A stretch of DNA of 60,710 bases, from assembly GCA_022484565.1 (NCBI GenBank), contig JAKVKZ010000012.1, positions 1 through 60,710 of the forward strand. The letters run 5' to 3'. Below the pieces are notes generated by a model. That model was given only the letters and a program-made list of their open reading frames with translations. It did no database searches and was not told where the DNA came from. Position 1 is the stretch's first letter, and every line of letters starts with the position of its first letter. Made by a program: the position numbers and the translations under genes. Positions 1 to 60,710 of this stretch are shown piece after piece. The stretch comes from Muribaculaceae bacterium (GTDB taxonomy: Bacteria > Bacteroidota > Bacteroidia > Bacteroidales > Muribaculaceae).

Positions 1-1329
1 CACTGCATCTTCATTTGTTAGTTTATTATATCTTTCAAATGCTGCATTTCCTTTGTGTCCAGTGATACGTTTTATATCTTCCGCATTAATACCACGTTTT
101 AACATATTTGTTACATAGCTTCTTCGTGCTGTGTGTGTTCCTATCTTTTCGTATTTTTTACATTTCTTACTTTTATAAATTATTTGTTCATCAATTCCAG
201 CCATTTCGCCTAACTCCTTTACAAGTAAATTCATAGTCTTATTTGAAATGTTTGGTAATTTATATCCTTTTTCTACTTTGTATTTTTCTAATATTTCTCT
301 TACAATTGGTAATATGGGAATGTAAATATCTTTTTTAGTTTTTAATTGCTCTATTTCTATTACTTCAATTTCTTTGCCTGCTTCACCTTTTATGCTTTTA
401 AAGATAGCATTATTTAATTCTTGCATATCTTCATACCTTTGTCCTACCCAGCACTGCAAAACAAATAAATCTCTTACACTGCTTAAATTATAGGCTCTTT
501 CCTCTTTATTAAAATGCTGCATTGTATTTCCCCAAAGTGTTTCTGCTCTTAAATCTAAATCATAGATTCGTTTTATTTCATCTTCATTAAGTGTAATTTC
601 ATCTTCATTAATCTTTGCTTTAGGTAGTTTATATTCATTTATACCGCTTTTTGATAAATCTAATTTTTGCGGTACACATTCTCCAGCCGTTTTAATTACT
701 GCTAATAGTTGTAACATCTTATTTTTGATTGTTACTTTTTCGGGTAATTTATTTCCTTTTATTTTTGTTTTAGATATATATATCTCATACTCTTTGATTA
801 GATTTTTATCAATCATATCAAATGATAACTTTGATATTTTCTTAACTTCTTTCAACCACTTTGAAAATAGTTTTATTTGTGTGTAATATACTTCTTTTGT
901 TGTATGTGAATATTCATTGCTATCATTGATATGTTTATTATACCATTTAATAGCATCTTCTTCATTATTATTATGCTTCCTTATTGTCATATCCTTATAC
1001 ATATATTTGATTAGTACATTATGATAATTCGTTAGTTCGTTAGGGTTGCTGCAAATATAGTGTTTATATTCTGAAAATGTATCATTTAATTCTAATATTT
1101 TTTTATTCACAATCTCATTATTTAGATTATCCATTTCAGTTAACCTGTGACTTATATATGCTTCTTGCTTTGCTTTATTCCATTGGTCAGGGTAAACCTT
1201 TACTCCCGTTGGTAAATGATACTTCTTTCCGTTTATAATAACTATCATATAAATGTTAGTTGGTTTGTTGCTTTTGCAATCACGAAGATTAAAATTAGCT
1301 TTAATCTCATTGAAAAAATTTTGTAACAT
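1..1329 (-). CDS. Tyrosine recombinase/integrase, 3' end beyond window
   Basis: This is a phage/ICE-type site-specific integrase that catalyses strand exchange through a tyrosine nucleophile. From the ATG at 1329, 443 codons are open to the window edge. The N-terminal half is SAM-like and core-binding in character. The catalytic domain shows the first Arg in VGQRYEDM, the HTARRS box (His-x-x-Arg), a TGHKG box, and a Tyr nine residues after that His (in FERY), so nearly all catalytic residues are inside the window. The architecture fits Bacteroidetes transposon and genomic-island integrases. The gene is far more AT-rich than typA next door, which supports foreign origin. It reads leftward, so the element it belongs to lies to the left and its right end falls between here and typA. 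Only the extreme C-terminus is missing; nothing suggests it is broken. Confidence 0.9.
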   Translation of the reverse strand, partial: MLQNFFNEIKANFNLRDCKSNKPTNIYMIVIINGKKYHLPTGVKVYPDQWNKAKQEAYISHRLTEMDNLNNEIVNKKILELNDTFSEYKHYICSNPNELTNYHNVLIKYMYKDMTIRKHNNNEEDAIKWYNKHINDSNEYSHTTKEVYYTQIKLFSKWLKEVKKISKLSFDMIDKNLIKEYEIYISKTKIKGNKLPEKVTIKNKMLQLLAVIKTAGECVPQKLDLSKSGINEYKLPKAKINEDEITLNEDEIKRIYDLDLRAETLWGNTMQHFNKEERAYNLSSVRDLFVLQCWVGQRYEDMQELNNAIFKSIKGEAGKEIEVIEIEQLKTKKDIYIPILPIVREILEKYKVEKGYKLPNISNKTMNLLVKELGEMAGIDEQIIYKSKKCKKYEKIGTHTARRSYVTNMLKRGINAEDIKRITGHKGNAAFERYNKLTNEDAV

Positions 1330-1359
1330 ATTCTATAAATTAATTAGTTAGTATTAATT

Positions 1360-1411
1360 GTAGTCAAATTTGGTAGTCAAACTTGGTAGTCAAAAATTGT
1401 AGTCAAACTTG
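1360..1411. repeat. Four 13-bp direct repeats upstream of the integrase
   Basis: Four back-to-back 13-mers with core GTAGTCAAA start at 1360, 1373, 1386 and 1399. Copies two and four are identical (GTAGTCAAACTTG). They lie 31-82 bp upstream of the integrase start, at the presumed end of the element. Direct repeats there are usually arm-type integrase or excisionase binding sites, or autoregulatory sites; which of these is inferred. Confidence 0.8.
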
Positions 1412-1475
1412 ATTTTTGTACCTTTTTGGGCAAAAAACTACTACATAACTAATTTCTAAATAGCTATGAAACAAT

Positions 1476-1512
1476 ACAAAAACGCTTGACACCTCAAAAG
1501 AAGTATCAAGCG
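1476..1512 (-). terminator. Rho-independent terminator of typA
   Basis: Arms CGCTTGA and TCAAGCG enclose a loop with a few further pairs; on the minus strand the hairpin is followed by TTTTT. It lies just after the typA stop and belongs to the host side of the junction. Confidence 0.7.
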
Positions 1513-1559
1513 AAAAATATAAAATTATGAAACAAAGTGCTTTAGAGTACTCATCGGCA

Positions 1560-3383
1560 TTATTCATTACCTGCTGATGAGGGGGATTGGCGTGCTATGC
1601 GTTTACGCTCATTCTCGTCGAGGACGATTTTGCGCAGACGGATGTGATTAGGCGTTACCTCCACATATTCATCCTCTTTGATGTATTCGAGGGCTTCCTC
1701 AAGGCTGAATACGATAGGCGGAACAATCTTGGCCTTGTCGTCGGCACCTGATGCACGCATATTGGTAAGTTTCTTCGATTTCGTGACATTCACCACGATG
1801 TCGTTGTCCTTTGCATTCTCACCGACAACCTGTCCGGCATAAACCTCTTCCTGAGGGAAGATGAAGAAACGTCCACGATCCTGAAGTTTGTCGATTGCAT
1901 AAGCATAGGCTGTGCCGCCTTCCATGGCTATAAGTGAGCCGTTGGTACGGCGTACGATATCGCCTTTCCATGGTTCATAGCTGAGGAAGCGGTGCGACAT
2001 GATGGCTTCGCCTGCACTGCCAGTCATTACGTTAGTACGCAGACCGATTATGCCGCGCGAAGGAATGTGGAATTCAATGTGCAGACGGTCGCCCTGGGTT
2101 TCCATCGACACCATTTCACCTTTGCGGCGGGTGACCATATCAATTACCTTACTTGAATATGTTTCGGGAACATTGATTGCAAGCTGTTCGATTGGCTCGC
2201 ACTTTTTCCCGTCGATTTCCTTAATGATTACCTTAGGCTGACCAACCTGAAGTTCGTAGCCTTCACGACGCATGGTCTCGATAAGTACCGAAAGATGCAG
2301 CACACCACGGCCAAACACGTTCCAAGTGTCGTCGCGGTCGGTCTTTTCAACGCGCAATGCGAGATTTCGGTCGAGTTCGCGGCGGAGACGGTCGCCGATG
2401 TGGCGTGAAGTAACATATTTACCGTCGTGCCCGAAGAAAGGAGAGTCGTTGATGGTGAATGTCATGGACATTGTAGGCTCATCAATGGCAATACGTGGCA
2501 GAGGTTCGGGATTGTTAGGGTCGGCAACGGTGTCGCCGATTTCAAAGTTCTCGATGCCTACAAGGGCACAAATATCGCCTGACTTAACGCTTGCAACCTT
2601 TTGGCGGCCCATACCTACAAAGGTGTGGAGTTCCTTGATGCGCTGACGCTCAACTGAACCGTCCTTTTTGCAGACAGCCACTTCCATGTTCTCTTTCATC
2701 TCACCGCGATGCACGCGGCCAATGGCGATACGTCCAACATACGATGAGAAGTCGAGCGAAGTGATAAGCATTTGCGCGTCGCCTTCGAGCATCTTAGGCT
2801 CAGGTATGTATTCAATGATGGCATCAAGCACAGCATTGATGTTGTCGGTGGGTTTTTGCCAGTCATTGCTCATCCAACCCTGTTTGGCCGAGCCGAACAC
2901 GGTGGGGAAGTCAAGCTGGTCCTCGTTGGCATTGAGGTTGCACATGAGGTCGAACACCATTTCCTGAACTGAATCAGGGCGGCAGTTCGGCTTGTCAACC
3001 TTATTTACGACGAGAATTGGCTTTAAGCCCATCTGCAATGCCTTTTGGAGCACGAAACGGGTTTGTGGCATAGGTCCTTCAAAGGCATCAACGAGCAAGA
3101 GGCAGCCATCGGCCATGTTGAGCACACGCTCAACCTCGCCGCCGAAATCCGAGTGTCCCGGGGTGTCGATGATGTTGATTTTGTAGCCTTTGTATTGAAT
3201 AGAGACGTTTTTAGAGAGGATAGTAATACCTCTTTCACGCTCCAAATCGTTATTGTCGAGCATCAATTCGCCCGTTTTCTGGTTGTCGCGGAAGAGCTTG
3301 CCCGCGAGTAACATCTTATCAACTAACGTTGTCTTGCCATGGTCAACATGTGCGATAATGGCAACATTCCTTATTTTCTGCAT
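1560..3383 (-). CDS. typA: Ribosome-associated GTPase TypA/BipA
   Basis: This is a translational GTPase of the EF-G/LepA superfamily that acts on the ribosome and affects 50S maturation and stress growth. The 607-aa product has the usual BipA length. Visible G motifs are AHVDHGKTT (G1) near residue 10, RGITI (G2), DTPGH (G3), NKVD (G4) and GSAK (G5), followed by domain II, EF-G-like domains III and V, and the lysine-rich BipA C-terminal region. The start at 3383 is preferred over an upstream in-frame start because a -7 element (TACCTTTG, minus strand, 3414-3421) overlaps the upstream one. The gene is divergent from rpsO, a gene pair I recall as common in Bacteroidales. No defects seen. Confidence 0.97.
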
Positions 3384-3413
3384 ATAATAAATTAAACCTA
3401 TCTTAACGAGGTG

Positions 3414-3421
3414 CAAAGGTA
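3414..3421 (-). promoter_or_regulatory. -7 element of typA promoter
   Basis: The minus strand reads TACCTTTG, matching Bacteroidetes TAnnTTTG, about 30 nt upstream of the chosen typA start. Confidence 0.7.
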
Positions 3422-3494
3422 GTGATTAATCTGCAAAAAGCGGCGGTTTTTCTGATTTTTCTTTGCAAAGTAATGAAAATAAGAAAATAATGAC

Positions 3495-3502
3495 TATCTT
3501 TG
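3495..3502 (+). promoter_or_regulatory. -7 element of rpsO promoter
   Basis: TATCTTTG lies 36 nt upstream of the rpsO ATG. No clear -33 TTTG at the usual spacing was found. Its position rules out translation from more upstream in-frame starts. Confidence 0.7.
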
Positions 3503-3537
3503 CAGACCAAATTATTAACAAAATAAAAAGTAAAAGA

Positions 3538-3807
3538 ATGTATTTAGATTCTGAAAAGAAGAAAGAGATCTTCGGAAATTACGGGTCGGGCAATACTGAT
3601 ACTGGGTCCCCCGAGAGCCAGATTGCATTATTCTCATTCCGTATTTCCCATTTGACTGAGCATCTCAAGTCAAATCACAAGGACAATACAACTGGACGTG
3701 CAATGATGAAGCTTATCGGTAAACGTCGTCGTTTGTTGGATTATCTTAAGAGAACCGACATCACACGTTATCGTGCCATCGTTGAGAAGCTCGGCTTGCG
3801 TAAGTAA
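3538..3807 (+). CDS. rpsO: 30S ribosomal protein S15
   Basis: This is the primary 16S rRNA-binding protein of the 30S platform. At 89 aa it matches the family length, with the typical MYLDSEKKKEIF start, the TGSPESQIALFS motif, LTEHLKSNHKD and the C-terminal RYRAIVEKLGLRK. The ATG at 3538 was chosen because it gives the conserved S15 N-terminus and follows the -7 element at 3495-3502. It is a single gene closed by its own terminator at 3841-3877. Confidence 0.98.
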   Translation: MYLDSEKKKEIFGNYGSGNTDTGSPESQIALFSFRISHLTEHLKSNHKDNTTGRAMMKLIGKRRRLLDYLKRTDITRYRAIVEKLGLRK

Positions 3808-3840
3808 TACGCGATAAGGTCGAACCCTTTCAAAATTTAG

Positions 3841-3877
3841 AGAGGCGCTGCTTGAATTTCAGGCGGCGCTTCTTTTG
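3841..3877 (+). terminator. Rho-independent terminator of rpsO
   Basis: An 11-bp stem (left 3841-3851, right 3863-3873, two G-U pairs) with an 11-nt loop is followed by a T-run. Confidence 0.8.
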
Positions 3878-3890
3878 TTATGCATCACAT

Positions 3891-3925
3891 GAAAAAAACA
3901 GGAGGAAACCATTGATTTCCTCCTG
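3891..3925 (-). terminator. Terminator of the T9SS-sorted protein gene
   Basis: Perfect 10-bp stem CAGGAGGAAA/TTTCCTCCTG with a 7-nt loop; on the minus strand it is followed by TTTTTTT. It serves the gene ending at 3951. Confidence 0.85.
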
Positions 3926-3950
3926 CATGATTTTATAGAGCTATATTTAA

Positions 3951-5387
3951 TTAGCGAACTATTACGGCCTTGGCTGAATTAGCAACGCGGACGATGTAAT
4001 ATCCGGCAGGCATTGAAACTTCACCGTTGGCAACAGTCGTAACGAGACGGCCTGCAACGTCGAAGATTTGAGCTTTGCCAGCGGCGCCAGCGATGTAGAT
4101 GTTGCCATTGGCAGCAAATACCTTGACATCAGCATTGTCGTTTACGCGGCAGATGCCAGTTGAGATTGCAGTGTAATCTGTGGCTTGGATTTGGAGTGTG
4201 CCCTTGTAAGTAGAAACGAAACCAGTGACATCATAATTGCCAGATTTAGGGATAGCAACGCCATAAGCAGCATAAGCAGCTACAGAATCAGTTCCGATGC
4301 TGATTTTAGCGTTTTTAGCGTCAACACTGTCAACCTTAGCAGACTTGATGATTACGTATTGGTTGAGCATAGTGGAATCAATAGCAGAAATGGCGACTGC
4401 CTTAGGAGCAACAGTTGTGCCAGCAACGCCAGCCTTGAATGTGCTTGCAACTGGGCTGCCAAATTCAGGAAGTTTGTTGTAAGTGGTCTTTGTGCCTACG
4501 ATGCCTGCAGGAATCTCATCACCATTCTTATAAGTTTGGCCAGTTTCACCATAAATTAAAGCTGCGCCTGTATTGTCCTGAACATAAAGTTGTGACTTTG
4601 TGGTGTTAGGATATTGGAATGCGACTGTTACAGGGTTAGCGAATTTGCATTGAGTGTTGTCGTCTGTTGCAAGGAATGCAGCGATGTTGGCAACTTCAGT
4701 CGGGAAAGTGTAAACTTCAGTGACAACATCACTTGCAACACTATTAAGGATAGCGACAGCTTTCACTGTAGTGTTTTTGCTGATAGTGATGGAATCAGCA
4801 TATAGAGTGGAAGTGGCTGAAGGTGCAGTGCCATCAGTGGTGTAGTAGATGGAAGCGCCTGTTGTAGCACTTGAGATAGCAAGTTTGAAAGGATTGATGT
4901 AGTTACCGCCAACAGCTGAGAATACAGGTGGCTGTGTACCAGCAGCAGCATAAGAAACTACAGTCATGTGAGCGATTTTATTTGTTTTTGTGGCTGTGAA
5001 AACTACAGAAGTTGCATCACCTGTCCAGATAGAGTCAGTCAAAGTACCGGAATCAGCAGTAATAGCTAATGTAGCATTAGAAGCGAATGTAATAGTTTTG
5101 ATTTTTTCACCATTGGTTGTTGCAACAGTGATTTTACCACCTGTGTAGAAGCGGAAATTCGCACCATTTGCATAAAATACAGCTGGATTCGAACCTGCTT
5201 TAGTATTGGTGACTGTTGCAATGCCAGATGTTAACACTGTTCCCACTGGGATCGTAACACTACTTGTTGGATTGGTGATAGTACTGTTCAATGAGTGTGG
5301 GTCACCGAAATCAAAAAATGAGGAAGTTGCGCTCGCGATGCCAACAGAGGCAACGAGAGCAAGAAGAGAAAGTAAAATCTTTTTCAT
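3951..5387 (-). CDS. Secreted protein with CHB_HEX-type domain and T9SS C-terminal sorting domain
   Basis: This 478-aa exported protein has a Sec signal peptide (MKKILLSLLALVASVGIASA). The N-terminal third is a low-complexity Ser/Thr/Ala/Val-rich beta region. Around residues 152-230 it has a chitobiase/beta-hexosaminidase C-terminal-like domain (features such as IYYTTDGTAPS, NTTVKAVAI). Next comes an OB-like region (about 235-400) and a last ~65 residues that look like a Por/T9SS type A sorting domain (IFDVAGRLV, MPAGYYIVRV, ending AVIVR). T9SS clients are exported across the outer membrane and the C-domain is removed or used for anchoring. No catalytic domain is visible, so an adhesive or carbohydrate-binding role is only a guess. 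It is monocistronic, with a terminator at 3891-3925 and a leader of about 160 nt from the promoter at 5552. Confidence 0.8.
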   Translation of the reverse strand: MKKILLSLLALVASVGIASATSSFFDFGDPHSLNSTITNPTSSVTIPVGTVLTSGIATVTNTKAGSNPAVFYANGANFRFYTGGKITVATTNGEKIKTITFASNATLAITADSGTLTDSIWTGDATSVVFTATKTNKIAHMTVVSYAAAGTQPPVFSAVGGNYINPFKLAISSATTGASIYYTTDGTAPSATSTLYADSITISKNTTVKAVAILNSVASDVVTEVYTFPTEVANIAAFLATDDNTQCKFANPVTVAFQYPNTTKSQLYVQDNTGAALIYGETGQTYKNGDEIPAGIVGTKTTYNKLPEFGSPVASTFKAGVAGTTVAPKAVAISAIDSTMLNQYVIIKSAKVDSVDAKNAKISIGTDSVAAYAAYGVAIPKSGNYDVTGFVSTYKGTLQIQATDYTAISTGICRVNDNADVKVFAANGNIYIAGAAGKAQIFDVAGRLVTTVANGEVSMPAGYYIVRVANSAKAVIVR

Positions 5388-5551
5388 ACGAAAATAAATT
5401 TAGTTATTAAAAATGATATTTATGCTAATATTCTATTTCAAATGTCGTAAAGATGATAATAGGTGATAAGAAGTAGCAAAATGAAGCTAAATCATGGTGC
5501 TTAATGTCAGTTTATTTCTCATCAATCATCGTTTTTCACCTTTGACCGATA

Positions 5552-5559
5552 CAAAAATA
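5552..5559 (-). promoter_or_regulatory. -7 element for the T9SS-client gene
   Basis: The minus strand reads TATTTTTG, with a TTG about 20 nt upstream. It predicts a leader of about 160 nt before the ATG at 5387. Confidence 0.6.
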
Positions 5560-5877
5560 GGAAATTTGTATTACAAAAGCAATACAAAAACGAAAAAAGA
5601 GAATTTCTTAAGATTTTTTAAAGACCCATTGCAGTAGCGACGCAATTTTGCAATGGAATGATTGGTAAAACTGAGAATTAAGGCTACGCTTGGCTGTACC
5701 ACCGTCACCCGTCAGTGTTTTCATTATAAATTTAAAGCAGATGAAAATAGTCTAATCGGGCGGTTTTTGATTTTAGGGTGGGACACTTTTTGCGAGGATA
5801 TTTACTTTAGATTCAATTAATTAAAAGTTAAAAAATGAAAAAACGCACAACTTTTTATACTTGTAAATGGTGCTGAT

Positions 5878-5976
5878 TTAGGGAAAAATTGCCAAGTCGA
5901 TGTGCTGAAGTGTGTGCGCAATAGCTGTGATTAAGTTGCACGAAAAATTTGAGATTATGATTGCATTTTTGTCCAT
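5878..5976 (-). CDS. Possible 32-aa small protein
   Basis: This short frame (start MDKNAIIISNF, Cys-containing, mostly hydrophobic middle) begins about 18 nt after a perfect -7 element (TATATTTG, minus strand, 5994-6001). I do not recognise the peptide. The transcript could equally be a small RNA, or the frame could be chance. The promoter is the stronger evidence; coding is weakly supported. Confidence 0.25.
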   Translation of the reverse strand: MDKNAIIISNFSCNLITAIAHTLQHIDLAIFP

Positions 5977-6077
5977 ATCGCTTTTTTTACCTGCAAATAT
6001 AATGCCTATATGGGCAAATTTCCTGCCTATTGAAGATAAAAATTCATAAGGTGTGACGGATTTATTCAGCTATTTTA

Positions 6078-6680
6078 CTATTTGTCGGGGAACTGGCGGA
6101 AATATTCTTCGCAAGTAGCTTCAAGTTCGGCATACCAAGCCTCGCCGAAACGGCGGATGAGAGGCTCGCGGAGGAACTTGTAGAGGCGAATGCCCTGCTT
6201 GCGGCCAAGCACTTCGGCTGCATGGCAGATGCTCCAATGATGATAATTCACGGTGGTGCATGAGGCATATTCCGTAAGGCGGACGGGGTAGAGGTGGCAT
6301 GAAATGGGCTTATAGAAATCAATTCGGCCCTCGCGGTAGGCACGCTCAATGGCGCATTGGCACATGCCGCCAGGAGCATAGCAGGAGAAGACGCAATTTT
6401 TGCCGTCGATGATTGAAGTGACCAAATCGCCCTCCTCATCCAGATAGCACACGCCGTTGGCCTTGATTTCCTCTTTGGCACGCGGAAGCAAGTCATCCCA
6501 CACTTCAGGAAGGATTTTCTTCAAAATTTCATATTCATCCTTAGTGACCGGCGCACCGGCATCACCCTCGATGCAGCACGCACCGAGACATTTGGAAAGG
6601 TCGCAGCAGAAATAACGTTCAACCACGTCGAGACTTACAAGTGCATTTTGAATTTGCAGCATGGCTTTTTCTTTGTCCAT
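6078..6680 (-). CDS. DUF3109 family cysteine-cluster protein
   Basis: This 200-aa cytosolic protein belongs to the DUF3109 family. It carries the family pattern CCDLSKCLGACCIEGDAGAP near the N-terminus and further Cys (CVFSCY, GGMCQCAIE, ISCHLYP), suggesting a metal or Fe-S centre; the biochemical role is unknown. The start at 6680 (MDKEKAMLQIQ) is preferred over a more upstream in-frame ATG because a good promoter (-7 TACCTTTG at 6698-6705, TTG 20 nt further up) overlaps the upstream start. It follows the GT39-like gene by 56 bp but has its own promoter. Confidence 0.85.
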   Translation of the reverse strand: MDKEKAMLQIQNALVSLDVVERYFCCDLSKCLGACCIEGDAGAPVTKDEYEILKKILPEVWDDLLPRAKEEIKANGVCYLDEEGDLVTSIIDGKNCVFSCYAPGGMCQCAIERAYREGRIDFYKPISCHLYPVRLTEYASCTTVNYHHWSICHAAEVLGRKQGIRLYKFLREPLIRRFGEAWYAELEATCEEYFRQFPDK

Positions 6681-6697
6681 ATCAGATTGATTAGTGG

Positions 6698-6705
6698 CAA
6701 AGGTA
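6698..6705 (-). promoter_or_regulatory. -7 element of the DUF3109 gene
   Basis: Minus-strand TACCTTTG with a TTG box 20 nt upstream, close to the consensus spacing. Confidence 0.65.
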
Positions 6706-6736
6706 TGCAAATTTTACAGGCTTTGCAAGTATTGGC

Positions 6737-8371
6737 CTATTTGCGGGTGAGGAGTGAGGCATCGTAGATGAATTCCGGGCGATATTGCCATGAACCCTTT
6801 GAACGCATATTGTTGTCGAAATGGCCTATCGGCGAGATATTGACCTTGGAGCGCAACTGTGCGGGAATATCCTTAGCGGCATCGCCATGGGTGAGAATGA
6901 CGGCTGGAAGGACCCGCATGACGGAATCAGTGTTGGTGAGGTTGATAGGGCGGATGCAGCGGTGGGCCTCATAAACAATCTCGATGCGCAACGGCTGGCC
7001 ATTCACATAGAAGAAAGGCACTCCACGCAACTTAGGCATGGAGCGGGTGGCGGAAATGCTGTGGAAATCGCGGTTGTTCGCCACATCACCTACAAAAGGC
7101 ATGATTGCGGCTTCGGCAAAGAGGAAAAGGGCAACGATACAATAGACGAAATGGAAGGCATGTTTGCGGTAGGCCGCCAAAAAGATGTAGCAAGCGATAA
7201 CACCGATGATGCTGCCGATGATGATGAACGATTCAAGAGTGATGTAGCCCGGGAGGAAAACGAACCACCAGCCGGCTACAGGAATCAGCAGACAGACAAC
7301 ACCGATGAGGCAGGCATTGGTGCGGAACAGAAGCCTATCGGCACGCGAGGAAATTTCGGAATGCCAATATGTGAAGATAAAGCCAATGAGATAGGCGCAG
7401 GGAATGAGGGTGGGGAGGAGATAACGCTTTTTCTTTTCGGGGAAACAGGAAAGCAGGACAATCTGCACGGCAAGCCACAGAAAGACGAACAGATATTCAC
7501 GCTTTAGAGTAATGCGCTTTTTCCAATAGGTCACGGCAAGGGCAGTTATTGTGAGCAAAGCCCAAACGCCCGTTTCGAGGAAGAATGACCAATAATAGTA
7601 CCACGGACGCACATTGTGATTGAGCCATGCCGATGATTCCTTGCCAAGCACAAAGCGGGAAATATCGGGATGAAACGCATAAATGTAAACGTACCACAGA
7701 CTGCCGATGGCGAGAAACAGCATAATCATGGCAATGAGCTGCAACGACCGATGAGGCTGCAATGGACGCTTATAGACCAGCATGGCGATAATGAACGGCA
7801 GAAGCAGGCCATAGAATGAAACTGGCCCTTTGCTCATGAACGACAATGCGAGGAAAACTCCGGCAAGCAATGCGTTGGGCCATGAATTGCGGGGCTTGGT
7901 GAATGTGGAGAAGATAAAATAGATAGCCCCCATCATGAAGGCATGGCAATAGATGTCCCATGAGGCAGTGCGCCCCATAAGCACTATATTATAGGAAGTG
8001 CAAAGAATGAGAGAGGAAATCCATGCGAAATCGTAGCTGTGGGTGATGTCGCGCCCCAAGAGGAAAAAGAACAGAATGAGCAATGATGCGGCAATTCCGG
8101 CAAAAGCACGCTGCAAAGCAAGATTGTCGGGCGAAAGCACTTCGGCAAAAGCGGTGAGCCAAGTAGGGAGGGGAGGCTTTTCAAGACGCAGGTCGCCATT
8201 CATTGTGGGAACAAGCCAATGGCCAGAATACACCATTTCGCGGGCAGTGACAATGTTGCGGCACTCCATTATGTCGGGATAAATAGTACTGTTGTTGACA
8301 AAGAACGTGAAAATGCACACCGCAAAAAGCAGTGTGGCACGAATGCGATTTTTGTGCGTCAAGAACTTCAT
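6737..8371 (-). CDS. GT39/ArnT-like integral membrane glycosyltransferase
   Basis: This 544-aa polytopic protein is of the PMT/ArnT superfamily, which transfers sugars from polyprenyl-phosphate donors on the periplasmic side. The first periplasmic loop carries the acidic signature (YPDIMECRN) and the family motif EKPPLPTWL. About 11-12 hydrophobic segments follow, then a soluble C-terminal periplasmic domain (from about residue 420, starting near AIMPFVGD). Typical acceptors are lipid A or proteins; the substrate here cannot be read from sequence. The start at 8371 was chosen because a -7 element (TATTTTTG, 8376-8383) lies between it and an in-frame ATG 21 bp upstream, giving a very short leader. 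DUF3109 follows downstream. Confidence 0.85.
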   Translation of the reverse strand: MKFLTHKNRIRATLLFAVCIFTFFVNNSTIYPDIMECRNIVTAREMVYSGHWLVPTMNGDLRLEKPPLPTWLTAFAEVLSPDNLALQRAFAGIAASLLILFFFLLGRDITHSYDFAWISSLILCTSYNIVLMGRTASWDIYCHAFMMGAIYFIFSTFTKPRNSWPNALLAGVFLALSFMSKGPVSFYGLLLPFIIAMLVYKRPLQPHRSLQLIAMIMLFLAIGSLWYVYIYAFHPDISRFVLGKESSAWLNHNVRPWYYYWSFFLETGVWALLTITALAVTYWKKRITLKREYLFVFLWLAVQIVLLSCFPEKKKRYLLPTLIPCAYLIGFIFTYWHSEISSRADRLLFRTNACLIGVVCLLIPVAGWWFVFLPGYITLESFIIIGSIIGVIACYIFLAAYRKHAFHFVYCIVALFLFAEAAIMPFVGDVANNRDFHSISATRSMPKLRGVPFFYVNGQPLRIEIVYEAHRCIRPINLTNTDSVMRVLPAVILTHGDAAKDIPAQLRSKVNISPIGHFDNNMRSKGSWQYRPEFIYDASLLTRK

Positions 8372-8375
8372 AGCG

Positions 8376-8383
8376 CAAAAATA
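8376..8383 (-). promoter_or_regulatory. -7 element of the GT39-like gene
   Basis: The minus strand reads TATTTTTG directly before the chosen ATG at 8371. Confidence 0.55.
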
Positions 8384-8464
8384 GCGAATCATATAAGAAG
8401 GATTGATGCGGAAAAGTACTGAAAAATGTTCTATATTTCTTATTAATAAGGATTATAGAACAAA

Positions 8465-8498
8465 TTGCGCGCAGACTGGTCAAGAAGTCTGCGCGCAA
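8465..8498 (-). terminator. Strong hairpin terminator after the beta-helix lipoprotein gene
   Basis: Perfect 13-bp stem TTGCGCGCAGACT/AGTCTGCGCGCAA with an 8-nt loop, followed on the minus strand by TTTGTTCT. Confidence 0.75.
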
Positions 8499-8536
8499 CG
8501 AATAAAAGCCTATGAGAATTAATCTATTGCAGAAGT

Positions 8537-10072
8537 CTAATATTTGGTGTTTTCAGGGTCGAAATTAGTCCAACCATTCAACCAAGTGTCGCCTGCACTG
8601 CAAGCGCCGATATAACTAACAGCGTCGAAGCCATTGAGCAAAGCTGCTGTGAAAGAAGCTGCTGAAAGAAGGGGACTTCCTGCCTGAGGCATATAGTTGG
8701 CACCAGTGTTGAGATTGTCGGTAAGCATGAGGCTGCTGAGATCCTTAACACCGCAACCCGGTTGAGCAAGGAAGAAAGTGTGGGAGTAGGACACCTGATT
8801 GGCGTCGATGACAGCCTTCTTTGTTGCATCGTAGAGAACATCGTCGTAAACCTTATTGGCATCAGAGCCGGTGACGGTCATGTTGGCGAACCAAACATTC
8901 TGAAGCTGGAATCCACCAGTTTTCGACTGCTCAACTGTGTTGCCCTTTTCACCGTCAACGATGATGCCGATAGGGTAGCCAACAGCAAGAGAATTGAAGC
9001 AGCTGAGACGGCTGGAACGGCGAATCTGCATGGCAGTCTGGAATTTTCCAAGACCAGAACCATTGTTAGGATAAAGACTGCCACCATTGATGTAAGTGGA
9101 ATTGTTGACGAAATTGTCGCGCCCAACAGGACCTACAAAAGTGATGTTGCTGAAAACGGCCTTGGTGTAAGGTTCAACGAGAGCGCCGTCAGCGCAGTTG
9201 TCGGATTCAAAGCCATTCGACTGCGACTGGTCGGCGATGCGCGGGTCACGGATGCCTAAGCCAAATTGGACATGGCCGCTGAAGCCGTTGTCGGTGTCGA
9301 AATCATCGTCCCAACCCTTGTAAGCGATAAGATATTTGCAATTGACTGTACCGCCGAACCACTCGAAAGAGTCATCGTTGGAATACGATACCTGAACGTG
9401 GTCGATTTGAGTGCCACTGCCAACAGAGCCGAATGTGAGTCCGTTGATTTCCTGATCGGTGGCAAAAGGATAGCCTGCAAATTCTATGCGTACATAGCTG
9501 AGAATGCCGGAATTGTCGGCAGCGTCAGTACCACCGTGGTGAGTGCGCGGGCCACCTTCAATTTGCTGGTCGTTATTCTGATTGTTAGGAGCTTTGCCGC
9601 AAAGGATAATTCCACCCCAATCGCCAGGACGGCGACTGCCGGCTGCTTGGTTGGAAGTGAAGACAATAGGTTCGGTTGCAGAGCCTTTAGCAATAAGTTT
9701 GCCACCGCGCTCGGCTATAATGGCAGCCTTGGTCTGCTTGTCACCTTTTATAATAGTACCCGGCTCGATAGTCAGAGTGGAACCGTCGGCAATGTAAATC
9801 CAGCCTTTCAGCACATAAGTGCCTTTTTTAATGGTTTGGTTGCCCTTGAAAACGAAATCCTGAGTGCCATTACCGATGACAGTGCCGTTTGCATTTTCTG
9901 TACCGTCTTCATTGAAGAGCAAATGATCGCAGCTGATGTTGCCACCGTCGGTGCCCCAAGTGTAGGCTGCGGATGTGGGTTCGCTGCTGTTGTCGCTGCT
10001 GCTGCAAGCTGTGCCGGCAAGCAACATGGCCGACAGAGCGCATACTAATAAAGAATTAATTTTCATTTTCAT
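8537..10072 (-). CDS. Surface lipoprotein with right-handed beta-helix fold, partner of TonB receptor
   Basis: This 511-aa lipoprotein has a lipobox ending at Cys23 (MLLAGTAC followed by SSSDNSS). After a Ser-rich linker come a short strand-rich region (YVLKGWIYIADGSTLTIEPG) and many Gly/Asn/Asp-rich turns (IEFAGYPFATDQEINGLTF, YSNDDSFEWFGGTVN), typical of right-handed parallel beta-helices. It lies 58 bp downstream of a TonB-dependent receptor with no SusD gene nearby, so it may be the surface ligand-binding partner of that receptor. I know similar receptor/beta-helix pairs occur in Bacteroidetes, but I cannot name the ligand. No catalytic residues are evident. Confidence 0.7.
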   Translation of the reverse strand: MKMKINSLLVCALSAMLLAGTACSSSDNSSEPTSAAYTWGTDGGNISCDHLLFNEDGTENANGTVIGNGTQDFVFKGNQTIKKGTYVLKGWIYIADGSTLTIEPGTIIKGDKQTKAAIIAERGGKLIAKGSATEPIVFTSNQAAGSRRPGDWGGIILCGKAPNNQNNDQQIEGGPRTHHGGTDAADNSGILSYVRIEFAGYPFATDQEINGLTFGSVGSGTQIDHVQVSYSNDDSFEWFGGTVNCKYLIAYKGWDDDFDTDNGFSGHVQFGLGIRDPRIADQSQSNGFESDNCADGALVEPYTKAVFSNITFVGPVGRDNFVNNSTYINGGSLYPNNGSGLGKFQTAMQIRRSSRLSCFNSLAVGYPIGIIVDGEKGNTVEQSKTGGFQLQNVWFANMTVTGSDANKVYDDVLYDATKKAVIDANQVSYSHTFFLAQPGCGVKDLSSLMLTDNLNTGANYMPQAGSPLLSAASFTAALLNGFDAVSYIGACSAGDTWLNGWTNFDPENTKY

Positions 10073-10130
10073 AATTGATTAATGAATAAATAATTAAGAG
10101 TTGATTTTATACATATTATTATTGTGAATG

Positions 10131-12893
10131 TCAGAATTGATAGCTTACTGCGAAATTGTAATTGCGTCCTGGGCGATATTGCCTTGAAATCTCCTCAATT
10201 TCCGCAGGATTGCCGCTGATGGTCTCGAATTGGCGGAATGAAACGCGGTAATTAAGAATGTTACGTGCTGCCAACCGCACCTCCCAGCGGTTGAACCGCT
10301 TTGATGCTGAGAAATCAAGAGAATTGCGGGGCATTTCGTAGCTGTCGGGGATGTTGACGGCATTATCGCCAGTGCCGAGGCTTCGGCCAACGCCTATGAT
10401 TCGGCGACCGATACGATTGAACAGCAAGGCAAGATTGATGTGGTCAACTTCGTAGAAAAGTCCCAGATTCACCAGATATGGAGATTGACCCTGCATTGCG
10501 CGGTTCTTTTCCTTAGCTCCCGACTCAAAATCGACACGGCTGTGAATGAGTGCGCCGTTGAAATTGAGGCTAAGTCCACGCAGCCCGATGAAATCGAGAT
10601 TCTTTTTAAGGTCAATCTCCACACCATAGCTGTTGGCGGCTTTTGCGTTGATATAGGAATACGTGAGGTCAGTACCGCCATTGACTGTGTAAGTCCATTC
10701 AATAGGATTTTTAAAATTCTTGTAGAATAAGGAAGCGGAAATCAGTTCCTCAGCCGACGGATAATATTCATAACGGAAATCCACGTTCTGAATCCGAGCC
10801 GGTTTCAAGTCATAATTTCCCTGTATGTCGCTGGCCAAGTCGAAATCGTAATAGACCGATGGCGAAACCTCACGGAATTCGGGGCGGTTGATGCTCTTGC
10901 CGTAGGCCAACCGGAGAGTGTTCTTGGAATCAATCTTATAGGAAGCATTTATTGACGGGAACAGGTCGTCGCTCGGATAATATAGGTTACGTGGGCTTTT
11001 CTCGTAGTCGCGGGTGTTGCTTGTGAGCTTCATCTTGTTGTGCTCGTAGCGCACACCAGCATAAATGTTGAATCGGTCAAGAGGAATGTCGAAACCTAAA
11101 TAGCCTGCCGCGAGGAAATTATTGCCACTGTAATTGTTGCTCCATTTCACTTTTTCAAGCATATAGAGGCGGTCGGCACCATAATTATCATCGACAAGAA
11201 GTTGCGTCGGAATGTCGAGGTATCGGAAGTTGGCTGGCAGGGTGTTGGAATAGGAATTCCAGTTGTAGATGAACAGGCGAGTGGTGTAGGTGCGGGTGCG
11301 GAACTCACTGTAGACGCCTGCCTTCAAAGTGGGATTCAGACCTGCAAAAGAGAATTGGTTCTTGTAATTCGCGTTAATCGACATGATGTGCTCATCGAGG
11401 CGAGTAAACTCACGGTTGATGTCGTTGGCGTTAGAAAGTCCCATTTTACCAATTTCGAGCGCGTCGTTTATCAGATAACGCCGGCGGTCGGGCATACAAT
11501 TGTTAGCGTAGGAATATCCGGCGCTCCAGTCGAATTTTCCGCTGCCGATGTTGTGGTAGCCAGTGAGCTGACCGCTATAAGTGGTGCGGCTCGTATAGTA
11601 ATATTCTGCACTTTCCTCGTTGTCGCTTTGCGCACTTATTCCGTGGCGGTAAGTGTAGCGGTCGCGACCGAGCTGATTGAAAATATTCTTGAACTCATAG
11701 CGTGAATTGCCGCTGGCAGTGACGTAAGTGAAATTCAGCATCGCTCCGAGGCGCACATTGTGATTGAATTGGTTATCGGTGCTGTGACGGAGATATGTAG
11801 GGCAATTCTTTGTGGTGTTGTAAGCTCCGAAAAGAGAATTTTCCATATTAAGCAATGTGGTGTAGGCGCTAGAGTAATTGAGCGCTGCCAACACTGCGAA
11901 AGAGCGGCCTGCATCGTCGGACCAGCGATGGCTCATGTCGGAATTGAGGCTGAAATCAGCGAGAGGCTTACGGTTGCGCACCGTCCAATCATTGTTGAAG
12001 CCATTGTTTTGGAGGTCAATGCCGTCGCCTGCAATGCTGTTGAGTGTAGCGTTGATGCCGCCCTGAAGGCTGCGAAGTCCACCATCGAATCCAAGCCAAT
12101 CGGTGCTGCTGCCTTTTGAATAGCTGAAATCCTTGAAATGAGTTTTGTCGTTGATGTTTCCGCCTAAAGTCAGGTTGAAACTGTTAGTGGCCGGAATGTC
12201 CTTGGTGTTGATTAAGATGAATCCGCCAGAGAAATCGGCAGGATATTCAGGAGCCGGCGACTTAACGATGACCATGTTGTCGATTTGTGAGGATGGAATC
12301 AGGTCGAAGGAGAAGGAGCGTGAATCAGGTTCGCTGCTCGGCACGGCGCTGTTGTTAATCCACACATTATTATACCGCTGCGAGAGACCCCGCACCATGA
12401 CGAACTTGTCGTCGATGATGCTTATGCCCGGCACACGGCGGATAACTTCGGAAGCATCGCGGTCCTGTGTGCGCTTGATTTGCTGAGCCGAAACGCCCGT
12501 CTGAATGACGAGGCTTTGGCGTTGTGCGGCAATCATTGAGGTCTCAGTGTTGCGCTTTACCTGAGCGGTTACGACAACCTCCTTCAGTTCACGGCTTTCT
12601 GGTTGTAATGTGACCTTGATCTGAGAGACGTCGTTGACGTCAACCGCCATAACTTGTGTTTTATAGAATGTGTAAGAAATTTCAATAGAATGTTTCCCAT
12701 TGCTGACGCCCAAAAGCGAGAAATTCCCGTCCACGTCAGTCGCTACCACATTTTCTGTATTGTCCAGTTTGACTGTCGCGCCTATCACTGCTTCACCTGT
12801 TGCATCGGTGACATTTCCTTTCACTACAGCCGCTGAGGCTGAAAATACCGCTAAGATTAAAAATAATGCGAATGTCTTTATTCGTATAACCAT
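10131..12893 (-). CDS. TonB-dependent outer-membrane receptor
   Basis: This 920-aa energised outer-membrane transporter begins with a signal peptide (about 1-22) followed by a carboxypeptidase-regulatory-like beta-sandwich (about 24-98). Next are a plug domain (SEVIRRVPGISI, VMVRGLSQRYNNVWIN, PEYPADFSGGFI) and a 22-strand barrel ending in the OMP signature YNFAVSYQF with terminal Phe. It is a stand-alone receptor type, not a SusC. It is the first gene of an operon with the beta-helix lipoprotein at 8537-10072. Upstream is a structured leader with two promoter candidates. Substrate unknown; metals, siderophores or glycans are all possible. Confidence 0.92.
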   Translation of the reverse strand: MVIRIKTFALFLILAVFSASAAVVKGNVTDATGEAVIGATVKLDNTENVVATDVDGNFSLLGVSNGKHSIEISYTFYKTQVMAVDVNDVSQIKVTLQPESRELKEVVVTAQVKRNTETSMIAAQRQSLVIQTGVSAQQIKRTQDRDASEVIRRVPGISIIDDKFVMVRGLSQRYNNVWINNSAVPSSEPDSRSFSFDLIPSSQIDNMVIVKSPAPEYPADFSGGFILINTKDIPATNSFNLTLGGNINDKTHFKDFSYSKGSSTDWLGFDGGLRSLQGGINATLNSIAGDGIDLQNNGFNNDWTVRNRKPLADFSLNSDMSHRWSDDAGRSFAVLAALNYSSAYTTLLNMENSLFGAYNTTKNCPTYLRHSTDNQFNHNVRLGAMLNFTYVTASGNSRYEFKNIFNQLGRDRYTYRHGISAQSDNEESAEYYYTSRTTYSGQLTGYHNIGSGKFDWSAGYSYANNCMPDRRRYLINDALEIGKMGLSNANDINREFTRLDEHIMSINANYKNQFSFAGLNPTLKAGVYSEFRTRTYTTRLFIYNWNSYSNTLPANFRYLDIPTQLLVDDNYGADRLYMLEKVKWSNNYSGNNFLAAGYLGFDIPLDRFNIYAGVRYEHNKMKLTSNTRDYEKSPRNLYYPSDDLFPSINASYKIDSKNTLRLAYGKSINRPEFREVSPSVYYDFDLASDIQGNYDLKPARIQNVDFRYEYYPSAEELISASLFYKNFKNPIEWTYTVNGGTDLTYSYINAKAANSYGVEIDLKKNLDFIGLRGLSLNFNGALIHSRVDFESGAKEKNRAMQGQSPYLVNLGLFYEVDHINLALLFNRIGRRIIGVGRSLGTGDNAVNIPDSYEMPRNSLDFSASKRFNRWEVRLAARNILNYRVSFRQFETISGNPAEIEEISRQYRPGRNYNFAVSYQF

Positions 12894-13140
12894 AATTTAA
12901 TTTGATAAAATTTCTTGCTGCAAAATTCCCAACTTCAGGTAACGATTCAATAACATTGAAGTGACATTTCTGTTAAGTTTGCCAGTGGCACTAATGCCCA
13001 TAAATGAAAATCAACCCTGCGCATCACTGCGGAGGGTTGACAAACTATAAACGGTATTTTAGCAAATTGCATGATATGCTTGATAGTCACTTTTTCATGA
13101 ATTCTATTAAAATACTGGTGCAAAAATAAAGCCCGAATAT
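12894..13140 (-). promoter_or_regulatory. Promoter/leader region of the TonB receptor operon
   Basis: Two minus-strand -7 candidates are visible: GAATTTTG near 12921-12928 (TTG about 19 nt upstream, short leader) and TATTTTTG at 13121-13128 (leader about 220 nt). Between them is a hairpin with arms CAACCCT/AGGGTTG (13012-13039) followed by ATTTTCATTT on the minus strand. Two alternative small hairpins that share the bases TGCC come next. If the distal promoter is used, this is an attenuator-like leader. Confidence 0.45.
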
Positions 13141-13192
13141 TACGAAATTATGACAGCAATGTAACATTTCAGCGTTTTTGGGGATAAGGCAC

Positions 13193-13232
13193 AAAAAAGT
13201 GCCGCAAGCGGACTTTACGTCCGTGCGGCACT
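13193..13232 (-). terminator. Terminator of fabD
   Basis: Compound hairpin: outer 9-bp stem AGTGCCGCA/TGCGGCACT and inner stem CGGAC/GTCCG; the minus strand continues with TTTTTT. A second small hairpin, TTGGCACT/AGTGCCAA (13245-13263), sits between it and the fabD stop. Confidence 0.85.
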
Positions 13233-13279
13233 GTAATTATGGTTTTGGCACTAACAGTGCCAAGTTTTCGATGCTTTGA

Positions 13280-14158
13280 TTATTCCTTGCCTGAAACTGC
13301 GATGTCGGCTGAAATGCGGTGAACAAGGCCTTGAAGGACTTTGCCCGGGCCGAGTTCCACAACTTCTGTGAGGCCGTCGGCAATCATGTTCTGCACAATC
13401 TGTGTCCATTTCACTGGAGAAGTGAGCTGTGCAATAAGATTAGCCTTGATTTCCTCAGGCTTGGTGTGAGGCTTGGCATCCACGTTCTGATAAACAGGGC
13501 AGATTGGAGTTGAGAATGTCGTTGTGTTGATAGCCTGCTCAAGTTCTTCTTTAGCCGGCTGCATGAGAGGTGAGTGGAAAGCTCCGCCCACTTTCAGTTT
13601 GAGAGCGCGTTTTGCGCCTGCTGCTGAAAGAAGTTCACATGCCTTGTCGATTCCATTGATTGAGCCGGAAATCACGATTTGTCCAGGGCAGTTATAATTT
13701 GCTGGAACTACGACGTCGTCGATAGAAGCGCAAACTTCCTCAACTTTTTCATTAGGAAGTCCAATTATAGCAGCCATTGTTGACGGCTCTTTCTCGCATG
13801 CCTTCTGCATGGCGTGAGCACGGATTGAAACGAGTTTCAGCCCTTCTTCAAATGAGAGTGCTCCGGCAGCCACTAAAGCTGAAAATTCGCCGAGAGAGTG
13901 ACCAGCGGTCATGTCGGGTTTGAATTCATCGCCAAGAGTTTTAGCGAGAATCACGGAGTGAATGAATATGGCGGGTTGAGTTACTTTAGTCTGGCGAAGT
14001 TCCTCTTCCGTGCCAGCAAACATGATGTCGGTGATGCGGAAGCCAAGCACTTCGTTGGCTTTCTCAAACATGTCGTGAGCCAATGTGTTGTTATCGTAGA
14101 GGTCTTTGCCCATTCCTACGAATTGTGCACCTTGACCTGGAAAAACAAATGCTTTCAT
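13280..14158 (-). CDS. fabD: Malonyl-CoA:ACP transacylase
   Basis: FabD loads malonyl groups onto acyl carrier protein for type II fatty acid synthesis in the cytoplasm. The 292-aa product has the usual length. The nucleophile elbow GHSLG places catalytic Ser at 88; the partner His is His195 (AFHSP) and the carboxylate-binding Arg is Arg113 (SIRAHAM). The N-terminal FPGQGAQ motif is intact. The gene is single, driven by a consensus -7 element (TACCTTTG, 14197-14204) and closed by the hairpin at 13193-13232. No defects seen. Confidence 0.97.
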   Translation of the reverse strand: MKAFVFPGQGAQFVGMGKDLYDNNTLAHDMFEKANEVLGFRITDIMFAGTEEELRQTKVTQPAIFIHSVILAKTLGDEFKPDMTAGHSLGEFSALVAAGALSFEEGLKLVSIRAHAMQKACEKEPSTMAAIIGLPNEKVEEVCASIDDVVVPANYNCPGQIVISGSINGIDKACELLSAAGAKRALKLKVGGAFHSPLMQPAKEELEQAINTTTFSTPICPVYQNVDAKPHTKPEEIKANLIAQLTSPVKWTQIVQNMIADGLTEVVELGPGKVLQGLVHRISADIAVSGKE

Positions 14159-14196
14159 AATGATTTATACTGTAAATTAATTTTCAAAATCGGCTG

Positions 14197-14204
14197 CAAA
14201 GGTA
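14197..14204 (-). promoter_or_regulatory. -7 element of fabD
   Basis: The minus strand reads TACCTTTG, about 39 nt upstream of the fabD ATG. Confidence 0.65.
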
Positions 14205-14300
14205 ATCAATTAAAAATGAATAACTGCTGTTTTTGAACAGAAAATATGTTATTTAGCATATTTATTGCACAAATGGCTAAAAATGTGCTGATTTCGCAGC

Positions 14301-14699
14301 TTATAAAGGTGATGCTGAACCTTGTGTCGCATTATCGAGATGGCAAATCCTGTCCCTGTCCACAGCAAGCACACCTTTCACCTTTTGGAAATAGGCAATT
14401 GCGTCATCAATCGATTTCCCTTCAGGAATGCGGATGGCAATGCCGTTCATGGTGTTGTAATGATATATGATTGTGGCTTTATATTTTGTTACTGCTTTCA
14501 TTAATGGAGCGTCGCCGATTGAATCGTCATAGAAGATTATGAGGGTGCTTGGGGAGAATTCTTGATTGCCAACCCTTTTGCTTGGTGCGGAGTCTTCAAT
14601 CTTGGTGGGAGTGGGGGTAGGAGTAGCTTTTGGCTGGCCCGCTTTGCATTGTGAGAACGCCAGACAAATCAATAATAAAGTGATTATCTTATACGTCAT
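14301..14699 (-). CDS. Small lipoprotein with peptidase-inhibitor-I9-like domain
   Basis: This 132-aa exported protein has a signal peptide and a probable lipobox Cys at 18 (LAFSQC, a loose match), then a Pro/Thr linker (TPTPTPTK). Residues about 52-122 follow the beta-alpha-beta-beta-alpha-beta layout of subtilisin propeptides: strand TLIIFYDD, helix PLMKAVTKY, strand ATIIYHYNTMNGIAIRIP, helix SIDDAIAYFQK, strand GVLAVDRDR. In the I9 family this fold inhibits or chaperones a subtilase. No protease gene is adjacent, so this is an orphan inhibitor-like lipoprotein. The similarity is judged by eye and needs profile confirmation. Confidence 0.55.
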   Translation of the reverse strand: MTYKIITLLLICLAFSQCKAGQPKATPTPTPTKIEDSAPSKRVGNQEFSPSTLIIFYDDSIGDAPLMKAVTKYKATIIYHYNTMNGIAIRIPEGKSIDDAIAYFQKVKGVLAVDRDRICHLDNATQGSASPL

Positions 14700-14732
14700 T
14701 TTTTTATATTAATAGTATGTGTAATTATTGAA

Positions 14733-14764
14733 CAAAAAACTGGCTGAGAAATTTTCTCAGCCAG
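14733..14764 (-). terminator. Terminator of the LruC lipoprotein gene
   Basis: Stem CTGGCTGAGA/TCTCAGCCAG, extendable by one pair, followed on the minus strand by TTTTTTG. It separates the LruC gene from the I9-like gene. Confidence 0.85.
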
Positions 14765-14791
14765 CCCTTAATAAATTTTACCCGAATCAAA

Positions 14792-16246
14792 TTACCATTC
14801 CTCAATGATGTAAATAAGAGGATTCTTCTTTACACCGTTGGCGAATGTGACCATGTCAGGACCAGTCTCGTGGTTGGCATTTTCAAAAATGTACCAGTTT
14901 GCGCTGCTTGCATTGTGATTGACAACCCAATCGAGATACATTGGATAAGCTGATGCGAAAGCTGAATGTTCAGTGGCATGACGTGTAAGTACCGGTGTCT
15001 TGAATGCCCAAATCTGACCATCGGCAGATGTGTAGGTCTTAGTGTCATCTTTTGGTACAACTACGCCAGCTGCCTTGTCGGTCTTATCAGTTTCGTACGT
15101 TGTGTAGAACGAAGTCGGTGCATAGTTCTGCATGTGGATTTCGTAAGTCTTTCCAGCTTGCTTCGTTACAAGGAAGAAGTTCTGTTCACGAGTGTTGATA
15201 ACTGCATTCTTGTAGTTCTCAATCTGAGCGTCGCCTTCATCCTTGGTGAGCTGGTTGCGGTCGATGCCACGGAAAGTTACTGTGATAGTGAAGAGGCCTT
15301 TTGCAACATTGAGGTTGACATCGTTGGAAGTGTTGTAAAGATTGGATGAACCTACCTTAGTAAGAGTCAAACCATTGGCAGCAGCAGAAGTCTTGTTAAT
15401 AAGTTTCTGAAGTTCGTTGATATAGATGATTGGGTGGTTTCCGTCCCATTTAACTTCTGCGGTCAGCGGGTCAACGGCAGTTGCATAGTTGCCGAGAGTA
15501 ACTTTGATTTCAGTTTTGCTCTCATCCACAAATTTTTTGTCAAGTCCTTCGAGAAGAAGTCCGAATTTCTGTGGATAGCCGCCGCCCATAGCGCGAACGT
15601 GCATCACCACTTTAAGGTCTTCTTTCCAAGTTTGTGAGCTGTTGGCTTCGTCGTTAACGGTTGCTTCAAGGTCATAATCAACGACAAGGTCGTTGAAATC
15701 ACCGAAGAGGCCGCCGCCGGATGCGTTGTCAACGTTAGATTTGCTTGGCCATGTATCCTCGAACATGGCTACGCCACTTGAATGATAATTGGTAAAACCA
15801 TCTTCATTCGTAACATAATTCTTGACTGCATCTTCGGGAAGTGCTACAGGAAGAGTGATGTAGCGGTCGGATTCAGTCATGAAATATTCGTAGGAACCCG
15901 GGTCGGCTTTCAGCTTGCTTGTGGAAGCTGAAGGCGTTGCATCAGGAACAGTCATTTCAATAACTTTTGTGCCATTTGCTGTAGGGTATTTCACATAAAC
16001 GTTGTTCATACCATAAGTAAGCACAAAATTGACATTGGTAACAGATCCTGTAAGCGGAACATTTTCAACGAGGGGTAGAGTGCAGTCTTCATCTGAGAAA
16101 ATGGAGACGTAAGTCAGAGCGGAAGAAGTCTTTAGTGTTTTGGCTTTTTCTGTGGTTTCATTGATTGCATCATTGTCGGTTGAGCATGACACGAATGTGG
16201 CTGCGCCCAATACAAGCAAGGAAAGCAATAAGTACTTCAGTTTCAT
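14792..16246 (-). CDS. LruC-domain (DUF4842-type) lipoprotein
   Basis: This 484-aa lipoprotein has its lipobox Cys at 21 (TFVSC followed by STDNDA). The diagnostic LruC/DUF4842 motif is present: an acidic stretch after a Trp-Pro (EDTWPSK), then GDFNDLVVDYDLEATVN around residues 180-200. The C-terminal part has HATEHSAFASAYPMYLDWV, also typical of the family. A Gly/Asn/Ser insertion (about residues 172-179) separates WPSK from GDFND, which in other members I recall are nearly contiguous. LruC proteins are Ca-binding-like surface or secreted proteins of unknown role. It is monocistronic, with a -7 element at 16291-16298 and a strong terminator. Confidence 0.8.
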   Translation of the reverse strand: MKLKYLLLSLLVLGAATFVSCSTDNDAINETTEKAKTLKTSSALTYVSIFSDEDCTLPLVENVPLTGSVTNVNFVLTYGMNNVYVKYPTANGTKVIEMTVPDATPSASTSKLKADPGSYEYFMTESDRYITLPVALPEDAVKNYVTNEDGFTNYHSSGVAMFEDTWPSKSNVDNASGGGLFGDFNDLVVDYDLEATVNDEANSSQTWKEDLKVVMHVRAMGGGYPQKFGLLLEGLDKKFVDESKTEIKVTLGNYATAVDPLTAEVKWDGNHPIIYINELQKLINKTSAAANGLTLTKVGSSNLYNTSNDVNLNVAKGLFTITVTFRGIDRNQLTKDEGDAQIENYKNAVINTREQNFFLVTKQAGKTYEIHMQNYAPTSFYTTYETDKTDKAAGVVVPKDDTKTYTSADGQIWAFKTPVLTRHATEHSAFASAYPMYLDWVVNHNASSANWYIFENANHETGPDMVTFANGVKKNPLIYIIEEW

Positions 16247-16290
16247 ATAGATAAGTAATTAGTTGGTTAAAAATGTACATTTTTCCATCG

Positions 16291-16298
16291 CAAATATA
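16291..16298 (-). promoter_or_regulatory. -7 element of the LruC lipoprotein gene
   Basis: The minus strand reads TATATTTG with a TTG 18 nt upstream, about 45 nt before the ATG. Confidence 0.65.
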
Positions 16299-16370
16299 CA
16301 AATAAAATTTAAATGACAATAGGCTTTAGGATTAATTAACATAAAAATGAGTATTGCTTTCAAATTTGAA

Positions 16371-17132
16371 TCAGATGCTTATTTCCGAAAGCTGGTGCTC
16401 AAGGTCAGTTGTGCTTATTTTGGTGAACAACTTTCCTTTGAATGCAAAAGATATGTTTCCAGTCTCTTCCGAAACCACAACTGCTATGGCATCGGTGGAT
16501 TGTGAAATTCCTTGGGCGGCGCGGTGGCGAAGTCCAAGATACCTCGGCAAAGTGGAATCGTGCGATACCGGCATGATGCATCCGGCTGCCGCAAGCCTGT
16601 TTTTGGAAATAATCAATGCTCCGTCGTGCAGCGGACTATTTTTGAAAAAAATATTTTCAATTAGTCGGGTGTTTATTTTAGAGTCGATTAAATCGCCGGT
16701 GTGTATGTAATTATCAAGCGGAATGGTCTGTTGGATGACAATCAATGCTCCTGTTTTTGATTTCGACATGCTCATGGCTGCGTACACCACAGGAATAATC
16801 CATTTTTTATTTTCGGATTCGGAATTTTTCCGTCGGAACATGCGGCTGATGAACCTCCACCGCTTATTTGAGCCTAATTCAATAAGGAACTGTTTTATTT
16901 GGTCTTGAAACAGAATTACAAGAATCAGAAGGCCGATATTGATGAACTTGTCCATGATTGTGCCTATCAGCCGCATATCGAGTATGCGCGATACCACAAC
17001 CCACAGGACAATGAATGCCAGCACGCCTATGAAAATGTTAAGCGTACCTGAATCCTTCATTGTACGGTAAATGTAGAAGAGCAGGGTAGCTACAAGCAAT
17101 ATGTCGATGGCATCTTTAATTCCAAATTCCAT
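16371..17132 (-). CDS. cdaA: Membrane-bound diadenylate cyclase CdaA
   Basis: CdaA makes the second messenger c-di-AMP from two ATP. The 253-aa protein has three N-terminal membrane segments (about 8-23, 31-50, 60-77), a linker and a cytoplasmic DAC domain. Both catalytic signatures are present: Asp-Gly-Ala at 170-172 (SPLHDGALII) and Arg-His-Arg at 202-204 (GLRHRAAQG). It lies 13 bp downstream of folP and is probably co-transcribed with it, an arrangement I recall from other Bacteroidetes. The CdaR and GlmM genes that accompany cdaA in Firmicutes are absent here. Confidence 0.95.
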   Translation of the reverse strand: MEFGIKDAIDILLVATLLFYIYRTMKDSGTLNIFIGVLAFIVLWVVVSRILDMRLIGTIMDKFINIGLLILVILFQDQIKQFLIELGSNKRWRFISRMFRRKNSESENKKWIIPVVYAAMSMSKSKTGALIVIQQTIPLDNYIHTGDLIDSKINTRLIENIFFKNSPLHDGALIISKNRLAAAGCIMPVSHDSTLPRYLGLRHRAAQGISQSTDAIAVVVSEETGNISFAFKGKLFTKISTTDLEHQLSEISI

Positions 17133-17145
17133 AGTATAGCAGTTT

Positions 17146-18012
17146 TTATTTGTTGCTCCACCATTTAGTGGATAATCCTACCAATTTCACAGCCTCAACA
17201 GCTTGGCGAACGTCATGCACACGCAGTATGGCCGCTCCATGCATGAGGGCATAGGTGTTGAGCACCGTCGTGCCGTTGAGCGATTCGGCCGAGGTGCAGC
17301 CGAGCGACTTGAAAATCATTGATTTCCGCGATATTCCTACAAGAACGGGTAAATCGAAATTCAGAAATTCCGACAGATTCCGCATCAGTTCATAGTTCTG
17401 TTCAACCGTTTTGCTGAATCCGAACCCAGGGTCGAGGATAATGTCGCAAACGCCAAGACGTTTGAGAGTATCCACTTTCTTTGCAAGGTCGGTAATCACA
17501 TCAACGGTAACATCGGAATAGTCGCAGAATTTGGACATCGTCTGGGGCGTGCCGCGCATGTGCATAAGAATGTAAGGAACTTGCAAGTCGGCGATTGTGC
17601 TGAACATGCCGTTGTCGAGCGTGCCTCCGCCAATATCGTTGATAATGTCAACTCCGTATTTTTCAACGCACTGCCGTGCCACTTCGGCACGGAAAGTATC
17701 CACCGAAATAATAGCTTTTGGCGCTTCTTTATGGATAATTTCAAGCCCGTGGCTTAATCGTGAGAATTCCTCATCAGGTGAAATGTCCTCGCATCCCGGG
17801 CGGGTGGAATATCCGCCAATGTCGATTATGTCGGCACCTTCACTAATTATTTCCTTTACTCTTGCCGTGATCGATGCTGAGTCCGCACATCGGCTGCCCG
17901 AATAGAATGAATCGGGAGTGACGTTGAGGATTCCCATCACTAATGGCCTGGAAACAGTGTGAAGTACGCCGTGAATATTGATGCTGAACTGATGAAAATG
18001 TTCTTCTGACAT
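17146..18012 (-). CDS. folP: Dihydropteroate synthase
   Basis: FolP condenses p-aminobenzoate with dihydropterin pyrophosphate in folate synthesis and is the sulfonamide target. The 288-aa TIM barrel shows GILNVTPDSFYSG, GADIIDIGGYSTRPG, VDTFRAEVA, NDIGGGTL, LDPGFGFSKT, GISRKSM and the C-terminal LRVHDV. It is the first gene of a two-gene unit with cdaA. A near-consensus -7 (TATTTTCG) lies about 35 nt upstream. No defects seen. Confidence 0.96.
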   Translation of the reverse strand: MSEEHFHQFSINIHGVLHTVSRPLVMGILNVTPDSFYSGSRCADSASITARVKEIISEGADIIDIGGYSTRPGCEDISPDEEFSRLSHGLEIIHKEAPKAIISVDTFRAEVARQCVEKYGVDIINDIGGGTLDNGMFSTIADLQVPYILMHMRGTPQTMSKFCDYSDVTVDVITDLAKKVDTLKRLGVCDIILDPGFGFSKTVEQNYELMRNLSEFLNFDLPVLVGISRKSMIFKSLGCTSAESLNGTTVLNTYALMHGAAILRVHDVRQAVEAVKLVGLSTKWWSNK

Positions 18013-18071
18013 TATTTGTAATTATTTACAACAGTGCGAAAATAACATTTAATCAGCGAAAGAGCAAACTA

Positions 18072-19427
18072 TTACTTGATAAAATTGAAAAATCCGAGAC
18101 CGTAAAGGAAAATCAGAGCGATGGCAATGGGTGAAATGTAGCGGATGCAGAATATTATAGGGCGTGCCATAGTGATGTGGCGAGTGCCGTTATTCGTGAA
18201 TTCATCGTTCACGATTTTCTTATTGATGAGCCAGCCCACCATTATCGCAAAGAACAGTCCGCCTATCGGCAGCAGAATGTTGGACGACACATAGTTGAAC
18301 AGGTCGAAAACAGTCATTCCAAACAGCGTGAAGTCCTTCAGCACGCCGAACGAAAGAGCGCACACCGAACCGAACGCTATGGCTACAATTGCGTTGATTG
18401 CAGTGGCTTTACGACGGCTCATATTGTATTCCTCGATGAAGAATGTAATGGCTGTTTCGCTCATTGAGATTGTGGAAGTTATGGCTGCAAAAAACAGCAG
18501 GATGAAAAATGCTATCGACCAGAAATATCCGCCCTGCATCCTTTGGAAAATGTCGGGAAGTACTTGAAAAACGAGCTTTGGCCCTGCTTCAGGCTGCATT
18601 CCGAAAGAGAACACCGCGGGGAAAATCACGATGCTTGCCAAAATTGCTACGGCCGTGTCGAGCAGCGAAATCACAGTTGCGCTCCTCACGAGGGGAGTGT
18701 CGTTGGAATAATAGGATGCGTAGGTCAGCAGACAGCCCAATCCGAGGCTCAGTGAGAAGAAGGCCTGGCCCATGGCATCAATCACTACGGTTGGCGTTAT
18801 GCTTGAAAAATCGGGGTTGAAAAGGAATTTTATTCCTTTCGATGCTTCGGGGAGAAGCAGGGAATTGACGCAAAACACAATCAGGATAATGAACAGCAGC
18901 GGCATCATCACATTCGATATTTTTTCAATGCCTTTTTGCACTCCGCGCAGAATTATCGCAAAATTGAAAATCAGGAACAGAAGCGTCCAGAAAAGCGACC
19001 TCCACGGGCTTTCGCTTACGGCAGAAAACATTGCTGAATATTCCGCCATGCTGTGGTGGCTAAGTCCGCCGGCTATTGAAATGTACAGATATTCTATTGT
19101 CCATCCCGCCACGACGGAATAGAAGCTGAGAATCATCATTGAGGCTACAATGCCAAGATAGGAAATCCAATGCCATTTCCCGTTTGGCAGCAGCTCTTTC
19201 AAAGCTCCGCGCGAATTCCGGTGCGTTGACCGTCCAATAACGAACTCCGACAGCATTACTGGAATGCCTACGAGCAGTACGCAGGCAATATAGATGATTA
19301 TGAATGCACCTCCTCCGTGTGAACCGGCTTCGTAAGGAAATCTCCAAATGTTTCCCAGTCCTACTGTTGACCCTACTGTGGCTGCTATAACTCCGATTTT
19401 TGTTGCGAATTCTGCTCTTTCTTTCAT
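18072..19427 (-). CDS. NSS-family sodium-dependent transporter (first paralogue)
   Basis: This 451-aa neurotransmitter:sodium symporter homologue takes up amino acids or related solutes using the Na+ gradient. The TM1 signature GSTVGLGNIWRFP is at residues 19-31, where the unwound helix forms the substrate and Na+ sites. Hydrophobicity suggests 11-12 segments with the LeuT fold. It is the last gene of a three-gene minus-strand unit, 10 bp after the small membrane protein gene. It is clearly a paralogue of the 463-aa symporter at 19746-21137 but diverged. The substrate cannot be told from sequence. Confidence 0.93.
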   Translation of the reverse strand: MKERAEFATKIGVIAATVGSTVGLGNIWRFPYEAGSHGGGAFIIIYIACVLLVGIPVMLSEFVIGRSTHRNSRGALKELLPNGKWHWISYLGIVASMMILSFYSVVAGWTIEYLYISIAGGLSHHSMAEYSAMFSAVSESPWRSLFWTLLFLIFNFAIILRGVQKGIEKISNVMMPLLFIILIVFCVNSLLLPEASKGIKFLFNPDFSSITPTVVIDAMGQAFFSLSLGLGCLLTYASYYSNDTPLVRSATVISLLDTAVAILASIVIFPAVFSFGMQPEAGPKLVFQVLPDIFQRMQGGYFWSIAFFILLFFAAITSTISMSETAITFFIEEYNMSRRKATAINAIVAIAFGSVCALSFGVLKDFTLFGMTVFDLFNYVSSNILLPIGGLFFAIMVGWLINKKIVNDEFTNNGTRHITMARPIIFCIRYISPIAIALIFLYGLGFFNFIK

Positions 19428-19437
19428 TTCACTTTAT

Positions 19438-19746
19438 CTAATATGGGCTTACAGGGGCCATTGGGTTGCGATGGTCCTCTTTTGCCTTTTTTGATTTTTT
19501 CTTCTTTTTTGAATGTGCCTTGGCTTTTCTGCTTCCGTGCCTTGTGGCGGCAGTGTCAAGTTCAGCCTTGTCGGTTGCCTCGCGGAGTTCAATAGTCGCC
19601 TTGGCGTTGCGCATAGCGGCATCATCGGCTTCTCCGCTGCTTCCTTTTCTGCTGAAGAATATGGTGGCTGCAATGGCTATGACGATTAGGGCGAGCATCA
19701 CTGCCGCACCCACACGTTCTCCCTTATTCATAGTGAACATTCCCAT
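19438..19746 (-). CDS. Small single-pass membrane protein between two NSS symporters
   Basis: This 102-aa protein has one strong membrane helix (VGAAVMLALIVIAIAATIFF, about 12-31), an Ala/Asp/Glu-rich stretch and a Lys-rich tail (KKKKKSKKAK). Its start overlaps the stop of the upstream symporter as TAATG, which suggests translational coupling. I recognise no family. Its position between two NSS genes resembles the MetP/MetS arrangement of actinobacteria, where a small subunit assists an NSS transporter; that comparison is inference, and this protein is longer and has a basic cytosolic tail. A start at Met6 is also possible. Confidence 0.7.
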   Translation of the reverse strand: MGMFTMNKGERVGAAVMLALIVIAIAATIFFSRKGSSGEADDAAMRNAKATIELREATDKAELDTAATRHGSRKAKAHSKKKKKSKKAKEDHRNPMAPVSPY

Positions 19747-21137
19747 TATTTGCTTATAGTGTCAATTAGTTTTGAAATCAGTACCAACGCTATGAGTACC
19801 GGGCAAATGTATTTTATCAGGAATTGCACAAACGGTGCCATCCACGATGAGAACTTTCCATAATTTGTGAGTTCTTTTTTGATGAAATCCTTCGGTAGTA
19901 TCCAACCAACATAGACGCAAATGAAAATTGCGCTTACCGGTAGCAGCAGGTCGGTTGTAAGCGTGTCGAGAAAGTCGAACACTGACATTGAGCCGACTTT
20001 CAGCCACATCAGCGAGCCAAGCGACAGCGAACACACCGCACTTGTGAAAAACACTGGAATTATCACATAAAGGCATGCTTTGGTGCGCGACAGATTCAGA
20101 CGCTCATGAATAAATGCTATCGACACTTCGGCAATTGATATTGTGGATGTCAAGGCTGCCACAAAAAGAAGGAAGAAGAACAATATCGACCAGAATTGTG
20201 TGGCGCCGATTGAATGGAACACTTCAGGAAGAGTGACGAATATAAGCGTCGTTCCCTGAAATGCCGCCGAGTCCCCGTCGAGTCCGAAACTCTTTATGGC
20301 AGGGAAGATAATCAGTCCCATCATGAACGATACCAAGAAATCAAGGCTCGATACCGTCACGGCAGTGCGCGTAAGCATTGTGTCCTTCGGATAATACGAA
20401 GCGTATGTGACCAAAATTCCCATTCCGAGGCTCAACGAGAAAAATGCCTGCCCGAGCGCGTCAATCACTACCGTGGCATTTATCTTTGAAAAATCAGGGT
20501 CGAGGAAGAACAACACACCTTCGCCAGCATGAGGCAAAGTCAGCGACATGCAGCAGAATATTATTAGCACCACAAATAATGCCGGCATCAGTATGTTTGC
20601 CATCTTTTCTATACCTTTCTGCACACCTCTCAGGAGTATGACAAGGTTGGCAATCAATGCTATATAGGTCCAAATCAGCGGACTTATGGCTGTAGATGTC
20701 ATTTGGTGCATCTTTTCAGTGAACTGCTGGTTGACGGCAGGTGAGCCTGCTGCTCCGGTTATTCCGTCGTAGAGGCTGCCAGTGATGGAATGCCACATAT
20801 ATTCCAATGTCCAGCCTGTCACTACCATATAGAACGACAGAATCAGATATGATGCGATGAGTGCAACAATTCCTATTATCCACCATTTCTTGTGCGGAGT
20901 AAGATTTTTGAACGAGCCAACTGCGTCGGAACCTCCTGCGCGTCCCAATGAAAACTCTGCGAGCATCACAGGCACTCCGAGCAGGAAAACGCATCCTATA
21001 TACACCACGAGGAAGGCTGCTCCGCCATTTCCCTGAGCTTCACTTGGAAATCTCCATACATTTCCCAGCCCGACTGCTGAACCCACTGTGGCAGCGATTA
21101 AACCAATTTTTGAGCTAAAAGTTGTTTTTGTTGACAT
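19746..21137 (-). CDS. NSS-family sodium-dependent transporter (second paralogue)
   Basis: This 463-aa NSS symporter has the TM1 motif GSAVGLGNVWRFP at residues 19-31 and the same overall architecture as the paralogue at 18072-19427. It is the first gene of the unit and is preceded by a consensus -7 element (TAATTTTG, 21186-21193). Its stop overlaps the next start by one base (TAATG). The extracellular loop before TM4 is longer (GSLYDGITGAAGSPAVN) than in the paralogue. Substrate unknown; Na+-coupled amino acid uptake is the family role. Confidence 0.93.
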   Translation of the reverse strand: MSTKTTFSSKIGLIAATVGSAVGLGNVWRFPSEAQGNGGAAFLVVYIGCVFLLGVPVMLAEFSLGRAGGSDAVGSFKNLTPHKKWWIIGIVALIASYLILSFYMVVTGWTLEYMWHSITGSLYDGITGAAGSPAVNQQFTEKMHQMTSTAISPLIWTYIALIANLVILLRGVQKGIEKMANILMPALFVVLIIFCCMSLTLPHAGEGVLFFLDPDFSKINATVVIDALGQAFFSLSLGMGILVTYASYYPKDTMLTRTAVTVSSLDFLVSFMMGLIIFPAIKSFGLDGDSAAFQGTTLIFVTLPEVFHSIGATQFWSILFFFLLFVAALTSTISIAEVSIAFIHERLNLSRTKACLYVIIPVFFTSAVCSLSLGSLMWLKVGSMSVFDFLDTLTTDLLLPVSAIFICVYVGWILPKDFIKKELTNYGKFSSWMAPFVQFLIKYICPVLIALVLISKLIDTISK

Positions 21138-21185
21138 TTTTGATACAAATATTCAGTAATTATGCAACTAATGAATAGTTTTTTG

Positions 21186-21193
21186 CAAAATTA
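21186..21193 (-). promoter_or_regulatory. -7 element of the NSS operon
   Basis: The minus strand reads TAATTTTG, about 50 nt upstream of the symporter ATG at 21137. Confidence 0.65.
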
Positions 21194-21254
21194 CTGATTT
21201 TTTGCCATAAATAATAAATTATTCATTATATTTTGTGGAATTAATAACAATTCG

Positions 21255-21262
21255 TAATTTTG
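21255..21262 (+). promoter_or_regulatory. -7 element of the VanZ-like gene
   Basis: The plus strand reads TAATTTTG. It lies downstream of the ATG that opens the longest frame, so it rules that start out and points to the GTG at 21283. Confidence 0.7.
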
Positions 21263-21282
21263 CACCCGAAAATCAAACTGAC

Positions 21283-21759
21283 GTGAATAAGATACTAAAG
21301 AGCATACCCGTAGGAGTCTCATCAATTTTGATGATGATTATCATTTATTATTTGTCGCAAGCATCCGATCCGCTTGGGGCAAGCAATTTCACATTCTTCA
21401 AGAATGCCGACAAAATAGTGCATTTTATTATGTATTTTGCACTTACGTGGGTGTTTATAATTGATTATTGCAAGGGTATTTATCCACATCATCCCAAACT
21501 CAGCATTGTAGTCGCCCTCATGGTGGTGGCTGCACTTTTCGGATGGTTTATGGAAGTTCTGCAGGGCATCAACGACAATGGCCGCAATATGGACAACAGC
21601 GATATGGTGGCTAATGCTTTGGGAGCTTTGTTTGGTTTTGCGTTTACTTACTTCCTTTTTATGCATCGTTTCCGTCGCATGATGCGTGAGGGACATCATC
21701 ACAGTCATCATCACAGCCGTGAAGAATCGTTCAATTGGGATGACGAAGAAAAGAAGTAG
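21283..21759 (+). CDS. VanZ-like membrane protein with His-rich tail
   Basis: This 158-aa protein is read from a GTG start, chosen because the promoter at 21255-21262 lies before it and it gives a normal VanZ N-terminus (KILKSIPVGVSS before TM1). Four membrane segments follow with the VanZ hallmarks: NADKIVHFIMYF in TM2, EVLQ at the end of TM3, and NSDMVANALGALFGF before TM4. VanZ-family function outside teicoplanin resistance is unknown. Odd feature: the cytosolic tail has a His cluster (GHHHSHHHSREE), suggesting metal binding. It is followed 117 bp later by tamB. Confidence 0.85.
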   Translation: MNKILKSIPVGVSSILMMIIIYYLSQASDPLGASNFTFFKNADKIVHFIMYFALTWVFIIDYCKGIYPHHPKLSIVVALMVVAALFGWFMEVLQGINDNGRNMDNSDMVANALGALFGFAFTYFLFMHRFRRMMREGHHHSHHHSREESFNWDDEEKK

Positions 21760-21876
21760 AAATTCCCTTAATTTTCTTACCGCAATTCTCTGATAAATAA
21801 TTTTTTTCTTTGATTTTTTGTCTTTTGGCAAAAAATAACTACTTTTATGCTTTGAAATGCAATAAAATGCACTATT

Positions 21877-24800
21877 TTGAAGCATCTGATAGATAATACC
21901 ATTGTTCGACGTTCTCTAAAGGGGCTGGCTATCACTATCTTAGTGATTATCTTACTCCCGGTGCTTCTTTATGTGCCGCCTGTTCAGAATCTGATAAAGA
22001 ACATTGCGGAGAAGCAGGTGTCGAAAGCTACGGGCATGGATATTTCCATCGACCGCATTTTATTGAAATTCCCTCTCGATTTAAGTGTTGACGGCCTGAA
22101 AGTCCTTGATACGCATCGCGACACCATGGTCGTTGCTCAAAATCTTACTTTGACGGTTCAGCCGTTGCCTCTTCTTGACCTTGACGTGAAAGTCGGCACT
22201 GCCCAGCTCATCGAAGGCCATTATCGCCTATTGAGCAGTGATTCTTCCATGTTGCTGAAGGCGCACGTGCAGCTTTGCAAACTTAAAGGTTCGGACATCA
22301 ATCTTGACAAGAACACAATTTCGCTCGATGACGGATTGCTTAGCGGAGGAGATGTGAGCCTTGTTTACGATCAAAGTAAAGTCAAGCCGACACCCCCCGA
22401 CACCACCAAATCTAAAGGGTGGCATATCGTTGCCCATCATGTGGCACTTGAAAAACTGCATTACACCATGCAGATGCTGCCTCTAATTGATAAAATCGAC
22501 ACTTACATAGGGCTGGCCAATCTTGATGATGGACTTGTGGATATGGATAACCATAAAATCCATGCCCGCTGTTTGGCTGTGGATAGTGTATCTGCCAAGT
22601 ATTTCACTCCAACTGCTGAATACATTGCCTCACATCCTGTTAAGCCTGATACTGCTACTGTGGCTACAACAACGACCGATACAGCCAAGTGGACCATCAC
22701 GTCCGACAGCATCCGCCTTACCCGCATCAACGGCATCTATGCTGTAAGCGGTGCCACTCCCGGGCGCGGTCTCGACATGAATTATATCGCAGGAAGTGAT
22801 ATGAATCTCAGCATCGACAATTTCTACAATCACGGAACATCAATCGTGGTGCCGATTACTCATTTCACTGCTGCCGAGCGGTGCGGCCTGCGCATCATTG
22901 AGGCTTACGGCACTTTCTCGATGGACAGCCTTGGCATGAAGGCTGACAGTTTCAATCTAAAAACCATTCTTTCCGATATTTATCTTGACGGCTATCTCAG
23001 CAACGGTTTCTTTGATTTTCTGCCTGATTCACGGCTTCGCTTGAAGCTAAATGCGAATCTTGGCCTTGCTGAGGCTGGTAAACTATATCCAATCTATCGT
23101 CCGTTGCTGCGTAAAATACCTCAGGCAAATCCTCTTGCCATACGTCTTGATATTGATGGCTCACCTAAACGGCTGAATATTGAGAAGGCGACATTCAATT
23201 TGCCTCATTATGCTTCGGCTGAATTGCGCGGTCAACTTCTTCATCCTTTCAACATGAAGAAGATGACTGGCGACATAGCTTTGCGTGGGGTGATGAATAA
23301 TCTGAATTTTGTGAAATCAGGTTTCCTTGATGCCTCATTGCGCAAGCAGGTTAATTTCCCGCCGCTATCAGTGAGCGGAGCAGCCAAATTTACCGGCAGC
23401 GCTGTGGCGGGCAACATGAAAATGGCTCTTCCTGGCGGTAAGGTAGCAATGGCCGCCAAGTTCAATAGCCTTGCCAAGGCTTACAACGTGAAGTTCGACT
23501 TTAATCAGTTCCCTGTCCATTCCATTCTGCCGCTCAGCACCATTGGCAACGTCACTGCGCAAGGCTCGGTGAAGGGACATGGTTATGACCCTCTGAAGAA
23601 ATCCACGGCAATTGATGCTGTGATGAATATTGTAGGCATCCGATATAACAATCAGGACTACACGAATGTTTCAGGCACAGTAAAATTGGTAAGTAACCAT
23701 TTCGATGTGAATATGGCATCGGCGAACACCAATTGCGATTTCACCCTAAAGGGTAATGGCGTGATTTCCAATAATCATTATATTTTCGATTTGACTTCCG
23801 ACATCAGGGACTTGAATCTTAAAGCTCTGCGATTTTCTCCTACCACTTCCAACGGACAGGGCCACATTGTGGCTTCGGGCGATTTCGACTTGAAGCGCCA
23901 GATATATATGGGCTCCGTTGATTTGACCGATTTCAACTGGTCACTTCCCGATAATTATTTCTATGCTCCTGCACTTTCAGCTACTTTCCTCAGCAACGAC
24001 ACCGTCACGATGGCTAAAATCGACAATAATGATTTTAAACTCGATTTCAATTCCGAATGTGGCGCGAAGTCGTTCCTGAAGAAGCTGGAGAGAAGTCAGA
24101 AGATTGCATTGGCTGAATTTAAGGCGCGGTCGCTCAATGTCGATACTTTGCAAAAGGCTCTGCCGCGATTCACCTGCAATGTCAGCATCGGTCAGGACAA
24201 CCTTGTCCAGCAGTTTATCGCCAACACCGACTTGAAATTTGGCAGTTTCAACATGAATATCATAAATGATTCCACCATCTATATGAATGGTCAGGCACTC
24301 GCTTTGCAATATGGCGAAAATGCCGTTGACACTATAAATGTTTTTGCGAATGAGAAGAACAAGGATATTGCCTACAATCTCCATGTAGGTAACCGAAAGG
24401 GCACTTTGGACGATTTCGCTTTCCTGACGATGAACGGCGACATCAGCGCCAACAATATCACTGCCATGCTTGAGCAGCAGAACATCAAGCATGTCACGGG
24501 CTTCCGCATTGGCCTTAACGCCACTTTGAATGATTCTGCCATCAATGTGCGACTATTCCCGAAAAATCCGTTGATCGGTTATCGCGAATGGGAGGTCAAC
24601 GACAGCAATTTCATCAATTATAATTATCACAACAATCATATTGGTGCCGACCTTGAACTTCGTAGTGATTCAAGCCTTGTTTCATTAAGGACAAATCATG
24701 CCGCCGACAGCAAGGATGAGGACATTTTTGTGAAAATGAAGGGTGTCCAGCTTGCTGAATGGCTCAATATATCTCCATTTGCGCCGCCTGTGAAAGGTGT

Positions 24801-26712
24801 GCTTGATGCCGACATGAAGTTGGGCTACGACGGCAAGAGCGTTTGGGGAGATGGCTTGGTCAATGTGCAGAACCTTTTCTATGATGAGAAAAAGGTTGGC
24901 GATGTGGGCATGGACGCGCATCTTGCCCTCAATCCTGCCACTGGCGCCACCACGTTGAATGCCAATATGAAGGTGAATGGGCACAAAGCTATGTTTGCGA
25001 TTGGTGTCCTTAATGATTCCACTCAGAAGAATCCTTTCAATGTGGCTTTGCAGCTCGACAGCTTCCCGCTTAACACCGCAAATCCGTTTATTCCTGATGG
25101 AATGGGGGAGATGAAGGGCTATCTTGATGGCGCTTTGTCGATGACTGGCTCTCCTTCATCGCCTATACTTAATGGCTTGGTTCAATGCAAGTCGGCAGCG
25201 CTGTATATGCCCGTTTTCGGCTCTAAACTCGATTTCTCAACTACCGAAGTGCCTATCGACAGCAGCGTTATTCATTTCAACAAATTCGGCATTTTGGGCA
25301 GCAATAAGAAGGCGGTCGAACTGAATGGCGTTGTGGATGTCAGGCAGCTCGATAATCCATACGTGAATTTGACGATGGTCGGCAATGATGTGCAGGTGGT
25401 TGATTCCAAGCAGAAGCGCAAGTCGGAGGTGTTTGGCCATGGCAACATCGACCTTGATGCCGTGGCGCGTGGCCACTTGAACGACTTGAATGTCAACGCG
25501 CGGCTCACGGTGCTTTCCGGCTCGAATGTCACTTATGTGATGCAGGATGAGGTCAGCGCTCTCACGAGTGGCACGACTGATAATATGGTGCGTTTCGTCA
25601 GTCATGCCGATTCTCTTAAGGCTTTGCAGGCCGACAGTCTTGCCGTTGCCGAGGTTGAGTCGGCGATGAATGTCAATGCGGTGCTTACCGTTCAGCCTGG
25701 AGTAATTGTGAATGTGTTCATTTCCAAAGATGGTGCCGACAAGATGCGCATCAATGGCAGCGGCATTCTCAATTACACCCAGAACACTTTGGGCGACACT
25801 CACTTCACTGGCCGTTACACTATTGATGAAGGTTTTGTGCGCTATTCCCCACCTTTGATTTCGCAGGTTCTGTTTGATTTCAATAGCGGCAGCTACATTT
25901 CATGGACTGGCGACCTGTTCAATCCTAATTTGCATATCGATGCGGTTGAAACGGTTAAGGCCAACGTTACTGAGCAAGGTCAGAATTCGCATCTTGTGGA
26001 TTTCCTCGTTTCTGTATCCGTCAGCAACACGCTTAATAATATGGGCTTGAATTTCGACCTATCGACTAACGAGGATATGACGATTCAGAATGAATTGCAG
26101 TCGATGTCGCCCGGACAGCGTTCAAATCAGGCCATGAACTTGCTCCTCTACAACACTTATACGGGTGCCAACACTTCTGCGTCAAGCAATCTCGCTGGCA
26201 ATCCGCTTTATTCGTTCCTCCAGTCGCAAATCAATACTTGGGCGGCCAATACCATTAAGGGGGTTGACTTGTCGTTCGGCATCAACTCCTACGATAAGTC
26301 ATCCAATGGCGAATCGGCAAATGCAATGAGCTATTCCTATCAGCTTTCCAAGTCGCTATTCAACGACCGCCTGAAAGTGGTTGTCGGCGGCAATTACAAC
26401 ACGAGTGCCGACAATGAGGAGAATTTTACTCAAAATCTGCTCAACGATGTGTCCTTTGAATATCTGCTCAATAGCAGTGGCAACATGTATGTGCGTTTGT
26501 TCCGTCATACTGGCTTTGAGAGTATCCTTGAGGGTGAAGTCACAGAGACTGGTGCTGGATTCGTTGTTAAGCGCAAAACGTCAACGCTTAAGCATTTGTT
26601 CCGCTTGCGGCATAAGGGTAATCGTAAAAAGTCGTCTGATTCTTCATCGGCTGCCGGCGTAATGCCTACAAAGGGAGGTGACGAGGACAAGACTAAAACA
26701 GTGAAGCAATGA
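21877..26712 (+). CDS. tamB: TamB-like translocation and assembly module protein
   Basis: This 1611-aa AsmA/TamB-family inner-membrane-anchored protein spans the periplasm as a long beta-taco groove that moves lipid or assists outer-membrane protein assembly. One N-terminal membrane helix (about 15-33) is followed by repetitive beta structure, and the C-terminal TamB/DUF490 domain (about 1200-1530) contains the family's FSGRYT-like region, here FTGRYTIDEG, and LDGALSMTGSPSSP. The only in-frame start near the membrane helix is TTG at 21877; upstream ATGs are out of frame or stopped. It overlaps tamL by 4 bp (ATGA), indicating coupling. The long acidic C-tail (GDEDKTKTVKQ) is unremarkable. Confidence 0.92.
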   Translation: MKHLIDNTIVRRSLKGLAITILVIILLPVLLYVPPVQNLIKNIAEKQVSKATGMDISIDRILLKFPLDLSVDGLKVLDTHRDTMVVAQNLTLTVQPLPLLDLDVKVGTAQLIEGHYRLLSSDSSMLLKAHVQLCKLKGSDINLDKNTISLDDGLLSGGDVSLVYDQSKVKPTPPDTTKSKGWHIVAHHVALEKLHYTMQMLPLIDKIDTYIGLANLDDGLVDMDNHKIHARCLAVDSVSAKYFTPTAEYIASHPVKPDTATVATTTTDTAKWTITSDSIRLTRINGIYAVSGATPGRGLDMNYIAGSDMNLSIDNFYNHGTSIVVPITHFTAAERCGLRIIEAYGTFSMDSLGMKADSFNLKTILSDIYLDGYLSNGFFDFLPDSRLRLKLNANLGLAEAGKLYPIYRPLLRKIPQANPLAIRLDIDGSPKRLNIEKATFNLPHYASAELRGQLLHPFNMKKMTGDIALRGVMNNLNFVKSGFLDASLRKQVNFPPLSVSGAAKFTGSAVAGNMKMALPGGKVAMAAKFNSLAKAYNVKFDFNQFPVHSILPLSTIGNVTAQGSVKGHGYDPLKKSTAIDAVMNIVGIRYNNQDYTNVSGTVKLVSNHFDVNMASANTNCDFTLKGNGVISNNHYIFDLTSDIRDLNLKALRFSPTTSNGQGHIVASGDFDLKRQIYMGSVDLTDFNWSLPDNYFYAPALSATFLSNDTVTMAKIDNNDFKLDFNSECGAKSFLKKLERSQKIALAEFKARSLNVDTLQKALPRFTCNVSIGQDNLVQQFIANTDLKFGSFNMNIINDSTIYMNGQALALQYGENAVDTINVFANEKNKDIAYNLHVGNRKGTLDDFAFLTMNGDISANNITAMLEQQNIKHVTGFRIGLNATLNDSAINVRLFPKNPLIGYREWEVNDSNFINYNYHNNHIGADLELRSDSSLVSLRTNHAADSKDEDIFVKMKGVQLAEWLNISPFAPPVKGVLDADMKLGYDGKSVWGDGLVNVQNLFYDEKKVGDVGMDAHLALNPATGATTLNANMKVNGHKAMFAIGVLNDSTQKNPFNVALQLDSFPLNTANPFIPDGMGEMKGYLDGALSMTGSPSSPILNGLVQCKSAALYMPVFGSKLDFSTTEVPIDSSVIHFNKFGILGSNKKAVELNGVVDVRQLDNPYVNLTMVGNDVQVVDSKQKRKSEVFGHGNIDLDAVARGHLNDLNVNARLTVLSGSNVTYVMQDEVSALTSGTTDNMVRFVSHADSLKALQADSLAVAEVESAMNVNAVLTVQPGVIVNVFISKDGADKMRINGSGILNYTQNTLGDTHFTGRYTIDEGFVRYSPPLISQVLFDFNSGSYISWTGDLFNPNLHIDAVETVKANVTEQGQNSHLVDFLVSVSVSNTLNNMGLNFDLSTNEDMTIQNELQSMSPGQRSNQAMNLLLYNTYTGANTSASSNLAGNPLYSFLQSQINTWAANTIKGVDLSFGINSYDKSSNGESANAMSYSYQLSKSLFNDRLKVVVGGNYNTSADNEENFTQNLLNDVSFEYLLNSSGNMYVRLFRHTGFESILEGEVTETGAGFVVKRKTSTLKHLFRLRHKGNRKKSSDSSSAAGVMPTKGGDEDKTKTVKQ

Positions 26713-29009
26713 CACATAATTATATATATAAAATATTATCTTTCGCTTTTGCCGTCGTTGTTCTTGTCGGCTGCTCCACCACGAGCAAGCTCGAAGAGGG
26801 TGAGGTGCTTTACAATGGCGTCAAGAAAATTGCTGTCAATCCGCCTGCCGGACAAAAAGTGGATGATGGTGTGAAATCCCAGATTCTTGAGGCTGTGAAT
26901 GTGAAGCCAAACAATAGCCTTTATTCGCCGTATCTGCGCACTCCGCTTCCTATAGGTCTGTGGGTATATAATCACATGAGTGATTCCGCGCACGGATTTA
27001 AGGGCTGGTTCTACAATAAGTTTATGGAGGAGCCTGTGCTTATCTCCGATGTTAAGCCTACCACACGTGTTGACATGATTCGTACGCTTCTCGACAATAA
27101 CGGTTATTTTGGTTCTGACGTCTCTTATCAGTTGCTTTACAGTGCAAATAAGAAGAAGGCAAAGATTTCTTATGCGGTTAATCTTACTGACCCGCGCGTT
27201 TTCTGTGCGATTCATTATCCTGATGGCACTCGCCCCGTTGACCATTACATTGATTCTTTGGCTCGCCGCAGCAAATATTTGCAACCCGGGCAGCGATATT
27301 GCACCGATTCGCTAAATTCTGCACGTATCGCTATTGTCAATGTCATGCGTAATAAGGGCTTTTTCTTCTTCCGCCCTGAATATATTCAGTATCTTGCCGA
27401 TAGCACTCTTGTTCCGGGCAAGATTGATTTGGGCATTGTTATCGACAAGACCATTCCGGCTGCATCTCTTGTGCGCTACAAGGAGGGTAATATTGTCACT
27501 ACAGTTTACCGTAATGCCCGTGGAAAGGGTGTTCCTGACAGTCTGATGACGGCGCGTGGCTTGGTTGTCCGCATGATGCCTGTCAAAATTCGCCCGTCGC
27601 TCATCCCGTCGTGCCTCAAGTTCCGTACCGGCCGTGTGTTTTCTGTCCGCGATATGGACCGCACGCAGCTTTATCTTTCCCGTCTTGGCATCTTCAGCGG
27701 AATCAGCATCAACACCACTCCCATGGATTCCCTCAATGGCTCTGATAAGATTGACATTGATGTGCAGTGCACTCTTGATAAGCCTTTGGAGGCTAAATTG
27801 GAGCTAAATGCCAAGTCTAAATCCAACAGCTATCTTGGCCCTGGCTTTTCTGCCAGTCTAACTGATAAAAACATGTTTGGCGGTGCTGAACAGCTCACAA
27901 CTGAAGTCACGGCTTCCTATGAATGGCAGACCGGTGCAGGCCGCAACCACAGTTCAAATTACGATTCCTACGAGTTCGGTGCGAGCAGCACTTTGGCTTT
28001 CCCGCGTCTGTTGGCTCCTAATTTCGTTGACCGCACTCGGCGTTACCTCAACTGGACAAAAATTGCTCTTTCAGGTGATTTTCTTAACCGTCCTGATTTC
28101 TTCAAGATGGCGAAGTTCGATTTGTCGTTCGGTTGGGAATGGCATGCCAACCGCTATTCGTTCAATCAGCTCATTCCGTTTAAGTTGACTTATACCAAAT
28201 TGATAACCACCACTGCAAAGTTCGATTCAGCTATGGTGGCCAATCCTGCCGTTGCGCTAAGTTTCCGTAACCAGTTCATCCCGCAGATGTCCTACACCTA
28301 CACTTACGATAAGGCGTTGAGCCGTTTCAACAATATCACTTGGACGAGTACAATTATGGAGGCTGGCAACATTTTCTCCGGCCTGTGGAGCCTTTGCGGC
28401 GATCATAACAATAAAAAGATGTTTGGCACGCCTTTCTCGCAATTCGTCAAGGTGCAGTCGCAGGTGGTATTTTCTCACCGCATTATGGATGCGCAGTATC
28501 TTGTCTCCCGACTTTTTGTCGGTGCAGCCCATGCCTATGGCAATTCATCTCAAGTGCCTTACACTGAGCAGTTCTACATTGGCGGTGCCAACTCCATCCG
28601 AGCTTTTCCGGTGCGTTCTGTAGGGCCTGGCAGTTATCATCCTTCCAGTGATGATACCAATGCCTACTATGATGAGACGGGTACTTTCCGCCTTGAAGCC
28701 AATTGCGAATATCGTTTCCCGATTTTTGGCTATCTGCATGGCGCAGCTTTCCTTGATGCCGGCAATATTTGGCTGCTGAAGCGTGATGACAGCCGTCCTG
28801 GAGGGTGCATCACCGACGGCAATTTTCTGAAAAACATTGCAATCGGCACAGGTCTTGGTTTGCGCTTCGATATGGATATGCTCGTCCTTCGTGCTGACCT
28901 CGGTATAGGCATCCATGCGCCTTACGACACTGGCAAAACTGGCTATTTCAACATGACTTCTTTCAAGAGCAGCCTTGCTTTCCATTTAGCCATCGGCTAT
29001 CCATTCTGA
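26709..29009 (+). CDS. tamL: TamL, lipidated BamA/TamA-family outer-membrane protein
   Basis: This 766-aa Omp85-superfamily protein has a lipoprotein signal (VVVLVGC, Cys22), as in Bacteroidetes TamL; proteobacterial TamA is not lipidated. It has POTRA-like repeats over about residues 25-380 and a 16-strand barrel C-terminal to that. The barrel carries the Omp85 motif region VPYTEQFYIGGANSIRAFPVRSVGPG (written 28554-28631) and ends LAFHLAIGYPF with terminal Phe. It forms an operon with tamB (4-bp overlap), consistent with a periplasm-spanning Tam complex. A weak stem (GTATC/GATAC, about 29070-29090) may end the transcript. Confidence 0.92.
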   Translation: MTHNYIYKILSFAFAVVVLVGCSTTSKLEEGEVLYNGVKKIAVNPPAGQKVDDGVKSQILEAVNVKPNNSLYSPYLRTPLPIGLWVYNHMSDSAHGFKGWFYNKFMEEPVLISDVKPTTRVDMIRTLLDNNGYFGSDVSYQLLYSANKKKAKISYAVNLTDPRVFCAIHYPDGTRPVDHYIDSLARRSKYLQPGQRYCTDSLNSARIAIVNVMRNKGFFFFRPEYIQYLADSTLVPGKIDLGIVIDKTIPAASLVRYKEGNIVTTVYRNARGKGVPDSLMTARGLVVRMMPVKIRPSLIPSCLKFRTGRVFSVRDMDRTQLYLSRLGIFSGISINTTPMDSLNGSDKIDIDVQCTLDKPLEAKLELNAKSKSNSYLGPGFSASLTDKNMFGGAEQLTTEVTASYEWQTGAGRNHSSNYDSYEFGASSTLAFPRLLAPNFVDRTRRYLNWTKIALSGDFLNRPDFFKMAKFDLSFGWEWHANRYSFNQLIPFKLTYTKLITTTAKFDSAMVANPAVALSFRNQFIPQMSYTYTYDKALSRFNNITWTSTIMEAGNIFSGLWSLCGDHNNKKMFGTPFSQFVKVQSQVVFSHRIMDAQYLVSRLFVGAAHAYGNSSQVPYTEQFYIGGANSIRAFPVRSVGPGSYHPSSDDTNAYYDETGTFRLEANCEYRFPIFGYLHGAAFLDAGNIWLLKRDDSRPGGCITDGNFLKNIAIGTGLGLRFDMDMLVLRADLGIGIHAPYDTGKTGYFNMTSFKSSLAFHLAIGYPF

Positions 29010-29129
29010 TAATTTATTTAGTTAATAACTTTACTCTAAGTGTAACTGAATGTTATTGAATGGATTGTAATGTATCTTCTCGGAGGATACTTTAAAGAAT
29101 ATTTCGTTTTTCTTTTATGCTATTTTTGT

Positions 29130-29137
29130 TACCTTTG
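29130..29137 (+). promoter_or_regulatory. -7 element of the TPR-sensor gene
   Basis: TACCTTTG lies 12-19 nt before the ATG; a second match, TATTTTTG, lies at 29121-29128. Confidence 0.6.
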
Positions 29138-29148
29138 TCCAATTCATA

Positions 29149-30807
29149 ATGATGAAAAACAGATTTTTTATATTTTTATTCCTTACCATGGTACTGTCGT
29201 TTCCATGCTGTACGCATTATGCCGATTCACGCCTTGTACGTGCAGATAGCCTAATGAATACACATCCAGACAGCGCCTATGCAATTTTAAAATCTATTAA
29301 GCCTGCTTCTTTACAAGATAAGGAAGGGAAAGCCTATTATGCCTTACTTTACACTCAAGCTCAGTATAAAAATTACGATTCTATCCGTTTCGATTCCCTT
29401 ATCAATATTGCCGTCAATTATTTCAGCGACAATCACGACCGTGAAAAGTACACCCGTTCACTCCTTTACAAAGGCGCAGCCTTTAGCGATATGGGAAACA
29501 AACTCGATGCGATGTATTATTATAAATGTGCTGAAGCCAATGCGGATAGTAAAGATTATGAACTTAAAGGGCAGATTAATATACGTATGGCTGAATTATA
29601 CAGAGAAATGGAAGTCGAAGATAATATGGATATGGAAAAATTTAAAGAGGCATTAAGGTATTACGAAAAAGCAGGTGATAAGAAATTCCAAATTGTTTGT
29701 CTAAATTCTATAGGTTCAATTTATCGGGGTTTCCAGATTGACAGTGCATATAAGTATTTATTTCACGCATTACAATTGTCAAGGGAAATTGGCGACAGCA
29801 GTAACATTTTTATTAATATTTCTTCAATATCAAGGGCTTATTGGGCAGACTCATTATTTAGTAAGTCAAAAGATTTGGCGGTTTTCGCAATCAAGAATGG
29901 CTCAAAATACCTGCCAGATCAAAATTGTTATTATGATGCCTGTACTAGTTATGCGGAATTAGGAAAAGCTGATTCTGCACTTTTCTATTTTAAGCAAATA
30001 AAGGCTGAAAACTCTGTTGAAGATTTGATTTCTCGCGAATTGGCCTTAATGGAAATAGAAAAGGCTAAAAAAAATTATAGATCTTCTTTGGACCATTTAC
30101 TTAAATTTGTAAATGCGTATAATCTCATCTCCCATAATCCTGTCCGTAATCAATTGCTGATTAGTGAAAAGCAATATGACAAACAAAAAAATGAATTAAG
30201 TCAGATAAAACTTCAGAAAGAGAAGCTAATACTATTCTTTTGCGCATTTTTGTTTATTATTGTATTGCTTGCTTGGATTCTAAAATATCGTCAAAGACAA
30301 AAAGATTATATAAATCTGATTGGCTTGATGCAAAGTGAAGCAAATGAATCAAAAGAATATTTATCAATACAACTTGAAAAAGATTCTCAATTGAAAGTTG
30401 CTGTTGAACAATTGATTGAAAATGTTAAATATCTTACGAATGCGTCGTATCAGTATAGTGATGTTCCCGCTGCTTTTATGGAATGCTTTAGGAAAAGAGT
30501 GAAGTTGACGAGATTTCAGGACAATATGTTGAATAATTTGAAATTGATATTGGATACTAATTATAATAATATAATTACCCGGCTATCAGCTGAATACCCT
30601 ATCCTTTCTAATGATGAATTAGATTTTATAAGTCTTATTTGTTATGGCTTTTCTTTTGCAGCAATTACTGTGTGTATGGGGTATTCAAATCCAAACTATG
30701 TAAACAATAAAAAAATTCGCATTGCCAAGAAAATGCAACTTAAACAACCTCTTAGACAATATCTGAACAATTTAATGGAAGAATCTATTTCGAATAATAG
30801 GCTGTAA
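29149..30807 (+). CDS. TPR lipoprotein with membrane helix and C-terminal HTH-like domain
   Basis: This 552-aa protein begins with a lipoprotein-like signal (Cys20/Cys21 in LSFPCCTHYADS). Residues about 30-340 are helical TPR repeats (for example GKAYYALLYTQAQYKNYDSI, ALRYYEKAGDKKFQIVCLNS). A membrane helix (LILFFCAFLFIIVLLAWIL, about 361-379) and a coiled coil follow, then a C-terminal domain with a LuxR/GerE-like helix-turn-helix pattern (LSNDELDFISLICYGFSFAAI, then VNNKKIRIAKKM, about 485-530). Such TPR-TM-HTH proteins are common in Bacteroidales and are thought to be one-component membrane regulators. The HTH is poorly conserved and may not bind DNA. AT-rich compared with tamL. Target unknown. 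Confidence 0.7.
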   Translation: MMKNRFFIFLFLTMVLSFPCCTHYADSRLVRADSLMNTHPDSAYAILKSIKPASLQDKEGKAYYALLYTQAQYKNYDSIRFDSLINIAVNYFSDNHDREKYTRSLLYKGAAFSDMGNKLDAMYYYKCAEANADSKDYELKGQINIRMAELYREMEVEDNMDMEKFKEALRYYEKAGDKKFQIVCLNSIGSIYRGFQIDSAYKYLFHALQLSREIGDSSNIFINISSISRAYWADSLFSKSKDLAVFAIKNGSKYLPDQNCYYDACTSYAELGKADSALFYFKQIKAENSVEDLISRELALMEIEKAKKNYRSSLDHLLKFVNAYNLISHNPVRNQLLISEKQYDKQKNELSQIKLQKEKLILFFCAFLFIIVLLAWILKYRQRQKDYINLIGLMQSEANESKEYLSIQLEKDSQLKVAVEQLIENVKYLTNASYQYSDVPAAFMECFRKRVKLTRFQDNMLNNLKLILDTNYNNIITRLSAEYPILSNDELDFISLICYGFSFAAITVCMGYSNPNYVNNKKIRIAKKMQLKQPLRQYLNNLMEESISNNRL

Positions 30808-31098
30808 TATTACTTAAATTGTCGTTTATTATTATGAATTTGTTAATGGTATAAAAATATTTTTGTAAATTATTGATTTTTAGATGTCTAATTTTAAATT
30901 GGTGTGCTTGAGATGTTGTTGTTTATTGGATATAATTGTATATCTTTACAATCAATAATACGAGTGTTACTTTGAAATGTTACAGTAGGCGAAGTTAAGT
31001 GTGATGGCACATGAATTTTTTAAACTGTTTCTACTTGTATCTACACGGTTCGATTTTTGTCTTGTTTTAAATTTATTAATAAATAAAACTCATTGGTA
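30808..31098. other. 290-bp intergenic region
   Basis: AT-rich with no open frame of note. No convincing consensus -7 was found close to the next start (31099), and no recognisable terminator. Nothing else seen. Confidence 0.4.
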
Positions 31099-32049
31099 AT
31101 GAAAAAATCAAACTTTATTTTTTTTGCCGTTCTTTTTTTCAGCTGGCTTCCTCTTCAGGCTGCCGATTATGAATATGTCCCTACAGTTCGCGAAGGAGTA
31201 GAGTGGGGTTATTATGTTTCCCAAGCATATTACAGCCAAAAGCCAAATACTTATTATCGTGTGTGCTTTAAGGGTGATACTTCAATAAATAATATGTCGT
31301 ACAAGAAATGTTATTGTTATCGTACATGTACATTTGATTCCGACAGTGCAAAGGTCATTTCGTTTATGCGTGAGGAGAACAAAAGGGTCTATATGCGCCC
31401 TAATCCTAATGTTACTAATGATTTCATGAACAATATAGAGACTTTATATTATGATAATGATAAGGAATATTGCCTCTACGATTTCAATTATAACGTTGGC
31501 GACACAATTAAGGCAATATATGCTCTAAATGGCAATGTAGTGACAGAAATTGATTCCGTGTTGGTCAATGGCAAGTTGCGCAAACTGTTCAAATCGGGCA
31601 ATTTTCGTACTTTCATGGAGGGCATTGGCCCTGTTGACGAAAATGGAGGCGACATAATGTTTCCATTTCCGGCTCAGTTAACTGGTGGAGCACAAATAGC
31701 GACGCAGTTCAATTATGAACATGCGGTTGGCACAAATTATGCCGATTATCGTGCCGATGCACCCGACAATAATGATCCCTGCTTTATTATTCTTGGCGTT
31801 TCGCCTGTCAGTGAAAATTTCAGCACAATGAAGCTTGTTCAGAGTGGCTCTGTTTTAACCGTCACACTGCCAACCAATGATTTTGGAGGTATTGAACTTA
31901 TTGACATTTCAGGTCGCATTATAGCGCAAAAAATCATTAATGGCACAAACCAAACCACAATTTCAACTTTGGGCATTGCTCCCGGTGTATATGTTGTGAT
32001 TGCAACTTCGCCACGCACATCTGCAAATGCGAAAATTTTGCTTCACTGA
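31099..32049 (+). CDS. Secreted protein with T9SS-type C-terminal sorting domain, otherwise unknown
   Basis: This 316-aa exported protein has a signal peptide ending around LPLQA (about residue 22). The mature part is Tyr/Cys-rich (YYRVCFKGDTS, KKCYCYRTCTF) and beta in character, with no recognised domain. The last ~75 residues look like a Por secretion type A domain (IELIDISGRIIAQKI, LGIAPGVYVVIAT, ending NAKILLH). It follows the TPR sensor gene in the same orientation at about 290 bp and is closed by its own terminator at 32069-32099. Possibly a T9SS client; function unknown. Confidence 0.65.
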   Translation: MKKSNFIFFAVLFFSWLPLQAADYEYVPTVREGVEWGYYVSQAYYSQKPNTYYRVCFKGDTSINNMSYKKCYCYRTCTFDSDSAKVISFMREENKRVYMRPNPNVTNDFMNNIETLYYDNDKEYCLYDFNYNVGDTIKAIYALNGNVVTEIDSVLVNGKLRKLFKSGNFRTFMEGIGPVDENGGDIMFPFPAQLTGGAQIATQFNYEHAVGTNYADYRADAPDNNDPCFIILGVSPVSENFSTMKLVQSGSVLTVTLPTNDFGGIELIDISGRIIAQKIINGTNQTTISTLGIAPGVYVVIATSPRTSANAKILLH

Positions 32050-32068
32050 TTCAGTAATATAATTTATA

Positions 32069-32099
32069 GGGCAAAGGAATCAAAGTCTTTGCCCTTTTT
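32069..32099 (+). terminator. Terminator of the T9SS-sorted protein gene
   Basis: Stem GGGCAAAG/CTTTGCCC with a 10-nt loop followed by TTTTT. Confidence 0.85.
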
Positions 32100-32180
32100 A
32101 TAATGTCAATCCGCTAATTATTTCTAAGGTCTTCAGATTATATTCCATAATTGACGTTGAAATCGAAAATTCCATTTTAA

Positions 32181-32212
32181 TTTGTTTTTGCGCTCACCTT
32201 GCATTATCTTTG
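32181..32212 (+). promoter_or_regulatory. Consensus promoter of tatA-tatC
   Basis: -33 TTTG (32181-32184), 20-nt spacer and -7 TATCTTTG (32205-32212). This is the best match to the Bacteroidetes primary-sigma consensus in the window. Confidence 0.85.
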
Positions 32213-32233
32213 TCCCAATAAAATCGAATTGTT

Positions 32234-32479
32234 ATGCTTATAAATATTTTGAACACTCTGCCGCTGATTTTCAATATTGGAACAGGTGAGTTAATTGCTA
32301 TTGTGATTGTGATTTTGCTCCTTTTCGGTGGTAAAAAAATTCCTGAACTGATGAAGGGAATAGGCAAAGGCGTTCGCAGTTTCAAGACTGGCATGAACGA
32401 GGTTGAGGATGAGATTAATAAGCCGGCTGATGACAAAAAGGCTGATGCTAAGGAAGAAAAATCATCTGAATCTAAGTAG
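32234..32479 (+). CDS. tatA: Sec-independent translocase subunit TatA
   Basis: TatA forms the protein-conducting part of the Tat system, which exports folded proteins across the inner membrane. The 81-aa product has one membrane helix (about 18-33), the hinge motif [11 protein letters not shown], an amphipathic helix ([18 protein letters not shown]) and a charged tail. It starts about 22 nt after a consensus promoter and is followed by tatC. No tatB is present, as is usual in this phylum. Confidence 0.95.
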
Positions 32480-32544
32480 AAATTTTCCCAGTTGCAATAA
32501 ATTATTCCGTGTGGTGCTGGCTACATGGGAAATGCCATATTAGG

Positions 32545-33405
32545 GTGGAATCTAACAAAAAGGAAGATTTGGAGGAAATGCCGTTCTGGGGGCATGTTGA
32601 GGCTTTGCGGAATGTGCTAATCAAGATTGCGGTGGTGCTGGTGGTGTTTGCCATCGGCTTTTTCTGTGTCATGCCTTATCTTTTCGACAATGTTATTCTT
32701 GCTCCGTGCCGCAGCGATTTTGTGCTTTATCGCCTGTTTGAGAAGATGACACGTCTGTTTCCCATTCTTCCGCAATTTATCAGTGGCGATTTCACTGTGA
32801 AGCTCATCAATATCCAGCTTGCCTCGCAGTTCTTCATTCACATGTCGTCATCTTTTTGGCTTGCTGTGGTATTTGCTTTTCCTATACTGATTTATTTTAT
32901 TTGGGGCTTTGTCAGCCCTGCTCTATATGAGCGTGAGAAGCATGGCGTGCGCCGTGCGTTTGTGCTCGGCAACGTTATGTTTTTTATCGGTGTGGCTGTT
33001 GGCTATTTTATCGTGTTCCCCATCACGTTGCGATTTCTTGCCGGCTATCAGGTGAGCACCATGATTCCTAATCAGGTCTCACTTGATTCATATATGGACA
33101 CTTTCATGATGCTTATTTTCATTATGGGCATCATTTTCGAGTTGCCGCTTCTGGCATGGGCGCTCGGTGCTATCGGAATTCTTCATCGTGAATTTTTCAG
33201 GAAATATCGCCGTTATGCTATTGTCATTCTGCTTGTCCTTGCTGCTGTGATTACTCCAACTGGCGACCCGTTCACTCTCTCAGTCGTTTTCCTGCCGATT
33301 TATGCGCTATATGAGCTTAGCGCGATTTTCGTCAAGCCGAAGCCCAAAGAAGAAGATGATGCGGACGACGCTGACGATGAGGAATTGCAGCACGACGCTC
33401 AATAG
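32545..33405 (+). CDS. tatC: Sec-independent translocase subunit TatC
   Basis: TatC is the twin-arginine signal receptor. It has six membrane helices, the N-terminal FWGHVEALRN motif (family F-x-H-L/V-x-E-L-R) and the conserved periplasmic and cytoplasmic loops (FVSPALYEREK, ITPTGDPFT). The 286-aa product is near the usual length, with an acidic C-tail (EEDDADDADDEE). Start uncertain: GTG at 32545 is preferred; ATG at 32578 just before PFWGH is the main alternative and GTG at 32509 is less likely. It follows tatA in one operon. Confidence 0.93.
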   Translation: MESNKKEDLEEMPFWGHVEALRNVLIKIAVVLVVFAIGFFCVMPYLFDNVILAPCRSDFVLYRLFEKMTRLFPILPQFISGDFTVKLINIQLASQFFIHMSSSFWLAVVFAFPILIYFIWGFVSPALYEREKHGVRRAFVLGNVMFFIGVAVGYFIVFPITLRFLAGYQVSTMIPNQVSLDSYMDTFMMLIFIMGIIFELPLLAWALGAIGILHREFFRKYRRYAIVILLVLAAVITPTGDPFTLSVVFLPIYALYELSAIFVKPKPKEEDDADDADDEELQHDAQ

Positions 33406-33489
33406 CCATTGAAAACACCTTTTTTGCCTTCATGTTATAATTATTCGCCTAAAATGGCGTTATTCTTTATATTGCGCAACTTTTAAAGA

Positions 33490-35901
33490 ATGAAATTCCA
33501 TAAAATAATTATATCTCTCTTCGGCTTTTGCCTTTTCATGGCTCTACCTTTATCTGCTCAAGTGAAGATTTCGGGTAAGGTTACTGACGAAAAGAACGAC
33601 CCTATTGAATTTGCCACTGTACGCATTGCAGGCACTGCTATCGGCGTAAGTACCGACACAAAAGGTGATTATTCCCTGTCGGTTCCTGAGCGCGACACCA
33701 TTATGGTGATTGTCAGCTGCATCGGTTATAGCGATGTTAAGCGGCAGTTTATTCGTGCTAAAGGTGCTATCACCCTCAATCCGCGTCTTTATGAGAAAAC
33801 TCATCAGTTAAAGGAAGTTCAGGTAACTGAATTCAAAAAGCAGACCAACCAGATGCAGACCATCGATGCCAAAGCCTCGAAACTTACTCCTGATGCGGCT
33901 GGTGGCAGCATTGAATCGGTCCTTACCACTATGGCTGGCGTCAGTTCCAAGAATGAGATGAGTACGCAATATATGGTGCGTGGCGGCACTTATGATGAGA
34001 ATAGCGTGTATATCAATGGCATAGAAATTTATCGTCCGCAACTTATCACTTCCGGTCAGCAGGAGGGTTTGAGCATTATCAATCCTGATATGGTCGGCTC
34101 TGTGGCATTCTCCACTGGCGGATTCAATGCTGAGTATGGCGATAAGATGTCGTCGGTACTCGATATAAAATATCGTGAGCCTGAAGCCTTTGAAGGCGCT
34201 TTTTCGGCAAGTCTTATGGGTGGAAGTTTCTCCATTGGCCAGCACAGCAAAAAGTTCTCGCAACTCCATGGTGTGCGTTACAAGCGTAATGCCTCCTTGC
34301 TCGGCTCATTGGAAACAAAAGGCGAATACGACCCTCAGTATTTCGATTATCAGACTTCAATGGAGTATAAGCCAACTTCCAAATTCACCGTCTCTTTCCT
34401 CGGCAATGCCGCTATCAATAATTATCGATTCAAGCCCGAAACACGTTCCACAAGTTTTGGCACAATGTTTAATGCCAAGCAATTCACTGTTTATTTTGAC
34501 GGGCAGGAGAAGGATAAGTTTGAAACATATTTCGGCGCATTGTCGATGAATTACCGCCTCAACAAAAGCACGGATTTCACTTGGCAGAATTCAGGCTACC
34601 TCACCAATGAGCTTGTCAGCTACGACATTCAGGGCGAATATTGGCTTGATGAGGCCGGTGGCACTGACAATTCAGGCGCTACAGTCGGCGGAGAGCTTGG
34701 GGTAGGGCGTTATCGTCAGCATAGCCGCGACCGTTTGAAGGCAAGTGTGCTTGCCACTGCATTGAAGGGCAACACATCGCTCAGCAATAATAATTTCTCT
34801 TATGGCGTTTCGCTTCAGCATGAAAAGATTTTCGACCGCACACGCGAATGGGAAACCCGCGATTCTGCCGGCTATTCCTTGCCTCACACTGGTGATGGAG
34901 TTAACGTGATTTATAGTCTCACTTCACGTCAGGACCTTTCATCCAACCGCTTTGCCGCATATCTTCAGGACGCCTACAAAATCATGAGTAATTCCGGCAT
35001 GTTGACCATTAATGGCGGTGTCCGAGCTTCATATTGGGACTATAATAAGGAATTCCTTTTCAGCCCGCGTGCCAGCTTGGGCTTTGTGCCGGCTTCCAAC
35101 GAGAAACTCGCTTTCCGTTTTGCTGCCGGTCTTTACTATCAGGCACCATTCTATAAGGAATACCGCCGAAACATGGTGGATGCCGACGGCAACACTTATG
35201 TGGAACTTAACAGCGATATAAAGTCGCAGCGCAGTGTGCATTTCATCCTTGGCGGTGACTACACTTTCCGTAAACTCGACCGTCCCTTCAAATTATCGGC
35301 TGAGCTGTATTATAAGAATATCTCCAATCTTAATCCTTATGAGATTGATAACTTGAAGGTCGTTTATTCAGGAACTAATAATTCCAAGGGTTATGTCACA
35401 GGGCTTGATTTCAAGTTTTTCGGCCAGTTCGTTGAAGGCACTGATTCATGGATAAGTTTTTCATTGATGAAGACTCAGGAAACCCTCAATGGGGTTAAAG
35501 TTCCGCTCCCTACCGACCAGCGTTACAGCGTAGCCATGTATTTCACTGATTATTTTCCTAAATATCCTAAGGTGAAGTTCAGTCTTAAAGGCATCCTTTC
35601 CGATGGTCTGCCTATGACTGCGCCTCATGTCACCCGCGATGTGTCGTATTTCCGTGCTCCGGCTTACAAACGCCTTGATATTGGCGTAGCTTATGAACTT
35701 GTTGGTGGTGATGAAAACAAGCCTGATAACTTCCTGAGGCATTTCAAGAGCGTTTGGCTTGGCTTGGATGTGTTCAATTTATTTGATATTTCTAATGTCA
35801 GCGGCTATTATTGGGTTACTGATGTCCACAACATTCAGTATGCCGTTCCTAACTATCTCACCCGCCGCCAGCTGAATGTTCACCTTTCAGTGAATTTCTG
35901 A
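33490..35901 (+). CDS. TonB-dependent receptor with carboxypeptidase-regulatory-like domain
   Basis: This 803-aa outer-membrane receptor starts with a signal peptide ending MALPLSAQ (about residue 23). A CarboxypepD_reg-like domain (KISGKVTDEKNDPIEFATV, about 25-100) is followed by a plug (SIESVLTTMAGVSSKNEMSTQYMVRGG, about 140-250, with YINGIEIYRP and FNAEYGD) and a barrel ending LNVHLSVNF with terminal Phe. No SusD partner or surface lipoprotein is adjacent. It lies downstream of tatC (84 bp) and is closed by a terminator overlapping its stop. Substrate unknown. Confidence 0.92.
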   Translation: MKFHKIIISLFGFCLFMALPLSAQVKISGKVTDEKNDPIEFATVRIAGTAIGVSTDTKGDYSLSVPERDTIMVIVSCIGYSDVKRQFIRAKGAITLNPRLYEKTHQLKEVQVTEFKKQTNQMQTIDAKASKLTPDAAGGSIESVLTTMAGVSSKNEMSTQYMVRGGTYDENSVYINGIEIYRPQLITSGQQEGLSIINPDMVGSVAFSTGGFNAEYGDKMSSVLDIKYREPEAFEGAFSASLMGGSFSIGQHSKKFSQLHGVRYKRNASLLGSLETKGEYDPQYFDYQTSMEYKPTSKFTVSFLGNAAINNYRFKPETRSTSFGTMFNAKQFTVYFDGQEKDKFETYFGALSMNYRLNKSTDFTWQNSGYLTNELVSYDIQGEYWLDEAGGTDNSGATVGGELGVGRYRQHSRDRLKASVLATALKGNTSLSNNNFSYGVSLQHEKIFDRTREWETRDSAGYSLPHTGDGVNVIYSLTSRQDLSSNRFAAYLQDAYKIMSNSGMLTINGGVRASYWDYNKEFLFSPRASLGFVPASNEKLAFRFAAGLYYQAPFYKEYRRNMVDADGNTYVELNSDIKSQRSVHFILGGDYTFRKLDRPFKLSAELYYKNISNLNPYEIDNLKVVYSGTNNSKGYVTGLDFKFFGQFVEGTDSWISFSLMKTQETLNGVKVPLPTDQRYSVAMYFTDYFPKYPKVKFSLKGILSDGLPMTAPHVTRDVSYFRAPAYKRLDIGVAYELVGGDENKPDNFLRHFKSVWLGLDVFNLFDISNVSGYYWVTDVHNIQYAVPNYLTRRQLNVHLSVNF

Positions 35902-35930
35902 AAGCGGTGAACATTCAAATCGCTTTTTTT
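35901..35930 (+). terminator. Terminator of the TonB receptor gene
   Basis: Stem AAAGCG/CGCTTT with a 14-nt loop followed by a T-run, between convergent genes. Confidence 0.75.
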
Positions 35931-35961
35931 CCGCTCGAGTTTTTCATCCTACATATACATA

Positions 35962-36363
35962 CTATTCTTCCCTAATCATAGCTGGCTCGATGAGTTCATC
36001 TTCGCCAACTTGGGCACCGGAATTATATGCGTTCGGGAACCATAGGTCCAGTAATTGCTCTGTGTGCCATTCTATTTCAGGAGTGATGTTTCTCTTGACC
36101 TTTTTGTAGGTGTACATTATCACTCCCAGCTCATCTAAATGCCCTGTCACAGGGTGGTCTTCCGATGGAATTAAGTCAATTGGCAGTACGAGATACGACA
36201 TTGCCGCCACAATGGAAATCTTGTCCTTGGTGGGCGTACTCGGCTCCCTAAGCACGAAATACAGCTGAAGCACCGGCCTCATGCTGATTTTGCCTACACT
36301 CTGGGCCACGCGGCAAAGTTTGTCGCGCAGCTCCGTGTAGTTGATGTAAATAGGTGTGTTCAT
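35962..36363 (-). CDS. DUF1232 (YkvA-like) protein
   Basis: This 133-aa protein contains the DUF1232 core, PTKDKISIVAAMSYLVLPIDLIP followed by HLDELGVIMYTYKKV, spanning about residues 42-90 and usually a short membrane-associated helix pair. Flanks are not recognised. The start is 5 bp after the stop of the YbjN-like gene, so the two are probably one operon. DUF1232 proteins have no firm function; neighbouring genes suggest a shared unknown role. Confidence 0.8.
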   Translation of the reverse strand: MNTPIYINYTELRDKLCRVAQSVGKISMRPVLQLYFVLREPSTPTKDKISIVAAMSYLVLPIDLIPSEDHPVTGHLDELGVIMYTYKKVKRNITPEIEWHTEQLLDLWFPNAYNSGAQVGEDELIEPAMIREE

Positions 36364-36368
36364 AGCAG

Positions 36369-36929
36369 TTAATTTTCGTCGTCAGTGTCATCGTCATCAG
36401 CGGGCATTATCAGGCTCTCGGTGGAGATGTCCTGAATCATGTCCTCAAAATTCTTTGAATAGGCAGCCTGCAATAAATCTGTAACATTGCTTTCAATTGA
36501 ATTTGTGCAGTCTGATAGTGCGCAAAACAGTATTTCACTGTTTATTGCCATGTGGTCAACATTTACCAGCATTGAGCTTGTCAGTATGTTTTTCTCCTCT
36601 TCAAGATACAGCGTCGCTCCGTTGCTGCAGTTGTTGATTTTGTTGATTTTCGTCAGCAGTGTCACATTCCGTTCTACTGGAAAATTCATGTCGAAGAATG
36701 CAACGACTCTGAAGAAACTTTTCGCGTCGTTGATTTCAATGAATACTTCCATTCCGATGCGTTCGCCGCGTAACTGAAAACCGATGGCTGTGACTTCATC
36801 GTCGTCCATTAGGATGCGGTAATAATAGTCATGCTCATCCAGTTCTTGCCGTATGAAGGTTGCTACTGGCTTGTAGCTGTCGAAACCTTCATTTTCTTGT
36901 GTGCATTTTTTTGACGTTTTCTTATTCAT
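36369..36929 (-). CDS. YbjN-like protein of unknown function
   Basis: This 186-aa protein has a predicted alpha/beta layout like YbjN or type III secretion chaperone folds: strand pairs (YYYRILMDDDEVTAIGF, GMEVFIEIND, SFFRVVAFFDMNF), helix (VERNVTLLTKINKIN), strands (GATLYLEEE, ILTSSMLVNVD) and an end helix. The C-terminus is strongly acidic (ADDDDTDDEN). The assignment is by fold pattern only. It is led by a ~100-nt leader with a conserved hairpin, promoter at 37035-37042. It is paralogous to 37111-37521. Gene 35962-36363 follows 5 bp after its stop. Confidence 0.65.
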   Translation of the reverse strand: MNKKTSKKCTQENEGFDSYKPVATFIRQELDEHDYYYRILMDDDEVTAIGFQLRGERIGMEVFIEINDAKSFFRVVAFFDMNFPVERNVTLLTKINKINNCSNGATLYLEEEKNILTSSMLVNVDHMAINSEILFCALSDCTNSIESNVTDLLQAAYSKNFEDMIQDISTESLIMPADDDDTDDEN

Positions 36930-36963
36930 AATTTTAATTTTTTAGTTTTGCAATTGTGCGTGT

Positions 36964-37172
36964 TCGCTTAAAAAATAAGTGTTATAATAGGGTATCCCCT
37001 TTGTCGGGGGATAATGTTCAGTTCATCTATACAGCAAAGTTATATGCTATATTTTTTTCGTTCTGCTCTTTTGTACGATAATCTTTCTGTTTTTTTTAAT
37101 GTTTTGTGTATTAGCTAATTACTTTTCTGTTAAATTGAAAGCTTTTGTTAAATTTAGTACGATTTTTCTGGC
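36964..37172. repeat. Leader repeat R1 (about 205 bp, pairs with 37557-37765)
   Basis: The segment is about 80% identical by eye to 37557-37765. On the minus strand it carries a -7 element TAACTTTG and a hairpin with arms TATCCCC/GGGGATA. Its distal end covers the last 20 codons of the truncated paralogue. On the plus strand two GTACGAT motifs lie 84 bp apart. Direct orientation, 593 bp offset. Confidence 0.85.
37035..37042 (-). promoter_or_regulatory. -7 element of the YbjN-like gene
   Basis: The minus strand reads TAACTTTG; leader to the ATG at 36929 is about 100 nt and contains the TATCCCC hairpin. Confidence 0.6.
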
Positions 37173-37521
37173 GTTTTATTGCCATGCCGTCAATATATAC
37201 CAGCATTGAACTTGTCAGCGTGTGTCTATCTTCTTCACTGGGCCAAATTGCTCCAGTGTTGCTTTTCATCAGCAGTGCCATATTCCGCTCTATTGGATAT
37301 CTTTGGCCAAAAAATGCAGCGACTTTGAAATAGCCTTTACTATCCTTGGTTCCAAGGAATTTATCCAATTCGGCATGGTTGCTGCATAACCATGAACCTA
37401 TAATTGGAATTAGAAATTTGTTCCAGTAGGCTCTTCGATTGCATTCACGTTCATATTCTGCATGCTCTTCATCTTCTGCGATTATCTTGCGGAAGTATAT
37501 TAAAGAAGTCATTAAATTCAT
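37111..37521 (-). pseudogene. Truncated paralogue of the YbjN-like gene
   Basis: This 136-codon frame aligns with the intact YbjN-like gene at 36369-36929: GYFKVAAFFGQRYPIERNMALL versus SFFRVVAFFDMNFPVERNVTLL, and HTLTSSMLVYIDGMAIK versus NILTSSMLVNVDHMAIN. Similarity stops at residue 116 exactly where leader repeat R1 begins, and the last 20 residues (RQKNRTKFNKSFQFNRKVIS) are encoded by repeat DNA. The ~60 C-terminal residues of the intact copy, including the acidic tail, are missing. It has its own leader repeat (R2), so it may still be expressed as a shortened protein. Called a pseudogene for the truncation; the frame itself is open. Confidence 0.65.
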
Positions 37522-37556
37522 AACTGAAATTTTTGAATATGTTTAATAGCTGTCTG

Positions 37557-37765
37557 TCGTTTAAAAAATAATAGCTGTTATAAGTGTATCCCCCTTTCGG
37601 GGGATAAGGTTCAGTTCATCGATACAGCAAAGTTATATGCTATATTTTTTCCGTTCCGTACTTTGGTACGATAATTTTTCTGCTATTTTTTAATGCTCTG
37701 TATTTAAGTTAATTATCTTTGTACTAAATTGAAAACTTTTCTTAAATTGCGTACGATTTTATGGC
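37557..37765. repeat. Leader repeat R2 (about 205 bp)
   Basis: Partner of 36964-37172. It contains a perfect hairpin TATCCCCC/GGGGGATA, a minus-strand -7 TAACTTTG (37628-37635) that would drive the truncated paralogue, a 5-bp palindrome CGTAC/GTACG and two GTACGAT motifs 85 bp apart. It begins 11 bp past the stop of the 397-aa gene. Confidence 0.85.
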
Positions 37766-37775
37766 GATTACCATA

Positions 37776-38969
37776 TTATTTGTCTTTATCGTCCTTAAAT
37801 TCATCAAGTATTTCCTCTGGAATATCAATATCATTCGGGTCTATTTTCAGCCTTCCTTTCATGCCCTTTATTATAAATGATTCCGATATGCTTTCCAATA
37901 TCAATTTTGTGATGCTTTTCTTGATGTCCTGTCGGCATTTTCGTAGTCCGCTGGTTTTGTTCTTGCTGTCTTTGCTTGAGTTTATAAGTTTGTCGAATTT
38001 TGCCGACGCGCTTGTTTCTCGTTCGCCGTAAACCATGTAATAAACTTTGCAGAAGACCTTTCTACAGCGATTTATCTTAAAGCCTTCCTCGTTTATGTTA
38101 TGCTTCAAGTTGTAGAGCAAGTGTATTAAATATATCACGATTGATTCATGCAGTGAAAACTTTACCAGTTCTTTATCCGCTGAGCCTTTCTTTTGCAGAA
38201 ATATTTTGTAACGACTCTTGTACATTGGTGCCGAGGAGTCTATACTGACTATCACTTTATATTCCTTATTGCTCTCAGCTTTCCCTTTGTCCTCAATTTC
38301 CCTAACTGCCTCGGATATTCTATTATAGACAAATTCTTTATTACATTTTGTGCCATTGTTCTGGACATATTCGAGTATTGTAGAAGCCAGCTGTTCTATC
38401 ATCTTATCCCTGTCCGTGGCCGGAATTTGCAATTGATTTCTTTTGCCATTTCTGCTCCATGGGGTAGCACGTGCTGCCATAAGCGGTCGGATTGCAATAG
38501 TCGGCATAGAATATGGGTATACTGCTCTGCTGGACAATTGCTTTCCCCTGTCGAATATGCTCCGCTTTTTAGGCGCTATCAGTGAAAATAACCTCAGCAG
38601 TTTAGCATAGGTATGCGGTGCTTTTTCAGATAAATATTTCAACTTCCATTCAATGATTTGAGTGGAAATCTCACCATTGTATGAAAACACATTGCGTAAT
38701 AGCTCGACAAAAGTTGTTACTTTTCTTGTTCTGTTATAACTCCGTAAGCTTCTGTCTGAGCTGTAGGAACAGCCGACCGTAATGACTGTAATAAGGTTTG
38801 ATACTGCAATGTCCAATTTCTTGATGTCGATGCCTGAAATGAACATAGGTTTGTGCGTCCCTGTTACAACAACATAGGGCTTGGCGGAATGATTACACCG
38901 TCGACAAATCGCTTGATTTCTTTTTTTTCTTGAAGCAAAAAAATGCTTTTTTTTGTGTGAAGTAGGCAT
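37776..38969 (-). CDS. 397-aa protein of unknown function
   Basis: I do not recognise this protein. From the ATG at 38969 it starts MPTSHKKKHFFASRKKRNQ, very basic, with a single CRRC motif and His close by (possible half zinc site). A middle region has VIVSIDSSAPMYKSRYKIFLQKK, and the C-terminal ~150 residues are helical and charged (Cys in RCRKVFCKVYY), ending in an acidic segment (PEEILDEFKDDKDK). An upstream in-frame ATG at 39002 is possible but adds a hydrophobic run. The gene heads the minus-strand cluster with the YbjN-like genes. No membrane helix or signal peptide. No transposase catalytic pattern was found. A DNA- or RNA-binding role is only suggested by charge. Confidence 0.6.
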   Translation of the reverse strand: MPTSHKKKHFFASRKKRNQAICRRCNHSAKPYVVVTGTHKPMFISGIDIKKLDIAVSNLITVITVGCSYSSDRSLRSYNRTRKVTTFVELLRNVFSYNGEISTQIIEWKLKYLSEKAPHTYAKLLRLFSLIAPKKRSIFDRGKQLSSRAVYPYSMPTIAIRPLMAARATPWSRNGKRNQLQIPATDRDKMIEQLASTILEYVQNNGTKCNKEFVYNRISEAVREIEDKGKAESNKEYKVIVSIDSSAPMYKSRYKIFLQKKGSADKELVKFSLHESIVIYLIHLLYNLKHNINEEGFKINRCRKVFCKVYYMVYGERETSASAKFDKLINSSKDSKNKTSGLRKCRQDIKKSITKLILESISESFIIKGMKGRLKIDPNDIDIPEEILDEFKDDKDK

Positions 38970-39002
38970 AGTTTTAACATTAATAACGTAAATAATAACC
39001 AA

Positions 39003-39233
39003 TCAGTAAAATAATAAATGACCTATCAGTAAAATGTTCAAGTAGGATTACTGCACGAGTAATGTGAACGTGCCCTTTAGGAGCATACTATTAGGGCGCT
39101 AAAAGCACCTCTTTTTCCGTAACAAAGTACGGAAATTTTTTGCAATCTTGCAAGAAAATCGTGTTAAATTTTCTCTAAATTAACAAGATTACACAATTTT
39201 TTCTGTGTTTTTCCGTTAAGGCTTTTTAAGTGG
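39003..39233. other. Intergenic region with strong inverted repeat
   Basis: At 39114-39135, arms TTTCCGTA and TACGGAAA enclose ACAAAG (8-bp perfect inverted repeat). On the minus strand its centre reads CCGTACTTTG, close to the palindrome found in R2. It could be an operator or terminator. The rest is AT-rich with no further gene seen. Confidence 0.5.
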
Positions 39234-39920
39234 CTAATATTCAGGATATGCCATTCTGTCGTCTTGGTTCACTGCGTCAATGTAGTCGAGAAAATAGCTG
39301 TTTATTACGTATGAACTCTTATTGTACGATGTGGATTCATACCTTCTTTTCAGGTCGGGATAATTGTCAAGCAGATTAAGCAGCCTTCCTTTGTCAATTT
39401 TTACTGCCATTTTCAGTTTCGGGTCAAGTATGTAGAATAGTCCGTCGTAGTCGTCATCGTTCACCACACCGCTTGAAATGCTGTAGTCGTCATCACCTCC
39501 GCTCAAAATTTCACCAAGAATTCCAAGTGCCACAGCGCCTGATGAAGTGTGGTCGGATGCAAAATATTTGAAGTAAATCACTTTATCGGTAAGATATAGT
39601 GGAATATATCCTCGGAATATGCAGTCGCTTGCAAAATTTCTGTTAAGGTATTCATCGTTCACAAGCAGCATCGAGTCGCTGCACGAAATTGCTACTATGC
39701 TGTCCCTCATTTGCTTCATCAGCTTCTTGGTGGGCTTGTAGTCACTGCTGATTTTATATGAGAATGGGCTTATTTGGTCAAAGTTGATGCTGTCGATGGT
39801 GTCACCGGTGTTATACATCGCGTCGTGCCACGATTTATGCACTATCACCGTGTCGGCGAATATCGGCGACACTATCAAGATGGCTAAAACTATTATTATC
39901 GATTTTGTCTTTGTCAACAT
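39234..39920 (-). CDS. Exported protein of unknown function
   Basis: This 228-aa protein has a signal peptide (MLTKTKSIIIVLAILIVSPIFA). The mature part contains VIVHKSWHDAMYNTGDTIDSINF near its start, an Asp-rich Gly region (GEILSGGDDDYS) around 137 and a C-terminal end DDRMAYPEY. I recognise no domain; the opening KSWHD-x-M pattern reminds me of some uncharacterised Bacteroidetes families but I cannot name one reliably. The start at 39920 was chosen because a -7 (TAACTTTG, 39942-39949) sits just upstream and overlaps a longer TTG start. Single gene. Confidence 0.7.
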   Translation of the reverse strand: MLTKTKSIIIVLAILIVSPIFADTVIVHKSWHDAMYNTGDTIDSINFDQISPFSYKISSDYKPTKKLMKQMRDSIVAISCSDSMLLVNDEYLNRNFASDCIFRGYIPLYLTDKVIYFKYFASDHTSSGAVALGILGEILSGGDDDYSISSGVVNDDDYDGLFYILDPKLKMAVKIDKGRLLNLLDNYPDLKRRYESTSYNKSSYVINSYFLDYIDAVNQDDRMAYPEY

Positions 39921-39941
39921 TTTTCTTCTTTTTCTTTGCGA

Positions 39942-39949
39942 CAAAGTTA
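39942..39949 (-). promoter_or_regulatory. -7 element of the exported unknown protein gene
   Basis: The minus strand reads TAACTTTG, 22-29 nt upstream of the ATG at 39920. Confidence 0.6.
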
Positions 39950-39971
39950 AGACTTAAAAGCGGAAAATGGT

Positions 39972-40844
39972 TTAATCTTCGTCCATTATTTTGCGGATGT
40001 CGTCCTCATCTCCGTTGAATGGCCCTGAGTTTTCAAGTTTCAGTGTCGCCATTGCTGCCGCAAATCGTCCGCATTCTTCATAATCCGCTCCACGGCTGCG
40101 CATATACAGGTAGCCTGCTGCGTAGGTGTCGCCGCAGCCGGTGGCATCAACAAGCTCGTCAGGCTCATAAGCCGGAATCTCATAAAAGTTGCCCCCAGCA
40201 TAAATCATCGAGCCGTAGCTTCCCAAAGTTATCAGCACTTCCTTCACGCCCCAAATTGCCAATTGCACTGCTGCCTGGCGTGCGTCCTTGAATCCGGTGA
40301 GTGAATCTATCTCGTGTTCGTTGACTTTCAGAATGTCGATGTAGGGCAGTGCCTTGCGCTTTTCTTTCCAATCGCATGGCTCAACTTCTTTGCCCTCCAC
40401 TTTCCGCAGGAATCCTTGCGCGTCAACTGAAAGAGTGCCGCGCGTAGATAGATATTTTATCACATCAAGCGAAAAGTCCTTTGAAAGCAGGCTGCCCAGA
40501 TGTATGAACCGGGCCTCCACGTCCTGAAGTTTCTCCACAGTGAACGGCTCGCCTTCGGCAAGCACTCTCTGTTGGCGGTTGTCCATGTTTTCGCCGTAAA
40601 TGTTCTCGAATACTACAGTTTTCTCACTTGGAATCACCTTGATGTCAATGTCGTCATCACGCATATCATCAATGGCTTCCTTTTGGTCGTCAGCCACCGA
40701 TGTTATCAGTTTGTAGCTAATGCCCTTCAATCGGCTTATGCCGCGTGTGAAATAAAAAGCCGTGCCCCCGTTGAGCGTCGCAACGTGGCCCGGTGTTATA
40801 ATGTTGTCAACTGTCAAGTGTCCTATACAGCAAATATCGGTCAT
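39972..40844 (-). CDS. PfkB-family carbohydrate kinase
   Basis: This 290-aa ribokinase/PfkB-fold sugar or nucleoside kinase transfers phosphate from ATP. It has the N-terminal GHLTVDNI start, the NGGTAFYF substrate lid region, the sugar-binding middle, and the diagnostic C-terminal PfkB signature DATGCGDTYAAGYLY, where the Asp of GCGD is the catalytic base. Start at 40844 (MTDICCIGHL) is preferred over a TTG 12 bp earlier. A promoter at 41055-41062 suggests a ~205-nt leader. The substrate cannot be named. Not part of an obvious pathway operon. Confidence 0.9.
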   Translation of the reverse strand: MTDICCIGHLTVDNIITPGHVATLNGGTAFYFTRGISRLKGISYKLITSVADDQKEAIDDMRDDDIDIKVIPSEKTVVFENIYGENMDNRQQRVLAEGEPFTVEKLQDVEARFIHLGSLLSKDFSLDVIKYLSTRGTLSVDAQGFLRKVEGKEVEPCDWKEKRKALPYIDILKVNEHEIDSLTGFKDARQAAVQLAIWGVKEVLITLGSYGSMIYAGGNFYEIPAYEPDELVDATGCGDTYAAGYLYMRSRGADYEECGRFAAAMATLKLENSGPFNGDEDDIRKIMDED

Positions 40845-41062
40845 CCTTTTTTCCAAGTAATTATTTTAATCGTATAATTGAAAAAAGCAGCAACTTAGGC
40901 TTCCGTACCTCACGTTACTGGCTCATTAAGGATTCAAGTGATTTTTTTAGTTTACACTGAATAATGATAGGTGTTGAGTGCTTTATAATGCACATTAAAT
41001 CACACACTTTTCTAACGTAAGTAAACGGCAGAAGACGCCGCTCTTTCTTCGGTGCAAAGTTA
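40845..41062 (-). promoter_or_regulatory. Long leader of the PfkB kinase gene
   Basis: A -7 element TAACTTTG on the minus strand (41055-41062) predicts a ~205-nt leader. It contains hairpins (CGGC/GCCG near its 5' end, GTGC/GCAC around 40979-40994), a short frame of 26 codons (40915-40995, MCIIKHSTPIIIQCKLKK...) and a poor stem plus T-run before the gene. Possible leader peptide or riboswitch; I recognise no known class. Confidence 0.4.
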
Positions 41063-41191
41063 GCGATTATTTCTGACTCTGCAATGATTTGGTGTTTCCT
41101 AAAGCATATCATCCGTTTTTCAGCACATCTATTGCAGCCTAATTTCTATGTTTGTGCCGTTTCCAACTATTCCCTGCATGAATATTATTTG

Positions 41192-41366
41192 GTCGTGATG
41201 CGATTGCCAGTTTCATGAACGGCCATAAAGAAAGGGCCTTTTGCTGAATTATCAGCATAAAGTCCTCAGTATCATTGGGGTAGGGCGGCGTATGGGGTTA
41301 ACCCCAGTATCCACCATCACTCGTACCGAAAGCGGCACGCGGCCGAAGCCTTCCTGTTCTTAACGA
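41192..41366 (-). ncRNA. Candidate structured small RNA (6S-like?)
   Basis: A consensus promoter with -7 TATATTTG (minus strand, 41372-41379) and a TTG 19 nt upstream fires into about 175 nt with no coding frame. The presumed RNA has terminal pairs GTCGT/ACGAC (5' end near 41366, 3' near 41192) and GAAC/GTTC. Internal hairpins are GGC-UUCG-GCC, GTGCCG/CGGTAC, TGGGG/CCCCA, GCTGA/TCAGC and GGCC/GGCC. A long closed rod with internal hairpins suits 6S RNA, which many bacteria carry as an orphan gene; RNase P and tmRNA signature sequences are absent. No T-run follows. The 6S label is a guess; the promoter plus structure is what I see. Confidence 0.45.
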
Positions 41367-41487
41367 CTATGCAAATATAAGTGATTTTATAGTTCCAACA
41401 ATAATTGTTTCAAAAACTGGTTTATAAAATGATTTTTGATGTGGAAATATTAGTTTTAGAGAAAGAAACATAAACAGCCCAAATGAT

Positions 41488-41628
41488 ATGGAAACCATTA
41501 CCAAATGGGCTGAAACATCATCTAAGGGTGCCGTTGCGCATAATGAATATGACCACGACAAGTACGTCCGAAGCGTATTCCTTAGCAGTGATTACGTTGC
41601 AAAGATAAGAAAAGATGCCGAGAAATAG
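41488..41628 (+). CDS. Possible small protein or gene fragment (46 aa)
   Basis: The frame starts METITKWAETSS and ends with RKDAEK; charged, with alternating polar and aromatic residues (NEYDHDKYVRSVF). It has better-than-random codon character by eye but no promoter or known relative. It may be a remnant of a larger gene. Confidence 0.3.
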   Translation: METITKWAETSSKGAVAHNEYDHDKYVRSVFLSSDYVAKIRKDAEK

Positions 41629-41802
41629 ATAAAGTTAGGCAAAAAAATATTTCAGAAATTATAACTCACAAAGAAATTTCAATCATGGAACGGAGTTGAT
41701 ATAACTCACTGCCTAGTAGTTCAATTCAATAGGGCTTCCCAGAGGGAAACTCGATAAGAAAAATTCACTATAAATAAAAATCCCCTTACAAAAATTTATC
41801 AA

Positions 41803-42096
41803 GTGTGGAGAGGTTTTTGCCATTGGAGAATGGGCTTCTTTCCATCAGTCCTAATGCAAAAAGCATCAGCCGCTGTACCCCGTAGTATTTCCAGTCTTAA
41901 TGACGATGAAAATATAAGCAGTTTTGGCTTATGTTACAAAAATATGCTTTTAAATGAAGAACTACCACCTATCCCATGTCGACCCCATCAAGGTGTAAAT
42001 GAAGAAGGGAAACCTGCCTCTCCAAGTAATTCTTTGGCTGCTATGTCACGGTCAGATAAGCAAGAAAAATCAACTGAGCCTGTATCTATCCATTAA
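41803..42096 (+). CDS. Possible gene fragment (97 codons)
   Basis: A frame open from 41803 that ends in a Ser/Pro/Lys-rich segment (GKPASPSNSLAAMSRSDKQEK). No promoter or domain was seen. It may be chance or a remnant of a larger gene. Confidence 0.15.
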   Translation: MWRGFCHWRMGFFPSVLMQKASAAVPRSISSLNDDENISSFGLCYKNMLLNEELPPIPCRPHQGVNEEGKPASPSNSLAAMSRSDKQEKSTEPVSIH

Positions 42097-42246
42097 AAGT
42101 ATGTGCTTTCTTATGGAAAAACCAAAATAGAGCTGCTGTCTGGTTAATCTTGAGTGCCATTGGCACCTCCCTGCTATTCTAACTACTCTATTATAGTGGT
42201 GAATTTACAATAATAATTTGTATAATTTCAACTAAGTAAAAGTTTC

Positions 42247-42384
42247 GTGAAATGGGAAATTTTAGGTGCAAAAAACGACATTCCAAAAGAAATGCCGTTT
42301 GCCGAATGGACAACCAATTCTAAAGAATCTGCCCCTCTTGACGGAACAAATTTACAAACTATTGATATAATATTGAAGATATGA
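42247..42384 (+). CDS. Possible small protein or gene fragment (45 codons)
   Basis: From GTG at 42247 the frame reads KWEILGAKNDIPKEMPF followed by a Trp/Thr/Ser segment and ends IDIILKI. It looks coding-like but is isolated between stops upstream and the stop at 42382. Unknown. Confidence 0.25.
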   Translation: MKWEILGAKNDIPKEMPFAEWTTNSKESAPLDGTNLQTIDIILKI

Positions 42385-42640
42385 GTAAAGCCTTATCAAT
42401 GTTTAACATTTAGTTTTAAAATTTGTTTTATAATTAGTCATCGCAAGTTTGCTTTTACTTTTGTACTCGTTTATTTGTTTTTTTGAAATAAAAAGAACTA
42501 CTCCGATAATTGAATAGCTCTCAGGAGCCTACAGACTGTTTCATTAAAGAAACAACCTATAAGATTACCAATTTACAGGAATAATTTGGAAAATTCCAAC
42601 TTAACCTTGAAAATATTCTAATGTGGTGCAAGAGAAATGG

Positions 42641-42673
42641 CAAAAAATAAGGCAGCCCGATGAAGACTGCCTT
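42641..42673 (-). terminator. Terminator of tRNA-Arg
   Basis: Stem AAGGCAG/CTGCCTT with an 11-nt loop; the minus strand continues ATTTTTTG. It lies 10 nt beyond the tRNA 3' end. Confidence 0.85.
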
Positions 42674-42682
42674 TCTTTCAAG

Positions 42683-42756
42683 TGACTCATATAGGATTCA
42701 AACCTATAACCTTCTGATCCGTAGTCAGATGCTCTATTCAATTGAGCTAATGAGCC
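42683..42756 (-). tRNA. tRNA-Arg (ACG)
   Basis: The full cloverleaf can be drawn over 74 nt: acceptor GGCTCAT paired with ATGAGTC (one G-U), D-stem GCTC/GAGC, anticodon stem TCTGA/TCAGA with loop CTACGGA (anticodon ACG at positions 34-36), T-stem ATAGG/CCTAT with TTTGAAT loop, discriminator A. CCA is not encoded. A -7 promoter element (TATCTTTG, minus strand, 42775-42782) precedes it and a terminator follows. Confidence 0.97.
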
Positions 42757-42774
42757 ATTTTTTGTTTGCGGTTG

Positions 42775-42782
42775 CAAAGATA
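42775..42782 (-). promoter_or_regulatory. -7 element of tRNA-Arg
   Basis: The minus strand reads TATCTTTG about 20 nt before the mature tRNA 5' end, with a TTG about 18 nt further upstream. Confidence 0.7.
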
Positions 42783-42839
42783 CTAACTTTTTTTCAATTG
42801 CAAGCAATTTTCCATGAAAAATTCAAATAAATTTTAATA

Positions 42840-43445
42840 TCACTGCTTTTTCAGCGATTCGTTCACTTTTTCTATGTAGTCAAGAATCTCTTCCCGTCCT
42901 TTTCCGTCGATGGCCGAAGACAGGAATATCGGTGGCAGTTCTTCCCATGTTTCGCCAAGAATCTCTTTATAATTTTCAACGTTGGTTCTGCTGGCATTTG
43001 CTCCAAGTTTGTCCATTTTTGTGAAAATTATGCCGAATGGCACTTGGTTCTCGCCAAGCCACTCCATAAATTCCAAATCTATCTTTTGCGGTGCCAGACG
43101 TGAGTCCACAAGCACGAACAGGCAGGTCATCTGCATTCTTTCGAGCACGTAGTCCTCAATCAGTTCCTTTATCTCGCGCAATGCCGATTTGCTCCGCTTC
43201 GCATATCCGTAGCCCGGCAGGTCAACAATATACCATTCATCATTTATTATAAAATGGTTTATCAGCAGCGTCTTTCCGGGTTTCGATGATGTTTTTGCCA
43301 ATCCAACCTTGCCGGTCAGCATATTTATAAGCGATGATTTCCCCACATTCGACCTGCCTATGAAGGCGTATTCAGGAATGGTAGAGTTAGGGCATTTGCT
43401 CGCGTCGGAGTTGCTTATCTCGAAATTTGCTGTCTTGATTTTCAT
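42840..43445 (-). CDS. engB: Ribosome biogenesis GTPase EngB/YsxC
   Basis: This 201-aa Era/TrmE-like GTPase acts in late 50S assembly. Motifs: G1 GRSNVGKS at residues 30-37, PGKT in switch I (G2), G3 DLPGYG from residue 75, G4 TKMD and the C-terminal SSAIDGKG (G5). The length is typical. The ATG at 43445 follows a promoter at 43478-43485 and the gene is divergent from recR. Confidence 0.96.
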
Positions 43446-43477
43446 CGTTTTTGCTCGTTAGAGTTTGATTTTTGCTG

Positions 43478-43485
43478 CAAAGTTA
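43478..43485 (-). promoter_or_regulatory. -7 element of engB
   Basis: The minus strand reads TAACTTTG, about 35 nt upstream of the engB ATG. Confidence 0.65.
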
Positions 43486-43507
43486 CGAATTAAACGCCGA
43501 AAAATCG

Positions 43508-43515
43508 TAATTTTG
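43508..43515 (+). promoter_or_regulatory. -7 element of recR
   Basis: The plus strand reads TAATTTTG, about 45 nt upstream of the recR ATG at 43561. Confidence 0.65.
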
Positions 43516-43560
43516 CATGAATTACGTTATTTATGCGTGCTTTAAAACATTAGTTATTTT

Positions 43561-44190
43561 ATGGAACAGGAGTTTTCCTCACCTTTGCTTGAAAATGCTG
43601 TCGCTGAGTTTGCCAAATTACCCGGAATAGGGCGTAAGACGGCTCTTCGCCTTGTGCTTTATCTTCTTCGTCAGGATGCTTCGGTAGCCTCTAATTTTGG
43701 CGAATCCATCATTAAACTTCGTAAGGAAATCAAGTATTGCCGAGTTTGCCACAATATCAGCGAGACCGACGTTTGTCCAATCTGTTCCAATTCCCTGCGC
43801 GACGCTTCCACCATTTGCGTGGTCGAGACTGTTAAGGACGTAATGAGCGTGGAGAACACACATCAGCATCATGGATTATATCATGTGCTTGGCGGACTTA
43901 TTTCGCCTATGGACGGCATCGGCCCTCAGGACATTGAAATTGACAGCCTTGTCAAGCGTGTTGCCGATGGTGGTGTTAACGAGGTGATTCTTGCCCTTGG
44001 TGCCACTATGGAGGGCGACACCACCAATTTCTATATTTATCGCCGACTTTCCCCTTACAATGTGAAGATTACCCAGCTTGCGCGTGGCGTTTCGGTCGGC
44101 AACGAAATTGAATACACCGATGAACTCACGCTTGGCCGTTCAATTCTCAACCGCACGCTTTTCACTGATTCCTTCAGCAAAGAGCAGTAA
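43561..44190 (+). CDS. recR: Recombination mediator RecR
   Basis: RecR helps RecA load at gaps in the RecFOR pathway. The 209-aa product shows the helix-hairpin-helix ([14 protein letters not shown], about 17-30), a zinc finger with Cys60, Cys63, Cys72 and Cys75 (CRVC and CPIC), a Toprim domain ([15 protein letters not shown] onwards) and the C-terminal Walker-like region ([13 protein letters not shown]-type, here [12 protein letters not shown]). Single gene; convergent with the MacA-like gene. Confidence 0.96.
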
Positions 44191-44195
44191 CGTCT

Positions 44196-45287
44196 TTATT
44201 TCTCAAGTATTTTCACTCGGTCGTTCCTGCGCACCCCGTCTTTCATCTGTATGTAGATGCCGTCGCTCACGCCTGTTGTCACCTTTGTCTTGCGGAATTT
44301 CTGTTGCGGTATGCTGTCGGTGAGCAGATACACGAATGTCGTGTCGCCCGAGAAGTCTATCGAGCTTTCCGGCAGCGACAGCACATTGCATACTTTCTCA
44401 AGCACTATCGATGCGTTTGCGCTGTAGCCTGCGCGTATGTTCTCTTTTCCCGAAATCTTCAGTGCTGCCTTTATCTCGAATGTGTTGCTGCCGTTGTCGT
44501 CAGTGCCTTTTGGCGAGATGTATTCCAGTGTTGCCGGTATTTTCAGGTCGGGCAGGGCACCCACTGTGATGTTCATTGCCATTCCCACTTGCAGCATTCC
44601 CACTTCGGTCTCGTCGATTTTTCCTTTGAAAATCAGGTCGTTCATGTCGGCCACCGTGGCTATAGTGGTGCCGTCGTTGAACGAGTTGCTCATGATTACC
44701 GAACTTCCCACCTTGATTGGCACGTCAAGCACCACTCCGTCGATGGTTGAGCGCACCAGTGTGTTGCTTTGTGCCGCGTTGTATTTCGACATTCCTTCTC
44801 TGGCTATCGTCACCGCGTCGTGGGCGTTGGCGAGTTCTTCCTTGGCCTTGTTGTATTCCGTCAGGCTGTTGTCATATTCTTCTTGGCTCACGAGGTCTTT
44901 GTCGTGCAGCATCTTTTCTCGCTTGTAGTCGCGCTGTGACTTTTCGTAGCTGTATTGTGCCACGTTCAGTCGGTTTTCTGCCGAGCTGAGCTGGCTGGCG
45001 TCGGGCACGACGTTGATTTTCGCAATCACTTCGCCCTTGTGTACATAGTCGCCTGCCTGTTTGCTCACTTCGCTGATGATTCCCGAAATTTTCGGCTTTA
45101 TGTCGATTTGGTTGCGAGGTTCAATTTTTCCGGTCACCACGGTCACATGCTCTATTGTCCGCAGCGCGGGTGTCACTGTGTTGTACTTTTTCTCGCCTGG
45201 ATGCGAATTGACGAATAGGAACACGAATGTGCCGATGATTATTATCGGAATCAGAATCAATGCTGCTATTTTGAATACCTTTTTCAT
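44196..45287 (-). CDS. MacA-like periplasmic adaptor (membrane fusion protein)
   Basis: This 363-aa HlyD/MacA-type adaptor links an ABC exporter to an outer-membrane channel. An N-terminal membrane helix (about 5-27) is followed by the barrel-sandwich lipoyl half (VTGKIEPRNQIDIKPKISGII, GDYVHKGEVIAKIN), a coiled coil (SSAENRLNVAQYSYEKSQRDYKREKML through GMSKYN), the second half (TLVRSTIDGVVLDVPIKVG) and beta-barrel and membrane-proximal domains. It is the last gene of a four-gene operon with two permeases and an ATPase, 22 bp after permease two. Confidence 0.9.
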   Translation of the reverse strand: MKKVFKIAALILIPIIIIGTFVFLFVNSHPGEKKYNTVTPALRTIEHVTVVTGKIEPRNQIDIKPKISGIISEVSKQAGDYVHKGEVIAKINVVPDASQLSSAENRLNVAQYSYEKSQRDYKREKMLHDKDLVSQEEYDNSLTEYNKAKEELANAHDAVTIAREGMSKYNAAQSNTLVRSTIDGVVLDVPIKVGSSVIMSNSFNDGTTIATVADMNDLIFKGKIDETEVGMLQVGMAMNITVGALPDLKIPATLEYISPKGTDDNGSNTFEIKAALKISGKENIRAGYSANASIVLEKVCNVLSLPESSIDFSGDTTFVYLLTDSIPQQKFRKTKVTTGVSDGIYIQMKDGVRRNDRVKILEK

Positions 45288-45309
45288 ATTTTGATATGTT
45301 TATTTTCGC

Positions 45310-46554
45310 TTAATCGTCTTGTAGTGCCTCTATTGGCTTTATTTTCATCGTTCGCCATGCAGGCAGCAGTCCGGCTGCTGTGCCGAGCACTATGAATGTG
45401 AATGTTATGCTCACTGCCTCGTTGAAGCTGATTTGGAATGCGGCTGGTGTGCCGTTCATCTCTGTAATGGCTTCGACGGCGGCGAGAATAAGCACCGCGA
45501 AGCATAGTCCCAGCAGTCCTGCCGCTGTGGTCATCACCATGCTCTCGCTCAATATTTGCACCATTATGTCGCGTGGTTTAGCACCTATTGCGCGGCGTAT
45601 GCCTATCTCTTGTGTCCGTTCCTTGATGATTACGAACATGATGTTGCCCACGCCTATTATTCCTGCCATCAGCGTGCCTGCTCCCACAAGCAGTGCCAGT
45701 AGCCTGATGCCAATGAAAATATTGTTTACCATCTTGAACATCGCGCCGATGTCAATGAACATTATGGCTTGCTCATCTTCTGGATTTATGTCGTGTGCGG
45801 TGCGTAACACCGCTTCCGTGTCGTCTTTGATGTCGGCTGGCTGCACACCTCGGCGCATTGTGGCGCAAAGCAGGTCTATGCGGTTGCCGTAGTTGTAGGC
45901 TATCTGCATCGTGGATAGCGGAATGAACACGCAATCGTCCATTTTTCCGCCTATCTGTATTTTCGTGGTCTGAGTCACCACTCCCACAATTTTGTAGTAT
46001 TCGTCATCAAGTTTTATGAATTTTCCTACTGAATTTTCTGTGCCGAATATGTTGCTGCATACGTGTTTTCCGAGTACGCATACTTTGCGGTTCTGCATGG
46101 CGTCGCTTTTGTTCAAAAATCTTCCTGAGGTTATTATCGGCGATTCCACTTTCGGATATTCTGGCTCCACTCCTTTCACGGTTGCTGAAGAGTGCTGCGT
46201 GCTTGCCGCTACGTTTGAGTTGTAGTGGAATATCACTGGCGTTATCAGTTTTATTCCGTGTATCCGCTCTCTTATTCTGTCTATGTCGCTGTAGTCGATT
46301 TGCCATGCGCGGCCTTTTCCGTATCCGTGGTATGGCATCGATGTGTTGCTGGCTGCCATGAAGCATGAGTTGGTGGCGAATCCCTTGAAGTTGCTCGACA
46401 TCAGGTCGAGCAGTCCATGCCCGCCGCCCCACAGCATGGCAAGCATTGCCGTGCCCCAGAATATTCCGAAGCTGGTCAGGAAAGTGCGCGTCTTGTTTCT
46501 CCCAAGAGTGGCGATTATCTCTTTCCAGTTCTCTATGTCGAATAGCATCTTCAT
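45310..46554 (-). CDS. MacB-like ABC exporter permease (copy 2)
   Basis: This 414-aa FtsX/MacB-type permease has an N-terminal MacB_PCD periplasmic domain and three C-terminal membrane helices. The N-terminal helix (LTSFGIFWGTAMLAMLWGGG), a core domain with MPYHGYGKGR and the C-terminal block VIIKERTQEIGIRRAIGAKPRDI, with the family's coupling region, are clear. Its start overlaps the stop of the first permease gene (TAATG). Together the two ~414-aa permeases likely form a heterodimer replacing the homodimeric MacB. Confidence 0.9.
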   Translation of the reverse strand: MKMLFDIENWKEIIATLGRNKTRTFLTSFGIFWGTAMLAMLWGGGHGLLDLMSSNFKGFATNSCFMAASNTSMPYHGYGKGRAWQIDYSDIDRIRERIHGIKLITPVIFHYNSNVAASTQHSSATVKGVEPEYPKVESPIITSGRFLNKSDAMQNRKVCVLGKHVCSNIFGTENSVGKFIKLDDEYYKIVGVVTQTTKIQIGGKMDDCVFIPLSTMQIAYNYGNRIDLLCATMRRGVQPADIKDDTEAVLRTAHDINPEDEQAIMFIDIGAMFKMVNNIFIGIRLLALLVGAGTLMAGIIGVGNIMFVIIKERTQEIGIRRAIGAKPRDIMVQILSESMVMTTAAGLLGLCFAVLILAAVEAITEMNGTPAAFQISFNEAVSITFTFIVLGTAAGLLPAWRTMKIKPIEALQDD

Positions 46555-47798
46555 TATTCGTCTCTCAATGCCTCCACCGGGCTTATTTTTGTGGCTTTCA
46601 CTGCGGGGAAGAATCCTGCTGCTGCTCCTGCAATTATCAGCACCACCGTCACTTCTATTGCTATGTCGAGGCCCACGGTTGGGTTGCTGAACACTGTCAT
46701 ATCTTCTCCGGCATTCATCTTGTCGAGTATTGATTTCGCCAGTTCGGTGAGCATCACTCCGGCTATCATGCCAATGTAGCCGAACAGGGCGGTGATTGCC
46801 ACGCTTTCGGTCACTATCATTGTCAGTATGCTTCTTGGCTTTGCTCCGATGGCTCGGCGCACGCCTATTTCATGTGTGCGCTCCTTCACGCTCACAAACA
46901 TTATGTTGCTCACGCCCACTATTCCGCTCAGCAGTGTCAGCAGACCTATCACCCAAATTGCAATGGTCATGTATCCCATGCCTTGCTGTGCTTGGGCTTG
47001 TTGGGTGAAACTGTTCTCAACCCACACTGCTGAATTGTCGGTTGGGTCAAACGAGTGCTTCTTTCCAAGGTCGTGGCGTACGTTTTTCTCAAATTTTGCG
47101 CTTGTTGTGGTGTCGCTGATGCCGCTGGTCAGCATCGTTATGGCGTTCAATTTGTCTTTGTTGCTGAATGCCGTTTCCATTGTCGTGAACGGTATGTAGG
47201 CCATTGAGCCTTCTTTGTCTAGGTGGTTAAGGCAGACGCCCACTATCACGTACGACATGTTTGCCGCTTTCAGCCGTTCGCCCACTGGATTCCCGTTGTG
47301 CTTGAAGAGTATATCCACGCAATGTTGGCTGATTACCATCACTTTGCGCTTCTCTTTTATGTCTTTGGCGTTGATGAATCTCCCTGATGTGATTGTAATC
47401 GGTTCGGCTTCTATGTAGTCGGGATGTACTCCGCTCATCGGGCAACTTAAATAGTCGCTTTCGCTGTTCAGTGTCACTGTGTCGTTGCTCACTGATGGGC
47501 TTACCTCTTTTGTCTGTGACTTGTGCCGTTGTTCCAGCATTGTTGCGTCGTTTTTTCTCAGGTTGATGCTGCGGTTCTCCTTGTATCCTCCGTATGGCTT
47601 TGTTGTCGTCCCGGGGTAGATTTTCACAGTGTTCACATTAGTGAGCGACATTGCGTTTTTGAATGCGTTGGTAAGTCCATTGCCTGCTCCGAGCAGCACA
47701 ATCAGCATGAATATGCCCCAAGCCACAGCAAACCCCGTCAGTGCGGTTCTCAGCTTGTTGTGCCTCAAGGCTTGCAGTATCTCGTTGATTGTGTCCAT
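46554..47798 (-). CDS. MacB-like ABC exporter permease (copy 1)
   Basis: This 414-aa permease is homologous to copy 2: N-terminal helix (GFAVAWGIFMLIVLLGAG), MacB_PCD domain, and the C-terminal VSVKERTHEIGVRRAIGAKPRSI block before three membrane helices. Its ATP-binding partner lies 4 bp upstream and the next permease overlaps by one base (TAATG). The stop/start overlap suggests fixed stoichiometry of the two. Substrate unknown: macrolide-like drugs or lipoproteins are family options. Confidence 0.9.
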   Translation of the reverse strand: MDTINEILQALRHNKLRTALTGFAVAWGIFMLIVLLGAGNGLTNAFKNAMSLTNVNTVKIYPGTTTKPYGGYKENRSINLRKNDATMLEQRHKSQTKEVSPSVSNDTVTLNSESDYLSCPMSGVHPDYIEAEPITITSGRFINAKDIKEKRKVMVISQHCVDILFKHNGNPVGERLKAANMSYVIVGVCLNHLDKEGSMAYIPFTTMETAFSNKDKLNAITMLTSGISDTTTSAKFEKNVRHDLGKKHSFDPTDNSAVWVENSFTQQAQAQQGMGYMTIAIWVIGLLTLLSGIVGVSNIMFVSVKERTHEIGVRRAIGAKPRSILTMIVTESVAITALFGYIGMIAGVMLTELAKSILDKMNAGEDMTVFSNPTVGLDIAIEVTVVLIIAGAAAGFFPAVKATKISPVEALRDE

Positions 47799-47802
47799 TC
47801 AG

Positions 47803-48462
47803 CTATTCGTCGATTATTCCGTCTTTTATGTGGATTATGCGGTTGGTCTTTTCCGCAACTGTCTTGTCGTGAGTCACCACCACTATTGTCATCCCGCTCT
47901 GGTTCAGTTCGCGGAAAATGTTCATCACGTCGATTGATGTTTTGCTGTCGAGTGCGCCGGTCGGCTCGTCGGCAAGGATTATCTGCGGTTGGGTTATCAA
48001 TGCCCTTGCAATTGCCACTCTCTGCTTCTGTCCGCCGCTCAGTTCATTCGGCAGATGGTCGGCGCGGTCGGCAAGGCCCATCCTTTCCAACTGCTCCATC
48101 GCCATCGCGTTGCGCTTCTTGCGTCCTATGCCTTGATAGAAAAGTGGCAGTGCGGCGTTTTCCATCGCGTCTTTGTAGCTTATCAGGTTGAACGATTGGA
48201 ACACAAAGCCTATCATCCTGTTTCTCAGTTCAGCTGCTTTGTTTTCGCTTAGATTTCTCACCAATGTGCCGTTGAGCAGATATTCGCCTGAATCGTAGTT
48301 GTCAAGTATGCCGAGAATATTCAGCAAGGTCGATTTTCCTGAGCCTGATGCGCCCATTATCGACACTAATTCGCCTTTCCCAATGTGAAGGTTGATGCCT
48401 TTAAGCACATGTAGCGGCACTGCGCCTTGATATGTCTTGTTGATGTCTTTTAGCAGAATCAT
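47803..48462 (-). CDS. MacB/LolD-type ABC transporter ATP-binding protein
   Basis: This 219-aa ATPase powers the exporter. Walker A GASGSGKS at 37-44, Q-loop at Gln89, signature LSGGQ at 141-145, Walker B with catalytic Glu (IILADE, 161-166) and the switch His198 are all present. The NLISYKDAMEN region after the Q-loop is typical of the MacB/LolD group. It is the first gene of the operon: a -7 element lies at 48502-48509. Confidence 0.94.
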   Translation of the reverse strand: MILLKDINKTYQGAVPLHVLKGINLHIGKGELVSIMGASGSGKSTLLNILGILDNYDSGEYLLNGTLVRNLSENKAAELRNRMIGFVFQSFNLISYKDAMENAALPLFYQGIGRKKRNAMAMEQLERMGLADRADHLPNELSGGQKQRVAIARALITQPQIILADEPTGALDSKTSIDVMNIFRELNQSGMTIVVVTHDKTVAEKTNRIIHIKDGIIDE

Positions 48463-48501
48463 CTGTTACTTTTCTAATCTATATATTTATTTTAGACGCT
48501 T

Positions 48502-48509
48502 CAAAGTTA
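48502..48509 (-). promoter_or_regulatory. -7 element of the MacAB-like operon
   Basis: The minus strand reads TAACTTTG, about 40 nt upstream of the ATPase ATG. Confidence 0.6.
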
Positions 48510-48586
48510 CGAAAAGTTGCAGCAATTTCTATGTTTTTCATTGTATAAGCACAAATTCATTCATTGCATGGGAATGTGTTGGCTGT

Positions 48587-48748
48587 TCAAGTGAGAAAAC
48601 AATCAGTTTGATTCCATCGGCAAATTTTATTTTTTGTGATGATTTTCTGAATGTCTTCTTCAATTTTTTTGCATTTGCAAAATAATGTTGTTTCTTTTGT
48701 AATGTCTTCCCAGCTAGCGGTATCTACAATTCCACCGCCAGCAATCAT
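48587..48748 (-). CDS. Possible small protein (53 aa)
   Basis: The frame begins MIAGGGIVDTASWEDITKE and has Cys in KCKKIEED; it is coding-like by eye, and the same frame continues upstream for a few more sense codons (GEVS-type ITVKIHE). No promoter or family seen. It lies in the 500-bp region between the ABC operon promoter and the ATPase cassette. Confidence 0.25.
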   Translation of the reverse strand: MIAGGGIVDTASWEDITKETTLFCKCKKIEEDIQKIITKNKICRWNQTDCFLT

Positions 48749-48920
48749 GCTTACTTCATGTATTTTTACAGTTATGGCGGATATGGCGTGGCTGAGACGG
48801 GTGATCGTTGCTTTGCCAATTCAGTCCGAGCCGTTCGTGACCCTCGGTGAGCGCATTTCGGCTTTGAGGATTATTCGGCTTCCTGATTTCTCAAAACAAA
48901 TCTTAGCACAAATCCATAAC

Positions 48921-48968
48921 ATCCTATTGCATTCAGCATCGTGGCTTTTTGCAGTGGGATGTTTTTTT
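48921..48968. repeat. Cassette-flanking hairpin element, left copy
   Basis: A 48-bp element with arms ATCCTATTGCA and TGCAGTGGGAT, a central segment containing AGCATC, and a following GTTTTTTT tract. It is nearly identical to 50459-50505 beyond the ATPase gene. As a plus-strand hairpin with a T-run, it is also terminator-like. Confidence 0.8.
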
Positions 48969-49082
48969 CGCCAACTTTCCGAATGAAAATCTGCCAATCC
49001 TCCGAATGAAAAGTCGCCAACTTTCCGAATTGGAATCCGCCAATCCTCCGAATAAAAAGTCGCCAACTTTCCGAATTGTCCC
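48969..49082. repeat. Five ~23-bp alternating repeats upstream of the ATPase gene
   Basis: Units start at 48969, 48991, 49015, 49038 and 49061, each with a core like CGCCAAC or GCCAATC and CCGAAT. Two subtypes alternate (CGCCAACTTTCCGAAT and GCCAATCCTCCGAAT), giving a ~46-bp higher period. They end 10 bp before the -7 element and fill the promoter-proximal region. Confidence 0.85.
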
Positions 49083-49092
49083 AAAAATATTG

Positions 49093-49100
49093 TATATTTG
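49093..49100 (+). promoter_or_regulatory. -7 element of the AAA_14 ATPase gene
   Basis: The plus strand reads TATATTTG, 23-30 nt upstream of the ATG at 49123, just after the repeats. It invalidates upstream in-frame starts. Confidence 0.7.
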
Positions 49101-49122
49101 CCGCACAAAATATAATAGAGAT

Positions 49123-50397
49123 ATGAAAGGATATAAGAAAAGGATAGCAGACAATCTCCTGAAAGATAAGCTGGAGTATATCGGTGGCGTTCTTATTGAA
49201 GGACCTAAGTGGTGTGGTAAGACCACGACCGCAGAACAGATTGCCGGAAGTGTCCTTTATATGGCAAATCCTGAGGATCTGGCTGCAAATTTGCAGATGG
49301 CTGAAATCAGTCCAAGTACTTTGCTCGATGGCAAGTCTCCGCGGCTTGTCGATGAATGGCAGATAGCTCCCCAACTGTGGGATGCGGCAAGATTCCAGAT
49401 TGACCATCGCCAAGGTCCTGGTCAATTCATTTTCACTGGTTCAGCGGTTCCTGCCGATAAAAGTAAAATTCTGCATAGTGGAACAGGTCGCTTTTCTTGG
49501 TTGATTATGCGCCCTATGAGTTTGTGGGAAAGCGGTGAGTCAAATGGCAAGGTCAGTTTCGGCTCATTATTTAGCGATGGAGGCATGATTGCAGCTCAAA
49601 ACGATTTGGATTTGAACGACATTGCCCGATTGCTTTGCCGTGGCGGTTGGCCGCAAGCCACAAATCTTGACGGAGAACACGCTCTCAAAATCTCTGCCGA
49701 TTATTATGAGGCGGTTGTTAAAACAGATATATCGCGGGCCGATGGTGTGAAACGTGACGAAATCATCACTCGACGGCTCATGCGTTCTTATGCAAGAAAT
49801 CAAGGAACGCAAACTACAATCCGCTCTATCCGTGATGACATCACTGTCAACGAGCCAAAAATAATGGACGAGGAAACTGTGGCCTCCTACATTAATGCAT
49901 TAAAGCGTATTTTTGTCATTGAGGATTCTATGGCGTGGAGCCCTAATTTGCGCTCAAAGACGGCCATCAGGACATCCGATACAAGGTATTTTATCGACCC
50001 GTCAATAGCGACTTGCGCTTTGGGCGTTGGTCCAAAGGACATGATAACCGATCTGAATACCATGGGATTGATATTTGAAACAATGGCCGTTAGAGATTTG
50101 CGGGTTTATGCCGATGCGCTTGAAGGCAACATATTTCATTACCGTGATAAGAATGGACTGGAATGTGATGCAGTCATGCATCTTCGTAATGGTCAATACG
50201 GGTTGATAGAGATAAAATTAGGTGGTGACACTCTAATTGAGGCAGGTGCAAAGACCCTGCGTGCCTTGGCTGATGAAATTGACACTACAAAGATGCATAA
50301 ACCGGCATTTTTGATGGTGTTAACAGCCGTTGGCAAGTATGCTTATCAACGTAAAGATGGCGTTTTTGTGGCACCGATAGGATGTTTGCGTCCTTAA
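49123..50397 (+). CDS. AAA_14/DUF4143 family ATPase
   Basis: This 424-aa protein has an N-terminal P-loop ATPase domain: Walker A GPKWCGKT at 27-34, Walker B-like LVDEW at 75-79, and the sensor segment FIFTGS at 103-108. The C-terminal DUF4143 domain (about 220-410) ends in a restriction-nuclease-like pattern, LECDAVMHLRNG then LIEIKLGG, with the Glu-x-Lys typical of PD-(D/E)xK folds. These ATPases are widespread in bacteria and archaea; function is uncertain. Start at 49123 (MKGYKKRIADNLL) fits the family and the promoter at 49093. It is flanked on both sides by the same 48-bp hairpin element, suggesting a mobile cassette. Confidence 0.9.
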   Translation: MKGYKKRIADNLLKDKLEYIGGVLIEGPKWCGKTTTAEQIAGSVLYMANPEDLAANLQMAEISPSTLLDGKSPRLVDEWQIAPQLWDAARFQIDHRQGPGQFIFTGSAVPADKSKILHSGTGRFSWLIMRPMSLWESGESNGKVSFGSLFSDGGMIAAQNDLDLNDIARLLCRGGWPQATNLDGEHALKISADYYEAVVKTDISRADGVKRDEIITRRLMRSYARNQGTQTTIRSIRDDITVNEPKIMDEETVASYINALKRIFVIEDSMAWSPNLRSKTAIRTSDTRYFIDPSIATCALGVGPKDMITDLNTMGLIFETMAVRDLRVYADALEGNIFHYRDKNGLECDAVMHLRNGQYGLIEIKLGGDTLIEAGAKTLRALADEIDTTKMHKPAFLMVLTAVGKYAYQRKDGVFVAPIGCLRP

Positions 50398-50458
50398 GTT
50401 TTACGGTAATAATATTCAGGATAATTATATACTTCAAATAATATCGTTGATCAATAAT

Positions 50459-50505
50459 ATCCCATTGCATTTAGCATCTATGCTCTTTGCAGTGGGATTT
50501 TTTTT
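50459..50505. repeat. Cassette-flanking hairpin element, right copy
   Basis: The near-copy of 48921-48968: arms ATCCCATTGCA and TGCAGTGGGAT (one G-U), an inner AGCAT/ATGCT stem, then TTTTTTT. On the plus strand it is a strong rho-independent terminator for the ATPase gene. Confidence 0.85.
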
Positions 50506-50840
50506 AATATCCAAAATGAGAATGCACCAGATTTCCAACTGATACAAATTTATAGAATATCAAATCCGTTAAAAATCCGAATAAATGGCTTATAAATATC
50601 CTTTTTTCTTGTATTCTTGCAGCTCTATATCACTATTTTTGCTTAAAGTTCTTTGACACGTTGAAATTGTTCTTCTTCCAAATGCGATAGGTGGCATTCA
50701 GCGAGGAATATTCATATCCACATTTTCATGGCTTGCGTAATTAAAAATCAATTGAAGCATTTTAATGGATTAGGTTTATCGTTCTTTCAGCCAATTCAAA
50801 ATTTTGCAAAAAATATTTTCAATTAATTGCACGCAATGAA
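50506..50840. other. 335-bp region without genes
   Basis: AT-rich. It contains one plus-strand -7 match (TATTTTTG, 50634-50641) leading into no open frame, and otherwise nothing I can identify. Confidence 0.4.
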
Positions 50841-51435
50841 ACTGTCCCACGCAGTTGTCCCAAAGGTAGCAGAGAAGATGGTGAAAAAATTTTGGGACAA
50901 GCCTAAGAATTGCGTTGTAATAGGTTGAGAATTAGGCAACAGCGTTGTCCTAAACTATCCCACGTCATTGTCCCAAAATCAGCAGAACAGATAGTGGAAA
51001 ACTTTCGGGACAAGCCCAAAAATTGCGTGGTAATAAGTTGAAAATTAAGCGATAGCACTGTCCCAAACTGTCCCACGCAGTTGTCCCAAATCCAGCAGAG
51101 AAGATGGTGAAAAACTTTCGGGACAAACCTGAAAATTGCGTTGTAATAGGTTGAGAATTAGGCGAAAGCGTTGTCCCAAGCTGTACCACACAGTTGTCCC
51201 AAATCCAGCAGAATAGATGGTGAAAAACTTTCGGGACAAAGCCGAAAATTGCGTTGTAATAGGTTGAAAATTAGGCGACAGCGTTGTCCCAAACTGTCCC
51301 ACACAGTTGTCCCAAATCCAGCAGAATAGATGGTGAAAAAATTTCGGGACAAGCCTAAAAATTGCGTTGTAATAGGTTGAAAATTAGGCGATAGCACTGT
51401 CCCAAGCTGTCCCACGTCATTGTCCCAAAATCAGC
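50841..51435. repeat. 113-bp tandem repeats, five full copies
   Basis: Units start at 50857, 50970, 51083, 51196 and 51309, each exactly 113 bp; partial units precede (50841-50856) and follow (51422-51435). Every unit starts GTCCCAAA and later holds the near-inverted partner TTTCGGGAC, so each can form a hairpin; a second TGTCCCAC lies near its end. Copies differ by scattered substitutions. The array lies between convergent ATPase and AraC genes. Frames within it are low-quality and not annotated. Confidence 0.95.
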
Positions 51436-51443
51436 ATTGAAAA

Positions 51444-52367
51444 TTATAGTTGTTGTATTTTTTGAATTAATTTCTTATTTATGCCGGCATCATTAATGTT
51501 ATGACGTTTTACACGCAGTCGATATTCTTTAGGTGATATGCCTACATATTGTTTGAAATATTTGCCGAAGAATGTTTGTGTCGGGAAATTCATATCGGCA
51601 GCTATTTCCTTTATGCTGGCATCGGAATATTCAAGCATCTGTTTGGAATCGGAAATCACAAGGCTCACAATCCACTGGAGCACCGTCATCCCGCTTTTCT
51701 CCTTGATGATAGTGGAAAAATATTTAGGCGATATACATAGCTCATCGGCATAAAATGTTACTGTCCGCTCCTTGCGGTAATGATTGTATAGGGAAATCAG
51801 AAATTTTTGGAATACGATGTCGTTGTGGTCTTTAGGCAGGGGACTGAGTGGCTGGTTGGTTATGAGCATATTGATTGTTTCGTAGCAAATAGTCTGGGCA
51901 TAGCTTTTTAGCAGTTCAACCACTATCACCCGTTTTTCATCTGACATGGCTGCCAAATCTACTTTCTCTAAGCGTTCGCGCAATTCACGCGTCAATAATG
52001 TTATCAGCTCAAATTGGTCGGAATCGAGAGTGATGCATGGATGTTGGCGTAGGTACAATTGGTTCTCAATGCCAATAACGCGGTTTACTATAGGAATTAT
52101 GAAGCCAAGGTTGCTGGCAAGAGCCTCGCCTTTGAGGTCATCACTTACGTAAAGTCTGCGGACTAAAGTGGACGGCATGTAGAAGCAGATGTCACCTGCA
52201 TGGATATTGTAGATTTCGGCACCGATTAAGACCTTGATTTCACCTTGCTCGCAGATAAAGGCACCTACAGTGTCGGAAAGCTGAATGTCCTCGTTTCCCA
52301 TTTGTTGGGAAAGGAAATTGGCGTCAAGCTTGATGCAGGAGAATGGAAGAAACTGGTCGTTTACCAT
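51444..52367 (-). CDS. AraC-family transcriptional regulator
   Basis: This 307-aa regulator has an N-terminal cupin-like sensor (GAFICEQGEIKVLIGAEIYNIHAGDICFYMPS) and a C-terminal two-HTH AraC domain from about residue 205, with FYADELCISPKYFSTIIKEKSGMTVLQWI and IKEIAADMNFPTQTFFGKYFKQYVGISPKEYR. The start at 52367 is chosen because a -7 (TATTTTTG, 52387-52394) overlaps a longer TTG frame. It is divergent from the RND efflux operon at 52559 and is its likely regulator. Downstream are the 113-bp repeats. Confidence 0.93.
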   Translation of the reverse strand: MVNDQFLPFSCIKLDANFLSQQMGNEDIQLSDTVGAFICEQGEIKVLIGAEIYNIHAGDICFYMPSTLVRRLYVSDDLKGEALASNLGFIIPIVNRVIGIENQLYLRQHPCITLDSDQFELITLLTRELRERLEKVDLAAMSDEKRVIVVELLKSYAQTICYETINMLITNQPLSPLPKDHNDIVFQKFLISLYNHYRKERTVTFYADELCISPKYFSTIIKEKSGMTVLQWIVSLVISDSKQMLEYSDASIKEIAADMNFPTQTFFGKYFKQYVGISPKEYRLRVKRHNINDAGINKKLIQKIQQL

Positions 52368-52386
52368 AATTGTTCTATTTTTCCTG

Positions 52387-52394
52387 CAAAAATA
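52387..52394 (-). promoter_or_regulatory. -7 element of the AraC regulator gene
   Basis: The minus strand reads TATTTTTG, 20-27 nt upstream of the ATG at 52367. Confidence 0.65.
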
Positions 52395-52402
52395 TGGCAA
52401 AA

Positions 52403-52450
52403 AAGTAGAATGAGTTGAATTATTGAATAGTTTATGGCAATATTCTACTT
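52403..52450. promoter_or_regulatory. Candidate operator between AraC gene and RND operon
   Basis: A perfect 9-bp inverted repeat AAGTAGAAT/ATTCTACTT separated by 30 bp lies in the divergent promoter region. Three direct TTATGG repeats (52432, 52449, 52461) are interleaved with the right arm. It is a plausible binding site for the AraC-type regulator. Confidence 0.5.
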
Positions 52451-52502
52451 ATGGAACACTTTATGGATAAAATCGCACTTTTTTGTACATGACTAATAGG
52501 AG

Positions 52503-52510
52503 TACTTTTG
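52503..52510 (+). promoter_or_regulatory. -7 element of the RND efflux operon
   Basis: The plus strand reads TACTTTTG, about 49 nt before the adaptor ATG; a TTG about 17 nt upstream is a weak -33. Confidence 0.6.
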
Positions 52511-52558
52511 CAGCATGATTTTTTGAATTAGAATTAATCAAGAAACAACCATAAGTAT

Positions 52559-53578
52559 ATGAAAGTCATTAACATCATCATTGCTGTTTCGCTGGCTGCC
52601 TCAATCACAGCCTGCACTGGAAAGCAGAGCGACCAAGGAGTAAAGCCGACATTGGTAAAAACAATGATTGTGTCCGACGACGCTACGGCAGGAACACGCA
52701 GCTATGTGGGCACAGTGGAAGAATCGACGGGGTCGATGCTTAGTTTTTCGGGCATGGGGACAGTGTCGCAAGTGCTCGCTGACGAAGGTCAAGCCGTTAG
52801 GCAAGGTCAAGTGTTGGCCGTATTGGACAAAACCACAGCCAATAACTCTTATGAGATAGCTAAATCAACATTGAAACAGACTCAGGACGCATTCAACCGT
52901 CTGAACACACTATATAAGAAAGGGAGTCTGCCAGAGATAAAATACATTGAGATACAGACGCAGTTGGCACAAGCACAGGCAGGCGAAAGAATTGCCCGCA
53001 AAAGTCTCGACGATTGTGTGCTGCATGCGCCATTTTCGGGATATATTTCGCAACGTAATGTTGATATAGGCAATAACGTAGCACCTGGAGTTAGTTGCTT
53101 CAAACTCGTGAAAATCGATAACGTAAAAGTTAAAGTAGCTGTCCCTGAAAAGGAGATAGCAGGCATCCATCAGGGACAAAACATTGGATTCACTGTTGAT
53201 GCTTTGGAAGGACGGCAATTCGTAGGACGCGTAAGTGAGAAAGGCGTGCAGGCCAATCCTTTGAGTCATACCTACGACGTGAAACTATCACTTGCCAATC
53301 CTCGTCATGAACTGATGCCGGGAATGGTGTGTAGCGTGAACATCAACACCTCAGGCGCAAAAGGCGCTATTGTGGTGCCGCAAGGAGCTGTGATGGTGGA
53401 GGAGAGTGGAAAATTTGTGTGGCTCTCCGACGGCAGCAAGGCTATAAAGCGTAATGTGACTGTTGGTGGAGTGAACGATGTCGGGGTGATAATTACCGGC
53501 GGACTGAACATAGGCGACAAGATAATAGTGGAAGGTCAGAACAAAGTGAGCGACGGAACTAAAATCAAAGAGCAATGA
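52559..53578 (+). CDS. RND efflux periplasmic adaptor lipoprotein
   Basis: This 339-aa HlyD-type adaptor is anchored by a lipidated Cys19 (LAASITAC). The lipoyl half (FSGMGTVSQVLADEGQAVRQGQVLAVLD), an alpha-hairpin (NSYEIAKSTLKQTQDAFNRLNTLYKKG through QAGERIARKSL), the second lipoyl half (CVLHAPFSGYISQRNVDIG) and the beta-barrel follow. It links the pump encoded next to a TolC channel. It overlaps the pump gene by 4 bp (ATGA), and is the first gene of the operon opposite the AraC regulator. Confidence 0.94.
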   Translation: MKVINIIIAVSLAASITACTGKQSDQGVKPTLVKTMIVSDDATAGTRSYVGTVEESTGSMLSFSGMGTVSQVLADEGQAVRQGQVLAVLDKTTANNSYEIAKSTLKQTQDAFNRLNTLYKKGSLPEIKYIEIQTQLAQAQAGERIARKSLDDCVLHAPFSGYISQRNVDIGNNVAPGVSCFKLVKIDNVKVKVAVPEKEIAGIHQGQNIGFTVDALEGRQFVGRVSEKGVQANPLSHTYDVKLSLANPRHELMPGMVCSVNINTSGAKGAIVVPQGAVMVEESGKFVWLSDGSKAIKRNVTVGGVNDVGVIITGGLNIGDKIIVEGQNKVSDGTKIKEQ

Positions 53579-56500
53579 ACAGGAAAATGCGGATGGACGC
53601 CGTGGAAGGAGTGATGCGCCATCGAAGTATCATGGTGTTGCTGCTTGCCTTCTTTGTAATTTTCGGTATATATTCACTCGTGAAGATGCCCAAGAATGAG
53701 TTCCCGACCTTTACCATAAGGCAAGGAGTAGTGGTTGGAGTTTACCCGGGTGCTACTTCAAGCGAAGTGGAGGAGCAACTCACCAAGCCTTTGGAGAAAT
53801 TCCTGTGGGGATTTAAGGAAATCAAGAAAGCTAAGACCTACAGTAAGACGAAAGACGGGATTAGCTATGTGTTTATCGAACTTAACGATAATGTAACTGA
53901 CAAAGACGAGTTTTGGAGCAAATTCAAGCATCGGCTTGAACAATTCAAGAGCGAACTGCCAAGCGGAGTGCTTGCCCTGATAGCAAATGATGACTTCGGC
54001 GACACATCGGCCATGCTTATTACTCTTGAAAGCAACGACAAGACCTACCGTGAGCTGCATAACTATATGACTACGCTTCAGGACAGTCTGCGAACAATTC
54101 CGGAAGTGGCGAATCTGCGACTTTATGGGGAGCAGCAGGAGCAGATTGATGTGTATATCGACCGTGACCGGCTGTCGGACTATGGCATCAATGCCGCCAC
54201 TTTGCTTAGTTCGCTGTCATCGCAAGGGATGACCATCATGAGCGGGTCGGTTGACGACCAACAGACTGTGAGGCCAATACACTTGAAGTCATCACTTGCT
54301 ACCGAGAACGACGTGGCAAACCAGATTGTGTATTCTGACCCTAACGGCAACGTGATTAGGCTGCGCGACATTGCCACCGTAAAGCGGGAATATCCTCATG
54401 CTGACAGTTATGTTAAGAACAATGGTAAGAAGTGCATAGTGCTTTCGCTGGAAATGGCGGAAGGTAACAATATAGTTCACTTTGGCGACAAGGTGAAGAA
54501 AGTGTTGACATCCTTTGAAAAGACATTGCCGCAAGATGTGACTATCTATCCGATAACCGACCAAAGTAAGGTGGTGAACGATTCAATCATCGACTTCTTA
54601 AAAGAGTTGCTGATAGCCATAGGTGCTGTGATACTGGTGATAATGCTGTTGCTGCCGATGCGTGTGGCAAGTGTGGCAGCGAGCACAATCCCTATATCCA
54701 TCTTCACCGCCCTTACGCTGTTCTACTCCCTTGGTATAGAACTTAACACCGTTACCCTTGCAGCGCTGATAGTGTCGTTGGGAATGATAGTTGATAATTC
54801 GATAGTGATTATAGACTGCTACATAGAAATGATTGACAAGGGCATGAGCCGTTGGCATGCCACGACTGCGGCTGCCAAGGAATTTGCAAAGTCTATTTTC
54901 AGTGCGACGCTTGCCATTTCCGTGACTTTCTTCCCGTTGCTGATAACGATGAAGGGCAGGATGCTCGACTTCGTGAAGTGGTTTCCTTATTCCATTTCAA
55001 TTGTGTTGTTCACATCGTTGCTTATAGCATTATTCGCCGTTCCGTCTCTGCAATATTCGTTCATTAAGAAGGGTCTGGCGAAGAAAGAGGAAAAGAAGGA
55101 CAAAAAGACGTTCCTCGACATAATGCAGAACGTGTACGACAAAATCATTACCGCCTGCTTCCGCCACCCTTGGATGACTTTAGGCGTGGGTTTGATAGCA
55201 GTGGTGCTTGGAGCTTTGCTTTATATGGTGCAGCCTCAAAAACTGATGCCTGATGCAGAGCGTAACCAGTTTGCAGTGGAAATCTATATGCCGACAGGAA
55301 CAGCTATAGAGCGTACAGCAGTTGTAGCCGACAGTCTGCGCGACATGATGCGTAAAGACGATAGGGTGGTGAACATCACCACATTCTACGGACAGAGTTC
55401 ACCACGGTTCCAGACGAGCTATGCTCCGCAACTTGGCGGAACAAACTTCGCGCAGTTCATTGTCAACACCAAAGGTAACCAAGAGACAAAAGACTTGATT
55501 ACCAAGTTCACGCCGATGTATGCCACATACTTTCCAGGAGCGCAAATCAGGTTCAAGCAACTTGACTACACTGATGCGGAGTCACCTGTGGAGATACGCT
55601 ACAGTGGTGACAACCTCACCGACTTGCATAAGGTCGCTACTCAAGCCGAGCAAATCATGAGGAGAGACAAGAACCTATTGCTCGTGCGCTCGAATTTTGA
55701 AGGTAATACGATTGGCCTTAACGTGGCTCTCGACAATGACGAGGCAAACCGACTTGGGATCAACAAGACCATGCTTGCCATGAACCTTGCCACACGTTTC
55801 GGCAGTGGCATTCCGCTCACTACAGTCTGGGAAGGTGACTATCCTGTGAATGTTATGCTAAAGGACAGCCACGATGGACTGCAACATCCTGATGATCTCG
55901 ACAATGCCACTGTTAGTGGCATGTTGCCCGGGCTAAATGTGCCATTGAGGCAGATTGCCACTGTGAATCCCGATTGGACCGACGGCATGATAGTAAGGCG
56001 TAATGGTGTGCGTACGGTGTCGGTACTTGCCGATGTGGTGAGAGGAGTAAACCTCAACAAGGTGACTGATAAAGTGCTTGATGACTTGAAAGAGATTAAG
56101 TTACCTGACGGAGTGCGGATGACACCGGGTGGTCAACGTTTTAGCGACAATGAAAATGGCCCGCAGATATATGGCGGTCTCAGCATATCGGTAGTGGTAA
56201 TTCTGATAATCCTGCTGCTCCATTTTCACGACATACGGCTGACGATGCTTATAATGCTTTCGCTTGTGTTCTCGTTGCCTGGCGCTGCTGTGGGCATAGC
56301 GATAATGCATCAGGATGTGAGTGTGACAGCCACATTGGGTATGATATCTCTGATGGGAATTATAGTGCGTAATGGTATCATCATGATTGACTATGCCGAA
56401 GTGCTTAGGAAAGGGGAGCGTATAAGTGCCAAGCAGGCCGCTTTGCAGGCTGCAAAGCGCAGATTGAGACCTATATTTCTTACCAGTGCGGCTGCTTCAA

Positions 56501-56691
56501 TGGGAGTAATCCCTATGGCTATTCAGAACTCTCCGATGTGGGGACCGATGGGCGTTGTGGTATGCTTTGGAACAATAATATCGATGTTCTTTGTGATAAC
56601 AATGATACCGATAGGCTATTGGATGATTTACAGGTTCAAAGACAGTCGCCGCAGGCTGAAATTCACTGAAACAGATGTAAATGTCAATTAA
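53575..56691 (+). CDS. RND multidrug efflux pump (AcrB-like)
   Basis: This 1038-aa HAE1-type inner-membrane proton antiporter has two six-helix halves and large periplasmic loops. TM1 with RHRSIMVLLLAFFVIF is followed by YPGATSSEVEEQLTKPLE. In TM4 the proton-relay region is GMIVDNSIVIID, that is Asp-Asn where AcrB has Asp-Asp; TM10 has IIVRNGIIMIDYAE with Arg where AcrB has Lys. Such variants appear in Bacteroidetes pumps I recall and are not necessarily inactive. It is coupled to the adaptor (4-bp overlap) and followed 10 bp later by the TolC gene. Confidence 0.95.
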   Translation: MNRKMRMDAVEGVMRHRSIMVLLLAFFVIFGIYSLVKMPKNEFPTFTIRQGVVVGVYPGATSSEVEEQLTKPLEKFLWGFKEIKKAKTYSKTKDGISYVFIELNDNVTDKDEFWSKFKHRLEQFKSELPSGVLALIANDDFGDTSAMLITLESNDKTYRELHNYMTTLQDSLRTIPEVANLRLYGEQQEQIDVYIDRDRLSDYGINAATLLSSLSSQGMTIMSGSVDDQQTVRPIHLKSSLATENDVANQIVYSDPNGNVIRLRDIATVKREYPHADSYVKNNGKKCIVLSLEMAEGNNIVHFGDKVKKVLTSFEKTLPQDVTIYPITDQSKVVNDSIIDFLKELLIAIGAVILVIMLLLPMRVASVAASTIPISIFTALTLFYSLGIELNTVTLAALIVSLGMIVDNSIVIIDCYIEMIDKGMSRWHATTAAAKEFAKSIFSATLAISVTFFPLLITMKGRMLDFVKWFPYSISIVLFTSLLIALFAVPSLQYSFIKKGLAKKEEKKDKKTFLDIMQNVYDKIITACFRHPWMTLGVGLIAVVLGALLYMVQPQKLMPDAERNQFAVEIYMPTGTAIERTAVVADSLRDMMRKDDRVVNITTFYGQSSPRFQTSYAPQLGGTNFAQFIVNTKGNQETKDLITKFTPMYATYFPGAQIRFKQLDYTDAESPVEIRYSGDNLTDLHKVATQAEQIMRRDKNLLLVRSNFEGNTIGLNVALDNDEANRLGINKTMLAMNLATRFGSGIPLTTVWEGDYPVNVMLKDSHDGLQHPDDLDNATVSGMLPGLNVPLRQIATVNPDWTDGMIVRRNGVRTVSVLADVVRGVNLNKVTDKVLDDLKEIKLPDGVRMTPGGQRFSDNENGPQIYGGLSISVVVILIILLLHFHDIRLTMLIMLSLVFSLPGAAVGIAIMHQDVSVTATLGMISLMGIIVRNGIIMIDYAEVLRKGERISAKQAALQAAKRRLRPIFLTSAAASMGVIPMAIQNSPMWGPMGVVVCFGTIISMFFVITMIPIGYWMIYRFKDSRRRLKFTETDVNVN

Positions 56692-56701
56692 TTAGAAAGC
56701 G

Positions 56702-58066
56702 ATGAAAAGATATATAGTATTAATGACGGCTTTTTTGCTGACAACTGTGGCTGCGATGCCGCAGCAAAAAGTATATTCTTTGCCTGAGTGCCGGCAGATG
56801 GCTCTTCAGAACAATGTGAAAATGCGTGATGCTAAATTGGCCATTGAGCAGGCAAAAGAGCAGAAAAAGGAGGCTTACACCAAGTATTTTCCTACTGTGT
56901 CGGCTTCCGGAACATATTTCAAGTCGGTAGATGATCTTATCAAGAAGGATATTTCCCTTACAAACGACCAGCAGACTCAGATTGCTCAAATCATGCAGCA
57001 GATGGGACTGAATCCGTCAGTATTGTCTTCGTTACCTACTACATTCTCCATTAGTAGCCTCAACCACGGCATTATGGCAAATGTGATGGCGATGCAACCT
57101 ATTTATGCAGGCGGACAAATCACGAATGGCAATAAGTTGGCGCAACTTCAGACTGAAGTGCGTGAACTTCAGCTCAATCAGAATCGGGATGAGATTCTGA
57201 ACACCACGGAGCAGTATTACAATTCTCTTCTGACTTTGTATGAGAAGCGTCATACGCTTGACGTGGTGGATCGACAATTGACGCGAATCCACGATGATGC
57301 TGAAAATGCCTATAAGGTGGGCGTGACAAATAAAAATGATGTTCTTAGTGTTGAGCTGAAACAGAATGAAATAGCTACTTCACGGCTGAAACTGGAAAAT
57401 GGCATCAGCGTCTGTAAATTGGTGTTGGCGCAGTATATAGGTGTGTATGGCACTGATTTCGAGATTGACACCACTCTTGTGGGGAATTTGCCTAATCCTG
57501 CCACTTATTTGGTTGACCATAATGCAGCTCTTGACGGACGGACTGAAGCACAATTGCTTGACAAGAACGTTGAGGCATCAAAATTGCAGCGCAAATTGGC
57601 TCAAGGTGCTCAATTGCCTACTGTGGCTGTGGGTGCAGCCGGAAAATATCATGACTTGACAGGAAAATCACGGCTAAATGCACTCGGCTTGGTGAATGTA
57701 AGTGTGCCGATAAGTGATATATGGACTGGCTCGCACAAGGTGAAACAGAAGGAGATAGCTGAACGTATGGCTGTTCAGGATAGGGAGGATAACCGCCAAT
57801 TGCTGCTCATACAGATGCAGAGTGACTATGATAACCTCACTAATGCATACGCTCAAATTCTGCTTGCCAGAAAAAGTATGGAGAAATCGGCTGAGAATTT
57901 AAGGCTTAATGAGGATTATTATCATGCAGGTACTGCCACAATGAGTGATTTGCTTGAAGCACAGACCCGTGACCAGCAAAGCCGTGACCAATACACCGAC
58001 GCTGTGGCACAATATTTGAATTGCAGAACTGCATATTTGCTTGCAACTAACAGAAGCATTGAGTAA
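56702..58066 (+). CDS. TolC-family outer-membrane efflux channel
   Basis: This 454-aa outer-membrane factor closes the tripartite pump. A signal peptide (about 1-19, ending VAAMPQQ) is followed by two repeats of the TolC coiled-coil hairpin: LPECRQMALQNNVKMRDAKLAIEQAKEQKKEA near the start, and NLTNAYAQILLARKSMEKSAENLRLNEDYYHAG near the end. MSDLLEAQTRDQQSRDQ is the classical TolC second-half motif. It is the third gene of the adaptor-pump operon. Confidence 0.93.
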   Translation: MKRYIVLMTAFLLTTVAAMPQQKVYSLPECRQMALQNNVKMRDAKLAIEQAKEQKKEAYTKYFPTVSASGTYFKSVDDLIKKDISLTNDQQTQIAQIMQQMGLNPSVLSSLPTTFSISSLNHGIMANVMAMQPIYAGGQITNGNKLAQLQTEVRELQLNQNRDEILNTTEQYYNSLLTLYEKRHTLDVVDRQLTRIHDDAENAYKVGVTNKNDVLSVELKQNEIATSRLKLENGISVCKLVLAQYIGVYGTDFEIDTTLVGNLPNPATYLVDHNAALDGRTEAQLLDKNVEASKLQRKLAQGAQLPTVAVGAAGKYHDLTGKSRLNALGLVNVSVPISDIWTGSHKVKQKEIAERMAVQDREDNRQLLLIQMQSDYDNLTNAYAQILLARKSMEKSAENLRLNEDYYHAGTATMSDLLEAQTRDQQSRDQYTDAVAQYLNCRTAYLLATNRSIE

Positions 58067-58098
58067 CTTTGCAGTGTGCACTAAAATATGCTGTGATA

Positions 58099-58845
58099 AT
58101 GATTTTTTATTTTTCATGTACTGGTAATTCTCGTTGGGTAGCTGAACAAATAGCATTGGGAACTAATGATAAGCTGACCAATATAGACGAATTGATTAAG
58201 AAAGGAGAGAACCCTTCGGATATTATTATAAATGATGACCGTATTGGCATAGTGTTTCCCACTCATTGCTGGAGGGCACCTAAACCTGTGGTTGACTTTG
58301 TGAAAAGGCTTAGCGTTCCTAAAGGCGTTTTCCGCTATGCGGTGGCTACCTGTGGTGACAACATGGGTAAGGGAATGCGAATGTTTTCTAAGGCATTTCA
58401 CCTTGATTCGGCTTGGACTGTGCAAATGCCCAACACATATATTCCTATGTTCAATCTCGACACTGACGAGGTGGCTCAAAAGAAGATTGACGACGCTCAT
58501 GCCCGCATTGCTGAAATTGTGGATGCTGTGTGCCAATGCTGGTCAACTTGGAGCATTAAGGAAGGTGGATTTCCGAGGTTTAAGTCGTATGCCATCTACT
58601 CGTCTTTCGTTAAAGGCTATAAGCACACTGAGCGGTTTCATCTGTCGGGCAATTGTGTGGAATGCGGAAAATGTGCTGAGGCTTGCCCTATGGAAAATGT
58701 GAAAATAGAGGGCGGAAAGCCGTCGTGGAGCAATCACTGCATTCAGTGTATGGCTTGCGTGCATATATGCCCTCAAAAAGTCATCCAATATGGAAAAGGG
58801 ACTGAAAAGAGGGGAAGATACAGCCTGCTGAAATACCTGAAATGA
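58099..58845 (+). CDS. EFR1-type flavodoxin/ferredoxin fusion
   Basis: This 248-aa protein has an N-terminal flavodoxin-like FMN-binding half (FYFSCTGNSRWVAEQIA, TGN loop at 8-10) and a C-terminal bacterial 2[4Fe-4S] ferredoxin: Cys186, Cys189, Cys192, Cys196 and Cys214, Cys217, Cys220, Cys224. EFR1 family; a low-potential electron carrier in the cytosol, partner unknown. The start at 58099 was chosen because it gives the standard flavodoxin N-terminus and sits 32 bp after the TolC stop. Co-transcription with the efflux genes is likely by spacing, but a functional link is unproven. Confidence 0.88.
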   Translation: MIFYFSCTGNSRWVAEQIALGTNDKLTNIDELIKKGENPSDIIINDDRIGIVFPTHCWRAPKPVVDFVKRLSVPKGVFRYAVATCGDNMGKGMRMFSKAFHLDSAWTVQMPNTYIPMFNLDTDEVAQKKIDDAHARIAEIVDAVCQCWSTWSIKEGGFPRFKSYAIYSSFVKGYKHTERFHLSGNCVECGKCAEACPMENVKIEGGKPSWSNHCIQCMACVHICPQKVIQYGKGTEKRGRYSLLKYLK

Positions 58846-58857
58846 ACGGCTGACACT

Positions 58858-59388
58858 TTAGTTACCGAAAACTCGCTGGAAAATGAAGGCATCGGTGTAA
58901 GTGGTGCCCATTTTCAGCCACGACTTCAATGTGGCTGCCTGATGATATTTTAGCTTACGGAAAAGACTGATGCTGTGCGCATTGCCTGCTGGAATAAGAG
59001 TATGGATTTGCTTAAGACCCAAATACTGTGAGGCATACTGCTCAATAAGTTCTATAGTGATTTTGCCATAGCCCTTGTGCTGATAGTCAGAACTGATTAG
59101 CAGTCCGATTGCTGCCCGATTGTTAAACGGGTCGAAATCGTAGAAGTCCATCGTGCCGATTGGCTCGCCTGATTCTGTCAGGGTAATCATGAACCGCAAT
59201 TGATGGCTGGTATAGATGTCGCCATCGTAGGTTTTGAGATATTCCCAAAGCTGATGGTGTGAATATGGAGCAATGGTGCTGCCTACGGCCCATAGGGATG
59301 TGTCGTTTTCCCACTTGAAAAGTATTTCGAGGTCGGTAGGTTCAAGTGCGCGGAGTGTGATGATTTTGTTTGTGAGAAAAGTTGTCAT
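58858..59388 (-). CDS. GNAT-family N-acetyltransferase
   Basis: This 176-aa acetyltransferase is of the RimJ/SpeG-like group. The opening IITLRALEPTDLEILFKWEND, the substrate region GTMDFYDFDPFNNRAAIGLLI and the acetyl-CoA loop SSDYQHKGYGKITIELI with the R/Q-x-x-G-x-G/A pattern (Gln-His-Lys-Gly-Tyr-Gly) are visible, then the late motif AGNAHSISLFRKLKYHQAATLKSWL. The acceptor is unknown. The gene follows the GT2 gene by 11 bp, probably one transcript. Confidence 0.88.
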   Translation of the reverse strand: MTTFLTNKIITLRALEPTDLEILFKWENDTSLWAVGSTIAPYSHHQLWEYLKTYDGDIYTSHQLRFMITLTESGEPIGTMDFYDFDPFNNRAAIGLLISSDYQHKGYGKITIELIEQYASQYLGLKQIHTLIPAGNAHSISLFRKLKYHQAATLKSWLKMGTTYTDAFIFQRVFGN

Positions 59389-59399
59389 TTGTTGAGGTT

Positions 59400-60524
59400 C
59401 TAAGGTGAGACAATTATGCCGCTTTGGTGAGAATAGATATGGAAATGAATGCCCTTGCCTGAATGGAAGTCAACGTAGGAGATAATATCGGGGTAATCCA
59501 TTTCGGAATTGTCGATGACTACTTCTACTGGCCTTGCGCTGATGGCTGAATCAGCGGAAATAGGTTGCCATTTGCTGCCTTCGGGAAGCAGTGCGGCGAC
59601 AACTTGTGGCTGGGTGCTGACTATGAGCCACTGAAGTGGCTTCGGAGTGCCTGCCAATAGCTTGCGCACGGGATTTATGGTGATGCGGCGAAGCATGGCC
59701 AAGGCTGCACGAATCCACACTGCAAGGTGGATAAAGAAGGAGAAAAAACGGCTGTAGTCGGGAAAATGCTTGCGGTAAAATATCAGCATGGCCTCGTAGA
59801 ATACCCGCACATAGCGCATGGAATTTTTGCGAGTGCTTTCGCCTTTGTAGTGGATGATGGTTGAGGGCAGATAGTAGTTTCGGAATCCGGCTTGGATAAG
59901 GCGATAGGAAAGGTCGATGTCCTCACCGTACATGAAGAAGTCCTGGTCGAAACCTCCGATTTGGTTGAGCAGGTCACCACGAATGAACATGAATGCGCCG
60001 GCAAGAATATCGATTGTGTGCGGCTCGTGTTCATCAAGATAGCGGAGATGATAGCGGGCAAAACGCTTTGAAGTGGGGAACAGGGCAGAGAGGCCGAAAA
60101 TTTTGCAGAACGATACCCATGGAGTGGGGAATGAGCGCTTTGATTCTGGAAGGAAAATGCCTGAAGCATTGAGCATCCGCACTCCTATTCCGCCACAATC
60201 GGGGTGCGACTGCATCCACTCGAGGCAATCGTCGATGTTGCGGTGGCACACAATGGTGTCGGGGTTAAGAATGAGGATAAAGTCGCCTTTGGCAACCGAT
60301 ATCCCTTGATTGTTGGCGCGAGCGAATCCCACGTTTTCCGTATTCTCGATGAAATGCACTTCAGTGAACAGTTGGCGGCAGTAAGCTATGGAATCATCGC
60401 CGGAATTATTGTCGATGACGAGTATTTCGGAGGGAATGCCCTCAAGCGCTTCGCTGACCGACCGTAAAGTCTGTTCAAGGAAGTACTTTACCCGATAATT
60501 CACTATGACGACTGACACTTTCAA
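59400..60524 (-). CDS. Family 2 glycosyltransferase
   Basis: This 374-aa GT2 enzyme transfers sugars onto cell-surface glycans. The fold begins KVSVVIVNYRVKYFLEQTL; a donor-binding FILILNPDTI, GAFMFIRGD, and the MYGEDIDLSYRL motif with the acidic pair follow, plus RKHFPDYSRFF and an accessory C-terminal ~100 residues (from about TPKPLQWLIV) of unknown role. The start is the TTG at 60524: the promoter -7 (TATATTTG, 60551-60558) overlaps the longer ATG frame. It is followed by the GNAT gene. Confidence 0.9.
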   Translation of the reverse strand: MKVSVVIVNYRVKYFLEQTLRSVSEALEGIPSEILVIDNNSGDDSIAYCRQLFTEVHFIENTENVGFARANNQGISVAKGDFILILNPDTIVCHRNIDDCLEWMQSHPDCGGIGVRMLNASGIFLPESKRSFPTPWVSFCKIFGLSALFPTSKRFARYHLRYLDEHEPHTIDILAGAFMFIRGDLLNQIGGFDQDFFMYGEDIDLSYRLIQAGFRNYYLPSTIIHYKGESTRKNSMRYVRVFYEAMLIFYRKHFPDYSRFFSFFIHLAVWIRAALAMLRRITINPVRKLLAGTPKPLQWLIVSTQPQVVAALLPEGSKWQPISADSAISARPVEVVIDNSEMDYPDIISYVDFHSGKGIHFHIYSHQSGIIVSP

Positions 60525-60550
60525 TATTCTGCCTTTTTGAAATTGTGGCA

Positions 60551-60558
60551 CAAATATA
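60551..60558 (-). promoter_or_regulatory. -7 element of the GT2-GNAT operon
   Basis: The minus strand reads TATATTTG, about 27-34 nt upstream of the chosen TTG start. Confidence 0.65.
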
Positions 60559-60560
60559 AG

Positions 60561-60710
60561 CATTATTTGGAAATATTGTGGCAAGTTCCCGGCTATTGGT
60601 GGATATGGGACAATGAGGTGGGACAAAAAATGCACTTTAATGTGCTGAGGGATAGGATAGTTTGATTGGTGTCCCACAAATTTCTGCACTATAATGTTTG
60701 GCGCTGTACG
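60561..60710. other. Window-edge intergenic region with GTGGGAC/GTCCCAC repeat
   Basis: About 150 bp with no gene seen. An inverted repeat GTGGGAC/GTCCCAC spans about 60620-60680; a similar TGTCCCAC string recurs in the 113-bp repeats and near 5775. Nothing else recognised. Confidence 0.4.

Follow-up and report, generated by a model that had tools for sequence, protein, structure and literature searches.

The two similar leaders, the truncated gene and the intact YbjN-family gene studied here together record one event of tandem duplication, and this conclusion is well supported. They lie in a 60,710-nucleotide contig of a Muribaculaceae bacterium, the whole of which we call the window, and belong to a group of four open reading frames that form one run on the minus strand. 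In the direction of transcription these encode a protein of 397 amino acids (37776-38969), a truncated YbjN-like paralogue of 136 amino acids (37111-37521), an intact YbjN-family, TY-chaperone-like protein of 186 amino acids (36369-36929) and, beginning 5 nt after it, a DUF1232 protein of 133 amino acids (35962-36363). An earlier sequence-only reading of this DNA had recognized the run as an uncharacterized group containing a YbjN-family gene. Profile searches bear this out, with the 186-amino-acid protein scoring 23.9 bits against Pfam PF10722 (above the gathering cut-off of 22) and the DUF1232 protein 35.7 bits against PF06803 (cut-off 23). All four reading frames are present as described, with the one correction that the DUF1232 gene lies just beyond the segment that had been delimited.

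Location of the gene group

The source genome, which is 82.5% complete, is the only one of its genus in our comparison, and within that comparison the gene group is an accessory, species-specific insertion. In the closest relative (G023), whose TonB receptor is 73% identical, the space from that receptor to PfkB is occupied, in place of the group, by what we read from the sequence as a GDPD-like gene. The proteins of the group are absent from the fetched flanks of 13 further relatives. The GC content of the group is 0.39, compared with 0.44 for the window. In the window, the interval from the TonB receptor to PfkB encodes no AAA ATPase, GTPase or protease.

Other features are found in the same interval. 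A gene for a DUF6563 protein (PF20201, E = 2e-7) at 39234-39944 lies between the group and PfkB, and the flanks fetched from relatives do not show it. Upstream of the 397-amino-acid gene, at 38980-39040, there is an imperfect direct repeat (TTTACTGATAGGTCATTTATTA and TTTACTGATTGGTTATTATTT) that is a possible operator. At 39114-39135 a terminator scan finds a terminator-like inverted repeat, TTTCCGTAACAAAGTACGGAAA, followed by a run of T on the plus strand.

A tandem duplication of leader and gene

Leader 1 (36964-37172, minus strand) supplies the intact YbjN-like gene with its promoter region and 5' UTR, and leader 2 (37557-37765, minus strand), which begins just past the stop codon of the 397-amino-acid gene, does so for the truncated paralogue. 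They had been described as about 80% identical over 205 bp, and this likeness is real. Global alignment gives 176 identical positions of 205 with 8 gap positions, and the local score of 273.5 is far above the mean of 64.6 and maximum of 90.5 obtained with 500 dinucleotide shuffles. Two ungapped repeat families fall within the pair, one of 134 nt (36964-37097 with 37557-37690, 81% identity) and one of 75 nt (37092-37166 with 37686-37760, 80%). The likeness is nevertheless not confined to the leader, but extends through the gene behind it. The homology starts at 37774, just past the stop codon of the 397-amino-acid gene, and in the other copy at 37185, at the end of the truncated gene. From there it is collinear through the promoter, the 5' UTR, the start codon and about 130 codons of the YbjN-like gene, and stops where leader 1 begins. 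Collinear homology of leader and gene that ends at the next leader indicates one tandem duplication of a unit comprising the leader and the 5' part of the gene.

The junction of the duplication can be placed at 37174-37185 on the minus strand, with the sequence ATGGCAATAAAA. It shares microhomology with ATGGTAAT (37774-37767), upstream of leader 2, and with ATGGCAAT in the intact gene, such that ATGGYAAT is present at both parental sites. The microhomology extends over 7 of 8 positions, and an equally good match is found in 0.36% of random position pairs. The likeness of the truncated ORF to the intact gene is lost exactly at the start of leader 1, between GACGGCATGGCAATAAA and ACGCCAGAAAAATCGTAC. 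In this well-supported account, illegitimate recombination at the ATGGYAAT microhomology copied in tandem a unit consisting of promoter, 5' UTR and some 130 codons of the YbjN-like gene, leaving leader 2 and the truncated paralogue placed upstream of leader 1 and the intact gene.

Two leaders of one regulon might instead have been acquired separately, with no duplication of the gene, as could be suggested by the leaders being more alike than the coding parts. This is already contradicted by the coding homology, which runs collinearly and, on both sides, directly adjoins the leader. Moreover the leader pair is all that is recovered by a genome-wide search for further copies, the check that the sequence-only reading had proposed, and no third copy exists in this genome. 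Separate acquisition is thus extremely improbable.

The duplicated leaders are direct repeats in the same orientation, spaced by 593 bp and containing stretches of perfect identity. Such repeats of about 200 bp might destabilize the 593-bp unit, with recombination deleting or re-amplifying it and so varying expression from cell to cell. The orientation, spacing and identical stretches would all permit this, but the repeats have diverged to 80-86% identity. This divergence speaks against frequent exchange after they arose by duplication, and we regard such instability as very unlikely. A phase-variable invertible promoter was rejected, as the leaders are direct repeats and the inverted pairs are all short (13-17 nt) and chance-like.

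The truncated paralogue has the character of a decaying copy. It is 43% identical to the intact protein (E = 1.3e-11), or 44% over 78 aligned codons, and does not match PF10722. The homology ends around 37175, and the last 20 or so residues are read into leader 1. Over the 78 aligned codons the identities at codon positions 1, 2 and 3 are 0.69, 0.65 and 0.68, so there is no codon-position bias, and dN/dS is 0.81 (NG86) or 0.90 (YN00). Together these values indicate a gene that is close to neutral. Could the truncated gene nonetheless code for a short protein that functions, perhaps by partnering or inhibiting the intact one? The 136-amino-acid frame is still open, its promoter is kept, and the copies agree well over the segment TLTSSMLV..D.MAI. 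Against this stand the near-neutral substitution pattern, several indels, the loss of the C-terminal 55 or so residues and a C-terminus made by read-through of leader DNA, and we find such a function quite unlikely.

The promoter core and the 5' UTR hairpin

Each leader carries one -7 box of sequence TAACTTTG on the minus strand, at 37035-37042 in leader 1 and 37628-37635 in leader 2, which conforms to the TAnnTTTG consensus of Bacteroidetes primary-sigma promoters (PMC7366714). The leaders differ from such promoters in that TTTG is absent near -33 upstream of both boxes; what lies upstream instead is an ATCGTAC site, whose end is 30 nt from the -7 box. A second ATCGTAC site lies further up by 84 nt in leader 1 (37157-37163 and 37073-37079, spanning 37073-37163) and by 85 nt in leader 2 (37751-37757 and 37666-37672, spanning 37666-37757), about eight turns of the helix. 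ATCGTAC pairs at similar spacing occur nowhere else in the genome. The same promoter and the same pair of motifs (GTACGAT on the opposite strand) had been noted in both leaders, and both observations stand. The paired sites are possible activator sites; the leader would act mainly as a promoter. Its -7 box has no accompanying -33 box, and an activator that occupies both ATCGTAC sites, which lie in phase, probably assists it.

Between the leaders, the core that begins with the -7 box and extends to the hairpin agrees at 56 of 59 positions, while the rest of the leader is 80-83% identical. Third codon positions in the gene behind are identical at 53 of 78 (Fisher p around 3e-4, computed with 56/60 for the core). 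The leader is therefore better conserved than the gene it precedes, as had been proposed: the gene decayed, but the promoter core ahead of it was retained. This is in keeping with a second promoter at work for the operon downstream. In this single pair of leaders, gene conversion may alternatively have caused the identity of the core.

A hairpin with the stem UAUCCCC..GGGGAUA is present in both 5' UTRs. In leader 1 (36993-37013, minus strand) it has a 7-bp stem and a 7-nt loop (ΔG = -9.9 kcal/mol, z = -2.1), and in leader 2 (37587-37606, minus strand) an 8-bp stem and a GAAA loop (ΔG = -14.9 kcal/mol, z = -3.9). It had been placed about 50 nt from the promoter, but begins around 21 nt after the -7 box.

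The conservation of this hairpin despite sequence drift had been taken to suggest function at the RNA level. It might be a regulatory element, such as a riboswitch, an attenuator or a protein-binding leader, that controls the YbjN-like genes. The predicted folds are more stable than shuffled sequences for the full 5' UTRs (z = -2.2 and -2.7) as for the hairpins themselves, the leaders rank second and fourth in stability of 32 leaders with TAnnTTTG in about 100 kb, and the core has changed less than the third codon positions. However, since the leaders are paralogous by one tandem duplication they constitute one observation, and not independent evidence of conservation. The stem sequence is identical in the two leaders, with no compensatory change. 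The hairpins are not followed by a U-tract and were not called by the terminator scan. There is no Rfam match for the window at E ≤ 1, nor any on the larger clusters described below. Copies of the leader or hairpin are absent from the rest of the genome and from the related loci fetched. On these grounds control at the RNA level is unproven, the argument from drift is not supported, and a regulatory RNA is unlikely. A riboswitch or other structured leader RNA finds no support in an Rfam match or in covariation of the stem, and a transcription attenuator would need a U-tract that the stem lacks. Under the promoter reading, a hairpin at the 5' end would more probably protect or position the mRNA than act as a switch.

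The YbjN-like and DUF1232 proteins

The intact YbjN-like protein is also matched by a profile of YbjN relatives from the family (E = 2e-20), and its subfamily is present in 17 of 397 genomes of the family, including the source genome. It is longer than the typical relatives of 145-147 amino acids and has an acidic C-terminal tail, and the gene adjoins those for the 397-amino-acid and DUF1232 proteins, unlike its neighbors in the relatives. A search at the level of close relatives found no YbjN protein in phages, viral contigs or genome contigs. YbjN proteins have a class I type III secretion chaperone fold and act through protein-protein contacts (PMC5398634), and the TY-Chap families are predicted to be peptide-binding chaperones in conflict systems (PMC9503650). 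AlphaFold models of window proteins have pLDDT values of 43 and 32, the latter for the intact YbjN-like protein, which are too low for the fold to be read. The YbjN-like protein would be a peptide-binding partner resembling type III chaperones, most likely with the 397-amino-acid protein as its client.

The DUF1232 protein is 33-35% identical to DUF1232 proteins of the larger clusters described below. The DUF1232 profile also matches a gene of this type elsewhere in the same genome, unlinked to the group (E = 1.9e-16), and this counts against a link to the clusters. A phage origin was rejected, as PHROG 14750 matches but the phage matches are weak (33% identity at best). We found no literature linking YbjN with DUF1232. 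The DUF1232 protein may serve to tie a small accessory locus to the membrane.

A domain shared with larger gene clusters

The 397-amino-acid protein has no Pfam, NCBIfam, PADLOC or PDB match of note; Pfam matches to MtrH and DUF4847 were below cut-off and were rejected. It is absent from phages, plasmids and viral contigs, and no homologue at E ≤ 0.001 is found outside its own genome in 297 genomes of the family or 393 of the order. The sole homologue at this threshold is a distant paralogue of 432 amino acids on contig C11 of the same genome. This leads in turn to proteins of 428 and 455 amino acids in Candidatus Liminaster caballi (G686) and one of 427 amino acids in Candidatus Colivivens equi. 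A C-terminal domain recurs in these proteins, for which we have coined the name X domain. In the 397-amino-acid protein it extends over residues 250-390 approximately, about a third of the chain. A profile built from the four other X proteins (427-455 amino acids), with the 397-amino-acid protein left out, finds that protein with E = 7.9e-9 at profile positions 314-454, and no other non-member among 783 ORFs. Similarity within the domain is about 20-24%; outside it the N-terminal two thirds are unmatched, with no significant alignment of the N-terminal half to the other X proteins. Profile searches of the PDB with the X and YbjN alignments gave nothing credible.

The four other X proteins, rare like their domain, are encoded in larger clusters. 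That on C11 of the source genome (L023, 4857-13917) encodes two HExxH proteins, metallopeptidase-like by motif only, the X protein, a protein with a sub-threshold likeness to sigma region 4, a fusion of kinase-like and AAA domains and two YbjN/TY-Chap-like proteins. Long, similar secreted proteins with repeated modules (804 and 665 amino acids; L023 1580-3994 and 14632-16629) flank this cluster on both sides. In G686 the cluster on contig C17, cut upstream by the contig end, has a GTPase, two HExxH proteins, the X protein, a PP2C phosphatase, a YbjN pair and a WG-repeat protein. The one on contig C63 (positions 1547-13721 of L053, the stretch 22000-36000 of that contig) has an AAA protein with Sel1 repeats, DUF1232, a CHAT protease (E = 3e-46), the X protein, a sigma-region-4-like protein, two further AAA proteins, making three AAA ATPases, a YbjN pair and a protein similar to that with WG repeats on C17. 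In Candidatus Colivivens equi we find DUF1232, zinc-ribbon proteins, a GTPase-like protein, HExxH proteins, the X protein and a PP2C-like protein.

YbjN-type genes thus occur in three of the four clusters (C11 and both of G686) and DUF1232 in two (C63 and Candidatus Colivivens equi). Under simple assumed gene densities the probability of such linkage by chance is about 1e-6 to 2e-4 for the YbjN-type genes and 0.002 to 0.02 for DUF1232. The sequence-only reading had let its case depend on the three proteins occurring together elsewhere and on the hairpin being conserved in relatives. The outcome is mixed. The hairpin was not found in the related loci fetched, and at E ≤ 0.001 the 397-amino-acid protein has no homologue outside its own genome among the family and order genomes searched; yet its X domain recurs beside YbjN-type and DUF1232 genes in other clusters.

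The window group has the same three protein types as these clusters, and is probably a pared-down version of them. It differs in having no ATPases, proteases or other enzymes, and in its YbjN protein. The YbjN pairs of the clusters give sub-threshold TY-Chap1 (PF22551) and YbjN matches, and a profile made from them matches no protein of the window. The window protein groups instead with the free-standing YbjN proteins of the family, and so is not an orthologue of the cluster pairs.

In joining AAA ATPases or a GTPase, proteases (CHAT and HExxH), a kinase or PP2C phosphatase and chaperone-type proteins, the X clusters resemble the NTP-dependent conflict systems of Kaur et al. 2020 (PMC7159879) and the TY-chaperone systems (PMC9503650). 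Unlike the former, they contain no MoxR-vWA pair and no GAP1 protein that we recognize, and the window group lacks the MoxR-vWA or DO-GTPase-GAP1 pair of the ternary systems. The GTPase of L031 reaches Gtr1_RagA, and DO-GTPase2 only below cut-off. YbjN, DUF1232 and CHAT are not mentioned in PMC7159879. We found no published description of X-domain clusters in the literature searched, and that of L053 appears to be undescribed.

Discussion

The best explanation as a whole combines an origin by duplication, an accessory locus of chaperone type and a leader that is chiefly a promoter, and we think it rather probable. By this account the truncated copy drifted with no constraint at the protein level while both promoters were kept, giving the intact YbjN-DUF1232 operon a double promoter. 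A collinear second copy of promoter and gene that breaks off at a microhomology junction is what is expected of a tandem gene duplication that includes a promoter, and the one unusual feature is that the promoter is better preserved than the gene. In itself the pair of leaders is ordinary, the scar of a duplication.

A more ambitious reading would see in the 397-amino-acid protein, its chaperone of YbjN type and the DUF1232 protein the compact offshoot of a conflict or protein-quality-control system of Bacteroidales that has yet to be described. That system would be defined by the X-domain protein and would include AAA ATPases, CHAT or metalloproteases, a kinase or phosphatase and TY-chaperones, with the duplicated leader setting the dose of the chaperone. 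We entertain this reading tentatively, as possible but somewhat doubtful. The X-domain clusters themselves offer the most useful lead; there are four in Bacteroidales, one of them in the source genome. Should these be a single system, the YbjN proteins, long known as stress regulators with no clear partner, would gain a client that can be tested.

What the first reader, a model, noticed from the sequence alone, without database searches (positions are those of the whole stretch)
48921..50505. ATPase gene framed by two copies of one hairpin element
The AAA_14/DUF4143 gene lies between nearly identical 47-48-bp elements (48921-48968 and 50459-50505) in direct orientation, each a hairpin with following T-run. 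Such framing suggests a cassette that inserts at, or carries along, this element, with one copy serving as terminator. Related ATPases are often patchily distributed.
Basis: partly seen in the sequence, partly recalled or inferred. Interest (0 to 1): 0.7.

Follow-up and report, generated by a model that had tools for sequence, protein, structure and literature searches.

The report
ATPase cassette with self-read DNA array
The two matching hairpins frame a widespread ATPase-nuclease gene that travels between very different gut bacteria together with its own row of 23-base DNA signals, which its protein most likely recognises, so a very common 'defence candidate' of unknown function now has a testable DNA target.

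Summary
The hairpins are real: 40/48 bases identical (83%, not 'nearly identical'), same orientation, both followed by T-runs, well beyond chance. They are unique to this locus among 397 genomes of the family, so they are not a common terminator.

The array is the larger finding. Of 217 close homologues from many phyla, 212 have an upstream array with best period exactly 23 bp, built from 14-bp cores (GCCAAnnnnCCGAA type). Core bases change on the tree together with two protein residues: 251 in the winged-helix recognition helix (bases 10-12) and 343 in the nuclease-like domain (bases 1-2). These are the five strongest of 5472 tests, so each ATPase very probably binds its own array.

Similar cassettes in unrelated contexts share DNA from about the array to the stop codon. 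In 15% of loci a flanking segment, often a terminator or gene end, is repeated on both sides (about 1% in controls). The window fits this: gene between two terminator-plus-array copies, the second decayed.

The family is PADLOC's PDC-S01, function untested. Self-mobilisation is not shown; no exact empty site was found.

The parts
48707..48850 (+). Open 3' fragment of an older gene (FPASGIYNS...VRAVRDPR, stop at 48848-48850) that hairpin 1 follows; looks truncated
   Evidence: reading frame; resembles the C-terminus of FISUMP-like proteins from memory only; no Pfam match
48891..49056 (+). Upstream copy of the framing repeat (leader, hairpin 1, array)
   Evidence: alignment to 50434-50585, score 102, shuffle maximum 47
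48918..48967 (+). Hairpin 1 with T-run, terminator-like
   Evidence: fold z -6.7
48968..49082 (+). Array of five 23-bp units; cores start at 48970, 48993, 49016, 49039, 49062
   Evidence: conserved in 212 of 217 homologues
49093..49101 (+). TATATTTGC, promoter -7 element of Bacteroidota type, 31 nt after the start of the last core
   Evidence: sequence; 29-32 nt, or the same plus about one 23-bp unit, is the commonest spacing in homologues
49123..50397 (+). AAA_14/DUF4143 ATPase (424 aa): AAA+ core, winged helix about 213-290, PD-(D/E)XK-like C-terminal domain (E347, D349, E363, K365)
49873..49875 (+). Codon of residue 251 (E), predicted to read core bases 10-12
50149..50151 (+). Codon of residue 343 (K), predicted to read core bases 1-2
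50434..50585 (+). Downstream copy of the framing repeat: leader, hairpin 2, decayed array
50459..50506 (+). Hairpin 2 with T-run, probable terminator of the ATPase gene
   Evidence: fold z -5.9

Best explanation
The gene and the 23-bp array in front of its promoter form one compact transferable cassette running from the array to the stop codon. SHOWN by sequence statistics: the array is a near-constant part of the gene; the unit turns up in unrelated genomic contexts; the core sequence changes together with two protein residues. INFERRED: the ATPase binds its own array with the winged helix (bases 10-12) and the nuclease-like domain (bases 1-2). From there it regulates its own promoter, and probably uses the array as the recognised end when the cassette is copied or recombined. 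The two hairpins are the two copies of a terminator-plus-array segment duplicated when the cassette arrived or was duplicated at the 3' end of an older gene. The upstream copy keeps its array intact. The downstream copy keeps the hairpin, which can end the ATPase transcript, while its array has decayed.
For: Best upstream period exactly 23 in 212 of 217 homologues, scattered downstream. Core conserved between neighbouring copies (about 4-15% mismatch per half-site base) but spacer not (30-50%). The five strongest of 5472 tree-aware co-change tests are residue 343 with bases 1-2 and residue 251 with bases 10-12 (same residues). 37 pairs 80-97% identical without homology in either flank: in 32 the shared DNA ends between 10 nt before and 6 nt after the stop codon. 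Flanking direct repeats at 32 of 211 loci against 3 of 192 control pairs. Other loci with the array repeated behind the gene and no second gene: L230, L195, L196, L254, L206, L289, L292, L273. Gene-less arrays. Window repeat includes hairpin and array.
Against: No exact empty site was found. The two hairpins differ at 17% of positions, so the event is old and its mechanism cannot be read off. Most homologous loci (179 of 211) show no flanking repeat. At L280 the two hairpins are inverted relative to each other, so not all framing arose in one way. The right end carries no copy of the array motif. The array part of the downstream copy is weak (p = 0.001, one test among several). Binding, regulation and nuclease activity are unmeasured.
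Confidence: 0.6

Rival explanations
1. The array is only an autoregulatory operator. The gene is a passive, frequently transferred accessory gene (for example defence) moved by ordinary recombination; the flanking repeats come from general rearrangement.
For: Array sits at a constrained distance from the promoter; no dedicated mobility gene; PADLOC lists the family as a phage-defence candidate.
Against: Shared DNA repeatedly stops at the stop codon in unrelated contexts, which general recombination would not favour; flanking repeats far above control.
Confidence: 0.4
2. Tandem duplication of a [terminator-array-gene] unit followed by loss of the second gene left the downstream terminator and array; no insertion event is needed to explain the hairpin pair.
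For: The downstream copy includes array sequence; the same layout at eight other loci; gene-less arrays and a decayed cassette in relatives; the end of a second ATPase with its terminator upstream in L052.
Against: No trace of a second gene in the window; does not explain loci where the repeated segment is the 3' end of polA or mtgA.
Confidence: 0.35
3. The two hairpins are merely two members of a common terminator family, or alike by chance.
For: Both have the shape of an intrinsic terminator with a T-run.
Against: No third copy with up to 3 mismatches in the own genome or in 396 related genomes; homology extends beyond the hairpin on both sides; score far above random pairs.
Confidence: 0.03

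Closest known systems
PDC-S01 (PADLOC phage-defence candidate; AAA_14 + DUF4143, COG1373)
   Same: The protein matches the PDC-S01 model over its whole length (E 8.9e-59); ATPase fused to a PD-(D/E)XK-like domain, as described for PDC-S01 in PMC12988326.
   Different: The 23-bp array, its co-change with residues 251/343 and the array-to-stop cassette were not found in the papers read or searched; antiviral activity has not been shown for this gene.
Archaeal AAA+ ATPases Paby2304 (2qen) and SSO1545 (2fna)
   Same: Nearest solved folds over residues 1-300 (Z 14.1 and 13.5, rmsd 4.4 and 4.3).
   Different: Only 16% identity; no sequence match in the PDB; whether their genes have arrays was not tested.
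Orc1/Cdc6 initiators bound to origin DNA (2qby)
   Same: AAA+ core plus winged helix that reads repeated DNA sites; among the top Foldseek matches.
   Different: No evidence of an origin function here; weak overall superposition (TM 0.23-0.28).
Iteron-bearing replicons and Tn7-type transposon ends
   Same: Works like them in having tandem sites of about 22 bp next to the gene for the protein that reads them (general knowledge).
   Different: No Rep protein or DDE transposase belongs to the shared unit; sites at one end only in most loci; no terminal inverted copy.

Membership tests
AAA_14/DUF4143 ATPases (PDC-S01) | AAA_14 and DUF4143 domains / PDC-S01 profile | tested here: met
   Pfam over both cut-offs; PADLOC E 8.9e-59 over residues 1-422
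AAA_14/DUF4143 ATPases (PDC-S01) | PD-(D/E)XK catalytic residues | tested here: met
   E347, D349, E363, K365 invariant in 51 aligned proteins and in the three paralogues checked; activity not measured
AAA_14/DUF4143 ATPases (PDC-S01) | antiviral activity | not testable with these tools
   needs a phage assay; [quoted passage not shown]
Self-regulated module with own operators | sites at a constrained spacing to the gene's promoter and co-changing with the protein | tested here: met
   actual regulation not tested
Classical DDE transposon (IS/Tn7 type) | terminal inverted repeats | tested here: not met
   right end has no excess of array-like sequence on either strand
Classical DDE transposon (IS/Tn7 type) | short fixed-length target duplication | tested here: not met
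   flanking repeats of 33-284 bp, varying from locus to locus, absent at most loci
Mobile genetic element (general) | discrete unit at different sites with an empty site in relatives | tested here: inconclusive
   discrete unit at different sites: yes; exact empty site not found, only polA sites without the ATPase in congeners
Iteron replicon | autonomous replication | not testable with these tools
   needs an experiment

The most novel reading that the evidence does not exclude
A class of self-mobilising single-gene elements: one protein (AAA+ ATPase, winged helix, PD-(D/E)XK nuclease) reads its own 23-bp array as the left end, has its stop codon as the right end, settles behind gene ends with long target duplications, and leaves solo arrays when lost. 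The 'fourth most common defence system' would then be, wholly or partly, a selfish element.
Probability: 0.3. Interest if true: 0.93.

Novelty: new variant of a known kind. Interest (0 to 1): 0.78.

Why it matters
PDC-S01 is among the commonest predicted defence genes (most frequent single locus in rumen genomes, PMC13356809; fourth most common across prokaryotes, PMC12988326), yet what it does is unknown. A DNA target encoded next to the gene, with two residues that predict its sequence, makes the question directly testable by binding and swap experiments. It also suggests how up to 18 family members in one genome keep apart: each would read its own array. And it warns against counting the gene as 'defence' before asking whether it is a self-propagating cassette.

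Tried and rejected
Common-terminator reading: no further copies in the genome or family and none in viral contigs. Known RNA family: no Rfam match in 47500-51800 even at E up to 1. Terminal inverted repeat: no excess. Empty site in plasmids: no second plasmid with the B. ovatus flanks; Collinsella plasmids share a backbone but carry different cassettes. Empty site in Gardnerella: G415 keeps the array but lacks the gene. Remnant of a second ATPase beside the cassette in the window: none. Phylum-wide sampling found no close homologue outside the own genome at E 1e-120. A covariation test with 55 sequences and APC correction was dominated by rare states and was superseded by a larger set and the tree-aware test; all three are reported. 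PHROGs: no match. The VIA list is dominated by the AAA part, so folds of the C-terminal domain were barely tested. The apparent 10-bp steps in core-to-promoter spacing (30, 42, 53) are partly an artefact of missing a degenerate last copy (30 + 23 = 53) and are not used as evidence of helical phasing.

Full report
OBSERVATION. The two hairpins lie where stated. They are 40/48 identical and directly oriented, fold far better than shuffles (z -6.7 and -5.9), and align with score 79 against a maximum of 34 in random pairs of window segments. The element occurs nowhere else in the own genome with up to 3 mismatches and in none of 396 other genomes of the family, so it is not a common terminator. 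Extending the alignment shows the repeated segment to be longer: 48891-49056 against 50434-50585, score 102 against a shuffle maximum of 47. The part beyond the hairpin aligns the 23-bp array with a decayed sequence (p = 0.001).

THE ARRAY. Directly after hairpin 1 lie five 23-bp units (48968-49082). The last core starts 31 nt before a Bacteroidota-type TATATTTGC element. The array occurs nowhere else in the genome. In 80 genome-contig homologues, 59-67% identical and from Bacteroidales, Lachnospiraceae, Treponema, Gardnerella, Verrucomicrobia and others, nearly all have an array of their own. With homologues from the family, plasmids and viral contigs added, the best upstream period is exactly 23 in 212 of 217, while downstream periods are scattered. 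Aligned on GCCAA, the unit is a 14-bp core GCCAAnnnnCCGAA (second half variable between loci) and a 9-bp A/T-rich spacer. Neighbouring copies differ by about 4-15% per base in the two half-sites but 30-50% in the spacer. The core follows the protein clade rather than the host (judged by eye). Other branches of the family in the same genome have arrays with other periods (32, 33, 39, 41); 14 of 17 paralogues tested are significant at p < 0.01 against 3 of 34 other genes of the window.

WHO READS THE ARRAY. On a tree built without the tested regions (152 sequences), I counted branches on which a protein residue and a core base both change. Of 5472 tests the five best are residue 343 with bases 1 and 2, and residue 251 with bases 11, 12 and 10 (p 9e-15 to 7e-7); the next is 9e-6. 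A mutual-information scan on 135 sequences also ranked these two residues highest, whereas a first scan with 55 sequences and APC correction did not single them out. In the AlphaFold model (mean pLDDT 91) residue 251 is at the start of the third helix of a winged helix, and residue 343 lies in a loop of the C-terminal domain next to invariant E347/D349 and E363/K365. The window protein has E251 and K343. The parsimonious reading is direct recognition of the array by its own ATPase through two domains. Binding itself is inferred, not measured.

THE UNIT MOVES. 37 pairs of homologues 80-97% identical, with no homology in either flank, share DNA that in 32 cases ends between 10 nt before and 6 nt after the stop codon; the left end is at or near the array in most (examples L058/L068, L081/L085, L294/L297, L303/L305). 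Some pairs share members, so they are not all independent. In Gardnerella three copies 90-97% identical have different right flanks beginning at the stop codon. The distribution is patchy: 138 of 397 family genomes.

FLANKING REPEATS. Direct repeats on both sides of the cassette within 700 bp occur at 32 of 211 loci; control pairs gave 3 of 192. In an earlier set with longer flanks about 13 of 81 loci had such repeats near the cassette against 0 of 150 control pairs. They include the 3' end of polA (L299; single in the 29 congeners examined, none with the ATPase beside it), the 3' end of mtgA (own genome C9), terminator hairpins (L251, L321), and the array itself downstream of the gene (L230, L195, L196, L254, L206, L289, L292, L273). 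10 of the 32 fold strongly against 5 of 60 control segments. At L280 (pfkA) the two hairpins are inverted relative to each other, and related genomes hold a decayed cassette at pfkA and gene-less terminator-array copies elsewhere. So terminator-plus-array segments are duplicated and can persist alone. The window fits this: an upstream gene fragment, terminator, array, gene, terminator, decayed array. Which event produced the two copies (insertion with target duplication, or tandem duplication and loss of one gene) is not settled.

WHAT IT IS LIKE. The protein is PADLOC's PDC-S01, an ATPase-PD-(D/E)XK candidate of untested function and very high abundance (PMC12988326, PMC13356809). COG1373 is also listed among near-identical genes shared across gut genera (PMC10782964), and a Thermus member rose 6.6-fold in wild-type cells carrying a plasmid, an effect reported only when Argonaute was present (PMC4406477). 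Nearest solved folds are Paby2304 and SSO1545. The literature searches found no account of the array, but subscription journals and preprints are not held.

LIMITS. No exact empty site; MAG assemblies may collapse or misjoin repeats; the homologues are not a random sample; the co-change test uses parsimony on one tree; thresholds for arrays and repeats were chosen during the work; nothing biochemical was done. Self-mobilisation is therefore offered as the novel case (0.3), not as the finding.

Noticed in passing
50839-51436: Five copies of a 113-bp tandem repeat rich in GTCCCAA/TTGGGAC motifs between the ATPase and the AraC-type gene; not explained.
   Followed up: no
own genome G000 (18 DUF4143 matches, L002-L019): Other branches of the family have upstream arrays with other periods (32, 33, 39, 41 bp), each with its own sequence.
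   Followed up: partly
L185 (Gardnerella G415), G119:C113 (L368), G057:C59 (L369): Arrays without a gene, in two cases directly behind a terminator hairpin.
   Followed up: partly
L052: Upstream of the cassette lies the last part of another ATPase (VPIGCLRD*) with the same terminator.
   Followed up: partly
L130, L131, L132 (Collinsella plasmids): The same small HTH gene is followed by different ATPase cassettes with different arrays on related plasmid backbones.
   Followed up: partly
L014 (own genome C85): A DUF4143 gene with a short palindromic sequence (about 41 bp) repeated twice upstream and once directly downstream, and no array.
   Followed up: no
L186, L187 (Thermus thermophilus plasmids): Distant homologues without a recognisable upstream array, so the trait is not universal in the family.
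   Followed up: no
L251, 2925-4001: The neighbouring convergent open frame reads like another ATPase of this general type, so cassettes may cluster (judged by eye).
   Followed up: no
47803-48462 and 52559-56691: The cassette lies between an ABC transporter/efflux operon on the minus strand and an AraC-type regulator with an RND efflux operon.
   Followed up: no
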